Assembly: GCA_947561395.2 (NCBI GenBank)
Contig: OX387187.1
Location: 7,570,976-7,634,975 of the forward strand
Length of the DNA: 64,000 nt
Origin: Buxus sempervirens
Taxonomy: Eukaryota > Streptophyta > Magnoliopsida > Buxales > Buxaceae
Direction of reading: 5' to 3'
Shown here: positions 1 to 64,000 of the stretch, piece by piece
Layout: each line of letters starts with the position of its first letter
How positions within the stretch are numbered: the stretch's first letter is position 1
The notes under the pieces: model-generated
Database searches by the model: none
Told to the model about the DNA's origin: nothing
What the model saw: the letters and a program-made list of their open reading frames with translations, nothing else
Translations under genes and position numbers: made by a program

Positions 1-445
1 GGTTTTTTTCACCTAGTTTGAACACTCAACCCATCTCAAGTGAAGTAAATGGTTAAAAGGTAATTGGTTCAAATGAACCAACCATAATCATACTTCAATC
101 TCAAGAATTGAACTTGGAAACAACAATAAGCTTTTAAAAACATGTTTTAAGCTTGAAAGTGTAATCCAATTCAAAAACAAAGGAAAAGAGCTCAATTCAT
201 TCCTAAATGGGGCAAATTCTAATCAAATCTCTAATAAGAAATATTTAATCATAAAGTGTTCAAACTTTTAAGATTTCTTCCAAAGAGTAAACCTTAGATC
301 ACTTGGAAACCTTTGAATTCCAAGTCAACAATCAAAACAAAATTTTTTTTAAAATAAACCATCGCCTTAAAGGTAAATTGAGTCACTTTTTAATTTAAAA
401 ACACCCAAGGGAGAATCAAAAATATTTTTCAGAAAATCAAATCAA

Positions 446-1190
446 AGGACCCTGGAAGCCTGAAATTCCAGATTTTTATCAAAATCTTCATAGGCCTTCT
501 AAAGCCTTAATTTAGAAACTCATAGGACCCTGAAAGCCTGAAATTCCAGATTTTTATCAAAATCTTCATAGGTCTTCTAAAGCCTTAATTTAGAAACTCA
601 TAGGACCCTGAAAGCCTAAAATTCCAGATTTTTACCAAAATCTTCATAGGTCTTCTAAAGCCTTAATTTAGAAACTCATAGGACCCTGGAAGCCTGAAAT
701 TCCAGATTTTTATCAAAATCTTCGTAGGCCTTCTAAAGCCTTAATTTAGAAACTCATAGGCCCCTGGAAGCCTACATAATTTCAGGAGGCTGTGGAAGCC
801 TCAATTCCAACCTTGGTCGGTCTTTTTCATACCAACCAATTCATAGGCCCCAGAAAGCCTGCATAATTTCAGGATGCTGTGGAAGCCTAAATTCCAAAGC
901 ATAAACCCTTGGAAGCTTGCGTGATTCCAAACCTTGATTTGTCTATACTCTTTTACGTTGGATATCTCATTCTTTTGTGGGACATGTTAGAAGCCCTAGA
1001 ATATTCCAACATTGGTAGGTCTTTTTTGCACCAACCAAAGTAAGACCTTGGAAGCTTGCGTGATTCCAAATCTTGATTTGACTATAGGCTTTTACTATAG
1101 ACACATCATCCTTTGTGGGACGTGTTGGAGGCCCTAGAATACTCCAACAATTTCTGTTGATTGATCTTTTTCGTATCAATCACCTCCTTT
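446..1190 (+). repeat. Leader tandem repeats of element A (78-bp units, then degenerate units)
   Basis: Four units start at 446, 524, 602 and 680 with an exact 78-bp period; a fifth, diverged copy starts at 758 and looser copies run to about 1190. Each unit contains an inverted repeat of the type TGGAA...TTCCA. The later copies (985-1160) contain GGAAGCCCTAGAATATTCC-like cores that also occur in the leader repeats of B (33310-34240) and C (39497-39915), so the repeat family predates the split of the elements. No coding function is apparent. Confidence 0.9.
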
Positions 1191-1419
1191 TAATAAGGTT
1201 ATTTTAACCACAAATCCAAAAAGCAAAAAATATGACATAAGGAAAAGTTCAAACTCATGTTCACCAAGCCTGCATACATGCATTCATAGGTGTGTAAACA
1301 TGATTTAATGGGATAATGACTTTTTCTCTCTTTTTCTTTTTTTTTTTTTTTACCAAAGGTCTTCGGTTCCTACTGCAATCATTGCTCCCCGACGTTCTCA
1401 AAGACTCAGATCTTCAACC

Positions 1420-3650
1420 ATGAGCCCCACTGAAGAACAGTCAACTGTTTTTGCTGAAGCCTTTGCTCAGTTGCAATAGCAAGTGGCAGGAATGACAAAA
1501 CTACTAGAAAACCTGTTGGCTAATCAAGCAGCCCAAGCCCAAATGCAGGCACAGGCTTAGATTCACCAGGCTTCATCATCCCATAATGCACCACCAGCTC
1601 AACCCCAAGCTGACATTCCACCACCAGTCCAACCTATCCCACCTCAACCTGAATTCCACCAACCAATCCCTGAACCTATCTTGATCCGGGAGGAGGAATC
1701 TGAATATGAGAGAGAGAAGGAGAAGGAGAAGGAAAGACTGAGGGTAGAAATGGAGAAGAAGTTCTTGGACAGGCTGGAATCAATCCAAGAAGAGCTGAAA
1801 GAAGTTAAAGGGGTCAACACTTTCGGAGGTACCAATTTCAACGATTTGTGTATGTACCTTGACGTTTGCCTACCGGCCAAGTTCAAGTGCCCAGATTTCG
1901 AGAAATACAACGGCACGGGATGCCCAATAAGCCATTTGAAGCTCTACTGTGGGGCATTGTGCCAATTTGGCCGGGATGACGGCATTTTGATCCAACTATT
2001 CCAAAGAAGTCTGACAGGGGAAGCCTTGAGGTGGTTCGCGACTGTGGATCATGGGAGAATCAGGAGGTGGAAAGATCTGGTTGATGCTTTCCTGGCTCAG
2101 TATCGATTCAATTCTGACATCGTGCCAGATAGGTACGATATGATGAAGATGAGCAAGGGAAGAGAAGAAACAGTGAGGCAGTATGCCAAAAGGTGGAGAG
2201 AGGCCGCCTCTCAAGTTAGGCCGCCCATGATGGAGTCCGAGATGGTCACCACCTTCATTGGCCACTGGGGCAGCCATTCTACAACCATCTGGTGGGTCAA
2301 ACTACCACCAGCTTCGCTACCTCAGTGCAAGTCGCAGATCAGATCAAAGATGGAATAAGATCCGGTGACTACTCTGCCACGGCTCGTCAACAGGAGCCCA
2401 CCTCTGATTCTTCTGCTCAGAAACAGAGAAATGGAGCAAGAAGGAATGGAAGGAAGAAAGAAGGGGAAGTAAATATGGTACAACCCCAACCTTCCAAGAA
2501 ACCCCTCCAAATCAACATTTCTGCACCCCCATCCATGTCGGTACAACCACAAACGACCTATCAAAACCCTCTCAATATTAATGTTCCTCAACCAGCAGTG
2601 CCTAACCAGAAAAGGGTATTCTCCAAAGAGGAGATGGTCGCTTGGATGGCGTCTAGGAGGAACAGGGTCTTTTTCCCTCTTCCCATGACTCCATCCCAGC
2701 TTTTGCCAACCTTGTTAAACGCAGGGTATGTTACTCTGAAAGAACCAAATCCAAATGCTTCAAAGGGAAAGAATTTCGATCCCTCCACCACCTGTGAATA
2801 CCATATGGGTACGCCAGAACACCCTACAGACAGGTGCTGGCCGTTAAAGCACGTCATTCAGGATTTGATTGATCAGAAAACCATGATGTTTAACACGGCT
2901 ACTCCCTCTCCCGCCAGGACTGACATTGGTCATAATCCTCTGCCCCAGCATAATGGGGCAGGCCCATCCAATTTTGTGGGGCTTGTATCTTCTGGACCTA
3001 GGAATTTTGACCCATCGCAACTAATTGTGCCTATAGGGACGTCCGTTAAGGTCAATTTTGACCAAGAAGAGATAGAGGAACAAATTAATGTCATTTCAGG
3101 AAATAAAGGAAATGGCAAGACTGCTGAGGACATTAATGCCTCTTTAAACCGAGCCACTTCTCTCATGGGCCAACTCAATGCTTCCAAACCCCCTCTAATT
3201 ATCAACTGCAACCAAGCTATTGTTTTTCCACCTACTCCATCATTTAAACCACCTTTGGTCATTAATTATGACCCCACCACAACATCAATCACCTCTTTTT
3301 CTCCATCGACCTTAAAATCCTCTCAGCTAAAGGAATCAAGGCAACTCTCGCCTCTGGTTATTGAGGTACCTCCTTCCAACTCTACTCCTACATCAACTCC
3401 AACACCAAGATCTCATCTTCAGCCTTTGGTGATCAGTGTTCCTAAACCCTCTTACTCAGAAACCGCTATACCTTGGAACTACAGCGAGGGTTTTACCACC
3501 ACCATTCCAGTGGCCAAGGAGCAGAGCCAAGAAGAAGTAAATCTCATGATGAGATCAGGAAGGTGTGTTGAAGGAAAGGAGCAAGAATTGGAAAAGGAAA
3601 ACAAAGAAGCAGAGAGAAATCAAAAAGAGAAAGCCAAAATAGGGGAAGAC
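1420..3650 (+). pseudogene. gag: Element A gag (capsid/nucleocapsid), broken
   Basis: This is the structural polyprotein that would assemble the retrotransposon particle. The gag core (about 1850-2270) has the usual motifs LKLYCGALCQFG, LRWFATVDHGRI and YAKRWREAASQ. A CCHC-like knuckle of the Tat type (Cys-x2-His ... His-x4-Cys) lies at 2793-2835. The ATG used by B and C is lost here, so the first in-frame ATG is 1420. TAG codons interrupt the N-terminal part near 1479 and 1558, and a 1-nt loss near 2265 shifts the frame before the knuckle. Proline/serine-rich linkers follow (2950-3480). Not functional as read. Confidence 0.9.
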
Positions 3651-5580
3651 ACCCCCCAGGTCGTCATTGATGAGGCAGCTGACCTCTTGAAAATATTGAA
3701 GAAGAGTGAATTCAATATTGTCGACCAATTAAACAAAGTCCCTGCCCAGATATCAATATTGGAGCTATTGCTTAATTCAGAAAAGCATAGGGACTCGTTA
3801 ATAAAAGTACTTCAGAGTGCGCATGTTCCAAAAACAATTGATCCAGACCAGCTTGGAAAGATGGTAGGCCAGATCTTATCTCATAATGTAATAAGCTTTT
3901 CTAAAAGTGAGATAAGCCCTGGCGGATGTTATCATGTAGACCCTTTGCACATCACAGTGCTTTGTAAGGGAAGCATGATAGCAAGAGTATTAATAAACAA
4001 TGGGTCGGCTTTAAATGTCTGCCCCTTAGTCACATTCGTCAAGCTTAGTCTGGATCAATCTAGAACCAAACAAAATGGAAGGATAGTGAGAGCTTTCGAT
4101 AGCTCCAAAACACACTCCCTAGGGGAGATTGAATTGCCGATTACCATCGGACCGAATATCTTTAATATCACATTCGAAGTGATAGATATTCCTATTGCCT
4201 TCAATCTACTCCTAGGAAGGCTGTGGATTCACTCAACTAGAGCAATACCATTCACCCTTCACTAAAGAGTGAAATATATAAGGGGTCATAGGGTGGAAAC
4301 AGTCCTAGCCGAGAATTTAGTCCCTCCAGTCGTGCTACCTAATGTGCCGTTTATTAATGTAGAATTAACGGCCAACAAAATTGCATTTCATTCTTTTCAG
4401 TTTAAAACAGTCAACTTCATACCTGAGGAGTGTTTAAAAAAGAAAGATAAATTGACATGCGCCGAGAAAATGGTTGAAAAGGTGTTGAAGGATTGGGATT
4501 TCCATCTAGGAAAGGGGTTGGGAATCAATCTACAAGGAAGAGTGGAGCCTGTAAAAACACAAAAACTAGTCCCACGAGCAGGACTAGGAATGAAGCTAAG
4601 AAAGTGGAAAAGGGGAAAATAGAAAGAGGATGATAATGAAAAGGAAAAGAATCAAGAAAGATTTCCTCATTTAAGGGAAAATTTTCCAAAACCCTCTCAT
4701 ACCATTCAATCCTCTCCTCCCGCAGACCAATCTAAACCTCCGTACATTAATGATAATCCCTTCAAGAAGCCTTTCACCTCAACCATTCAACCTTTTACCC
4801 CACTTTTACCAGCTTCTTCACCTAAAGCCACGGGTGAACCTGAACAACTGCCATGAGAGCAACAGGACTTCACAGAAGAGGCTGGGGCATTCTTTGCAAT
4901 GGCAAGGGATGAAGAAAAAGAAAAAGCCGAAAATGAGTTGCCTTTTATTGATTGGGCATCAATCAAGATCCCAGATGGAGTCACATCTGAAATCAGCCCC
5001 GAAGCAGAAAATGGCAGTTTTTCCAATCCGGTAATGATGGTATCAGATTCAGAGCTTGAGGAGGAGCAGGCTTGCACTATATCACTTGCTCCAGAAGGCT
5101 TTATTTTGAAAAATTGGGAAGAAACCCCTTTAACATTTGAGGCCACATATGGTTGGCAATCAGTTGTGGCCTCTAAAAAAGAACTCCATTAGTGGATTGC
5201 CTTTTTTCCTGAAGGTTTTAATGAACCTTCATCTTCAGGAAAAGCTTTTTTAGAAGGTTCTCAAAAAACCCAAAAGATTTTTCAACTTTTTCTAGAAAAC
5301 CTAAATCTTTCAAAATGGTCCAATCTGCTTATGAACCATATATGCAAACTGAATTAGAGCAAGTTGAATACGACTTCGACCTTAAGCTCAACTTCAACCT
5401 AATGGGGATCGAAGAGGAGACCGAGGCAGAAAAAGATGAGCTTCCAAGAGAAATATCACATCAATTGGAATGTCATGAAAAGGGTATTCAACCTAATATT
5501 GAAGAAACCATTTCCATAAACCTTGGGACCGAAGAAGACCCAAAAATTGTAAAGATTGGTGCATGCTTGTCTGATATGTA
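3651..5580 (+). pseudogene. Element A aspartic protease plus G-patch-like segment and linker, broken
   Basis: The protease would cut the Gag-Pol polyprotein. The flap/active-site region is readable at about 3950-4260, but the catalytic Asp codon of the D-N-G-S-A motif (GAC in B and C) is AAC here (3996-3998), giving N-N-G-S-A. A stop at 4263 follows. Downstream, 4470-4615 encodes a G-patch-like segment (GKGLGINLQGR ... AGLG). The rest is an acidic linker leading to RT, with stops near 4619, 5190 and 5578. Both active-site loss and stops make it inactive. Confidence 0.85.
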
Positions 5581-5590
5581 GCAGAGGGGA

Positions 5591-7051
5591 ATGTCCCAAT
5601 TCTTGGCCGATTACAAGGACGTGTTCGCATGGTCTTATCGAGATATGACAGGGTTGGATACGGAAATGGTTGTACATAGACTGCCAATCCTGCCAGGAGT
5701 AAAGCCCATTAAGCAAAAATTGAGAAGGTTAAAGCCTGAATGGACTTTGAAAGTCAAGGATGAAGTGGTTAAACAGTTTCAAGTTGGATTTTTGGCGGTT
5801 TCCACATACCTTGATTGGTTAGCTAATATAGTGCCGGTTCCAAAGAAAGATGGAAATGTCAAGATGTGTGTAGATTATAGAGACTTGAACAAGGCGAGCC
5901 CAAAGGATGATTTTCCCTTGCCACACATCGACATTTTGATTGATAACACTATAGTGCACAGCTTGTTCTCATTTATGGACGGCTTCTCTGGGTATAATCA
6001 AATCAAGATGGCAAAGGAAGATCAACAGAAAACTACTTTTATTACGCCTTGGGGAACCTTTCACTACACAATCATGCCATTTGGACTGAAGAATGCCGGG
6101 GCAACATATCAGCGAGCCATAACGGCCCTTTTTCACGACATGATCCACAAAGAGATGGAGGTTTATGTGGATGACATGATCGCCAAGTCTTGTGAAGAAG
6201 AAGACCACTTGATCAATCTAAAGAACGTACTTGACCGTTTAAGGAAGTACAGTTTAAGGCTTAATCCAGCAAAATGTGTTTTTGGAGCCACATCAGGAAA
6301 ATTATTAGGATTCATTGTAAGCAGAAGAGGGATTGAGATAGACCCGTCTAAAGCAAAGGCAATCATTGGGATGCCACCTCCTAAAACAGAAAAAGAAGTT
6401 AGGGGTTTTCTTGGAAGAATTCAGTACATTAGCAGGTTCATAGCACAGCTTACCGCTATTTGCGAACCGATCTTTAAGCTTCTAAGTAAAAACAACCCAA
6501 CTGTATGGAATGAGGATTGCTAGCAAGCATTCGACAAGATAAAGGATTATCTGTTGAATCGACCTGTCCTTGTACCACCAACCCTAGGAAGACCTTTGAT
6601 TCGTTATCTATCGGTTTTAGAAACATCAATGGGATGTGTATTGGGGCAGCATGATGAAACAGGCAGAAAAGAAAAGGCTATCTACTATTTGAGCAAGAAG
6701 TTCACAGATTATGAGACAAGATATTCGCCTTTGGAAAAGACGTGCTGTGCTTTGGTCTGGGCAACTCAGAGGCTTAGGCACTATTTCTTAAGCTATTCAA
6801 CTTTGCTGATTTCAAGGATGGATCCTTTGAAGTATTTGTTTGAAAAGTCAGCTCTAACTGGTAGAACAGCAAGATGGCAGCTTTTACTTTCAGAATTCGA
6901 CCTTACCTATGTCACTCATAAAGTAATCAAAGGTCAAACAATTGCTGACCACCTAGCTAAGCATCCGTTACCAGATTATCAGCCTCTTAAGACAATTTCC
7001 CTGATGAAGCTATCCTATTTGCTGAAGAAGAAGAAAGTGAAGACTCCTGGC
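5591..7051 (+). pseudogene. Element A reverse transcriptase and first RNase H
   Basis: RT would copy the element's RNA into cDNA; RNase H removes the RNA strand. RT is readable throughout: CVDYRDLNKASPKDDFPLPH, SGYNQIKMA and the catalytic YVDD at 6164-6175 are intact. A stop at 6521 separates RT from RNase H. The RNase H part (6554-6990) shows AIYYLSKKFTDYE, EKTCCALVWATQRLRHY and DHLAKHPLP. A 1-nt loss near 6993 moves the following domain to another frame. Clear Ty3/Gypsy family member. Confidence 0.93.
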
Positions 7052-7053
7052 AG

Positions 7054-8778
7054 ATGTTCTTTGATGGGGCTGTAAATATGAATGGAAATGGAATCGACGC
7101 AGTTTTAGTAAAGCCGGATGGTTCGCATATCCTGATTGCAGTAAAGTTGAGGTTTCAGTGTACAAACAACATGACAGAGTATAAAGCATGTATAATTAGA
7201 TTACAAGCTGCTCTAGATCATGATGTTCAAGAACTTGACGTATATAGGGATTCGAGTCTTATCATTTTCCAAACAACTGGTGAATGGAAAACCAAAGATC
7301 ACAAGTTGATCCCATATCACCAGTATTTGGAAGAAATAAGTACCAAATTTACTCGAATTTCTTTTAGCTATATGCCAAGATCTAAGAATCAATTTGCGGA
7401 TGCCTTGGCAACATTGGCTTCAATGGTAAGTATTCCAGAAGGGGTAGACATCCAGCCACTCGAAATTGAAGTCAGAGACGAGCCAGCTTACTGTCTTGTT
7501 CTAGAAGGAGCGCAAGAAGAAGAAATACCGTGGTTTCAAGATATCAAGAATTTCTTGAGTAATCGGGGTTTCCCAGAAGGTGCTACTTCTACTGAAAAAA
7601 TAATGATGCAGAGGTTAGCAGGGCAGTTCCTTTTAAGTGGTGGGCAGTTATACAAGAGATCCTACAATGATGTTCTACTTAGATGCGTCACCAAGATTGA
7701 AGCAGAAAGATTGATAGAAACAATACATGGAGGAGTTTGTGGGCCGCATATGAATGGATACATGCTCGCGAGGAAAATACTGCGATTGGGATATTATTGG
7801 TCTACGATGGAGCATGATTGCTGCATACATGTCAAGAGGTGCCATTTGTGCCAAATTTATGCTGACAACAAGCATGCACCACCAAGTGAGTTGCATAGCA
7901 TGACATCACCATGGCCTTTCTCTATGTAAGGCATTGATGTCATCGGGATGATTTCTCCCAAGGCGTCAAATGGACACTGTTTCATCCTCATGGCAATCGA
8001 TTATTTCACGAAGTGGGTTGAAGCTGCTTCATATGCAAATATCACAAGAAACCATGTTCTTAAGTTTTTGAAGCACAACATAATTTGTCGCTATGGATTG
8101 CCAAACGCCATAGTATCAGACAATGCTTCAAATATTAAGAACAAAGATATGAAGAAGATGTGTAAGCAGTTTCAGATAACTCATCACAAGTCAGCTCCAT
8201 ACAAACCAAAGATGAATGGGGCAGTAGAGGCAGCAAATAAGAACATAAAGAAGATAATTCAGAAAATGGTAATAAGCTATAGAGATTGGCACGAAATGCT
8301 ACCATTTGCTTTGCATGCTTACAGAACCTCAATTCGGACTTCTACTGGGGCAACGCCGTATTCCTTGGTTTATGGGACGGAAGCAGTTTTACCTGTCGAA
8401 GTGGAAATCCCATCACTAAGAGTGCTTATGGAAGCAGAACTCAAAGAAGCTGAATGGATTTAATCTAGATATGATCAACTCAACCTAATAGAGGAAAAGC
8501 ATCTGAATGCGCTTTGTCATGGCCAATTGTACCAGAGGAGAATGGCCAGGGCCTATAATAAGAAGGTGAAGCCTAAAGCTTTCCAAGTGGGTAATTTGGT
8601 TTTAAAGAAGATATTACCATTTCTGGAGGACCCCCGTGGGAAGTTTAAGCCAAATTGGGAAGGGCCTTATGCGGTGAAGAAGGTCCTATCAGAAGGCGCT
8701 CTCGTCCTATTAGATATGGATGGAAAGGATTTTCCTGAGCCAAACAACTCTGACGCAATCAAACGGTATTTCCCTTGA
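7054..8778 (+). pseudogene. Element A archaeal-type RNase H and integrase
   Basis: The second RNase H (about 7054-7430) has MFFDGA, NNMTEYKACI and the C-terminal NQFADALATLAS block; this extra domain marks Tat-lineage elements. The integrase has a HHCC zinc finger (about 7725-7855) and a D,D35E triad: Asp 7936-7938, Asp 8119-8121, Glu 8227-8229. The C-terminal part runs to the stop at 8776. Two stops interrupt it: TAA at 7927, just before the first catalytic Asp, where B and C have Trp, and TAA at 8461. The triad is intact, but the protein cannot be made in one piece. Confidence 0.93.
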
Positions 8779-9851
8779 TGGAATATCACTAGGAAATGAT
8801 CCGAGGCCATTTTTCTTTATCCATCAAAATTTTAAATCCCTAGCCTAACAAAGTTGAGCCTATTTGTGTTTTTCTAAGAACCTAAACTGGGACTTACAGT
8901 TGCAACTAGGGCAAAACCAATAGAAGCAAAAATAAAGAAAAGAGAGGAAAAGAAAAATAAGGTGGCAAGTGAAAGCCAAATACAAAAGGAGAGAAAAAGG
9001 GCAAATTTTGGGAATTGGGGTTATATCCAGCATGACTGTAAGCCCAGTTGTCCTATTTCAAAAATTCAAAAATTTTGAGCCTATAATAACCTTCCATTCA
9101 TAAACCTAACCTAGCCTTCATTTCGTCCTATTGGCCAAGCCCTCAGTGATCTTGGTGTATTCCTTCAACTTCTAGTGTTGGATTGACAATGACGGAGTGA
9201 ATAAGCTGGCCCTAGTGAAAATCATAACAGGCACTAGGGGCAATATTGGCCAGAAAAAAGGCAAAACAAAAAGAAGAACAAAAGAAAAATGGAAAAAAAT
9301 AGAAAAAAGGGATGAAAACCGCATTGTGGGTACAGATTGACCCAAGCCGCACTATTTATACGGTTTTGGCAGAGGGATCAGAAAACCGTATGTTAAAAAC
9401 GGTTTAAGCTAAACGAGTCTGAGTATATGGTTCTCAGCGACAGGGTTGAGTTTGTTAAATTTTCAGCACAGGATTGAGCCAGTAAGTGATGGCATGATCC
9501 ATGGAGATGGGAATGGAGTTTGGGGATGAGTCTAAAGGTTTAAAGGTTGACAGAATGGATTCTTCCCTATTATTTAAAATACCCTTTTTGTCCAACTTGC
9601 TTTAATTCATTAAACTATATGTGATTAAGCATTATGGACTGATTTCCAACAAAAATACATAAAAAAGGAAAATTATATTTTGGCCGATGATGAGAAATCA
9701 GTGACTTTTCATTAAACTATCAGTTTTTTCAGGCATATGAGAGTTCTGAGGCCAATGGTATAAAAAACCTATTTTTGTATTCCTTTTCTTTCCACTAATG
9801 GAGTTTCTCTTTGTACAAAAGTGTAAAAAAGAAAAAAATACAATAAAGGGG
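8779..9851 (+). other. Post-pol spacer of element A
   Basis: No protein-coding frame of note. The first part (8779-9300) is homologous to the post-pol stretches of C (45951-46480) and B (about 25340-25850 on the minus strand). It includes an A-rich GAAAAGAAAAATAAG-like tract and a conserved pair of phrases about CTAGGGGCAATATTGGC. It also holds a palindrome cluster at 9316-9437, described separately. The right end abuts the stop codon of the antisense gene 1. Confidence 0.6.
9316..9437. promoter_or_regulatory. CCG-N11-CGG palindrome cluster after pol (element A)
   Basis: Four sites have first half-sites at 9319, 9347, 9386 and about 9413 (spacings 28, 39, 27). The second and third are CCG-N11-CGG flanked by A/T arms; the first ends CAG and the fourth is degenerate. 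The spacing pattern matches the cluster at 11640-11759 (28, 41, 28). No TATA-like box is obvious beside it, and C has no counterpart here. Function inferred only from similarity to the promoter-associated arrays. Confidence 0.55.
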
Positions 9852-11509
9852 CTAATCTCTATCCCCTAGTCTCTCCTCGAGCTCTCTAATCCGAGCCACC
9901 TGAGCCGCGACAAGCCTCTGAGCCCCTTCTGCATCTGGGTCGCTGAGGAAGGAAATGACATCATCTGAGAGGGTCTATTTGGTCCTCATCTCTCTGAGCC
10001 TGGCCATGGTCTCATCATGCCTACGCCATACAGCTCTAACCTCAAAGCAACGGGCTTGTATCTGCTCTGCAAGCCGTCTCTCCAAGTCTTCCTTCTCCAG
10101 TCTCATCGCTCGGGCCTCCTCCACCCAGATATGCTGGAGCCGCCTATGAGAAGCCCTCTCAGTCTCCAGAAGGTCCTCATAGGTAGGACACGGGACAGCA
10201 GGGGGATCCGCTGGTACAGAAGCACAACTCTCGCTTGCTCCCTAATCCAGAAGAGGTAGTCCTTCTCATGCAGTTTGGAGAAGACAGGACCACTCAAAAA
10301 GCAGGCATGGGACCACTCCTTCATCAAACGAAAGCACAGCCCCATGGTGGCTAGTTTGAGTGGTCCAATGAACTCGTCATATCCCTGAGGTACTAGGATC
10401 CCCTATGTCTCCTCTCTGAACTGCCGGATGACCCTCAAAGGCAAATAAAGCAAAGCAGACCTCAAGCCCATGAGCACGGCAAAATTTCGATCCGGGAAGC
10501 TAATCGCCGTCTCGGTAGAAGGCTGATAAGTACTAGGACATCTCACCTGGTTATCCTGGAGCATCCCTAAGAAGACAAACCACCCCCTCTTGCCTCCTGG
10601 GATAGAAGGACATCCCCGATTGTTCATCAAAGTGAGAACATCCATGTTTCGGGCGAAGTGTCGATCTATCTCCTCGATCTGAGTCAGATGATCTAGAAGC
10701 CAGAGCTGCAAAGAGAAGGGAAGCATTTCAATATATTTGCAAAGAAAATTTCAATTTCACAAGAAAATTGTAATTCAAGAAAGTGATTCAGATTTTACCT
10801 AAAGGATAGGGGCGCAGGCGAGAAAACTCTTCTTCTTTCGATGATAGCAGTCAGTCAGGGCCTGGTATATTTCAGCCAGGATCATAGGGGCAAGCCTTTC
10901 GCACTCCCTAACCTAGCAAATGACTGAAATGAGGGATAAATCAACCTCACTATCATCTCAGGGGAATAAGAGTTGATTGACCACTATCAAAGTTAAAGCA
11001 TTAAATCGGGCTGGCTGGTTCGAGCTATTCAATAGCTTTTCAGTCAAAAATGACTTGGATAGGGTCAATAGGGCGTCAGCATCCCCTAACTCTTTCTTGC
11101 CAATAACTAAAAAAGTGGAGGCCTCCTTTTTAAAGCTTGGTTTGAGAGGTGGGTTGACTACCTTTTTGGAGAACCTAGTGTTGAGGATGGTTTCAACCTC
11201 CTCAACTGTAGGGGTCATCTCCTTATCCCCGAACCTGAAAAGGTTTAATTGGGGTTCCCAGTGCCCAATCAATGCCTCTATAATTTCACTTTTTAGGGAA
11301 ACCTTTGGGAGTGAGAGGTTGTGGCCTAGATTGGTGAAATCCTAATCTATCTTGTCTTGATGGGTCATTGAGTCAACCCATCTCTCATAACAAGCATCCA
11401 CTACGGCATATCTTGTTAAATTTTGGGGTTTTGATCTAATGGTTGGTCTGGAAGCTGATGTTTCAGGTACAGAGGACGAAGAAGGTGCGGAGGCTGAATC
11501 AGAGGCCAT
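9852..11509 (-). pseudogene. Antisense gene 1 of element A: PMD/DUF7745-like protein, two exons, degenerate
   Basis: The gene runs opposite to gag-pol. Exon 1 is 11509-10799 (ATG 11509), ending at a GTAAAA donor; exon 2 is 10705-9852 after a TTTGCAG acceptor. The N-terminal part carries the PMD-type signature (IGHWEPQLNLFRFG, EMTPTVEEVETIL); exon 2 has WLLDHLTQIEE, a conserved C-terminal region and a heptad-like tail ending GDRD. Several in-frame TAG/TGA codons occur, including one at the last codon of exon 1. Same structure and splice positions as 46944-48663. Similar proteins in plants are of unknown function; a catalytic role is not evident. Confidence 0.75.
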
Positions 11510-11618
11510 TGATGGTCAAAAGGGGATTAAAGGCAGTTAGGAGAGAGAAAAATCGCCAAATAGGGGGTTTATGACCTAAGCAATACGTTAAAGTGACATT
11601 CTGCCCACGATTCGCGAC

Positions 11619-11759
11619 TTTAAAATAGCAAAAGGGCAAAAACCACATACTCAAAGCGGTTGTGCTTGAACCGCTCCCAATGTGCGGTTACATTTCTGCG
11701 AAGTTTAAAAACCGCGGAACAAGTGCGGTTCCAGCACAATCGCCCTATATGCGCAGTTT
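11619..11759 (-). promoter_or_regulatory. Antisense gene 1 promoter of A: palindrome array plus TATA-like box
   Basis: Four palindromes have half-sites at 11643, 11671, 11712 and 11740, all with an 11-nt spacer and AACCG/CGGTT-type arms; two are exact. On the minus strand the array is followed 12 bp later by TATTTTAAA (11627-11619) and then by the ATG at 11509. The same arrangement with different half-sites precedes the gene in element C. A transcription start is inferred, not shown. Confidence 0.65.
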
Positions 11760-12031
11760 CTGCACAAAAACAGTTTTTTCCTCTTTCTTTTTAACAAGTC
11801 ATGTTTTCCAAAGGTCCTTGTTACATGTATAGTAGTTATAGCATGATAAAAACAAATAAAAAGCAAAAAATAAAAGAAAAGAAGCAAAAAATGAATAATT
11901 TTCTCTTTTATATACATATGCAAAATGATACATCAGTTTTTTATACAAGTGTCATGTGCAGAAAGGAAAAATCCTAATCTAAATCTATCTCCTGTAGGTC
12001 AATCCCCACGGCCTCTGCCTCACCATCGCTG

Positions 12032-15000
12032 TCATGTAAAAACATGATCCAAGATACGTGGAGCGGCGTAGCGAGTTAGGCGACCCAAAATAGATTGAAG
12101 TGAGTAGATGGGATTCATCGAGGGATCATACTCAGGAAAAGTCAGCTCAGCCGAAGAGGATGTACTGGCAGGAGAAGATGGCCCAGCAAGAGAAGATGGA
12201 CCAATAGGAGGAAGAGGATTAACTGGAGGCGCTGGCTCAACTGAAGGGATATGATCTGGATCGTCCGAGCCATCACGGGTAAGATCCATGAAGCGGGAAA
12301 CTAAGATATCTGTCGCCAAGGGGACCAAGTCCAGAACCCGAGAATCCTCGGCAACAGGAGACGAATCAACGTCTATGGGCTCAGCTGTCTCACGGACCTC
12401 TGCCACCTCAGGCTCGGGTACATCATGCACGTCTGCCTCTATCGCGGGCTCGGCTGCCTCAGGAACCTCAGAAACCTCAAGACCACCCTCCTCTGGCTCA
12501 GTGGCAACCACAGGATCCTCCTCTGGCTCAGCAGATACGGGGGCAGGCACAGTCTCTGGCACAGGAGCACTCTCAGGCATAGAGGCAACCTCTGACAAGT
12601 CAGCTGGCTCAGGAACAGCAGCAGAAGTAGCCTCAGCCACTATCTCCGGATCTCTCTCCGGGATCTCTGTAGCCTCTACAGAAAGAGATAGGGTACGGGA
12701 GCTGGATGGCAAGGCTGCCACGTCCTCCTGAAAACAGAAAAATCCTGATCAGAAGCAAAAAACGTAAAAGATAAACAGAAACTGAAAGGAATAGAGGGAC
12801 AACCTGAACCCATGAAGGCCCTGCCTGGCCCTGAGCGCTAGCTAGTTGAGCCCGCAAATCAGCAATAAGAGCGGCCTGCCCAGTGATGATGACATCACTC
12901 TCAGCTATGGCAACATCTCTCTCCGCTAGCTAGCACTCTAGATCCGCATATCGAGCTTGGATCTCCCCTAACTGTGCCTCTTGAAATGAGAAGAAAAGGA
13001 CATGAGCAATTTCAAAACAAAGGAGAAGTTAAAAAGAATAGAGTAGGACGAGATTCATACCGTGGTATCATATAAGCGGATCACCACCCCTCCAATCTCG
13101 GTAACTCCACCTCGAACGAGCATGGGCTGCAGAAGACAACCCACTAAGACCTGCCCAAACCAGGCATCGTAGTCACCCTTGGCTAAAAGTGTCTCTCCAG
13201 CCACCCAATAGCTAAAATGGGTGGGATCGAAGGGACCAAGAGGGGTGACAGGTGTCGTGTCTGGGGGAGCCACAAGTATCCGGAGTTCGCTGGTGTGCTG
13301 GAAGTAGAAGCGCTCGCCGAGGTACCAAATGCTACCTAGCTGCCCAATGAAGAAGGGATACCTCTGACGCCGTTATTCTAGAGCAAATGCCTCATCCACA
13401 AATGGCTGAAAAGCCAAATCATCATGAAGGCCATCTAGACGGGGGAAAGACAGTTGAAAATAAACAAAGATACATATCAGATTCTTGAAAAAGAAAAAGA
13501 GAAAATAAGAATTGATATAAGAGGAATCCGTGAAAGCATTTACCTCTCTCCTCAAGGTCCTATCCAAGTGAGCCCTGGCCGACCTAGGCCGACTCTTCTC
13601 AGAGTCGCGCCGAATCTTACTCCATCTACGTGCCACAGGGAATGTCCCCTTAGGCAGTGTGGAGGTCGGCAAAAGTGGGCCACATAGACCCGAGCGAAGA
13701 ACTGAAAGAGAAAGAAAAAAAAAAAGAGAAGATGAGAAAAAAGAAGAAAAAAAAAAGAGAAAGAGAAGAAAAAAAATGAATTCATACCTGCAAAAAAGGC
13801 CAAAAGAACCTGCAGCCAACTCCAGCACCTCTGGGAGAGGACAGACCAGAGACCACTCGTCGCAGACCCGCTAATAGGGTGCCGTAGACAAGCTGGCCCC
13901 AAGCATAGTCCCTTGCTCGAGGTAAATCCCTAAGAAGACTCAGGAAATGAGGACTGACTGAGGTGGTATCCTCCAAGCAGAAGCACAACCCCATCATCAG
14001 TAGAAAAAGGAAGCAAAAGGCCACCAGGAAGCTGAGATGCTCCATTGCCACGGTAACGTATCCCCTCGCAAGGAAGGTATCCCTCAACCAAGTACGAGAA
14101 AGGCGGGTGATCCTACTCCTGTCCCATGCCTCCACTGGCATCTCATCATATCCCAAAAGCTCGGCAATCTCCAAATCAGCCGGCCTATCCAACTCAGTGA
14201 TGACATCTCCGGTCATCCAGATCCCAGTAATGAGAGCAAAGTCAGAGGGACAAATCCCAATCTCTACATCAGGCAAATGGAAGCTCAGGGTCTCTGGGAA
14301 GAACCGCTCCATCATAGCCGCTATCAGAGGACGATCCTGACAAACGCCGATGATGATGATGAAGGGGCCGAACCCAAAACGGCCCATCTCTCTGCGCAAA
14401 GGAGTTGAGCATCCGGCCACTGTCTCAGAAAAAAGAGCCCAACTCCCGCGATAATGAGAACACGGATAGACAAGGGGAATATCAGCTCTAACGCCCGCCG
14501 AAGGGTGCGTCCGCAGATCATGGAGAAGAGGAGTATCTCGGATCTGATCTGCTATCCCAGCAGGAATAGCAACTCGAGTCGCCCGGGGATCTGCCCTACC
14601 TCTACGACGAGCTCCGCCGCGACCTCGAACCTCGAACCTCGGTAACAGGCTAGAAATGCAAACAGGATGGAGTCAGGTCGAAGGTTGTAAGGGAAAGGCC
14701 TGATCTTTAAAAAGAAAAGAGAATACCTCAAGGGTCGGCTCTCGCGAACCCCCAAATGCTCCTGAATCTGAATCTGAGACCTCCAGACTGCTGGAAGAAG
14801 AAAGATCAGGGTCCTACTCGGCCCTAGAAGAAGATGTCACATCGGCCGGGTCCCTCCAAACCCTCGAAGATGAAGGCTCTCTGCGGGACCCCGAGAAGCG
14901 CGATGGGTGCGGGCCATCTACAAGATCAAATTGCAGGGAGAAATTCATTACGTTTCTACTTTTAAAGTCATAAATTTCTTTCATGTTTTTCTTCAAAATT

Positions 15001-16352
15001 TTTTTGTTTGCAGAAATATGGAGATCGGAAGAAGCACTTCAAAAAGTGCCCCACCAAACCAGGATTTGATTTCTTTTAGTCTTTACTAATTTTTTTATTA
15101 TTCAGGATATACATATAAGAATTATATATAGGAAATGAAATTCCTATATATCCTTCTTATATGATCAAAAAAAAAAAAAAAAAAAAAGAAAGAAGAAAAG
15201 GGAGAAAATATACTGAGACGAATTTTCTGGAATCTTTGGTTCATGGCTAAAATTTTAGAATTCTAAATTTGTTTAACAAGTTATCTAAGTTCCCTAACTT
15301 TCAAAATTGATCTTATTTCAGGTTTACAGGGGAAGGGCAATAATGGAATTTGGGCTTATTTGGTTCCTACCAAGAATTCGAATACTCAACTCCAGCTGTG
15401 GGGGAAGTTATCCAAAGTTCGAGCTTAGTTCACATTCAAAAAGTCGAAAAGGATAGTTCGATATCTATTGGGTCTTGAGACATTCCAGTTAAAGCCATAC
15501 AGGTCACCAAAAGTCACTCTAAGCAGACTAAGCAAATCAGTGCACCAAAGAGAATCCGTAAAGGCATAATAACCATGAATCAGAGCATGATCAGAAAAAT
15601 AACCAGTGTCGAAGCATGTTGTGAGTGAACATACCAAATGCTCAAGTGATCAGAATTAAGAGGTCACATTGCCATTGAAGCAAAAGCTTAAAGCAAGAGT
15701 AAAGGCATTCAGACCCAAGCATGGTCCCAACATGATCAAGTGAACATTGTCATCGAAATCAATATGGCAAATCAAGATACAACACTCAAAGAGATCAAGT
15801 GTTCATCAAAACATTAGTTCAAGATCTGTGTTCTCAGATAAAGTGCCGCAGAGAAGCAATCAGAATATGAACAATTCTAAAATCAGGAGATCAGTTCAAC
15901 CAAAAACAGGGATCAAATACATGCATGAACAAGGATCATTCAATGAGGGAATCGAGAGATTAGCTCTCGGATTAAGTGTTCAAAAAGGAAAAAAATGTTT
16001 GGCCACTTACCTGTTCCTGTTGAAAGGGGGATTTTTGGCAAAGAAAGGTTGAAGCTTTGTCTCACTAGAAATTAAAGCAATCACTGCCACCAAGGAGGGG
16101 AAGTAATCTGATGTTGGCTGGCGTTTACGAGTACGAAGTCCCAAATGGCTACAGAGAGGTCACGATTACAGCAACGAGGGGAGGTTGGCCGAACCAATCG
16201 AAAACTGATCAATGCGACAGCTCACATGAAAACAGGGGTCACCGAAAATCAGAAGTCGGCGGAGGGGGTGATGTCGTCGGAAAAGAAGGATGAAAAACCG
16301 GAGGAAAGACACGGTCGCGAGAGAAGGTAAAGTGAGAAGTCGCAGTCTCAAT
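12032..16352 (-). pseudogene. Antisense gene 2 of element A: plant mobile domain protein, multi-exon
   Basis: Predicted exons on the minus strand are: untranslated exon 1 (about 16340-16011, donor GTAAGT), 14917-14727, 14649-13788, 13701-13544, 13434-13061, about 12979-12804 and 12727-12032. The acceptor of exon 2 (TTGTAG) abuts the ATG at 14917. Exon 3 is one long open frame. It starts with an RGRGGARRRGR basic stretch and contains the PMD signature (ERFFPETLSFHLPDVEIG, PSDFALITGI). Exon 6 is coiled-coil-like; exon 7 is an acidic, Pro/Glu/Ala-rich tail ending GRLTRYAAPRIL. Exon 2 is frameshifted and single stops occur in exons 5 and 6. PMD proteins of plants are linked to silencing and genome stability; the role here is unknown. 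Confidence 0.75.
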
Positions 16353-16429
16353 TTTATGCAACCTAGAAAACCACACAAACAGAGCGGTTGATATTGAAAT
16401 GGCCAAAAACCGCATGCTCAGTACGGTTA
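16352..16429 (-). promoter_or_regulatory. Antisense gene 2 promoter of A: two palindromes plus TATA-like box
   Basis: Two CCR-N11-CGG sites begin at 16371 and 16410, exactly 39 bp apart. On the minus strand they are followed after about 10 bp by CATAAAAT (16359-16352). The predicted untranslated first exon of gene 2 starts just beyond. The layout repeats that at 53227-53304 in element C. Confidence 0.6.
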
Positions 16430-16760
16430 GCACCAAAAATGAATTTTCAAAACTTTTTCCATTCTCTTTCAAGAGATTTGTGTTCAAGTTAGTTGTGAAT
16501 TGCAAGAAACACACCCTATCAACTTTTGTATTAAAATTTTGCTCAAATCTCACTTCATAGCCACGAGTGCTCTGTGAGACACGAGAAGAGGATTTGCCCC
16601 TTAAGGTTAGGGACTTTTCAGCAGATCCTCTAAACAAATTCTTTTTCCAAAAATCATATTTTGAAGTTCTTGCAAGTCATAATTAAATGGACATAATCTT
16701 GGGAAGCGCAATTTGCGGGTCTTTTTGTTCTCTATTGTTAATTAATTCCAATTCCAGTGA

Positions 16761-16772
16761 AGAGGGGGCAGT
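16761..16772 (+). other. Polypurine tract of element A
   Basis: AGAGGGGGCAGT lies immediately before the 3' LTR start TGTAGACACCCC. The same purine run and CAGT end precede the 3' LTR of C (53768-53782). It would prime plus-strand DNA synthesis. Confidence 0.85.
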
Positions 16773-19198
16773 TGTAGACACCCCAAATTGCACTTCAATG
16801 TGAGAGAACATTCAAAATGAGTTTTAAATGTTTTATTTGAGCTTTGACATGTGTCAAAAACTCAAAAAATACTCAAAAAGGGTGCTAACCGTACTGTATA
16901 TGCAGTTTTTGTGAATTTGGTCTCAACCGCCCTATGTATGCGGTTGCGACCGCGCACACAGCACGGTTGAGGTTCATGCTTCTTGCGTGAGCTGCCACGT
17001 GGCTTCTAGAAGCTTAGGCCATTAGGCCACGTCGACAGCAATCATGAGGAGCATAACTGAATTTGAGCCGGCCTGTGTATGCGGTTGAGGTGAATTTGCA
17101 TAGAAAACGCACATAGAGTGGAGGTTTTGTTGAAAACGCACTGTGTATGCGGTTTTGCTTGTTTCGTGCATTTGCGAAAAGGCTCGATCTCTGAGCCTTA
17201 TTTACGCATATTACCTCTCTCTTAAGGACTTGAACTCCCTGTTTTACCCTCCGAAACTTGCGAAATTACTCCAATTCAAGCCTTTAATGGGAATTGGAAT
17301 AATCTAGAAGTGTTTTTAGGCATACCCTTGGGACTTTTATGCCCTTGGTTGTGCCTATAAATAGAGGGGTCCTCCTCTTGCAAATGGCTGGTATTTTAAA
17401 GCTTGGAAGCTCTGCAAGAAGAGAGAAAACTCTGCTGGATTGCTGCCTTAAGTGTTCAAGCTACCAAAGGTAAAGCTCCATTTGATTTTCTTGTTTCCTC
17501 TTTACATTCAACTCTCCACTTCTATCTTTCTGTAGTGTAAAGCCAGTATGTGGTTGTTTGCAAGCCCCAAACCTCTTCCAAAGTACCTGGGAATCCACTC
17601 TAGCCATAAAACGTGAAGAGAGAGCCTTGAGAAAAGAAGTTGGAATGGATCCTCTAGGCTTAGAACCTACATATGATGAAGAGCATGCTGGTTATTTTTG
17701 TACCTATAGTTGCTTCTCTGATCTGTTTTGTATTTGTCTTTGGAGAAAATACATGAATCCATGCTCTCAATAGCAATGGATTCCAACCTTCTCCTAGAAA
17801 TATGATTTCCATCACCATCAAACACACTTTTCACTGTTTTTGCAAGGATAGGCTAGATCTTGGATTTTCCATGTTTAATATGAGAAATCTGAGATCATTG
17901 GCCTTAGAATGAATTTTTAGAACTTCATGAGGCTGTTTTTCATGGTTTCCAGTTGCTTTGGTCGAATCCACTTGCGCACATGCACTGATTTTGGCCTTTT
18001 ATTAAAAAATCTTCAAAACAGGGCAGCATCTATGGCCTGTCTTAGAATGCTTATAACTTCATCCTCCGGATGAATTTTTGAGTGATTTTAAAGACATGTG
18101 ATAGATGGGAAAGTCTACTTTGTATCTGGAAATTTTCATTCATTTTTATGAACCCAATTTTTGACACCATCTGTTCAAAGTCGGCAGGTCAGCTCAGTCC
18201 AGATTGCTGAACTTGCCACTTTGATTGAGCACCGCTTGCTCATTTTTAATCCGTTTTGAGTGATTTCAATCTCTGTGTTTTCCTTGAAGAGTCTATTTTC
18301 TATTCCAGTAGGTTTCACAAGATTTTGTTTGGATTTGTGGCTTGTGTGCTTGATTGACTCTGAGTGGCTCTGTAACAGAGTTCTGGGTTAATTTGTGATT
18401 CTCTAGGCATGTTCAAGAAGACACACAAATCACAAATGGATGGAGTTTGGTGTAAGACCTATTTCGTTTGAAAGATGGCACCATATACTTCATCCGTGCA
18501 AGTTTTTACGGATTTATATGGAACCAAGTTCCACGAATAGGATTTCAAAAATGCTTACTCACTGCTTTTTCTGAGTTTCAACAGCAGATTTTCACATAGT
18601 ATTTCTCCCTTTGTTTTAAATCAGAATGGGATGATTTTCTTACTGAATATTCTACTTCATACCAGCTTTCAAATGGCCTTAGTTTCATTTGATTTGGATC
18701 TAAATTGAGTGATTTGTGGCTAATCGAAGCTTTCAAGCTATTGCAATCTGATTTTTCCATATTTTACCTTAGCTTGGTTTCTCTTCATTTTTATTTTGAT
18801 TTTCATTCACTCATGAAGTTCTAGAGGTGATGTATCCACGAAGAGAGTCCATATCTATTGGACTATTCATATGGAATAATCACACTCATTTTTGCTTACT
18901 TTCAAGTACTCTTTGTTTATTTTGATTAGCAAACAATCCTTGAGCATGAGCAAGCATTCGGCAACCATCTTGTACGGATGAGTGGGGGTGCCTAACACCT
19001 TTCCCTGCTCATAACTAATTCCCCTTACCTGATCTCTGGATTTTTCCTTGAATTAAAGCTACTCTGGCTCTATTTGGCATTTTTATGATCCTTTTGGTGT
19101 CCATTCACACCTTAACTTGAATGGTGGCGACTCCTTATTTTTGTCAAACCCCGTGTGAGAATGAGGAAGTCATCTAGGTGACACTTCCTTGTTTCACA
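16773..19198 (+). repeat. 3' LTR of element A (2426 bp)
   Basis: It starts TGTAGACACCCCAAATTGCAC, as do the LTRs of B and C, and ends ...TTTCACA. A TATA box (TATAAATA) lies at 17356-17363 with U3 palindromes upstream (16885-17156). The U5 end has the conserved GGGGTGCCTAACACC hairpin (near 18986) and a TGGCGACTC copy at 19125-19133. The middle (about 17400-18950) is weakly similar to the LTR of C in short blocks (donor-like GTAAAGC, 'cttcatc.tccgg' motif). Transcription start and poly(A) sites were not identified. Confidence 0.93.
16885..17363 (+). promoter_or_regulatory. U3 promoter of element A LTR: six palindromes and TATA box
   Basis: Half-sites begin at 16889, 16927, 16950, 17068, 17107 and 17136; every pair is 11 nt apart. 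Three are exact CCG-N11-CGG and the others differ at one or two positions. Spacings are irregular (38, 23, 118, 39, 29), unlike in B and C. The TATA box TATAAATA follows at 17356. This would drive genomic RNA synthesis. Confidence 0.65.
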
Positions 19199-21075
19199 AG
19201 ACCATACAATCTCTAAGGATGTGAAGTGAAAAGACAATTTAATGGATAGTAATCATTCCATCAATAGTCATCTCCAAGATGATCTTCATTCTTAACCATT
19301 TGGAGTTCTCTTCGTCTTCTATTTTGAATTTTTTTTTTTTTTACTTTTTTTTCCATCCTAAAAACCTTTAACACTGTCTTGCCGATCCAATGGACTTTTA
19401 TATCACTTGGGTTTAACAACCCACTTCATTTTTTTTTTTCAATTTCTTGGTGTCTCAGGTACTGCTTTACATCTTCATTTTTTTTTAAATTTTGTAAACC
19501 TACAATTAAACAAGGATTCCTCATCTGATTTTTTTTTCATCTTTTATGTTCTATAAATGTTAGCCTTATATATTGTATATAATATGTGAAATTAGTTTCG
19601 TTCTTATTTCTAATTCTACTATTTGTGGATGTGTATGTGTGATTTTTTTATGTTCAAAAAATCATAAAAGCAAACATTCATTGCATTTATTTGGCTCCTT
19701 GAAGATGACTATGATTTTGTGAGAGGATGCTCATGGAACCCAATTTTACCATTCTAAGATCCCTACTTGGGTGCTTTGTCCAATATTTGTGGGAATCTGT
19801 AAAGTTTATAACAATGCGGAGTTATGGGAATCTATTCTGAAGAAGATTGAATTGAATAGTTGTTGTGAATTGTGCAATCTAAATAGTAAAGAAAAAAGAG
19901 AAAAGAAGAAGAACACATAGATTTAAGTTGTTTGGTGATGTGCCTACGTCCACTGTGTATGGCAAAATTTTTCACTATTAAAAAAACGTCAATTAGGGTT
20001 ACATGAATGTATATATACCAACCCTAAACTTGATATTTCTGAAATCCCTAAAATACCCTTTACCGTACCGCAGGGGGCGACCCTCCAACCCCATTGTTCG
20101 CTACACGTCCAATTCGTTCCTCAACACAAGTGCCCCCCCGACCCAAAATATGAACCAGTGTTTCCAACAATAGTAAGACAAGTGCCTGAATTTAGATGCT
20201 TTTGTCCAATATCTATGGGAATGAGAATTGGTGGAATCAAGTCTTTCACATGATAAGAAGGTGGAAAACATTAGGAATGCACCTTCGACTAAGTTATTGA
20301 AGTGAAAGGTTTGCTCCATGAATTTGTTGGTGGAGATAAAAAAAATCCCCAGACTGTGAAAGTTTATATGTGTCTAGACAGATTAAGAAAGTCTATTGTT
20401 GTAGTAACCCTACAGTTAATTAGGCTTGAGACAACCCTCATGTAAAATGTACTGATCAAATAATTGATTTATCCTTACCCGACCATTGGAATAATTATGT
20501 TTGATGTTAAGAAAATTATTCTTTCATTTATTTTTTACATTGGGTGAAAGTGTATATTGCCCATTTAGAAGTAAAACACTTGAAAAAACACAAATATAGG
20601 TACATTCATAAAAATTAAAAAATTAAAAAATTTCATTAAAAATTTACAAATAAAAACCATAAAAAATAAAAATAAGTAATTTAAAATTCAGGAAAATTAT
20701 TAAAAAGTTAGTAAACTAAGTCGATAATCATGCTACGAATTTCTTTATTACAGATTGCACAAGTCATCTGCTAGGTTCAAAAGGTATGTATAATTGACTG
20801 TGAAATCTTTACAGGTTTTGTGCTTTAGAATTATGTATGCTTTATTTCTTTGTCTCTTTGTCTTTGTTCATAATTAATTGATTGAATGTAAAAATTTTGA
20901 ATTCTCTACACATGAAAATAATGAAGGATATGAGGTTGTGTCTTAATCCAATAATTACGTTACTGTGACATTTGAATGATATAAGCCCGAAATAAAGGAG
21001 TTTGTAGACATCACATCACATAATAAAGATAAGGTATCAAGGGAGATGACTGAAAAATCAAAATCACATAGTCTT
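19199..21075. other. Flanking DNA between elements A and C, no gene seen
   Basis: AT-rich with long T runs (19329-19355, 19430-19440) and no convincing coding frame. The stretch 19900-20160 ('gatgtgcctacgtccactgtg' context, then AACCCTAAA-like and a GC-rich patch) resembles a degraded copy of a dispersed plant LTR-type repeat, but I cannot name it. The DNA at 20940-21080 is the left half of the site into which C inserted; the right half resumes at 56287. Confidence 0.5.
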
Positions 21076-21080
21076 ACAAC
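21076..21080. repeat. Target site duplication of element C (left copy)
   Basis: ACAAC directly precedes TGTAGACA of the 5' LTR. The same ACAAC follows the 3' LTR at 56287-56291, as expected for a 5-bp Ty3/Gypsy integration. Confidence 0.95.
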
Positions 21081-23583
21081 TGTAGACAACCCAAATTGCA
21101 CAGTAAAAATGATCAATAATCAGCAAAAATCATTGCTTCCTTTGAAACCAGCACAAAAATGTGAAAAAAGCAAGTTTTCCTTGTATCCGACAACTCAGGT
21201 CGGATACAAGTGCATTTGTTCGTATCCGATGGAACATGCCAGATACAAGTAGCCCTTAATGTATCTGGCAACATATGCCGGATACACATAGGCGCTAGTG
21301 TATCCGACCTGACATGCCGGATACACTAGTTTTGCTCAAAATTAGGGTTTTCCGAGAGCTTTCACCTTTTACCATCATATCCCTCATTAAATGAGTGGAA
21401 ATCTTAGAAATAACCTTAGGGTTAAGGTTGGTGGGCTATAGACCTTATGTTGTGTCTACCACCTCACCAACCCTAACCCTAGCATTTGCCTATAAATAGG
21501 AGGCTCCTCCTTAAGCAAATGGCCATTAACTCTTTTACCAACAATTCTTGCCAAGAACTTTTGCCAAGAAGAGCTTCGAGAGAAGAGGGAAACCGCTGCG
21601 GAAGTGCTTCCAGAACCCAAGTAAGCCTCAAACCTCTTTTTAATTTCTGTTTTTACATTCTAGATCTAGATCTCTTCTTCTACCTTTCTGTAGAATAAGG
21701 CCTTGATGTGTGTATGAAAACCCTTCCCCAGCTCAAAGTATCTCAAGACTCCCCCTAGCCGTAAAACGTGAAAGCGAGATCTAGGAGAAACGAGACTGGG
21801 GATTGATCCTAGTACTAGAACCTCTTTTGCTATAAGCCTTTTGAATCTTTGAAGACCGTTCCATATTCAAAGTACCCCAAGATTATCTTGAAGAACCGTG
21901 TTTAACGGGGAGAGAGAACTAAAGGAAAAGATAATGGAACGGAACCCTAGGTTGTTTTAGAACCCTCTTTTTTATTGATCTAAATGCATGCTATAAGCCT
22001 TGTAATTCTATGGAAACCCTTTCATATTCAAAGTACCCCAAGATTATCTTGAAGAACCGTGTTTAATGGGGAGAGAGAACTAAGGGAAACGATAATGGCA
22101 TGGAACCCTAGGTGGTTGTAGAACCCTATTTTGATTGATATGAATGCATACTATCTTTGCTATGTCATTGGAATGATTTTACACTTACACATACATAGCA
22201 CGTGATTTCGGTAGGATGGGCTCATATTTCGAATTTATTGCGTTTATTGTGATAAATTTGAAATAAATAGCCCCAAGCAATTTTGGAATGTTTTCAAATG
22301 ATTTTCAAAGGATTTTGATTAATCTTGCACGGATCACACACACTTTATCACTATTTGGAGTTGGTTTTCATCAAAAATGGCTTAACTTAACAGCAACTGT
22401 ACTCCAACTTCGGACACTCATAACTTCATCGTCCGGATGAATTTTGGAGTGATTCTAGAACCATGGGAAAGGCGAGGCTGTCTAGTTTATGTCTGTAAAA
22501 TTTAATAGATTTCTATCAGGCAGATTTTTGATACCTCTCTGTCGAAGTTGATAGGTCATTTCAGATCTGAATACGGAACCTGTCATTTCGACTGAGCGCC
22601 ATGTGTTTGTTTTATTTCTGATTCGAGTGATTTTTGTTTCCGAGCACCCCTTTATGAGTCTATTTTCAAATCCAATTGGTTTCATAATTTTTTGACTCCA
22701 TTTGTGCTGTTGGTAACAGATTTACTCAGAACTGTTCATCAGCATTTTTCTGGGTAAATCTGTGATCTTCGGGGCCTGTTCGGGAGACCACCCAAGGCAC
22801 ATCTGAATGAATTTTTGTATGAGGCTAGTTTCAGTTGAAAGATGGTCATACAAACTTCAATCACACCAAATTTCATGAATTTATATGGAGCCAATTTTTC
22901 TAGATGGTTTTCCAAACTTGCCCACTTGTCACTATTAATCATCTCCAGCAGCAACTTCAAAGGAGGCATAACTCCTAGGATTTTAACCGGAATGGATTGA
23001 AATTTTGCATGAGTCTCTTATTTATCATAATCTTTCAAATGGATTTGGTTTGAGTCAATTTAAAATTGGATTTGAATGATTTCAAGACAAATGGTTCTTG
23101 CTTTTACCAAATTTCCTAGATTTAACTCAACTTGGTTTTGTGCAATCTTTGCTTTGATTTCCATTTATTGTTGATATTCCAGAAATGATATTGAAATAAA
23201 AGAGGATCCGGAATCCATTTGGATCTTCATGTAAAGATATCATACATTTGTCCTTTTTCAAGGTTTTTAATGATTTTTAGCAAGCTTTCTTATCTTTTTT
23301 GCATAAACAAACACTTGGCAACCACCTTGTGTGGGTGAATGGGGGTGCCTAACACCTTCCCCCGTTCATAATCTAATCCCCTTACCCATCTCTGGATATG
23401 ATTTTCAAGTAGAGTTATTTTTACTCTAGTATTTGCCTTTTAGCTATTTTTGCTTATTTTGAATCTTTTTGGTGTCCATTCACACCCCAAAATCTGAATG
23501 GCGGCGACTCTCCCACTTTTTACGTTGAGCCCGTGTGTTAACGGAGGGGAAATCATCTCCGGTGATTTTTCCCATGTCTCACA
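21081..23583 (+). repeat. 5' LTR of element C (2503 bp)
   Basis: TGTAGACA...CTCACA. U3 carries four palindromes (21183-21324) and a TATA box TATAAATA at 21491-21498. Past the TATA box a GTAAGC donor-like site lies at about 21620. The U5 end has GGGGTGCCTAACACC near 23343 and GGCGACTC at 23503-23510. The body is nearly identical to 53783-56286, and recognisably the same as the B LTR at 36197-38502. Confidence 0.96.
21183..21498 (+). promoter_or_regulatory. U3 promoter of element C: four phased palindromes and TATA box
   Basis: Palindromes GTATCCG-N11-CGGATAC start at 21183, 21222, 21261 and 21300, each exactly 39 bp after the last. The first and fourth have perfect CCG/CGG half-sites; the second and third have one changed base. 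Spacers and the 14-bp fillers differ between sites. The TATA box lies about 166 bp downstream. It would direct the sense genomic RNA. Confidence 0.75.
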
Positions 23584-23585
23584 AC

Positions 23586-23603
23586 TGGCGACTCTGCTGG
23601 GGA
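23586..23603 (+). other. Primer binding site of element C
   Basis: TGGCGACTCTGCTGGGGA starts two bases after the 5' LTR. TGG is the complement of a tRNA CCA end. Ogre/Tat elements are reported to use a tRNA-Arg primer with a PBS of this type; the match to a specific host tRNA was not checked. Confidence 0.85.
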
Positions 23604-23849
23604 CCTGTGGATTTAAGCCATTTGTGTATTTGTTCATGCTTTTGAATGCTTGCTATTTTGATTACTTTACTTGTGTATATTGAATCTCAAATTTGATTTG
23701 CATGATTAGAAAATTCACATGGATGAAGGCATGGGCATGGTGTTTGATTTTGTCTAGAAGCTTGTTTAAAGGAAAACCCATGGTGTGATATGATTTGATA
23801 GCATGTGTTATTTTGGGGTTTCAATGCCATGAGGTGAACATAAAAAAAT

Positions 23850-24560
23850 TTAAAAACCTGAAATCTGGAAATTTGGTGTAACTTTTGGGATATTCAAGCA
23901 TGAATCTCGTGAACAATGCTCTCTAGGGGCTAAATGTTTTTTTGGGGCATGCCTTTGATTTGGGGCATGGGATGACAATGATTTGAGCATGAAAGCAATA
24001 AACAAAAATCTGTAAATTCAGTAGCTAATTTTGGGCTTTTTCAAGCATGTTTCCTTGAACAAAACATCTCTTGTACCATACATTTAGGTGCTGTTTTTTT
24101 TTTTAGGCTTGGATTTGGGCGTAAAACAATGTCAATTGAGCACAAAAAATGAAGGACATGAAATCTGGAAATTTAGTGTATATTTTGGGAGATTTCAAGC
24201 ATGCTTTACCTAATTGAAACACTTTTTAGACCATTTCAAGTAGTTGCTGAATTTTTAGGCTTCAATTTGGGTAGAAATGGTACACTTTGAGCATGAGAAA
24301 AAACATGAAAATCTAGAAATTCAGTGGGCATTGTTGGGATTTTCAAGCATATTTTCCCTAGCTAAAATGCTTTTTTGTACCATATTGTTAGGTGCTGTTT
24401 TTTAGGCTTGGATTTGGGTAGAAATGGTACACTTTGAGCATGAAAAAGAGCATGAAAATCTGGAAATTTAGGTAATGTCTTTGGGGGTTCAAAGCATGCT
24501 TTCCATGTTAATGGTTGTTTGTACAATAACATGTTTTGGGTGTTACTTTTGAGTATGTGA
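23850..24560 (+). repeat. Leader tandem repeats of about 150 bp (element C)
   Basis: Five diverged units are anchored by AAATCTGGAAATTTAG-like phrases at about 23862, 24006, 24160, 24310 and 24457 (periods 144-154 bp). Each also holds a TTTCAAGCATG phrase and a GGCTTGGATTTGGG phrase. The same series occurs in element B at about 35380-35960. Non-coding; part of the long Tat leader. Confidence 0.8.
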
Positions 24561-24918
24561 TGGTCATAAGCATGTTTGGGTGTGTATTATCTTGTTGGCT
24601 TGTATTTTGCTTCCAATATGATGATTGTATATACCTTGGCTTGGAATTGTATGCATGGCTACGAAAAAGAGTGGCAAGGGGTTGGGACGTTATGAATGCA
24701 CCTTGAATTTCAAATGCACTTGAGCACTTTAAACTATTTGCACAGCCTACCCATTACCTATAGGAAGTTGAACCATAAATGTGGGTAACTTGGCGCACCG
24801 AGGTCGATACTTTGGAAAGCGAAAGTGAAAACATTCACCTTAGAATTTGAGTCAATGATGTGATGACAATGGCATCTGTGATTCGATTCCGGGCATCACT
24901 AGACTTGAGTTCTAAGTT

Positions 24919-24923
24919 GCCAA
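24919..24923. repeat. Target site duplication of element B (left copy; partner 38503-38507)
   Basis: GCCAA occurs on both sides of element B. The leader of B itself, read near 34985, shows the uninterrupted site with a single GCCAA between 'ttctaagtt' and 'ttaagcc'. This proves that B is inserted in C's leader. Confidence 0.97.
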
Positions 24924-25192
24924 TGTGAGACATGGGAAAAAATCACCCGGAGATGATCATCCCTCCGTCAACACGCGGGGCTCGACATAAAGAGTGGGAG
25001 TCGCCACCATCCATTTGTTTAGGGTGTGAATGGACACCAAAAGAATTAAAAACAAGCAAAAAGAGATAAAAAGTGCTAAAAGGCAAATTCTAGAGTAAAA
25101 ATAACCCTACTTGAAAATCAAATCCAGAGATGGGTAAGGGGATTAGATTATGAACGGGGGAAGATGTTAGGCACCCCCATTCACCCACACAA
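24924..25192 (-). repeat. Remnant of the 3' LTR of element B (U5 end only)
   Basis: About 269 bp match the terminal part of B's own 5' LTR (36197-36465) with few differences, and end at GCCAA. At about 25190-25195 the match stops at 'cacacaa' and continues as post-pol spacer (homologous to C near 46650). Only one or two bases of overlap are seen at the joint. Confidence 0.92.
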
Positions 25193-25852
25193 AATAATGA
25201 AAAGCGTAGTCCACAAAATAATGAGGGATCAGAACCGTCCATCTTAGGTCCTTTAGAGTCATCCCCAAATGCCTTTTCTTCCAAAACTGACCCCCTTCTG
25301 CTCATGCCAGCTTTGTTTCAGGCTCAGATCTCCATGATCAACTCAACCTCTGATTTTTTTTCTTTTTTCTTTTTGCCAATATTGCCCCTAGCGCCAGTTA
25401 CGGTTTTCACTAGGGCCGGCTTCTACATTCCGTCATCACCCATCTTACTCTGACATTTGAATGGACAAACTAAGATCACCGAGGGCTTAACAATGGGACG
25501 AAATAAAGGCTAGGCTCAGTTTATGAAAGAAAGGGTATTAAAGGCCCAAAAATTTTCAAGTGTGGAAATAGGTCAATCGGACTCACAGTCATGATGAATT
25601 TACCCATTTTTCCCCAAATTGCATTTTTTTTGCATCTCTTTTCACACTTGGCTTTTATTTGCCATTTTTCATTGCTTTTCCTCTCTCTCTTTTTTTTCAA
25701 CTTTGCCCCAATTGATTTTGCCCCAATTTGACTGTAAATCCGGTTTAGGTTTATCAAAGAAACGAACCGGCTCAACTTGGCTAGACTAGGGATTAAAATT
25801 TTTGAAGGAAATAAAGAAAAATGGCCTCGGATCATTTCCTAGAAATATTCAT
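25193..25852 (-). other. Post-pol spacer of element B
   Basis: Non-coding. On the minus strand it follows the pol stop codon and is collinear with 45951-46650 in C, including the CTAGGGGCAATATTGGC phrase. It ends abruptly at the LTR remnant. Confidence 0.8.
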
Positions 25853-26968
25853 TCAAGGAAAATACCTTTTTACTGCATCAGAGTTAATTGGCTTAGGAAA
25901 ATCTGACCCATCCATTTCTGCTAATATGAGTGCACTCCCTGATAGGACTTTCTTGACGACATATGGCCCTTCAGAATTTTGCTTGAACTTACCACGAGGA
26001 TCTTCCAAAAATGGTAAGATTTTCTTTAGCACCAAGTTTCCTTCTTGGAAAGTTCTGGGCCTCTCTTTCTTATTGTAGGCCCGGGCCATTCTTTTCTGGT
26101 ACAACTGTCCATGGCAAAGCGCTTTCAACCGCTTTTCTTCTATCTGGTTAAGTTGATCATGTCTTGACTGTACCCATTCGGCTTCCATGAGCACTCTGAG
26201 TGATGGGATCTCCACTTCCACGGGCAAGACTGCTTCCATCCCATAGACCAGGGAGTACGGGGTTGCCCCAGTTGAAGTCCGGATTGAGGTTCTATAAGCA
26301 TATAGAGCAAGTGGTAGCATTTCATGCCAATCCTTGTAACTCACTACCATCTTCTGAATGATTTTCTTTATATTTTTATTTGCTGCTTCTACTGCCCCAT
26401 TCATCTTTGGCCTGTATGGAGTTGACTTGTGGTGGGTGATCTGAAACTGCTCACGCATCTTCTTCATGTCCTTGTTCTTAATATTTGAAGCGTTGTCTGA
26501 TACTATGGCACTTGGCAGTCCATAGCGACAAATAATATTGTGCTTCAAAAATTTAATAACATGGTTGCTTATGATATTCGCATATGAGGCTGCTTCCACC
26601 CATTTAGTGAAATAATCAATCGCCACCAGGATAAATCTGTGCCCGTTTGATGCCTTAGGGGAGATCATGCCAATAACATCTATGCCCCACATAGAGAAGG
26701 GCCACGGTGATGTCATGTTGTGCAACTCACCTGGGGGTGCATGCTTGTTATCTGCATATATCTGACATTGGTGGCACCTCCTGACATGGATACAGCAATC
26801 ATGTTCCATGGTCGTCCAGTAATAGCCAAGCCTCAGGATCTTCTTTGCCAGCATGTGCCCGCTCATATGGGGCCCACAAACTCCTCCATGTACAGTCTCA
26901 ATCAGCCTTTCCGATTCAACCTTGGCAACACATCTAAGCAGAATGTCATTATGTGACCTCTTGTACAT
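25853..26968 (-). CDS. Element B integrase (open, 371 codons as read)
   Basis: This is the C-terminal part of the polyprotein, which would join element cDNA to host DNA. It has an intact HHCC finger (HGGVCGPH ... CCIHVRRCHQC), a full D,D35E triad (second Asp codon at 26497-26495) and a conserved C-terminal end DAVKRYFP. It stays open from 26968 to the stop at 25853, the longest intact pol block in the window. In an element it would be part of one polyprotein, so the ATG is not a true start. A frameshift near 26960 separates it from the second RNase H. Confidence 0.9.
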   Translation of the reverse strand: MYKRSHNDILLRCVAKVESERLIETVHGGVCGPHMSGHMLAKKILRLGYYWTTMEHDCCIHVRRCHQCQIYADNKHAPPGELHNMTSPWPFSMWGIDVIGMISPKASNGHRFILVAIDYFTKWVEAASYANIISNHVIKFLKHNIICRYGLPSAIVSDNASNIKNKDMKKMREQFQITHHKSTPYRPKMNGAVEAANKNIKKIIQKMVVSYKDWHEMLPLALYAYRTSIRTSTGATPYSLVYGMEAVLPVEVEIPSLRVLMEAEWVQSRHDQLNQIEEKRLKALCHGQLYQKRMARAYNKKERPRTFQEGNLVLKKILPFLEDPRGKFKQNSEGPYVVKKVLSGSALILAEMDGSDFPKPINSDAVKRYFP

Positions 26969-28095
26969 ATGCCACCACTTAGCAGAAATTGACCAGCCAA
27001 TCTCTGTATTGTCCTCTTCTCAGTAGCAGTGGCATTTTCTGGCAGACTCCGATTGTTCAAGAAATTTTTAATATCTTGAAACCACGGTGCTTCTTCTTCT
27101 GGTGCTCCCTCTAGAACGAGACAGCAAGCCGGTTCATCTCGGACCTCAATTTCCAGTGGTCTGATGTCTACTCCTTCTGGTATGCTGACCATTGAAGCCA
27201 ATGTTGCTAGAGCATCCGCAAACTGATTTTTGACCCTTGGCATATAGTTGAAGGAAATTCGAGTGAAATTTGTGCTTATTTCTTCCAAATACTAGTGATA
27301 GGGGATCAATTTGCGATCCTTGGTTTTCCATTCACCAGTTGTTTGGAAGATGATAAGACTTGAATCCCCGTATACGTCAAGTTCCTCTACTCCATGATCC
27401 ATGGCTGCTTGCAATCCAATTATGCATGCTTCATATTCTGCTATGTTATTGGTGCACTGGAATCTCAGCTTTACTGCAATCGAGATGTGTGAACCATTTG
27501 GTTTAACCAAGACTGCCCCTATTCCGTTCCCATTCATATTGGCAGCCCCATCAAAGAACATCTGCCAAGAACTCTCACTTTCCTCCTCTTCAGTGTATAG
27601 AATCGCCTCATCGGGAAAGTTGGTCTTCAAGGGTTGATATTCTGGCAGAGGATGTGCAGCCAGGTGATCAACTATGGCTTGACCCTTGATCACCTTCTGA
27701 GTGATGTACGTGAGGTCAAACTCGGACAGTAGTAGCTGCCACTTTGCCGTCCTGCCAGTCAGTGCCAGTTTCTCAAATAAATACTTTAGCAGGTCCATCC
27801 GGGATATCAATAGTGTGGAGTGACTAAGGAAATAATGCCTTAGTCTCTGAGTTGCCCACACTAGAGCACAGCAAGTCTTCTCCAATGGTGAGTACTTGGC
27901 TTCATATTCTGTGAATTTTTTACTCAGATAGTAAATTGCCCTTTTTTTTCTACCAGTCTCATCATGCTACCCCAAGACACATCCCATCGACGTTTCCAAC
28001 ACTGACAAGTACAGGATCAGTGGTCTTCCTAGAGTTGGTGGCACTAGCACAGGCGGGTTCAGTAGATATTCCTTGATCGTATCGAAGGCTTGCTC
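26969..28095 (-). pseudogene. Element B first and second RNase H domains, broken
   Basis: The first RNase H (about 28090-27650) shows EKTCCALVWATQRLRHYF and DHLAAHPLP. The archaeal-type RNase H (about 27570-27170) shows MFFDGAANMN, NNIAEYEACI, VYGDSSLI and NQFADALATLAS, so its acidic residues appear present. A TAG at about 27293 (in 'PYH.YLEE') and stops near 27968 and 28095 interrupt the frame. The joint domain order matches element A. Confidence 0.88.
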
Positions 28096-28905
28096 TCAAT
28101 CCTCATTCCAGACCGTCGGGTTATCTTTCCTCAGAAGCTTAAAAATTGGTTCACAGATAGCAGTGAGCTGTGCTATGAACCGGCTTATGTACTGAATTCT
28201 TCCGAGAAAACCACGAACCTCCTTCTCGGTTCTGGGTGCTGGCATTTCAATTATGGCCTTGGCTTTAGCCGGGTCAATTTCAATTCCTCTTCGGCTCACT
28301 ATAAACCCCAGAAACTTCCCTGATATAGCCCCAAAGACGCACTTAGCCGGGTTAAGCCGTAGACTGTACTTCCTGAGCCGATCAAACACTTTCTTCAGAT
28401 TGATCAAGTGGTCCTCCTCCTTGCATGATTTGGCAATCATATCGTCCACGTAGACCTCCATCTCCTTGTGGATCATGTCATGGAATAGTGCTGTCATGGC
28501 CCGCTGATATGTTGCCCCGGAATTCTTGAGTCCGAATGGCATGACCGTGTAGTGGAATGTGCCCCAAGGTGTGATAAATGTTGTTTTCTCTTGATCTTCC
28601 TTAGCCATTTTGATCTGATTATATCCAGAGAACCCATCCATGAAGGAGAACAGGCTATGTACCGCAGTATTATCGATCAGAATGTCGATGTGTGGAAGCG
28701 GAAAGTCGTCCTTTGGGCTTGCCTTGTTCAAGTCTCTATAGTCCACGCACATTCGGACTTTTCCGTCCTTCTTGGGTATCGGTACTATGTTTGCGAGCCA
28801 TTCAGGATACGTAGAGACTGCCAGAAATCCGGCTTGGAACTGTTTGACCACTTCGTCCTTGACCTTCAGAGTCCACTCAGGCTTCAATCTTCTTAGCTTC
28901 TACTT
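28096..28905 (-). pseudogene. Element B reverse transcriptase
   Basis: A long open block encodes RT with CVDYRDLNKASPKDDFPLPH, SGYNQIKMA, FGLKNSGATYQRAM and YVDD (28452-28441). A TAG at about 28899 precedes it and a TGA-class stop near 28095 follows. All visible catalytic motifs are intact. It is the only complete RT in the inner nest, because C has lost its own. Confidence 0.9.
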
Positions 28906-30950
28906 AATTGGCTTAACCCCTGGCAAAATCGGCAACTTATGCACCACCATGTCCGTGTCCAACCCCGGCATGTCCCGATACGACCAAGCAAACACATCCT
29001 TGTAATCTACCAAAAACCGTGACATTTCATTTTGCTGCACATTAGACAAGCATGACCCGATTTTCACAATTTTTGGGTCATCTTCGGTCCCAAGATTTAT
29101 GGATATGGTCTCCTCAATATTAGGTTGGACCCCCTTTTCATGACGTTCCAATTGGTATTCAATTTCTTTTGGAAGGTCTCCTTCTTCGACCTCGGTCTCT
29201 TCTTCGACCCCCATGAGATCAAAGTCGAGCTCAAGGTCGAAGTCATATTCAACCTGGTCCAATTCGGTTTGATTATACGGTTCATAAGTGGTTTGGACCC
29301 TTTTGAAAAAATTAAATTTCCTAGAAAAAATAGAAAAATCTTTTTGGGTTTTTTGTGGGCCCTCTAAACATAATCCCCCTGAAGACGAAGGCCCATTAGA
29401 ACCTTCAGGGGAATGGCAATCCACTATTGGAGTTTTTTTTTGGAAGCCGCGTCAGTTTGCCGAACAAACGCTGCTTCAAAAGTAAGGGGAGTTTCCTCCC
29501 AATTATTTAAAAAATGTTTTTCGGGAGCTGGGGAAATTGTGCAAGCCCACTCCTCAAACCCAGAATCCGATGCCATCATCACCGGGTGGGTACTGCCCTT
29601 TTCTGCTACGGGGCTCAGTCTAGAAATGACCTTCTCTGGAATCTTTACTGCAGTCCAGTCGATGAAAGGCAGGTCCATGTCACCACCAGTCTTTTCGCCT
29701 TCTGTCATGGTGAAGAAGGCCCCAACATCCTCAGAAAAGTCCACTTGCTGCTCGGGCTGTGGCCCAAGCCCATCTGCTGCTTCCATTATTGGATACGGGT
29801 TATAGGGTTGCAGGATCGGAACATATGGTTTCTGGAATGGGTTGATGTTGTGGTATGGAGGCTTGGACTGGTCCATAGGATGAGACAATTGGATTATGCA
29901 GGAGGGTTTAGGAAAACTTTCCCTTAAATGAGCGAAATTTCTTCTGCTTCTTCTCTCTCCTTCCTCATACTTCTGTCTTCTCCAGCTTCTGGGCTTAAAG
30001 CCCAACCCTGCTTTAGGAACCAGCTTGTTTGCTTTGACCGGCTCCACCCTTCCTTGTAAGTTTATTCCCAGGCCTTTTCCTGGGTGAAAGTGGTATTTTT
30101 CCATCACTTTCTTCACCATTCTCTTTGCAGTAGTACCATTTTCTTTCTTTTTCTCACACCCCCCAGGTATGAAATTTACCGCCTCAAATTGAAATGAGTG
30201 GAATGCAATCTTGTCAACAGTCAAGTCTACATTGATCAAGGGTACATCAGGTGACACGATAGGCGGCACCAAGTTTTCGGCTAGGACTGTTATCACCCTT
30301 TGTCCTTTTACATATTTCACCATTTGGTGAAGCGTGGATGGTATCGCCCTAGCCGAATGTATCCACGGCCTTCCTAGGAGCAGATTGAAGGCTGCGGGTA
30401 TATCCATCACTTCAAATGTGATGTTGAAGATATTCGGCCCAATTGTGACCGGCAATTCGATCTCCCCTAGGGAGTGGGTCTTGGAGCTATCAAAAGCCCT
30501 CACTATCCGCCCATTTTGTTTGATCCTTGACTGGTCCAGACCCAGCTTGGCAAAAGTGATTAACGGGCAGACATTTAACGCCGACCCATTGTCAATCAGG
30601 ACCCGTGCCACCATGCTGCCCTTACAAAGCACAGTGATGTGCAAAGGGTCAACGTGATAGCAACCACTTGGGCTGATCTCACCCTCAAAGAAACTTATCA
30701 CATTATGTGACAAGATTTGACCAACCATTTTGCCAAGTTGGTCTGGATCAATAGTCTGGGATACATGTGCACTCTGTAGCACCCTTAGTAATGCATTCCT
30801 GTGCTTTTCCGAATTCAGCAAAAGGCCCAGTATTGAAATCTGGACCGGAACCTTGTTTAGCTGATCCACAAGATTAAATTCACTTTTTTTTATGATTTTT
30901 ATGAGGTCTGCTGCCTCATTTTCTACACCCTGGGAGGTCTCTTCTCCCAC
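28906..30950 (-). pseudogene. Element B protease, G-patch-like segment and linker
   Basis: The protease active-site motif D-N-G-S-A is intact (Asp codon 30593-30591). The flanking blocks KSEFNLVDQLNKVP, DPDQLGKMVGQILSHNV and GRPWIHSARAIPSTLH are conserved in A and C. The G-patch-like segment lies at 30119-29985 (GKGLGINLQGR ... AGLG). A stop near 29424 splits the linker that leads to RT. The function would be polyprotein cleavage. Confidence 0.88.
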
Positions 30951-33150
30951 TTTGTTTTTTCCTTTTTGTTTTCTTTTTTCTTCATTTTATTTTTTTTCTT
31001 TTTCTGCTTCTGTCTCCTTCTCTCTCTCTTCACCCCTGCACATCTCCCCGACCTCGTCATGAGGTTCACCTCCTTCTGGTTCTGGTTCCTAACCTTTGGA
31101 ACCGTAGCCGTGGTTCCCTCGCTGTAGTTCCATGGTACAATGGCCTCAGAATATGCTAGTTTAGGGATGTTAACCACTAGTGGCTGGAGTTTGGACCGGG
31201 ATGTATGGGCCGGTTTAGGGATAGTCTGGGCTGGCTGAACATTTACAACCAAGGGTTGAAGTTTGGATTTTGTGGGGACAGAAGAAGTGATGGAAGCAGT
31301 GGTGGGGTCAAGGTTGATGACCAATGGAGCCTTGGACGGCTTGGATGGTGAATAAATGGGTGGACTGCAATTGACGACCAATGGGGGCCTTGCAGTATTC
31401 ATCTGGGCCATAAGAGATGAAACCCGGTTTAAAGAGGAACTTATGTCCTTAGCAGCTGGATTATTTTTCTGGGAGACCATGTTGATCTCCTCTTCTTCCT
31501 CCTCTGGGAAAAATCGGACCTGGACCGTGGTCCCTATGGGAGCTATGAGCTGTGATGGGTCAAAGGCCCTTCTGGTGGTGGATATGGCAGTGATAGAGTT
31601 GGATGGGCCTGCCCCATTGTGGTACGGTAGAGGGTTCTGCCCAATATCATTTCCAGACGGGGCTGGTGCAGCAGTGTTAAACACTAAGGCCTTCTAGTCC
31701 AACAAGTCCTGGACCGCGTGTTTCAACACCCAGCAGGCATCTGTAGAATGCCCCGGTGCACCCATGTGGAAGTCACAGGTGACCACTGTGTCAAAATTCC
31801 TCCCCCTTGTGGCATTCGGGTTGGGCTCTTTCAGAGTCAAATATTCACCCTTCAGCAGGGTTGGCAGCAGTTGGGAAAGAGATATTGGGAGAGGAGTGAA
31901 AACCCGGTTCTTTCTATTTGCTAACCAGGCCTCCCTTTCCTCCCTGGTAAAAGCCCTCCTTGGGTTTGCTGGTACAAAGGGGGAGAAATTGACATTCAGT
32001 GGGGTCTGATAAGACTGCTAGGCCTGCTGGGCTGGTTGGGGTGCAGAGATATTCACATGAAGCGGCTTCTTGGCTAGAGGAGCCTGGACCAGGTTTATGT
32101 CTCCTTCTTTTCGGGCCCCGTTCTTCTTGAACCCAGCCCCTTTCTTCTGGGCCATGGATGCAGAGGAATCAGACTGCCCAGTCAGAGTAGAATAGTCAAT
32201 AAGCCTTACTGACCTGACCCCTTCCTCGATCCGGTCCGCCACCTGCACCAGGGCTGCAAAGTTGGTGGTGATCTGACCCACTAGATGGTTGTAAAAGGGC
32301 TGCCCCAGTGTGCCCATGAATGTTGAGATCATCTCCGGTTCTTGCATAGGTGGCATGACTTGGGAGGCGGCCTCTCTCCACCTCTTGGCGTACTGCCATA
32401 CTGGCTTATCTTTCCCTTTGCTCATCCTCATCATGTCGTACCGGTCTGGCATGATCTCAGAGTTAAACTTGTACTGATCCAGGAACGCGTCAGCCAAGTC
32501 CTTCCAACTCCTGATCCTTCCATGGTCCACTGTAGCGAACCACCTAAGAGCTGACTCGGTCAAACTCCTCTGGAAGAGTTGGATTAATATGCCGTCATCC
32601 CGGCCAAACTGGCATAGGGCCCGCAGTATAATTTTAAGTGGCTCATGGGGCAGCCTGTGCCGTCGAATTTGTCAAAGTCCGGGCACTTGAATTTGGCCGG
32701 TAGCCATACGTCTGGATACATGCACAGATCTTTGAAAGTGGTGCCTCCATAGCTATTTCCCCCCTTCACTTCCTTCAGCTCTTCCTGGATCCTTTCTATC
32801 CTAAGCAGCATTTTCTTTTCCATCTCTTCTCTGGCATTTTCCTTCTCCAGTTCTTTCTCAGATTTTGCTGTATTTTCCCTGATCAGAATGGGTTCAGGGA
32901 CTGGTTCAGAAATGGGCTCAGGCATGGGTTGAGCCGGAGGCGGCATGTAGGCCTGAGGTGGTGGTGCCTGATGGGAGGTTGACGCTTGATTTTGGGCTTG
33001 AGCCTGTTGGGCCTGAGCCGCCAGTAGCTCTCCCAGCATCTTGGCCAGACCGGCCACCTGCTCTTGCAGCTGAGCAAAGTCCTGAGCAGGGACGGTGGCT
33101 TGGGCTTGGTTCTCTTCAATGTTCATGGCTCTGGCTTTGGATCTGGTCAC
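30951..33150 (-). pseudogene. gag: Element B gag, broken
   Basis: ATG 33150 starts MTRSKARAMN, with a Gln/Ala-rich N-terminus. The gag core (about 32760-32250) is followed by the knuckle CDFHMGAPGHSTDAC (31777-31733). A 1-nt loss in a G run near 32617 shifts the frame in the core. TAG codons occur near 32017 and 31695, and another frameshift near 30950 precedes the protease. A Lys/Glu-rich low-complexity stretch lies at about 31020-30960. Confidence 0.88.
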
Positions 33151-33309
33151 GGGAGCAATGGTTACAAATAATTGTACCTGGGTTGCAAGTAAATGTACCT
33201 TGGGAAAAAATTAATAGAACATGAGCCACACCCCTATACATGTAAACAACTAGGTTAGGTGAACACCAATCCAGATTTGTTTTTGTTTTTTTTTTTTTTT
33301 TTTTTTTGT

Positions 33310-34240
33310 GTTAGAATATTTTAGGGCTTCCAAGGGTCCCAAAAATTTTTTTGATTTGATTGGTAAAAAGAAGACCAACCAAGAGTTCATGCAATATTTT
33401 AGGGCTTCCAGAGGTCCCACTTTTTTTGACTTGATTGGTAAAAAGAAGACCAACCAAGGGTTTTTTATGGAATATTTTAGGGCTTCCAAAGGTCCTACAA
33501 TTTTTTGATTTGATTGGTAAAAAGAAGACCAACCAAGGGTTCATGGGATATTTTAGGGCTTCCAGAGGTCCCACTTTTTTTTTTGACTTGATTGATAAAA
33601 AGAAGACCAACCAAGGGTTTTTTTTTAATGGAATATTTTAGGGCTTCCAAAGGTCCCACAATTTTTTATTTGATTGGTAAAAAGAAGACCAACCAAGGGT
33701 TCATGGAATATTTTAGGGCTTCCAGAGGTCCCATTTTTTTTGACTTGATTGGTAAAAAGAAGACCAACTAAGGGTTCATGGAATATTTTAGGGCTTCCAG
33801 AGGTCCCACTTTTTTTTACTTGATTGGTAAAAAGAAGACCAACCAAGGGTTTTTTATGGAATATTTTAGGGCTTCCAAAGGTCCCACAATTTTTTGATTT
33901 GATTGGTAAAAAGAAGACCAACCAAGGGTTCATGGAATATTTTAGGGCTTCCAGAGGTCCCACTTTTTTTGACTTGATTGGTAAAAAGAAGACCAACCAA
34001 GGGTTCATGGAATATTTTAGGGCTTCCAGAGGTCCCACTTTTTTTGATTTGATTGGTAAAAAGAAGACCAACCAAGGGTTCATGGAATATTTTAGGGCTT
34101 CCAGAGGTCCCACTTTTTTTGATTTGATTGGTAAAAAGAAGACCAACCAAGGGTTTTTTTTGGAATACTTTAGGGCTTCCAAAGGTCCCACAATTTTTGA
34201 CTTTGATTGGTAAAAAGAAGACCAACCAAGGGCTTCATTT
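33310..34240 (-). repeat. Leader tandem repeats of element B (about 12 units of ~76 bp)
   Basis: The phrase AGAAGACCAACC recurs about every 76 bp (33371, 33447, 33523 ... 34216), with T-run length differences giving 70-86 bp periods. Each unit holds TGGAATATTTTAGGGCTTCCA, an inverted repeat with an 11-nt loop. The units are homologous to the six units of C at 39497-39915, so copy number differs two-fold. The unit length is close to a multiple of three, so long artefactual frames appear on both strands. Confidence 0.93.
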
Positions 34241-34510
34241 TTTAAATTTGCTGAATTTTCTCAATTTTCAAGTTCTAAAGCTTGATTGACACATGTTTGA
34301 ATTGAATTGATATCAAAAAATATCACACCTTAGCTTGTTCTTTGAGCTTCCACATTATGTTTAATCTCTTAAGGGAATATACATTTTTTTTTATATTTTT
34401 TTTTTGGACATTTTTATATTTTCTTTGGGGTGCCTAAGGATTATCCACAGTGTTTAGGCATTTTATTCTGAAAATTCGGGCTGAAAAAGCAATTTATTCA
34501 TTTTCTGCAT

Positions 34511-34652
34511 GTATCCGGTATTAAGTGCCGGATAAGCATATGCCTTATTGTATCCGGCAACAATGACCGGATACATGCATATGTCTTTGTATCTGGCAAT
34601 ATATACCGGATATGAAGGAAAGTGTTCTTAACCGGCCTGAGTTGCCGGTTAA
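34511..34652 (-). promoter_or_regulatory. Leader palindrome array of element B
   Basis: Four CCG-N11-CGG palindromes have starts at 34511, 34550, 34589 and 34628, exactly 39 bp apart. The fourth has TTAACCG/CGGTTAA arms instead of GTATCCG/CGGATAC, so it combines B/C phasing with A-type arms. The array lies between PBS and gag. No TATA box is clear beside it. Confidence 0.7.
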
Positions 34653-35379
34653 TGCCGAAATGGCCTTTTTTGACTCATTTTTTCACCAGATTAGGTTTTT
34701 TTTCATTCCTACTTGATGTTCACCTTAACTTGACCTTCAAAACTTGCCCCAAATTGGGCTTAGACATCATACTTGCAAAATTCACCAAATTCATGAAAAG
34801 AACATGGCTTTACCTTGCCACCTTGTATTACCTTCATTCAATATGGTATTCACATTATACCTTGGCCTGTAAAACATGCAAACGGCCTTCCCACATTTAC
34901 ACCCAATTCTCCAAACGCAATTATGTGCTTTTAGCTGAAAACGTGTTTCTCCACCTTCAAGCGTATGGTTTTTGGGTTTTGGCTTAATTGGCAACTTAGA
35001 ACTCAAGTCTAGTGATGCCCGGAATCGAATCACAGATCCCATTGTCATCACATCATTGACTCAAATTGTAAGGTAAATGTTTTCACTTTTGCTTTCCGAA
35101 GTCACGACCTCGGTGCGCCAAGCTACACACATTCATGGTTCAACTTCCTATAGGTAATGGGTAGGCTGTGCAAATAGTTTAAAGTGCTCAAGTGCATTTG
35201 AAATTGAGGTAACATTCACAACGTCCCAGCCCCTTGCCACTCTTTTTCGTAGCCATGCATTCAATTTCAAGCCAAGGCACATATGACAATATAATGAAGC
35301 TAAATACAAGCAAGCAAGAGAACCAAAGCAACTAAATATGCACAAAAATATTACATGCCCAAAAAGTAGTATACAAACA

Positions 35380-35960
35380 TGTTATTTGTGCAAACAGCAC
35401 TTAAACAATGGAAGCATGCTTGAAACCCAAAAGCATTCCCTAAAATTCTAGATTTTCATGCTGTTTTTCATGCTCAAAGTGTACCATTTCTACCCAAATT
35501 GAAGCCTAAAAATTCAGCAACTACTTGACATGGTCCAAAAACTGTTTCAATTAGGTAAAACATGCTTGAAATCTCCCAAAATATACACTAAAATTTCCAG
35601 ATTTCATGTTCTTCATTTTTTGTGCTTAAGTGACATTGTTTTATGCCCAATTTCAAGCCTAAAAAAACAGCACCTAACAACATGGTACAAAAAGCCTTTT
35701 AGCTAGGGAAAACATGCTTGAAAATCCCACCAATGCCCACTGAATTTCCAAAATTTTTTGCTCATGGTTCTTTATGCTCAACATGCCTCATTAAAGCCCC
35801 AAAAAAATTCAGCAACTAAAATAGGGTGCAAGAAGTGTTAATTGAGGACAACATGCTTAAAAACCCCCAAAAATCCCCACCAAATTTACTGAATTCATGC
35901 TGTTAATTTCCATCATCCAAATATGACATTACATCCCCAAATCAAGGCATGTTATCATCA
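35380..35960 (-). repeat. Leader ~150-bp repeats of element B
   Basis: Diverged units with the reversed phrase CATGCTTGAAA and CTAAATTTCCAGATTT recur about every 120-150 bp. They correspond to 23850-24560 of element C. Non-coding. Confidence 0.75.
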
Positions 35961-36176
35961 AGCACACCAAAATCATGTTATGGGATAGGCTTTCGCTAAA
36001 CAAATTTCTAGGCATAATTAAGCGCCTCACACATGCCATATCTTCATGAATCTTCTAATCATACAAAATAACATGCTAGATATTTCAACCAAGTTCACAT
36101 AAAGTTTCAAAACAGCAAGCCTTCACAAATAAGAATAAAGTATGAACAAACACAAAACATGGCTTAAATCCACAAG

Positions 36177-36194
36177 TCCCCAGTAGAGTCGCCA
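36177..36194 (-). other. Primer binding site of element B
   Basis: On the minus strand TGGCGACTCTACTGGGGA starts two bases after the 5' LTR. It differs from the C PBS at one position (A for G). Confidence 0.85.
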
Positions 36195-36196
36195 AT

Positions 36197-38502
36197 TGTG
36201 AGACATGGGAAAAAATCACCCGGAGATGATCATCCCTCCGTCAACACGCGGGGCTCAACATAAAGAGTGGGAGTCACCACCATCCATTTGTTTAGGGTGT
36301 GAATGGACACCAAAAGAATTAAAAACAAGCAAAAAGAGATAAAAAGTGCTAAAAGGCAAATTCTAGAGTAAAAATAACCCTACTTGAATATCAAATCCAG
36401 AGATGGGTAAGGGGATTAGATTATGAATGGGGGAAGGTGTTAGGCACCCCCATTCACCCACACAAGGTGGTTGCCAAGTGTTATTCATGCTAAAAGAAAA
36501 CAGAAAGCTTGCCAAAAAAATCATGAAAACCTTGAAAAATGACAAATATATGATATCTTCACATGAAAATCCAAATGAATTCCAGATCTTCTTTTATATT
36601 AATATCACTTCTGGAATATGACAAAAATATGGAAATCACAGTAAAAATTGCACAAAACCAAGTTGAGGCAAATCCGGGAAATTTGGTAAAAAGTAAGGCC
36701 ATTTCTCTTGAAATTAATCAAATCTAATTTTAAATTAAATCAAACTAAATCCATTTGAAAGATTAGGGTAAACAATAGTCTCATGCAAAATTTCAATTAA
36801 TTCCGGTTGAAATCCTAAGAGTTATGGCTCTTTCAAAGTTGCTGCCGGAGAAAATCAAAAGTAGCAAGTAGGCAACTTTGGAAAATCACCTAGAAAAATA
36901 TACTCCATAGAAATCCGTGAAATTTGGTGTCAATGAAGTCTGTATGGCTGTATTTCAAAAGAAACTAGCCTCATACAAAAACTCATTCGGATGTGCCTTG
37001 GGTGACTTCCCGAACAGGCCCCGACGATCACAGATTGACCCAGAAAAGTGCTGTTGAGCAGTTCTGAGTAAATCTGCTCTCCACGACAAAATTTAAATCA
37101 AAAAATTATGAAATCAATTGCATTTAAAAATAGACTCATAAAGGAGTGCCTATAAACAAAAATCACTCGAATCGGATTTAAAACGAACACATGGCGCTCC
37201 GTCGAAGTGACAAGTTCCGTATTTAAACCTGAACTGACCAATCAACTTCGACAGAGAGGTGTCAAAAATCTGCTTGATAGAAATTAATGATTTTTGGTAG
37301 CCATAAACTAGACAGCCTCACCTTTCCCATGGTTCTGGAATCACTCCAAAATTCATCCGGATGATGAAGTTATGAGTGTCCGAAGTCAGGGTACAGTTGC
37401 TGTCAAGTAAAGCCTATTTTGAATAAAACCAATGCGAAACTGTGACAAAGTGTGTGCAATTCGTGCAAGATGAACACAAAACCTTTAAAAATCATTTAAA
37501 GATATTCCAGAATTGATTGAGGCCATTTATTTGAGATTTATCACAATGAATGTAATAAATCCCCAAATGTGAGCCTATCCCGTCAAAATAGTGCTATGTA
37601 TGTGCAAGTGTGAAAAACCATACAAGATCAATACAAAAACATAGCATGCATACATATTCATCAAAATAAGGTTCTAAAACAACCTAGGGTTCCGTTCCAT
37701 TATCGTTTCCCTTTGTTCTCTCTCCCCGTTAAACACGATTTTTCAAGATAATCAAGGGTACTTTGAATATGAAACGGTTTACAATCAATCAAAAGGCTTA
37801 TGCAAGTTGGGGTTCTAGTATTAGGGTCAATCCCCAGTCTCGTTTCTCCTAGATCCCGCCTCCACGTTTTACGGCTAGGGGGAGTCTCGAGATACTTTGA
37901 GCCGGGGAAGGATTTTCACACACATAAAAGGCTTTATTCTACAGAAAGGTAGAAGAAGAGATCTAGATCTAGGAAAGTAAATACAGAAAAATAAAGAAGG
38001 GTTGAGGCTTACCTGGGGTTCTGGAAGCAATCCGGCAGCGGTTCCCTTCTTCACTCGGAGCTCTTGGATCTCCAACTTCTTGGCCATTTGCTTGAGGAGG
38101 AGCCTCCTATTTATAGGCAAAGGCTAGGTTTGTTGGTAGACACAACTTAATGTCTAGAACCACCCAACCTTAACCCTAGGGCTGTTTCCGAGATTTCCCC
38201 TCATTTAATGAGGGACATGATGGTAAAAAGTGATTTCTCTCGGAAAACCCTAATTTTTGAGCAAAACTAATGTATCCAGCATCTCAGGCCGGATACACTA
38301 GGGCTTTAATGTATCCGGCATATGACACCGGATACACTAAAGTTTCCTTGTATCCGACATTTTCCACCGGATACAAAGGAAAGTACTTGTATCCGGCCTG
38401 AGTTGTCGGATACAGGTAAAAATTCATTTTCTTCAATTTTGTGTTTGCTTTCAAGGAGATAATGATTTTTTATGATTGTTTGTGCAATTTGGGGTGTCTA
38501 CA
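36197..38502 (-). repeat. 5' LTR of element B (2306 bp), with U3 array and TATA box
   Basis: On the minus strand it runs TGTAGACACCCC...GTCTCACA. Four phased palindromes occupy 38413-38272 (starts 38272, 38311, 38350, 38389 in window coordinates, 39 bp apart). The TATA box is at 38116-38109, about 156 bp downstream. It is about 200 bp shorter than the C LTRs but clearly the same family. The U5 hairpin GGGGTGCCTAACACC is near 36460. Confidence 0.94.
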
Positions 38503-39037
38503 GCCAATTAAGCCAAAACCCAAAAACCATACGCTTGAAGGTGGAGAAACATGTTTTCAGCTAAAAATACACAATTGCGTTTGGGGAATTGGGTGTAAAT
38601 GTAGGAAGGCCATTTGCATATTTCACAGGCCAAGGTATAATACCATATTGAAGGTAACACTGGTGGCAAGGTAAAAGCCATGTATTCTTTTATCTTTATG
38701 TGAATTAAAAGCCATGGTGTCCATATGCTTGGGATGAAATTTTTCCCAAAAATGTTTATAACCTAAGGTTGGTGTAACCCATAGGATGAGTTTCCAACTC
38801 AATTTAATGGTCATCCTACCCAAAGTCCAAGCAAGAGGCAACCAAGTGTACAAATCCAAGAGTTGGTGTATAACTTTGGAGGGTACAAGTACCCTCATAA
38901 ATTTGGGAATTCTAGCAAGAATGATGTCAAAGCCCAATTTGGGGCAAGTTTTAAAGGCCAAGTCAAGGTGAACATCAAGTGGGAATGAAAATAACATAGT
39001 CTGGGGAAAAAATGAGTCAAAAAGGGCCATTTCGGCA

Positions 39038-39179
39038 ATAACCGGCAACTCAGATCGGTTAAGAATAATTTTATTCATATCCGGCATATATTATCGGTTA
39101 CAAAGACCTATGCATGTATCCGGCTAATTATGCCGGATACAATAAGCCATAGCCTTATCCGATATTTTATGTCGAATAC
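39038..39179 (+). promoter_or_regulatory. Leader palindrome array of element C
   Basis: Four sites start at 39038, 39077, 39116 and 39155, exactly 39 bp apart and all with 11-nt spacers. The first has TAACCG/CGGTTA arms, the second is mixed, the third and fourth are GTATCCG-type with some changes. This is the counterpart of 34511-34652 in B. Confidence 0.7.
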
Positions 39180-39496
39180 ATGCAGAAAATTGCACAAATT
39201 GGTTTTTCAGCCCAAATTTTCAGAATAAAATGCCTAAAATACTGTGGATAATCTCTAGGCACCCCGAAAAAAACATAAAAATGTTCCAAAAATACAAAAT
39301 AAAAAAAAATAAAATAAAACATTCTTTTAGGATTTAACCTAATTTTGAAAATCAAAGAGCGAACCAAGGTGTCATATTTTTTTATACCAATTCAATTCAA
39401 ACATGTTTCAATCAAGCTTTTGAACTTGAAAACTGAGAAAATTCAGCAAAAAAAAAAAAAACCTTTGTTGGTTATTTTTATCAATCAAATCAAAAC

Positions 39497-39915
39497 ATTT
39501 GTGGGACACTTGGAAGCCCTAGAATATTCCAAGAAACCTTTGGTTGGTTATTTTTATCAATCAAATCAAAACATTTGTGGGACACTTGGAAGCCCTAAAA
39601 TATTCCAAGAAACCTTTGGTTGGTTATTTTTATCAATCAAATCAAAACATTTTTAGGACACTTGGAAGCCCTAGAATATTCCAAGAAACCTTTGGTTGGT
39701 TATTTTTAACAATCAAATAAAAACATTTTTGGGACACTTGGAAGCCCTAGAATATTCCAAGAAACCTTCGGTTGGCTATTTTTACCAATCAAATCAAAAC
39801 ATTTGTGGGACACTTGGAAGCCCTAGAATATTCCAAGAAACCTTTGGTTGGTTATTTTTACCAATCAAATCAAAACATTTGGGGGACATTTGGAAGCCCT
39901 AGAATATTCCAACAG
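39497..39915 (+). repeat. Leader tandem repeats of element C (about six 76-bp units)
   Basis: Units start at 39501, 39577 and 39653 and continue at the same 76-bp period to about 39910. Each has TTGGAAGCCCTAGAATATTCCAA-type cores (TTGGAA-N11-TTCCAA) followed by a TTGGTTGGTTATTTTTATC phrase. An A-rich tract (39916-39975) separates them from gag. Confidence 0.93.
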
Positions 39916-40105
39916 AAAACAAAAGAAAAAAAACAAAAAAAAATAAAAAATAAAAAAATAAATAATAAAAAACAAATAAATCTGGACTTGTGTTCACCTA
40001 ACCTACTCGTCTACATTTATAGGGGTGTGACTCAAATTAAATGTAAGCTGATATGTTTCTTTGATTTTCCTTCTCCAGGTACACTTAATTGCCATCATTG
40101 CTCCC

Positions 40106-42300
40106 ATGACTAGATCCAAAGCCCGAGCCATGAATACTGAAGAGAACCAAGCTCAAGCCACTGTACCCGCTCAAGACTTTGCTCAGTTGCAAGAGCAAGT
40201 GGCCGGTCTGGCCAAAATGCTGGGGGATTTACTGGCAGCTCAGGCCCAGGCCCAAAATCAAGCATCGACTTCCCATCAGGCACCACCACCTCAGGCCTAG
40301 ATTCCGCCTCCAGTTCAACCCATGCCTGAGCCCATTTCTGAACCAGTCCCTGAGCCTATCCTGATCAGGGAAAACACTGGAGAATCTGAAAAAGAAATAA
40401 AGAAGGAAAAAGCCAGGGAGGAGATGGAAAGGAAACTCCTGCACAAGATAGAGAGGATCCAAGAAGAACTGAAGGAGGTGAAGGGGGGAAACAGCTATGG
40501 AGGTACCACCTTCGATGACCTGTGCATGTATCCTGATGTATGCCTACCAGCCAAGTTCAAGTGCCCGGACTTCGACAAATTTGACGGCACAGGTTGCCCT
40601 ATGAGCCACTTGAAACTATACTGCGGGGCCCTATGCCAATTTGGCCGGGATGACGGCATACTAATTCAACTCTTCCAGAGGAGTTTGACAGGATCGACTC
40701 TGAGGTGGTTTGCCACCGTGGACCATGGAAGGATCAGAAGGTAGAAGGACTTGGCTGACACTTTTCTGGACCAATATAAATTCAACTCTGAGATCGTGCC
40801 AGACCAGTACGACATGATGAGAATGAGCAAGGGAAAGGAGGAGTCCGTACGGCAGTATGCCAAGAGGTGGAGAGAGGCCGCCTCCCAGGTCAGGCCGCCT
40901 ATGCTAGAGCCTGAAATGATCTCAACATTTATGGGCACACTGGGGCAACCCTTCTACAACCATTTGGTGGGGCAGATCACCACCAATTTTGCAGCCCTGG
41001 TACAAGTGGCAGACCGGATCGAGGAAGGGATCAAGTTAGGAAGGCTTATTGCTATTCTACTTTGACTGGGCAGTCTGATTCCGCTGCTTCCCTGGCACAG
41101 AAAAAGGGAACTGGGTTCAAGAAGAACGGAGCCAAGAAAGAAGGAGAGGTAAACCTGGTCCAGGCTCCTCCCGCCAAGAAACCGCTCCATGTGAACATCT
41201 CTGCACTTCAGCAGGCCCAACAGGCCCAGCACTCTTATCAGACCCCGCACAACGTCAACTTCTCCCCCTCCGTGCCTGCAAACCCAAGGAGGACTTTTAC
41301 CAAGGAAGAGAGGGAGGCCTGGTTAGCAGCAAGAAGGAACAGAGTTTTCATGCCTCTCCCAGTACCTCTTTCCCAACTACTACCAACCCTGCTGAAAGGG
41401 GAATATGTGACCCTAAAGGAGCCCAGCCCAAATGCCACAAAGGGAAAGAACTTCGATCCGGCAGTCACCTGTGACTTCCACATGGGTGCACCAGGGCACT
41501 CTACAGATGCTTGCTGGGTTTTGAAGCACGCGGTCCAGGATCTGTTGGATCAGAAGGCCCTAGTCTTTAACACTGCTGCACCCGCCCAGTCCGGAAATGA
41601 TATTGGGCAGAACCCTCTGCCTTACCACGATGGGGCAGGCCCATCCAACTCTATCACTGCCATATCCACCAAGAGAAGGGCCTTTGACCCATCTCAACTT
41701 ATAGCTTCCGTAGGGACCACGGTCAAGGTCCATTTTTTCAAGAGAAGGAAGAAGAGGATGTCAATATGGTCTTCCAGAAAAACAATCATGCTGCTGAGGA
41801 CATTAGCTCCTCTTTGAACTGGGTCTCCTCTCTTATGGCCCAGATAAATATTTCAAGGTCTCCTCTGGTCTTCAATTGCAATCCACCCACCTATACTCCA
41901 GCCAAGCCATCAAAGGCTCCATTGGTCGTCAACCTCGACCCCACTACCACATCCGTCACCTCTTCAGTTCCACCAACCACATATGGGTCCAAACTCCAAC
42001 CCATGGTTGTAAACATCCCTGCTTCCTATAGTGCCCCTAGATCGGCCCCTGCATCCCGGTCCAAACTCCAGCAGTTGGTGGTCAATGTCCCTAGACTAGC
42101 CTATTCTGAGGCAGCTGTACCATGGAATTACAGCGAGGGAGTCACGACCACGGTTCCAACAGTCAAGAACCAAAACCAAGAGGAGGTGAACCTCATGACG
42201 AGGTCGGGGAAATGAGTGGAAGGAACAGAAAAAGAAAAAGAAACAGAGGTGGAGAGGGAGACAAAAGAGACAAAAGAAAAAGAAAACAAAAAGGAAAAAC
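40106..42300 (+). pseudogene. gag: Element C gag, broken
   Basis: ATG 40106 starts MTRSKARAMN as in B. The gag core is at about 40500-40980 (LKLYCGALCQFG, LRWFATVDHGRI) and the knuckle CDFHMGAPGHSTDAC at about 41469-41513. Stops: TAG near 40298, TAG near 40743 (Trp in A and B) and TGA near 42213. Frameshifts: 1-nt loss near 41050 and another near 41740. The middle is Ala/Pro/Ser-rich. Confidence 0.9.
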
Positions 42301-44222
42301 AAAAGTAGGAGAAGACACCCCCCAGGGTGCAGAAAATGAGGCATCAGACCTCATAAAAATAATAAAGAAAAGTGAATTCAATCTTGTGGATCAGCTGAAC
42401 AAGGTCACGGCCCAGATCTCAATATTGGGCCTTTTGCTGAATTCGGAAAAGCATAGGGACGCATTGTTAAGGGTGCTACATAGTGCACATGTATCCCAGA
42501 CCATTGATCCGGACCAACTTGGCAAAATGGTTGGTCAAATCTTGTCACATAATGTGATAAGTTTCTCTGAGGGTGAAATCAGCCCAGGTGGGTGTTATTA
42601 TGTTGACCCTTTGCACATCACAGTGCTGTGTAAGGGCAGTATGATCGCACGGGTTCTAATTGACAACGGGTCGGCATTAAACGTCTGCCCGTTAATCACT
42701 TTTACCAAGCTTGGTCTGGATCAGTCAAAGATTAAGCAAAATGGGAGGATAGTGAGGGCTTTTGATAGCTTCAAAACACACTCCTTAGGGGAGATTGAAC
42801 TGCCGGTCACAATCGGACCGAATATTTTCAACATCACGTTTGAAGTGATGGATATTCCAGCAGCCTTCAATCTGCTCCTAGGAAGGCCGTGGATACACTC
42901 GGCTAGGGTAATACCATCCACGCTCCACCAAAGGGTGAAATACATAAGAGGGCAAAGGGTGATAACAGTCATAGCTGAGAATTTGGTGCCTCCTATTGTG
43001 TCACCTGATGTACCCTTGATAAATGTGGACTTAACTGTCGACAAGATTGCATTTCACTCATTTCAGTTTGAGACTGTTAATTTCATACCTGGGGGTGTGA
43101 GAAAAAAGAAAATAAAGGGACTACTGCAGAAAAAATGGTGAAGAAAGTGATGGAGAAATACCACTTTCACCCGGGGAAAGGCCTGGGAGTCAATTTGCAG
43201 GGAATGGTGGAGCCAATCACGGCTAAGAAACTGGTTCCTAAAGTGGGACTGGGGTTTAAACCCCGAGGCTGGAGGAGGATGAAGCATGAAGAAGGAGAGA
43301 AAAGAAGCAAAGGAAAACTCCCTCATCTAAAGGAGAATTTTCCAAGACCCTCTTGCATAATCCAACTATCTCCTCCCATGGACCAATCCAAGCCTCCATA
43401 CCGAAATGTCAATCCATTCCAAAAGCCTTCTGCTTCAGCCTTGCAACCATACAACCCATCTCCTATACTGGAAACAGCAGACGGGCCTGGGCCACAACCA
43501 GAGCAGCGGACAGACATCTCTGAAGATGTTGGGGCTTTCTTCGCCATGACTGAAGGCGATAAGATAGGGGCAGACATGGACCTGCCATTCATTGACTGGA
43601 CAGCAGTGAAGATTCCGGATGAGGTTATATCTGGACTAGGCCCTGTAGCAGAAAAGGGCAGTACCCACCCGGTGATGATGGCATCGGATTCTGGGCTTGA
43701 GGAGCAGGCTTTCCCTATTTCCCCTGCTCCCAAAAATTTTGTATTGAACAATTGAGAGGAAACTCCCCTTACCTTTGAAGCAGCGTTCGTTTGGCAAACT
43801 AACGCGGCTTCCAAAAAAAAAACTCCAATAGTGGAATGCCATTTCCCTAAAGGTCCTAATGAGCCTTCGTCTTCAAGGGAATTATGTTTAGAAGGCTCAC
43901 AAAAAACCCAAAAAGATTTTTCTATTTTTCCTAGAAAACTTAAATTTTTCAAAAAGGTCCAAACCACTTATGAACCATATAATCAAACCGAATTAGACCA
44001 GGTTGAATATGACTTCGACTTTGAGCTTGACTTTGATCTCATGGGGATCGAAGAAGAAGACGTCCCAAAAGAAATTGAATATCAATTTGAACGTCATGAA
44101 AAGGGGGTCCAACCTAATATTGAGGAGACCATTTCAATTAATCTTGGGACCGAAGATGACCCAAAAATAGTGAAAATTGGGGCATACCTATCTAATGTGC
44201 AGCGTGTGGAAATGACACAGTT
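42301..44222 (+). pseudogene. Element C protease, G-patch-like segment and linker
   Basis: The protease block is open from about 42300 to 43141 with an intact D-N-G-S-A motif (Asp codon 42662-42664). A frameshift near 43130 moves into the G-patch-like segment (43135-43275: GKGLGVNLQGM ... VGLGFKPR). TGA near 43753 and a frameshift at 43830 follow. The acidic linker ends at 44222, where RT should begin but does not. Confidence 0.88.
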
Positions 44223-44226
44223 TTTT

Positions 44227-45950
44227 ATGTTCTTCGACGGGGCCGCCAACATGAATGAAAATGGAATTGGGGCAGTCTTGGTCAAACCAGATGGTTCACA
44301 CATCCCGATTGCAGAAAAACTGAGATTCCAGTGCACCAATAATATCACAGAATACGAAGCATGTATAATTGGGTTGCAAGCCGCCATAGATCATGAAGTG
44401 GAGAACTTGACGTATACGGAGATTCGAGTCTTATCATCTTCCAAACAACTGGTGAGTGGAAAACCAAGGATCACAAATTGATCCCCTATCACCAGTATTT
44501 GGAAGAAATAAGCACAAATTTTACTCGAATTTCCTTTAACTATATGCCAAGGGCCAAGAATCAATTCGCGGATGCTCTAGCAACATTGGCTTCCATGGTT
44601 AGCATGCCAGAAGGGGTAGACATCAAACCATTGGAAATCGAGGTCAGAGATGAACCAGCTTATTGTCTTGTTCTAGAGGGAGCACCCGAAGAAGAAGCAC
44701 CATGGTTTCAAGACATCAAAAATTTCTTGAACAATCGAAGTTTGCCAGAAAATGCCACGTCTACTGAGAAAAGGACAATACAGAGATTAGCTGGTCAATT
44801 CCTACTAAGTGGTGGACACTTGTACAAGAGATCACATAATGACATTTTGCTCAGGTGTGTTACTAAGGCTGAGTCAGAAAGGTTAATCGAAACTGTACAT
44901 GGAGGAGTTTGCGGACCCTATATGAACGGACACATGCTCGCAAAGAAGATTCTAAGGTTGGAATACTACTGGTCGACCATGGAGCATGATTGCTGTACAC
45001 ATGTCAGGAGGTGCCATCAATGTCAGATATATGCAGATAACAAGCATGCACCCCCAAGTGAGCTGCACAACATGACATCCCCATGGCCCTTCTCTATGTG
45101 GGGCATAGACGTCATCGGTATGATTTCCCCTAAGGCATCGAACGGGCACAAATTCATCCTGGTAGCGATTGATTATTTCACTAAGTGGGTAGAAGCAGCC
45201 TAATATGCGAATATCACAAGCAGCCATGTTATTAAATTTTTGAAGCATAACATTATTTGTCGCTATGGATTGCCAAGTGCCATAGTATCAAACAACGCTT
45301 CAAATATTAAGAACAAGGACATGAAGAAGATGTGTGAGCAGTTTCAGATTACCCATCACATGTCAGCTCCGTACAGGCCAAAGATGAATGGGGCAGTGGA
45401 AGCAGCAAATAAGAATATAAAGAAAATCATTCAGAAAATGGTGGTGAGTTACAAGGATTGACATGAAATGCTGCCACTTGTTCTACATGCCTACAGAACC
45501 TCAATCCGGACTTCGACTGGGGCAACCCCGTATTCCCTAGTCTATGGAATGGAAGCAGTCTTGCCAGTGGAAGTAGAAATCCCATCACTCAGAGTGCTCA
45601 TGGAGGCTGAATTAGAAGAAGCTGAATGGATACAGTCAAGAAGTGATCAACTCAACCTAATAGAAGAGAAACGATTGAAAGCACTATGTCATGGCCAATT
45701 GTACCAGAGGAGAATGGCCCGGGCCTACAATAAGAAAGTAAAGCCTAGAACTTTCCAGGAAAGAAACTTGGTGCTAAAGAAAATCTTACCATTTTTAGAA
45801 GATCCTCGTGGTAAGTTCAAGGCAAATTGGGAGGGGCCGTACGTTGTCAAGAAGGTCATGTCAGGGGGTGCAATCATCTTGACAAAAATGGATGGGTCAG
45901 ATTTTCCTGAGCTAATTAACTCTGATGTGGTAAAAAGGTATTTTCCTTGA
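44227..45950 (+). pseudogene. Element C second RNase H and integrase; RT and first RNase H absent
   Basis: The archaeal-type RNase H starts at MFFDGAANMN (44227), directly after the pre-RT linker. A 1-nt loss near 44403 shifts its frame. Integrase has the HHCC finger and the triad Asp 45108-45110, Asn 45291-45293 (Asp in A and B), Glu 45399-45401. Stops: TAA near 45202 and TGA near 45460. The end VVKRYFP is conserved. Confidence 0.92.
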
Positions 45951-46943
45951 TTGAACATTACTAGGAAATGATCCAAGGCCATCCTTCTTTATTTCCTTCA
46001 AAAATTTTAATCCCTAGTCTAGCCAAGTTGAACCGGTTCGTTTCTTTGATAAACCTAAATCGGACTTACAGTCTTATACTGGGGCAAAACGAATTAGGGC
46101 AAGTCCAATTGGGAAAAAAAATAATAAATAAAAAAAAGCAAAGAAAATGGCAAATGAAAGCCAAGTGTGAAAAAGATGCAAAGGATGCAATTTGGGGAAA
46201 TGGGAAAAATTCATCATGACTGTAAGTCCGGTCGACCTATTTCCACATTTGGAAAATTTTGAGCCTTAATACCTTTTCTTTCATAAACCGAGCCTAGCCT
46301 TTGTTTCATCCTATTTCTAAGCCCTCGGTGATCTTAGTATGTTCATTCAAATTTCAGAGTGAAATTGGTGATAACGGAATGCAGAAGCCGGTCCTAGTGA
46401 AAACCGTAACTGGCGCTAGGGGCAATATTGGCAAGAAGGAACAAAAGGAAATGAAAAAAAAAAAGAAGGAAAAATTAAAGGTTGAGTTGATCATGTGATC
46501 CAAGCTTGAAGAGAAATCAGCACAAGTACTAAGACTAAGCAGATTGGGTAATACGGTCAATTCTGGAAGAAAAGGCATTTAGGGATGACTCTAAAGGTCC
46601 TAAGATGGACGGTTTTGATCCCTCATTATTACTTGGACTACCCTCTTCATTATTTAACTTGATTTTAATTCATTTAATTATGGGTGATTAAGTGCATGGA
46701 CCAAATTTCAAAAAAAAATAATATAAATAAATAAATAAAAAATAAAAAAGAAAAACTATACTTTGGCCAGTGATGAGAAATCAAATACTTTTCATAAAAC
46801 CTTTGTTTTTACAAGCATCTGAGCATTCTGAGGCCAATAATATAAAAATTTTATTTTGAATTAAATACTTTGTCTTTCCACTATTGGAGTTTGCTTTCAT
46901 ACAAAGGTATGAAAAAGAAAGAAAAAATGTGCAGGAAATAAAG
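45951..46943 (+). other. Post-pol spacer of element C
   Basis: Non-coding, with A-rich runs (46110-46140, 46690-46750). It is homologous to the spacers of A and B in its first 650 bp. There is no palindrome array here, unlike A at 9316-9437. It abuts the stop codon of antisense gene 1. Confidence 0.7.
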
Positions 46944-48663
46944 CTAGTCTCTGTCTCCTAGCCGCTTCTCAAGCTCCCGAATCCGAGCTGCCTAAGCTGC
47001 AATAACTCCAGAAGCCCCCTTTGTATCGGGATCACTCAAGAAGGATATAACCTCATCTGAAAGGGTCTGACTGATCCTCATGTTCCTAAGGCTGGCTAAA
47101 GCATCCTGGTACTTCTGCTGTATCATCCGAACCTCAAAGCGGCGGGCCTACCTTTGCTCCTCAAGTTGCTTTTCCATAGCAAGACGGCGGGATACCTATT
47201 CTGAAAGTTGCCTCTCCATGTCCAGGCCCCGTATCCTAAGCTCCTGGGCCTCTCATACCCATATCTGCTGAAGTCACTTGTGAGAAGCTCTCTCAGACTC
47301 CAGGATGTCCTCATAAGTAGGAGCCAAGACTGCAGGAGGATCTTCGGGTACTGGAGCCTGACTCTGTATTTGCTCCCTAATCCAGAAGAGATAGTCCTTC
47401 ACATGGGACTCTGAGAAGACCGGGCTCCGTATAAAACGAACATAAGACCACTCCCTCATCAACCAAGCATTCAGCTTCATGGTGGCTGGTGAAAGTGGCC
47501 CAAGGTGGTCCTCATATCCACTTGGGATTATAATCCCCTGGGTTGCTCTAAACTAACGAAGAACCCGTAAAGGGAGGTAAAGCACTGCGTGTCTCAAGCC
47601 AGCCAGAACCAAAAAGTTGTCGTCTCGAAAACTGATCACAGTCTCTACTTTGGGCTGATAGGTACCAGGCCACCTCACTTGATCATCCTGGAGTGTAGCC
47701 AAGAAAGTAAATCAGCCCTGTTTCCCCCCTGGAATGTCAGGGCACCCCTGGTTGCTCATCAAAATGGGAATTTTCAAGCTTGGGAAGAAGTGCCGATTGA
47801 CCTCCTCAATCTGACTCAGGTGGTCCAGTAGCCAAAGCTACAAAGGAGGAGAGATATTTCAGTGTATTGCAAAAGCAAAAAAAACAAAAAGCAAAAAAAA
47901 AAAAAGAAAAAGAAAAAATAGCAAAAAAAAATGCAAAAAAGAAAAAAAATTACCTGCAGGATAGGGGCACATAACAGGAAGTGCTTTGCCTTCCTGTAGT
48001 AACAGTCAGTCAAAGCCTGGTACATCTCCGCCAAAATCATAGGGGCCAATCTCTCCCGCTCCCTAACTTGGCATACAACTAAGATTAGGGCCAAGTCCAC
48101 CTCATCGTCATCCCTTGGGAAAAGCAGTTGGTTAACCACTATCAGGGTCAAGGCATTGAACCTGGCTTCCTTGTTCTCCCCCCCCTCAAGAGCTTCTCAG
48201 TCAGAAAAGACTTGGACAAAGTCAAAAGGGTGTCAGAATCCCCTAAATCCTTCTTCCCTATACCGAGGAAAGTAGAAGCCTCCTTCTTGTAGCTGGGCCT
48301 AAGGGGTGGGTTCACTACCTTCTCATCAAATCTCAAGCCCAGGATGGTTTCCACCTCTTCAATGGTCAGGGTCATCTCATGGTCCCCAAAACGAAAAAGG
48401 TTTAGGTCGGGTACCCAATGACCAATCATGGCTTCAATAATCTCCCACTTGAAGGGAATCTTCGGGATGAGCAGAATGTGGCATAGATGGTTGGAATCCC
48501 ATCTCCTCTCTTCATCAAGGGTCATAGAATTAACCCATCTAGTGTAAAATGAGTCCACAGGATTATACCTAGTGAGGTTATGGGGTTTTGATCTAAAAGG
48601 CTGTTTTGCAGGGGAGGCTGCGTTGACAGACAATGGCAAGGCAGAGGATGATCCGGAATCCAT
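46944..48663 (-). pseudogene. Antisense gene 1 of element C: PMD/DUF7745-like protein, two exons
   Basis: Exon 1 is 48663-47954 (ATG 48663, MDSGSSSALPL), ending CTGCAG|GTAATT; exon 2 is 47837-46944. The signature IGHWVPDLNLFRFGDHEM ... IEEVETILGL resembles the PMD core. After a conserved LTLIVVNQLLFP block, exon 2 encodes WLLDHLSQIEEV, PGTYQPKVETVISF, YLFWIREQ and a Glu/Arg-rich, probably coiled-coil tail ending RLGDRD. A homopolymer frameshift (G7, near 48180) breaks exon 1, and several TAG/TGA codons break exon 2. Both splice sites match those of element A, which supports a real gene rather than chance frames. Confidence 0.78.
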
Positions 48664-48775
48664 TGGAGATGATGGGAGCAAGCTAGAACCCAATGGGAGG
48701 AAGAAAAAGGCGAAAAAGGGGTTTTCTAAACTCAAAAACTCGTAAAAAAATACGTAAATCCCGAGGCTGGTTGCA

Positions 48776-48935
48776 TTTATAGCATTTTTTAATGTATCCG
48801 ACAACTCAGATCGGATACAAAAGAGTCTCTTCATATTTGATGAAGTATGCCGGATACAAGGAGATGTTAATGTATCCGACATATCATATCGGATACAAAG
48901 AAAAATCAATGTATCCGGTCTGATATGCCGGATAC
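48776..48935 (-). promoter_or_regulatory. Antisense gene 1 promoter of C: four phased palindromes and TATA box
   Basis: Palindromes start at 48794, 48833, 48872 and 48911, exactly 39 bp apart. Three keep CCG-N11-CGG and one (48833) is degenerate at one half. On the minus strand TATAAA (48781-48776) lies 12 bp past the array, and the gene 1 ATG 113 bp after that. This is the clearest array-plus-TATA promoter in the window. Confidence 0.75.
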
Positions 48936-49126
48936 GAAGAAAAAATGCAAAAAAAAAGAGAAAAGGGAGGAAAATCCGAAATTTTTACCTGTTTCACCTG
49001 TGTACAAGTTATAATTGCATGAAATTAAAGAGAAAAGAAGGAAAGACAAGAAAAAATGAATAAAAAAATTATATATAAACAAGTTTTTTTGTACAATGAC
49101 AAGGAAAAAAGGAAAATCCTAATCTA

Positions 49127-52100
49127 CTACTCCTGTGCAGGATCTCCTCGACGTCCTTTGCCCTGTCCTCCTCTGCGACCTCTACCTCGAGGTGATCGGC
49201 GTCTAGAGTATGCCAGAATACGCTCGGCAGCATGGCGAGGAAGCCGACCCACAACCGACTGGATCTGATACTCCAAGCAATACTCCGAAAGGTCTGGAGG
49301 CGGATCAGGAGCAGAATCTGGGGAAAAGGCCTCGGGCTCAGCATGTACAGGCTCGACTGGACCCTCCGCCACAACGGCCTCCACTCCCGCAGATCCAGAA
49401 GGCCCAGCAGCAGCAGAAGAGGGGCTAGGAAAAGAAATAGCTGGGCCAACAGAAGAAAAATTAGAAATTGAGGTATCCAAATGAACTAAGGAGATGAAAC
49501 TAAAGAAAACTTACCAGGGATCTCAGGAGCCGCCACAGGGGATGAAGTGCCGGCAGGATCAGTAAGAGCCGGGTTTGCAACCAGAATGTCTACAGGGTCC
49601 ACGGGAGCCCCAGGATCCACAGGAGCAGCAGGTGCAAGAGATGTAGAAGGATCAGGAACGGCAGTCGAGGCATCATCAGGGTCAGCAGCCCGAGCCGGAA
49701 ATGGATCAGGAACAGGGAAATCAGGCTCAAAAGCAACATTCTGATCTGAGACTGGGCCCTGCGAAGGTCAAACAGTCATATCAGAATAGCAGAAACATAG
49801 AAATGAAAGAGATGAAATTATAAAGAAACCAGATACCTGTCTGGCCTGAAGCTCAGCAACCAGAGCCTTCAGCTCTCCGATCCTAGCATCCCTCTGGGCC
49901 ACGACCGCATCATGCTCTGCGATCATATCATCCACTGCGGCCCGCTAACTCAGGAACCAATCCCGGAGAGCATTCAACTCATGTACCTGCCAATAAGCAC
50001 AGAATTAGAGTCAGAAATACAGGATTGAAGGAAAGGGGATGGAAGATGAAGATCACAAAACTCACCGTATCATCATGGACCCGGATATAGATCCCGCCAA
50101 TCTCGGTCACCCCGGCACGAGTGGGGTGATCCATCAAACACCCAATGGATACTCTCCGGATCCACTCGTCGTAATCCCCAGCTACTGTGAGCCCCTCCGC
50201 ATCCTGAAAATGATCAAACTGATCAATATCGAAACCCGGTAGGAGCATGTCAGGACCCACAGGAGGAGGGGGAACGGGGATACGAAGTGTGCCTGTGTGC
50301 TGATAGTACAGGTGCTCTTCCAAATACATCACTCTACCAAGCCTCCCAAGGAAGCACTGGTAGGGCTGACGTCGGAGATCTCTATCAAAGGTGTCCTGTA
50401 CTACCATCTCACGGGCCACTCCAACATCCACGTCGTCAAAGCATGCCAGGAGGAGTTGCAAAGAAGAAAAATGGTCAGATACAGTCAAGGTGCAGGAAAA
50501 GAAATAAAAGGAAAAAGGGCAAAGAATTTACATCGGATCGTCGGGCACAGTCCAAGTGAACCCGAGCTGTGCGAGGCTGACTCCTATTAGCATCTCGGAC
50601 CTGGGCCAACCAGCGCAAAGCAATAGGGAACTCCGCAACACCAGGTACAGGGTATGGGCGGAAAAAGGTCATATAGGTGTACATAAACACCTGGTAAAAG
50701 AAAAATCAGTCAGAGATAAAGAAGATAAAGCCTAAGGAATAAGACAAGACAGATGAATTTAGTACCTGCAGAATCTGCCAGAAGAACCGGCAGCTGACTC
50801 CATCACTTCTCGGCGCTGCCAGGCCCCGAACTACTTGACACAGCCCGGCCAAGATAGTCCCATATATGAGCCGACCCCATGCTAGCTGGCGGGTCTGATG
50901 GAAATCTCACAGAGCATCCAAGAAAAGAGGACTGACACTGGTCGTGTCCTCCTGGAAGAAGCAGCTCCCGAGCATCAACAAAAACACGTGTCAAAAGATG
51001 GGTACAAAGGCTGCATCCTCCACAGTGACGGTCGCGTGTCTCCCCTCATAATGTCAAGCAAGGCTCTCTTGCAGCCAACTGATAGAGATGCGACCACTCT
51101 GCCCGTCCCAAGCAGCAGGAGGTAGGTCCTGATATCCCAAGAGAAGGCCGATATCCTCTGCTGAAGGCCGATCCAAAACGATAGTCCGCCCCATCAGAGG
51201 AATGCCAGTGATCATCACAAAATCGGAAGGGTGGATCCCCAGCTCCACGTCCTAAAGATGGAACGACTGCGTCTCCGGAAAATATCGCTCCATCATGGCG
51301 AAGATGAGGGGACGGTCAGCTTGGAACGAGGGGATGCTGAGAAAATAATCCAAATGGCACCTCCCAAACTCACGCCTGAGGGCCGGAGAAAGCGTCTGCG
51401 CCAACTCACTGAATCTCCCCCAACTGCCTCGTAGATGAGAAGGAGGATAGGGAAGTGGCACATCGGCCCGGATGCACATGGAGGGGTGGATATCCAAACC
51501 ACTAAGGAGCTCTGTATCATGAACAGACGCTCTCAGCTCCGCAGAGACCCCTAAGCGTAAAGCAGCACCCTCCTGGCCTGAAGCTCCGACCCGGCCTCGG
51601 CCTCGACCCCTCTCACCAACCCGACCTCTACCACGGCCTCGAGCGGGAACAATAGCCGGCTAAAAGCAGAAATGAATAGGTGAAGTCAATTTCAAGGGAA
51701 GCAGGGAAAGAAAGAAGAAAGAATTGGAAAGCCTACCTCAGCAGAGCCCTCAGTAGAGCTCTCTCGGGAAACATCTAATGGCTCCGACAGGGTGGCACTA
51801 GAACTCACCTCTGTCCGAGCCTGCGAGGTGGAGGGCTGATCAGCAGGGTTAGCCTCCTCCCGAACACGGGAACGACTCCTAACCATCTACAAGCAACAGG
51901 GAAGTGTTTTATGAATTTCATTTCAAATTTATCAGAAAGATTACCTTGTTTTTTATCAGGAATCTTACCTTGCTCTTAATCTAGGTTTCAGTTCAAATTT
52001 ATATTACCTTGCTTTTAGCCTAGGTTTCAGTTCATCAGGAATCTTACAGGATTTTTTCAAGTTATCATGAATCGTGTTCTAAGGGAATTTGCATTTATTC

Positions 52101-53226
52101 TCTGTTTCTGTTCAAGGTTTTTATTTCTATTCTGGTTCTACAGCTTCTTGTCCTAAGAATATGTACAAAGCTTAATATCTGCTAATTGATTTCAAGACTG
52201 CTACATGAAGACGGGACAGTAACACCAAAGCAAAGGGCTTTAGCTGATCAAAAATCAAAACAAACGGTGGAGTCCAATAACCAATCACGGAATGGTCCCG
52301 GCAGTTAGAGCACCGCCTTAATCAAAATACTAGGCGGATTGAGAAAAAAAAAAGAATAAATCCCAAAATTTCCAGTCAAGAAAAATTGTAGCATGGTATG
52401 AGAATAAAAAAAATGGCAGCATGGCATCAGTAGCATGCCATCTGAAAAATCATACATTTTGGTGGGAAAAGACCACCAGTCGGTCAATCTTAAAGAATTG
52501 CAGAAAATTGAATCAAGTTTAGAGAAAATCCAGCATACAATTAGCAGTTCAAGGAATTATCACCAACAAGTAATCCGAATTCAAGTCAAGAATTGGCAAT
52601 CAGATCTGGAAAGAACCAATGTGAATGGCAGTGCGATATCAACAATTAAGAAAAGCATCAAGGTAATCAGGCTAGCATGGTATCAATCAGAAAAGCATGC
52701 AATATAGCCTCCATCGGCAGACAGCTCAAGAATTGGCAGTCAAGGAAAATTTACCATTCAAAAGTAATCAGGAACATGGAAAATGAGGCAATTCGGCCAG
52801 AATTCCTCCTCAACAGAAATCCCAATCAATGCAAGTAATTCAAAGGACTTACCTGAAGTTGGAAGAGCAGTTTGCTGCCTAAGAAATCAAACCAATCGCT
52901 GTGGCAAGCAAGAACAATAGGAAAGAGGGCTGCTCAGGTCGCCGTGATGAGGAAGCAATCGCTGGAGGATGGTGCCCCAACGCCAGGTGGTGAGCTCGCC
53001 GGAAATCAAACATTGAGCTAGGGCTCGGCCACTGCTGCGAATGGAGGATCGCCGGAGTGTTGCCGGAGAGAATAGCTATCACCGGCAACAAGGAAAGTCG
53101 ACGAAGCTAGTAAAAGTCGACGGAGGAAAAGAAAGTCGACAATCGGCACAGGAAAGGATGTCTGTGGCCGGGGTTTGCAATCAGGGAAGAAAGAAAGGAA
53201 GAGGGAAAGTCGCGGTCGCGCGCGAC
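49127..53226 (-). pseudogene. Antisense gene 2 of element C: plant mobile domain protein, multi-exon
   Basis: Predicted exons on the minus strand: untranslated exon 1 (about 53220-52853, donor GTAAGT), 51886-51737, 51659-50766, 50690-50532, about 50456-50066, 49986-49837, 49758-49515 and 49440-49127. Exon 2 begins MVRSRSRVREE directly after TTGTAG. Exon 3 opens with RGRGRGR repeats and carries the PMD signature (ERYFPETQSFHL, DVELGIHPSDFVMITG). Exon 6 is a short coiled coil; exon 7 is acidic and Pro/Ala-rich; exon 8 ends in RGRGRRGGQGKGRRGD, an RGG-like box. At least five nonsense codons lie in exon 3 and one in exon 6. The RG-rich ends suggest nucleic-acid binding; this is inference. Confidence 0.78.
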
Positions 53227-53304
53227 TTAAATAACAGGGTGTATCCGACATAAAATGTTGGATACACAAGTGACCCCTCTTATCCGACGTGTTACACCGG
53301 ATAC
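53227..53304 (-). promoter_or_regulatory. Antisense gene 2 promoter of C: two palindromes and TATA-like box
   Basis: Palindromes start at 53241 and 53280, 39 bp apart, with 11-nt spacers. TATTTAA (53233-53227) follows on the minus strand after 7 bp, then the CT-rich untranslated first exon. Only two sites are present, as in element A (16371 and 16410). Confidence 0.68.
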
Positions 53305-53767
53305 AAAAGAAAAAACAAAAAATAAAAAAATAAAAAAAAGAGAAAAAGAGGAGAAAAAAAAAAGAAAATAGCAAAAAAAATGTGCTACAAAGTCCGCTAT
53401 TTTCACAAAAAATCCCTATTTTGCCTTAAAATCCACTTCACAGCCACGAGAGCTCAGTGGAATTTGGGACAACTTTGGGAAATGTGTTGGTCAAAAAGGA
53501 GGATATCCACTCAATTTTTTAACTTGGTTTGATAAAAAATCAGTTTTCAAAAAATCCTATTTTTGGGCTTAAAATCCACTTCATAGCCACGAGAGCTCAG
53601 TGGAATTTAAGGATTCTTGGAGAAATGCCCCCTTAAAGTTAGGGCTTTTTGGCAAATCTTCACCCAAAAATTATTTTTACAAAATTGAATTGAACCAAGC
53701 AAATCAAGGTTAAGGGAGTGCAATTTGGGCTTGTCTAATCTTTGCAGCTCATTGCTTCACAACTCCC

Positions 53768-53782
53768 GCAAAGAGGGGCAGT
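53768..53782 (+). other. Polypurine tract of element C
   Basis: GCAAAGAGGGGCAGT directly precedes TGTAGACA of the 3' LTR and matches the tract of element A in its last ten bases apart from one G. Confidence 0.85.
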
Positions 53783-56286
53783 TGTAGACACCCCAAATTG
53801 CACAGTAAAAATGATCAATAATCAGCAAAAATCATTGCTTCCTTTGAAACCAGCACAAAAATGTGAAAAAAGCAAGTTTTCCTTGTATCCGACAACTCAG
53901 GTCGGATACAAGTGCATCTGTTCGTATCCGATGGAACATGCCAGATACAAGTAGCCCTTAATGTATCCGACAACATATGCCGGATACACAAAGGCGCTAG
54001 TGTATCTAACCTGACATGCCGGATATACTAGTTTTGCTCAAAATTAGGGTTTTCCCAGAGCTTTCACCTTTTACCATCATATCCCTCATTAAATGAGTGG
54101 AAATCTCAGAAATAACCTTATGGTTAAGGTTGGTGGGCTATAGACCTTATGTTGTGTCTACCACCTCACCAACCCTAACCCTAGCCTTTGCCTATAAATA
54201 GGAGGCTCCTCCTTAAGCAAATGGCCATTAACTCTCTTGCCAACAATTCTTGCCAAGAACTTTTGCCAAGAAGAGCTCCGAGAGAAGAGGGAAACCGCTG
54301 CGGAAGTGCTTCCAGAACCCAGGTAAGCCTCAAACCTCTTTTTAATTTCTATTTTTACATTCTAGATCTAGATCTCTTCTTCTACCTTTCTGTAGAATAA
54401 GGCCTTGATGTGTGTATGAAAACCCTTCCCCGGCTCAAAGTATCTTAAGACTCCCCCTAGCCCATAAAACGTGAAAGCGAGATCAAGGAGAAACGAGACT
54501 GGGGATTGATCCTAGTACTAGAACCTCTTTTGCTATAAGCCTTTTGAATCTTTGAAGACCGTTCCATATTCAAAGTACCCCAAGATTATCTTGAAGAATC
54601 GTGTTTAACGGGGAGAGAGAACTAAGGGAAACGATAATGGAACGGAACCCTAGGTTGTTTTAGAACCCTTTTTTTTATTGATCTAAATGCATGCTATAAG
54701 CCTTGTGATTCTATGGAAACCCTTTCATATTCAAAGTATCCCAAGATTATCTTGAAGAACCGTGTTTAACGGGGAGAGAGAACTAAGGGAAACGATAATA
54801 GAATGGAACCCTAGGTGGTTGTAGAACCCTATTTTGATTGATATGAATACATACTATCTTTGCTATGTCGTTGGAATGATTTTTACACTTACACATACAT
54901 AGCACGTGATTTCGGTGGGATGGGCTCATATTTCGGATTTATTGCGTTTATTGTGATAAATCTGAAATAAATAGCCCCAAGCAATTCTGGAATGTTTTCA
55001 AATGATTTTCAAAGGATTTGATTAATCTTACACGGATCACACACACTTTATCACTATTTGGAGTCGGTTTTTATCAAAAATGGCTTAACTTGACAGCAAC
55101 TGTACTCCAACTTCGGACACTCATAACTTCATCGTCCGGATGAATTTTGGAGTGATTCCAGAACCATGGGAAAGGTTAGGCTGTCTAGTTTATGCCTGTA
55201 AAATTTCATAGATTTCTATAAAGCAGATTTTTGACACCTCTCTGTCGAAGTTGATAAGTCATTTCAGATCTGAATACAGAACCTGTCACTTCGACTGAGC
55301 GCCATGTGTTTGTTTTAAATCTAATTCTAGTGATTTTTGTTTCCGGGCACCGCTTTATGAGTCTATTTTCAAATCCAATTGGTTTCATAATTTTTTGACT
55401 CCATTTGTGCTGTTGGTAACAGATTTACTCAGAACTGCTCATCAGCATTTTTCTGGGTAAATCTGTGATCTTTGGGCCCTGTTCGGGAGACCACCCAAGG
55501 CACATCCGAATGAATTTTTGTATGAGGATAGTTTCAGTTGAAAGATGGCCATACAGGCTTCAATCACACCAAATTTCATGAATTTATATTGAGCCGATTT
55601 ATCTAGATGGTTTTCCAAACTTGCCCACTTGTCACGGTTAATCATCTCCATCAGCAACTTCAAAGGAGGCATAACTCCTAGGATTTTAACCGGAATGGAT
55701 TGAAATTTTGCATGAGTCTCTTATTTATCATAATCTTTCAAATGGATTTGGTTTGAGTCAATTTAAAATTGGATTTGAATGATTTCAACACAAATGGTTC
55801 TTGCTTTTACCAAATTTCCCGGATTTAACTCAACTTGGTTTTGTGAAATCTTTGCTTTGATTTCCATTTATTGTTGATATTCCAGAAATGATATTGACAT
55901 AAAAGAGGATCCAGAGCCCATTTGGATCTTCATGTGAAGATATCATACATTTGTCCCTTTTCAAGGTTTTTAATGATTTTTAGCAAGCTTTCTTATCTTT
56001 TTTGCATGAACAAACACTTGGCAACCACCTTGTGTGGGTGAATGGGGGTGCCTAACACCTTCCCCCGTTCATAATCTAATCCCCTTACCCATCTCTGGAT
56101 ATGATTTTCAAGTAGAGTTATTTTTACTCTAGTATTTGCCTTTTAGCTATTTTTGCTTATTTTGAATCTTTTTGGTGTCCATTCACACCCCAAAATCTGA
56201 ATGGTGGCGACTCTCCCACTTTTTACGTTGAGCCCGTGTGTTGACGGAGGGGAAATCATCTCCGGTGATTTTTCCCATGTCTCACA
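53783..56286 (+). repeat. 3' LTR of element C (2504 bp)
   Basis: It matches the 5' LTR nearly base for base. U3 palindromes start at 53885, 53924, 53963 and 54002 (39 bp apart), TATAAATA is at 54193-54200, and it ends CTCACA followed by the duplication ACAAC. In the fourth palindrome one half-site has decayed (CTA for CCG). Confidence 0.96.
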
Positions 56287-56291
56287 ACAAC

Positions 56292-57659
56292 TACAAGAGC
56301 CATCTAGATGTATGTCATTTAGAGTTTATTAATCACTTTTTTTTCCCTTATCTTGGTTTATTTTGTTTGTCTTATGTTAAGTTCACTAATATTCATTAGT
56401 TATAAAATTTTAATGTTTATAGCATATTTCTTGGTTATTTTGTTGGACACAAAAGTGAAAAGAAAGATAATTGAAGGCTTGATATAAAATGGTATTTGTT
56501 CACTCTTGTTTCTTATTATATGGATTTCAGTATTACTACTATTCATGGAATATGAATGGCAAATATATATATATATATATATAGATATATATTTATGCTT
56601 TGGGTTTTCGTATTGATTTTTGTGGTTGTGAGTTTCTTATAATGTTTTAAACTTCTTAGTAGTTTGTTATTTCTTTTTGCTTGCATTGATGTCTTAATAA
56701 CTCACAATAATTATATCTATGGTCTAAAAAAGACTGTGGTTGATGGTAATTGTGAATTGGTAAAACCTAATAAACAACTTGAGATAATAGTAATAACGGG
56801 CAAGACAAACATGGTGTTCAAGTATCAAAAAGCAAAGATGCGGAAGTCAAAAGTAATTATTGGTTTGTTTTATGTGTTTGTTTTCTTGTTTGTAATTTTA
56901 CTTGGTTCTAAATTTGAATGTATTTGTTTTTTTTTATCTTTTATTAATAGAATGATAATTGAATTGAATTGAGTGTATTTTTAACTTCAATGACAAATTC
57001 ATGGACCAAACCTTTAACTTCAATAACTTAGTCTAAGGTGCATTCAAGTAATATAAGGGTGAAAACATCAAAAATTAGACCAAGAATATCACATTTGATG
57101 TTTGCAAATGATTGCATTATATTTAACTTAGTCCAAGGTGCATTCAAGTAATATGAATCAATATACATGTATTTGTTATATTTTTTTTATCTGCAAACAC
57201 GTATTTGTTTTATTCATGTTAAGTACTATGATTAATAGCAGTTTGAGATTTGTCTTATTTGATATGTAAATTGTTTTATTCATGTTAACTACGATTACAA
57301 ACACAAATTGAAAATGGGAAAATGATTGTGAAAATCCATTAAACATGATTATAAAATCATAGTGATTACAAATTTAAAACACATTTTAAAGTTTATATAA
57401 AATAGTGAAAATGTAAAAAAAAAAATTTTGTACAAAGAAAGATTATGTATTCTTATAACCATGGTTTTAGTTGTTATGTTTAGGATTGAGTTACCTAATT
57501 ATTTAGTGGGTGAAGATAAAGAGTGTCGTTGTTGAGTTGAGCACAAGAATGCGATCAACTTTATGCATAAATGATGAGGAATGAGCATTGTGTCTTGGAA
57601 TCTAAGCAAGATAGTGAGGGTCTTGAAAGTTTGACAACAAAATGATAAGAACATATATA
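56292..57659. other. Flanking DNA right of element C, no gene seen
   Basis: AT-rich. It contains an (AT)n microsatellite at 56562-56592. A 30-bp direct repeat with the phrase AAGGTGCATTCAAGTAATAT occurs near 57038 and 57133. A 102-codon frame at 56664-56972 has no recognisable motif and a hydrophobic C-terminus; I do not call it a gene. The left end is the second half of C's target site. Confidence 0.5.
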
Positions 57660-57690
57660 TCCTATCCTACTACTCATAAAAGTGGATTGG

Positions 57691-58125
57691 TCTTTCTTTG
57701 GTCGTCCCTAATTAGGGGAATTTTTTTCTTTTAAAAAATCAATATATAAATCTAAAAGTGGATTGATTTTGCAAATAAAAGTGGATTGATTGCATTGATT
57801 GCAAACAAAAGGCACCAAAACGTTCTTTCATTAAAAGCCTTACACCTTCAATTTTCCAAACAAAAAAATAATAATTAATAAATCATAATGCATATCTTTG
57901 ATCGTCCGTAATTAGGGGTGATTTTTTTTAAAGAAAATCAATATTAATGTGGATTGGTCAATATATAAAATTGTATTGATTGCAAACAAAAGGCACCAAA
58001 ATGTTATTTCATTAAAAGCACCAAAATGTTCTTTCATTTAAAAAGCCTTACACCTTCAATTGTCCAAACAAAAAAAAATAATGCATATCTTTGATCGTCC
58101 CTAATTAGGGGAATTGAAAAAAAAA
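57691..58125 (+). repeat. Imperfect ~200-bp tandem duplication
   Basis: The phrase CTTTGRTCGTCCSTAATTAGGGG recurs near 57698, 57899 and 58092. Between copies lie shared blocks ('gattgcaaacaaaaggcaccaaaa', 'aagccttacaccttcaatt'). It makes two full copies and one partial copy near the left end of the candidate Helitron. Confidence 0.75.
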
Positions 58126-58162
58126 AGGGTGGAAACCGTTCGCAAGGTTATGCCCAACGCTG

Positions 58163-58459
58163 ATGGAGAACTGCTCACCTTTGCAAACGAACAGAACCCA
58201 TTCTTCTTCTTTCAATCGTCACGCCAATTATTACCCATTCCGTAATGGACAGATGGAGAACTACTCACCTTCTTCCGTTATGAACGAATTGATTGCAGTT
58301 TACCTTGTTCAAACTTCACCAGTTTACCTTGTTCAGACTTCACGGTGTGGTTTTTTCCCTATTCCATTCGATACAAATGCTTTTCTTCAGTCGACTTGCT
58401 GCATTTGTTCCCGTTCTTGGTTTGTGTTGTGCCAGTTGAGGAGCTCGACTTCCAAGTAA
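58163..58459 (+). other. Exon-like segment, function unknown
   Basis: A 98-codon frame runs from ATG 58163. Near its end there is a GTAAGG donor-like site (about 58455). The sequence is Ser/Asn/Pro-rich with an internal near-repeat of GATGGAGAACTRCTCACCTT (58160 and 58251). I recognise no domain. It could be a captured gene fragment or a 5' untranslated exon. Confidence 0.25.
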
Positions 58460-58873
58460 GGATTATTTTCCATTTCTTAGAATGTAGAAATGTTTGAATA
58501 TTTTTTCCAGGGTTTGTGTTTCTTGTTTGTGTTTAAATAGAAGTTCCTCCCTTGTGTTTCTTCTTTTATGGTTTGCGCGAGTAATATGCAAGTTGCAACT
58601 TCATGTGATAAATTGAGAGGGCCGACTGCTTGTATAGTTACTGCCCTATTCTTTGTCTATTTTCTATTAATTTTTTTTGTTGCTAATTTTTATTAAATAT
58701 TTTTTCCAGGGTTTGTGTTTCTCCTTTGTGAATTTTTGAACATGTAACAAGAAGTAATATGCAACAAATTGAGAGGGCCATGGATATGTTGTAAATTAAT
58801 GATTAACAAGTAGCGTGTAAGAGCCAATTCATATAAGAAGATGTCTTCTAATTAAATATAATTAATTGTTCTG

Positions 58874-59456
58874 TGTAACACTCCGGAATTTTGAGAAACT
58901 TTAATTAAGATTAATTAAAATTATTAAATAAGAACAATAGAGGATTAAAATTTATTTGGTTTAAATTGGTTCAGTTGGTTATTGGTTTAATGGGTTATTG
59001 ATTAGTTTAGTGGTTTATTATTTGGAGTTGGTTCAAGTGGTTAGGTTTAGATGAGTTGGTTCAAGTTTAAGTGAACCGGTTCAATGGACCAATGGTTCAT
59101 GTTTCAATGGTTAAAAAAAAAAAAAACCAAAAGCCATTCACGTTTTTGATTTTGGGGGTTTTGTGCTTGGGTCGTTAGATTTAGAAGGCAACGAAATAAG
59201 AGCAAAACTAGGGGAAACGTAGAAGAAGGGATCGTTGGAGGAAGAAGAGGAAGAAGAGAGAAAGGGGAAGGGGAAAGAAGAAGGGTTCGTCCACTCTGGG
59301 TTTTTGTGAGGAGGAGAAGAAGAGAGGAAGAAAAAAAGGGGATTGTCCGTGTGAAGGGTTTAGCTGCAGAAGAAGAAGAAAGAAGAGAAAAGGAAGAGGA
59401 AAAGAGAGAGAGTGGGCATGGATTTGCTCAATCGCAAGTAAGTAGCAGTTTTCTCG
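58874..59456 (+). other. Possible truncated LTR start and purine-rich tract
   Basis: TGTAACACTCCGGAATTTT at 58874 resembles the start of a common plant Ty3/Gypsy LTR class, but no matching end or target duplication was found. The second half (59215-59425) is GAAGAAGAGG-rich and contains a GTAAGT donor-like site at about 59437. The 68-codon Arg/Glu frame there is probably an artefact of the purine bias. Confidence 0.3.
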
Positions 59457-59516
59457 CTCGATCTACTCTTGTTTTGGTTTTTATTTTAATTCTGATTCTG
59501 TCTGTCGATTGATTAC

Positions 59517-59521
59517 TGTTG
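59517..59521. repeat. Target site duplication of the solo LTR (partner 61897-61901)
   Basis: TGTTG flanks the segment 59522-61896 on both sides. The uninterrupted sequence is preserved in the neighbouring duplicate at about 62052-62056, where TGTTGGGTTTTGATC reads through. Confidence 0.93.
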
Positions 59522-60427
59522 TGTAAGACCCTGATTTTTGGTGAGTTTATCCATTTATTTATTTATTCAGTTTGATATACATAAACTGTGTTTATCAGGT
59601 GTTTAGTGTGGTTTGAGGGCTTAACCCATGCTCGTATGTACAGGCGTTATATAGCCGTTTTTCGGAAAAAAATTTAGTTGTTATTGTATTATTATTAAAG
59701 TATAGTGTCTACGTATTAATGTATGTCGATGCGGAATATGTAGGGTTTCTAGTGGGCGAGCGCGCATCGGATCAAGGAAAAAGGGAAAGTAATCAAGCGG
59801 CGTATGTCTCGCGAGGTAAAAATACCAAAGGGGGAAAGTAGGGTTTGGGTTGTAGGAATACGCGTAACTTACGGAGGTAATCTTCGTTAGACTCGTTAGA
59901 GCTAGGCGATTTGGCGACTGCGGCGGAAATGGCGATTGGGGTTATTCTCAGGAAGAGCAAGACTCGGAGGGACTACTAGAAGTTCATTCGAGTTGGATTT
60001 ATGCGGGTTTTCTCTCTCGTGATCAGAGAAACAGTCCGGCTACCCTTTCATCTCTACCATTTCATCTTCGCGCATCCGGGATCGTGCTCGGCCGATTTTG
60101 GGAAAAGCTATCGTTCTGGGATTAAGCGCACACTTGTGAGTGGCATTGTTTTACAACCGAGTTTTCGGATTAATTTGTGTATTTGATTGAATGAATGCAT
60201 TGTTTATGATTGAAGTATTCTCGGTGTGTTTTCTGGGCAAAACAGTTACGGAGGGTTTTGTACAGTGGAATTGGGGATAATTGGAAATCATGTTAGATTA
60301 AATCCAAAATAGGTTTGGATGTGTCTTGGGAGTATTAGGAGGCTAGATAAGTGGTTACAGACTGAAAAATTTCAGCCAGAGTTGGATTTCTGGGATTAAC
60401 AGAGACCTGGGAATCGAAGTGGGCTAC

Positions 60428-60690
60428 CGCCCACTTGGCGCCTACCTAGCGCCCACTTAAGAAGTGAGCGCCAAGAAAAGAAGACCCGGCGCCGAGCTAG
60501 CGCCCACCCCGCGCTCAGCTCGCGCCTACCTCAAATGCGAGCGCCTTTCTCCCGCTCTTCTCGCGCCCGTCTGGCGCCTAGCTCGCGCCCACTCGACCAT
60601 GAGTGAGCGCCAGCTTCAGTTAAACGAGCGGACTTACCGCCCACTCGGCGCCTACCTATCGCCCACCTCAGGGAAGTGAGCGCCCAGTTG
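60428..60690. repeat. GC-rich GCGCCCAC/GCGCCTAC repeats in the solo LTR
   Basis: The octamers GCGCCCAC, GCGCCTAC and variants on both strands (AGTGAGCGCC) recur a dozen or more times within 260 bp. The stretch stands out sharply from the AT-rich surroundings and can fold on itself. The 71-codon frame across it looks like a composition artefact. Confidence 0.75.
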
Positions 60691-61223
60691 TTTTTCGTGC
60701 AGAATCCTATAATTTCGTAAAACCAAGGGGGTTCTGGATACTAGAGGGTCTTCAACCACTTACCCAACTAATTGATTACGACATTAGAGGTAACAATTTG
60801 CTGGTGAGAACATTTGAGATAGATCCTAGTTTTAGTAAAGGCTTATGAAGTAGGTGTGGAGAAATAATTCGAGGATGCTCGGGATGTTTACATACTAGGG
60901 CTTTATTTTAGTCCTCTTGAAACATGCATTGTTTGGTACCTGATTTGATTTATTGAACCCCGTTTTGATGGCAAGTTTTGAATGAAGTTGTAATTATTAT
61001 TTTATTTGATTACTTGTGTGAGTTGATGTTCTGGTTGGAACACTTGTGTGAGTTGATGTTCTGGTTGGAACCACGGGTGATGTGTACTAATGCAGAGTTT
61101 TAAACAGTTAATTATTGGTTTGGGTTTAGCTTCCCATGGATCCTTGTTAAGCTTAGTAATGTGATGGTATGTGTTTGTTGGTGTAATTGCATGGCCACGT
61201 GTGTTGCCACAACCAGTGTAGAG

Positions 61224-61346
61224 CAGCCAGATACCCTGAGTAGGCCTGGTTGTCAGTGCCGATACCCAGAGTAGACCGGCATTGGATGACGATACCCTGA
61301 GTAGGCCGTCATTTCAGAGTTTCCGAAACCCTGAGTAGGCCGGAAC
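61224..61346 (+). repeat. Four hairpins with a common 15-nt loop and covarying stems
   Basis: Loops of the form ATACCCTGAGTAGGC begin at 61231, 61262, 61292 and 61326. The stems differ but stay complementary: CAGCCAG/CTGGTTG, CAGTGCCG/CGGCATTG, GATGACG/CGTCATT and TTCCG/CGGAA. Period is 30-34 bp. This suggests selection for structure rather than for sequence of the stems. Confidence 0.75.
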
Positions 61347-61901
61347 TGTGTACATGGAGGTGTGGAGTGTCTACTTGGCATGTAAATTAATAAATGTAAC
61401 CATATGCATGGCATTGACCTGGTTTGAGTTGTTATCGGAATTTACATTGTTGTTATTATCGTTGGTTATTTGTCGAAGCATGTCTTATAACTGTGTTAAC
61501 TATTTTGTGCATGCATGTATCACTCGCTGGGATATTCGTATCTCATTCCCTCGCTGTTACTTTGTTTTTCAGATATTCGTGGTGAGGTGCCTAGGGGGGT
61601 AGATCCGGCTGATACATATAGGGAGGAGGATTATTACTACCGACCTTAGCCCAGCAGGTTGTTTGGTCTTAAACTGTTAAGTTGAATTTTGAGGATTGTA
61701 ATAAGATAGTAAACTTGGGACCATTTGATGTATTTGATGATTTCATAACTTGCCTGGATAGAAATGTTGAATTGTGCACTCTGATGTGATATAAAATGTG
61801 GGTGATTATCCAGCGATCACCATTATTGAGATCCTTAACTAACCCCTAGGAGACGTGTTATATCTTTAATGAAGAACACGGATCCGGGGCGTTACATGTT
61901 G

Positions 61902-62138
61902 GGTTTTGATCGATTAATCAATTCCTGTTGAACAACTCCTATTGATTACTGTTTTGATTTCTGTTTGTTATTTCTCTATTGCGAACAGTTCGATCTACTC
62001 TTGTTTTGATTTTTCTTTTAATTCTGATTCTGTCTGTCGATTGATTACTGTTGGGTTTTGATCAATTAATCAATTCCTGTTGAACAACTCCTATTGATTA
62101 CTGTTTTGATTTCTGTTTGTTATTTCTCTATTGCGAAC
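61902..62138 (+). repeat. ~150-bp tandem duplication, one copy split by the solo LTR
   Basis: Copy 2 is 61991-62138. Copy 1 is 59459-59521 joined to 61902-61988. Both contain CGATCTACTCTTGTTTTG, TGTCTGTCGATTGATTACTG and GATTTCTGTTTGTTATTTC in the same order. The duplication is older than the LTR insertion. Confidence 0.88.
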
Positions 62139-62279
62139 GAAAAATTCTCCCGTCGGAGGTTACCAACCAAGGTTTATTTTAGTTGATAATAGTATCTAAT
62201 CAGATTTTACCAGAAGGCAACCTGATAGCATGCTTTAAATCTTTTTTTTAGGATTTACAGTTTTCTTAAGGCTAGTGTT

Positions 62280-62445
62280 CACTTTAGGTTCTGTTAGAAA
62301 CATCCAATTTAGGTTCTGATTTGGGGTTTTGATTTGAGGTTCTATTAGAAACATCCAATTTAGGTTCTGATTTGGGGTTTTGATTTGAGGTTCTGTTAGA
62401 AATATCCAAGTTAGGTTCTAATTTGGGGTTCTGTTAGAGATGTCT
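62280..62445 (+). repeat. Short tandem repeat, ~51-bp units
   Basis: AGGTTCTGTTAGAAAC recurs at 62286, 62337 and about 62388, with a fourth degraded copy. Units contain TTTAGGTTCTGATTTGGGGT. Probably intronic or intergenic. Confidence 0.8.
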
Positions 62446-62712
62446 GGTCTTAGGTTCTGAGTTGATTGGAAAATTTAAATGTCTTGTTATCAGTGAATCG
62501 ATTTGCTTTAGTTTAAAGCAATTGTAAGAGGGTGATTGATCAGACTTACTTTGTGGTTTCTTCCTTGGATTTTTGTTGTAGATTTCGTTAGTGTTGATGG
62601 ATGTATTAGCGAGACAATGATAATTTGGGTCGTTTACTTGATTTGAGGATTGTTTATAATTGAAATTTGTTTTGTATATTCATAATGATACCTCAACTTG
62701 CTCTTCTACTGG

Positions 62713-62861
62713 TTGTTTCAGTTCTCATGGATTGGGAACAGCAGCATTGTCAGCAAAGGAACCCGAGGATCTGCCATTTTGTGCCATCGCTTATGCCCTT
62801 ACCAGCATATTTGGTTTATTTATATGCTCAGTTCCAGCAGTCAGACAAAGTTAGCTTTTGA
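62713..62861 (+). other. Exon-like segment with acceptor site, function unknown
   Basis: A good acceptor (GGTTGTTTCAG, ending 62719) is followed by an ATG at 62728 and a short frame (MDWEQQHCQQRNPRICHF...) that stops at 62859. Three overlapping frames of similar length exist here, so the reading frame is uncertain. I recognise no family. It could be a captured gene fragment inside the candidate Helitron. Confidence 0.25.
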
Positions 62862-63244
62862 TTGTTCGCTGAAATCACATTCTATTTTTTTGTCATTGCA
62901 ATTGCTTTCTGATTTTTACCACAAGTCCTTAGCCTAATTTTCAATTTAACAAGAATGTTCAATTGAAATGGGTTCACTCCTCTTTGGTTTTATCTTTGCA
63001 TTTTCAATTATAACCTTTAATTTCCAAAAATGTTGAGAAGTTGAATCATATTGCACTAATGACTCTGGTTGTTCGTTCAATTTTTTTGTTAAAAAGTTAC
63101 ATGTTTTTTTAAGGTATATGAGATTTTAATACTAAATTGAATGAACTATAATGATATCACACTTGTTGCAAATCCATAACTTTTCTTTTTCTTGTTATAT
63201 TCTGTTGCTCATTATTCACGTGCAACGCACATGATCATTACTAG

Positions 63245-64000
63245 TTTTTATTTACTACCTTTTATCTCCTTTGTCGTTAGTAAAATAGTTGCATTTCTTC
63301 TCTTGGCAAACATTTGTTTGGATGGTTAAAGATTTATTTGCCATTAGGTAATTAATGTCGTTAAGGTTGTGCAATTTATCTCATTTTAAAAGCAAATGTG
63401 ATCTAGCATTTTTTTTTCTTTTTCCGAGCACTCAAAAATTTTTGAAAATGAAAGCAAAAAAAATGAAAAAGTAGACAAGTGCATACTTTTTATGGCATCG
63501 CAATTTGTTAAACATGGAGAATTGGACATTTTAGTTGTTTTTATCGCTCTTTTTGTGTTTACGTTTGTTGATCCTTCACTATTTCGTATAGTGGATATCG
63601 GAAAAGGCAATAGTATGGTGAGCTCGGCACAACAATCCTGATTTGTTTGTCTTGAAAATGGCGAGAACTTGTAAATATTATAATGTGATGAGAATTGCAA
63701 AGGAGGTTCCTACATTCTATTGTTATATATGAGTAGTCACACTTTCTCATACTTCACTGCCTCTCATACTTCACTTCACTGCCTAATTCCTAGTATGCAT
63801 TTTACTTAAGTGGTAATGATGAGTATGTTCACTTTAGAAGATACATTCGAGGATATAATTATACTTTTGCATTTACCTCAATGAGTGCAAGAGTAGATTA
63901 GGTGGTGGATGACATGTCTACTGGTATTATATTAGCTGTCATTCAAAGTAAGGAAATCTAAGACTTTCTGTTTGTTTTTGGGATGTTGAAGGTCCCAAAA
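63245..64000. other. Right-hand flank, no gene seen
   Basis: AT-rich DNA without a convincing frame, RNA gene or repeat. It starts immediately after the CTAG end of the candidate Helitron. Confidence 0.4.

Follow-up and report, generated by a model that had tools for sequence, protein, structure and literature searches.

A spaced palindrome common to the LTR, leader and antisense promoters of Ogre-like retrotransposons in Buxus sempervirens

We find that three related Ty3/gypsy elements (A, B and C), present within a 64-kb stretch of the Buxus sempervirens genome (the window, by which we mean the whole stretch of DNA analysed here), carry clusters of a palindrome whose inverted CCG and CGG cores stand 11 bp apart, and that these clusters occur in the LTR, in the leader and upstream of two antisense genes. 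Judging from their sequence, the clusters are very probably arrays of operators to which a sequence-specific protein would bind as a dimer. Sireviruses are already known to carry palindromic CGG/CCG boxes before their TATA box; what is added here is one spaced-palindrome code that is common to LTR, leader and two antisense promoters, and that differs between families.

Elements and antisense genes in the window

Elements A, B and C look like Ogre-type Ty3/gypsy retrotransposons (Table 1). RNase H followed by integrase is the Ty3/gypsy order, and the two are found in that order in one frame (ORF 6991-7929). Traits of the Ogre lineage include an RNase H of archaeal type that lies between RNase H and integrase, and a primer site complementary to tRNA-Arg. 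RVT_3 (2.3e-17) lies directly before Integrase_H2C2 in ORF 6991-7929, an arrangement in which the domain order is ambiguous, and a primer-binding-site-like TGGCGACTCTGCTGGGGACC is located at 23586, after the 5' LTR of C. An additional Ogre trait, which is frequent rather than universal, is a PMD-type extra ORF, and this is present as gene 1 of A (plant mobile domain, PF10536, 4.2e-15). The LTRs of C are 96.5% identical to each other (self-BLAST), and the element is flanked by a 5-bp target duplication (ACAAC). In element B, the stretch that follows the integrase is missing up to the final ~270 bp of the 3' LTR, and with it the antisense genes.

In both A and C, two antisense genes are situated between pol and the 3' LTR. 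The match of A gene 1 to the plant mobile domain (ORF 13782-14672) scores 56.2 bits, against a curated cut-off of 34.9, while a piece of C gene 1 (51252-51659), a copy that carries in-frame stops, gives a weak PF10536 match that falls under this cut-off (E 0.012, 15.2 bits); C gene 1 matches A gene 1 at 50% over 291 columns in a tblastn comparison. Gene 2 contains DUF7745 (PF24924) both in C (2.1e-9, 47816-48196) and in A (7.5e-9, 10961-11341, with a tblastn match to C), and these pieces pass the DUF7745 cut-off (37.4 and 35.5 versus 26), whereas the PMD scores of gene 2 (23.0 and 16.5; in C, 5.3e-5 on 48148-48663) lie under that for PF10536. By these domain matches, gene 1 is a predicted PMD protein, and gene 2 a predicted DUF7745 protein with weak PMD similarity. 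Gene 1 of both elements appears to start with an exon that is noncoding, followed by an intron whose end lies shortly ahead of the ATG, with GT/AG sites that were read by eye and are common to A and C.

Comparison of A with C gave a dN of 0.48 and a dS of 2.6 for gene 1 (ratio 0.18; 479 codons in 3 pieces, leaving out 4 stop codons in C), and a dN of 0.22 and a dS of 2.1 for gene 2 (ratio 0.11; 342 codons in 5 pieces, leaving out 2 stop codons in C), ratios that are rough because synonymous sites between A and C are saturated, with dS infinite in 3 of 8 pieces. These values point to protein-level selection on genes 1 and 2 in the long-separated lineages of A and C.

Table 1 Coordinates of the elements, antisense genes and palindrome arrays in the window
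Feature	Position	Strand	Content	Remarks
Element A	from inside leader through to 3' LTR, which starts at 16773	+		
Element C	LTRs 21081-23583 and 53783-56286	+		self-BLAST; LTR ends and duplication read
C 5' LTR	21081..23583	+	ends TGTAGACA...CTCACA	
Element B	24924..38502	-	nested in C leader; target duplication GCCAA	self-BLAST; ends read
A gene 1	13058..16350	-	putative noncoding exon ending 16011, intron, ATG 14917, PMD exon 13782-14649	outer ends approximate
C gene 1	50063..53230	-	putative noncoding exon ending 52853, intron, ATG 51886, PMD exon	outer ends approximate
A gene 2	9850..11509	-	DUF7745/PMD-like; ATG 11509	lower end approximate; frame broken in copy
C gene 2	46930..48663	-	DUF7745/PMD-like; ATG 48663	lower end approximate; frame broken in copy
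C 5' LTR U3 array	21183..21324		four 25-bp palindromes on 39-bp grid	165 bp before CTATAAATAG (21490)
C 3' LTR copy of U3 array	53885..54026			same array as 21183, not independent
B LTR U3 array	38272..38413		four sites	B on minus strand
B leader array	34511..34652		four sites	first site arms TTAACCG/CGGTTAA
C leader array	39038..39179		four sites	first arms ATAACCG/CGGTTAA; second right arm CGGTTAC
C gene 2 antisense promoter array (putative)	48794..48935		four sites, second decayed	TATAAAT from 48781, minus strand
C gene 1 antisense promoter array (putative)	53241..53304		pair of sites spaced by 39 bp	TATTTAA at 53233, minus strand
A-only array	9317..9404		AACCG type; three sites, of which the first is decayed	lies between the 3' end of gene 2 and pol; C shows no counterpart
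A gene 2 promoter array (putative)	11641..11758		AACCG type; four sites, of which the outer two are decayed	TATTTTA at 11627, minus strand
A gene 1 promoter array (putative)	16369..16428		AACCG-type pair spaced by 39 bp, one site decayed	CATAAAA at 16358, minus strand
A LTR U3 sites	16887..17154		five AACCG-type sites, one exact	~200 bp before CTATAAATAG (17355)

A palindrome with a fixed gap

The strict form CCG-N11-CGG occurs 26 times in the window, compared with 1 to 9 occurrences at other gaps between 3 and 24, and with a mean of 1.85 and a maximum of 7 in 200 dinucleotide shuffles. All of these sites except that at 16298 (25 of 26) fall inside eleven clusters that had been delimited in a first-pass annotation of this DNA, which as bounded here total 1,784 bp, and every inverted CCG/CGG pair with a gap of 5-19 inside the clusters is at gap 11 (25 of 25, with none elsewhere). 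The fixed 11-nt distance between half-sites that the annotation had proposed is consequently borne out, and no other spacing was as frequent within the window. Counted over gaps 0-39, CCG...CGG has its second-highest number of occurrences (17) at gap 37, which in our reading arises because neighbouring sites stand on a 39-bp grid. Longer forms give a similar picture, with TATCCG...CGGATA occurring 14 times at gap 11 and at no other gap from 0 to 39, and AACCG...CGGTT having 7 occurrences at gap 11, of which 5 lie in A and 2 in the leaders of B and C, plus one at gap 34 and another at gap 39. Furthermore, a motif-free scan of all 6-mer inverted repeats ranked the gap-11 palindrome and its shifted forms at the top.

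Our list of sites, drawn up by eye and including decayed copies, comprises 26 in B and C and 14 in A, and this total of 40 is close to the figure of about 42 given previously, yet both cores are exact in just 25 of them (17 in B/C, 8 in A). Among the substitutions in the cores of the listed sites, 17 of 18 are C>T or G>A, the direction of deamination, so that the weak sites have the appearance of decay through methylation and not of design. The eleven clusters hold up as a map of where strict sites lie, but we rejected them as eleven pieces of independent evidence, since two of them (21183 and 53885) are LTR copies of one array and the arrays of B and C share their unit order. A Gal4-like site, CGG-N11-CCG, was also considered and rejected, as its orientation is opposite and CGG...CCG is found only 6 times at gap 11; the peaks of this arrangement (19 at gap 22 and 19 at gap 35) fit the 39-bp grid.

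Site structure in B/C and in A

The N11 spacing is a consequence of picking the CCG triplet, as symmetry extends both further in and further out. The full palindrome of B and C is TGTATCCGRC-N7-GYCGGATACA, and GTATCCGRC-N7-GYCGGATAC has 23 matches in the window with up to 3 mismatches, against a mean of 0.01 in 100 shuffles. The common form in A is AACCGC-N9-GCGGTT, with a core unit of AACCG-N11-CGGTT. The "palindrome code" CCG-N11-CGG of the annotation thus describes the gap and the core correctly but understates the unit, and its sharing between A, B and C extends to core and gap, unlike the outer arms. Outside the core, half-sites of B and C have TAT in 47 of 52 cases and TAA in 5 of 52, whereas those of A have AA adjoining the core in 24 of 28 and TAT in none (both recounted by hand). 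The two arm types are not fully element-exclusive, given that five A-like AACCG half-sites exist in B and C, all of them in leaders: on both sides of the first leader site of B and of C, and on one side of the second leader site of C.

Sites in B and C are placed on an exact 39-bp grid, in groups of four in the LTR, in the leader and at gene 2, and as a pair at gene 1, which indicates that sites within one array are tandem-repeat units and not independent inventions. The order of units is kept between the LTR, leader and gene 2 arrays, and the first site (a) of the four-site arrays has the spacer CAACTCAG in all five cases (counting the C LTR pair once). We read these arrays as probable descendants of one array that was copied within the element. 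In A, 14 sites are distributed over four clusters with looser spacing, the distance being 39 bp twice and otherwise 23, 28, 38, 41, 68 and 118.

Placement at promoters

A and C alike have arrays at the LTR and at the promoters of the two antisense genes, and in each element gene 1 has two sites and gene 2 has four. In these two elements of the window, therefore, antisense genes do not occur in the absence of arrays. The annotation had assigned the palindrome to LTR, leader and antisense promoters, and this placement stands for the LTR in all three elements, for the antisense promoters in A and C and for the leader in B and C, but not for the 1,560 bp of A leader that lie within the window, where the search for A-type sites gave none.

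At the four antisense promoters the order in the minus direction is array, TATA-like box, gene, and the TATA-like word lies past the array edge at an offset of 13 for C gene 2, 8 for C gene 1, 11 for A gene 1 and 14 for A gene 2. On a simple seven-base TATA score, by which promoters were judged, these words reach 7, 6, 6 and 5 of 7, respectively. Among 20,000 random positions from the same regions, 1.4% reach 7, 10.6% at least 6 and 48% at least 5, such that the score of 5 for A gene 2 is uninformative alone; of 12 control array sides, two reach 6 (the minus side of the B leader, AATAAAT, and the far side of C gene 1) and none reaches 7. The TATA evidence for the predicted antisense promoters is hence modest. 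Of the leader arrays, only that of B has a score-6 TATA word, and no convincing TATA box is seen on either side of the array at 9317-9404 in A.

Alternative explanations

A functionless minisatellite, with a 39-bp unit spread by slippage and by template switching among LTR, leader and antisense region, would account for the exact 39-bp grid of B and C, and the a-d order and first-site spacer common to their LTR, leader and gene 2 arrays imply that arrays were copied from each other. However, slippage alone would not keep a gap of 11, and the arrays of A and C, which are unaligned in self-BLAST, nonetheless agree in their gap at all three corresponding promoters. Moreover, in 13 of 15 array pairs conservation is higher in the arms than in the linkers. 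Matches to the C LTR array are more frequent in arms than in linkers for the B LTR (64/72 versus 27/42, p 0.003), the C gene 2 array (61/72 versus 23/42, p 0.0008) and the C leader (54/72 versus 19/42, p 0.002); Fisher tests were applied to 5 of the 15 pairs, and their p values are not independent as pairs share sequences. Counter to this trend, and in keeping with a minisatellite, the leader arrays of C and B show no arm excess (58/72 versus 34/42, p 1.0). The same is true of the two LTRs of the one C copy (67/72 versus 40/42, p 1.0), which diverged only after insertion, and because this pair lacks an arm excess, the data suggest that arm protection acts in replicating lineages and not in dead copies. 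Spacers are as conserved as arms between the C and B LTRs (24/28), and range from 13/28 to 20/28 between the LTR and the leader or gene 2 arrays; the variable spacers and linkers reported by the annotation are accordingly confirmed for most comparisons, with the shared first-site spacer and the C/B LTR pair as exceptions. Overall, we regard a functionless minisatellite as improbable.

Even less probable, in our estimation, is that the palindromes are RNA hairpins serving the packaging, dimerisation or 3' processing of genomic RNA. It is true that all arrays would fall in the genomic RNA, that one array type is in the leader, and that a perfect unit could, as read from the sequence, fold into a stem of 9 bp that closes a 7-nt loop. 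Yet half-site positions 8 and 9 show no covariation (p 0.22 and 1.0 by shuffling), pairs compatible with wobble number 11 cells for the antisense and 11 for the sense strand by hand count, which favours neither RNA strand, and arrays adjoin the TATA-like boxes of the antisense genes. Position 4 does covary (p 0.013), solely via two homologous first leader sites. The lack of covariation at positions 8 and 9 and the even wobble fit a protein that reads each half-site and not an RNA stem, and on these grounds we rejected the hairpin as the main function.

The reader of the arrays may alternatively be a host transcription factor, either a dimeric stress factor or an AP2/ERF-DREB protein acting on CCGAC-type half-sites, which we consider unlikely though by no means negligible. 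The core of the DRE is CCGAC, and many half-sites in B and C are CCGAC. The fixed gap of 11 and the symmetric arms beyond CCG would, on the other hand, be unexpected for a monomeric AP2/ERF protein, and within one genome the arms of A are unlike those of B/C, although each element is largely uniform in its arms. Two observations from other systems nevertheless lend weight to a host factor. Sireviruses, which belong to an unrelated superfamily, have CGG/CCG palindromes before the TATA box, and their matches in a database of plant sites are mainly stress-related, according to the sections of PMC2829016 drawn on here. In Arabidopsis, genes that depend on MAIN/MAIL1 have a promoter motif in common, and the consulted portion of PMC7156037 allows its reader to be another factor or the MAIN/MAIL1/PP7L complex.

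The comparison of arms, based on three elements at one locus, favours instead a DNA-binding dimer encoded by the element, possibly of a PMD protein, because arms are near-uniform within an element and different between elements that occupy one host. That array position and geometry have been kept between A and C despite saturated synonymous sites, with the arms differing as a set, likewise favours such a predicted binder. Such set-wise differences among sites at separate places are what one would predict for a binder that is carried along with the element.

Relationship to known systems

VANDALs are DNA transposons, whereas the host element here is an LTR retrotransposon. With this difference in mind, we suggest that the repeated motif of Sireviruses is the closest precedent for the arrays, and that VANC may be the closest mechanism. 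The RM boxes of Sireviruses (Ty1/copia) are, in the passages of PMC2829016 available to us, a multi-copy palindrome with a CGG-CCG core in all but one listed element; they cluster in the LTR upstream of the TATA box, and again near env in env-bearing elements, and their sequence varies between elements while the core persists; these passages name no protein that binds the boxes. The elements described here resemble them in having palindromic CGG/CCG repeats before the LTR TATA box, but the spacing of the core triplets varies between Sireviruses and is 11 in all three elements of the window, and further sets are found here at the antisense genes and in the leader (PMC2829016, same passages). 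The host superfamily also differs, as our elements have the Ty3/gypsy order and a PBS that is not the Sirevirus TATCAGAGC (PMC2829016, as above).

In VANDAL21, noncoding tandem-array motifs change together between related elements, as do the arrays here, and VANC binds short tandem-repeat motifs that evolve with it (PMC5735166, in the extracts used). There, the reader is an element-encoded, fast-evolving protein that removes DNA methylation and whose binding is shown, whereas binding is predicted in our case; the VANDAL21 motif (YAGTATTAY) is not a spaced palindrome, unlike the arrays here; and VANC contains DUF1985, for which genes 1 and 2 have no match in Pfam (the VANC features again from extracts of PMC5735166).

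Retand elements carry extra ORFs that are antisense and located between pol and the 3' LTR, and in Retand and Ogre elements such ORFs are suspected to encode DNA-binding regulators and family-specific tandem repeats are present, as stated in the excerpts of PMC11963269 and PMC6317226 on which we rely. The PMD domain occurs in 57% of Ogre elements, and Retand mostly has Transposase_28 and not PMD as here; these same excerpts hold no description of palindromic arrays at the LTR and antisense promoters. Among open-licence publications, a query for PMD with palindromes returned just a cold-stress review, a listing that is not proof of absence, and one for Ogre with palindromic returned no such arrays among the matches listed, going by title and the start of the abstract.

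MAIN and MAIL1 are host PMD proteins needed for the expression of genes with a common promoter motif and also for transposon silencing, and direct DNA binding by them is not demonstrated in the parts of PMC7156037 and PMC5418596 consulted; they are host genes, whereas here the PMD gene is in the element. The literature found, of which extracts were used, offers no proven job for the antisense genes of large plant retrotransposons and demonstrates no biochemical action for PMD, though host relatives act in silencing.

Proposed mechanism and implications

Each site, with its two inverted half-sites and their CCG and CGG cores 11 bp apart, would be bound by a dimer, and one trans-acting factor would operate over the LTR promoter and both antisense promoters. 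This factor may be the element's own antisense product, gene 1 (PMD) or gene 2 (DUF7745/PMD-like), or perhaps the two as a pair, which would permit a heterodimer. At the antisense promoters, the factor would sit beside the TATA-like box and exert feedback control of its own genes, while in the LTR, 165-200 bp upstream, it would activate the genomic promoter or hold it open against silencing, an effect that we liken to that of VANC proteins on VANDAL transposons. The annotation's suggestion of an operator set that ties the sense RNA to the antisense genes is partly supported, in that geometry and placement fit it. For the whole chain, comprising dimer operators, an element-encoded antisense product as their binder, and one factor acting on LTR and antisense promoters, we put the chances at about even. 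More tentative, and a proposal against which we lean slightly, is a self-coded circuit in which antisense PMD/DUF7745 dimers would read the spaced palindrome at the LTR, in the leader and at their own TATA boxes, with protein and code drifting together and each family regulating mainly itself.

If true, the original function of the retrotransposon PMD family would be that of a sequence-specific DNA-binding regulator, and the host silencing factors MAIN and MAIL1 may derive from this retrotransposon-encoded family. The system would, in addition, extend the type of anti-silencing arms race known from VANC to LTR retrotransposons. A palindrome located at the element's own promoters, and unlike between two families in one genome, lends itself to simple binding and reporter tests.

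Structure prediction and wider searches

A single AlphaFold prediction of the A gene 1 exon together with three other pieces of the window had a mean pLDDT of 37.7, and sequence searches of the PDB returned chance-level matches only (best E 0.89 in each), leaving DNA binding by PMD without structural support here. A search of a protein collection with A gene 1 scored 7,993 candidates, none of which reached E 0.001. Relatives were not found in close-match scans of viral contigs (with pieces of integrase, gene 2 and gene 1) or of bacterial and archaeal contigs (with integrase). The palindrome pattern itself was matched by three stretches in viral contigs, which on a rough estimate we take for chance.

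Antisense promoters and palindromic sites

Three of the four antisense promoters in the Ogre-like elements A and C, in which an array of CCG-N11-CGG palindromes is followed by a TATA-like box and then the gene, have a minus-strand word, either GTCGCG or GCGACTT, directly beyond that box, and it is possible that this word represents a start-site element common to the three. The third related element, B, has undergone a deletion that spans from after integrase into the 3' LTR and consequently removed both antisense genes, leaving only the last ~270 bp of that LTR (24924-25192), with the target duplication intact.

One array in A (9317-9404) has no counterpart that we could see in C, and no clear promoter. 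Beyond the clusters, the sole strict CCG-N11-CGG in the window is AACCGGAGGAAAGACACGGTC, which is probably a chance occurrence.

Sites in B and C mostly have TATCCG...CGGATA arms, and the A-like arm pair at the first leader site of each may reflect a second specificity. Both arms are altered at these sites, a symmetric double change inside a TATCCG-type array.

Repeats, promoter words and individual palindromic sites (window positions)
Feature	Element	Position	Remarks
AACCGGAGGAAAGACACGGTC	A	16296-16316	presumed 5' untranslated exon of gene 1
GTCGCG/GCGACTT word	C gene 1	53207-53226	minus strand
GTCGCG/GCGACTT word	A gene 2	11613-11618	minus strand
GTCGCG/GCGACTT word	A gene 1	16337-16343	minus strand
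First leader site	B	34628-34652	TTAACCG/CGGTTAA, A-like
First leader site	C	39038-39062	ATAACCG/CGGTTAA, A-like
Tandem repeats, 75-76 bp unit	B leader	33314-34238	between palindrome array and gag
Tandem repeats, 75-76 bp unit	C leader	39459-39912	between palindrome array and gag
78-bp repeat	A	442-773	
Duplicated 161-bp unit	C LTRs	21828-22154; 54531-54857	one LTR; other LTR
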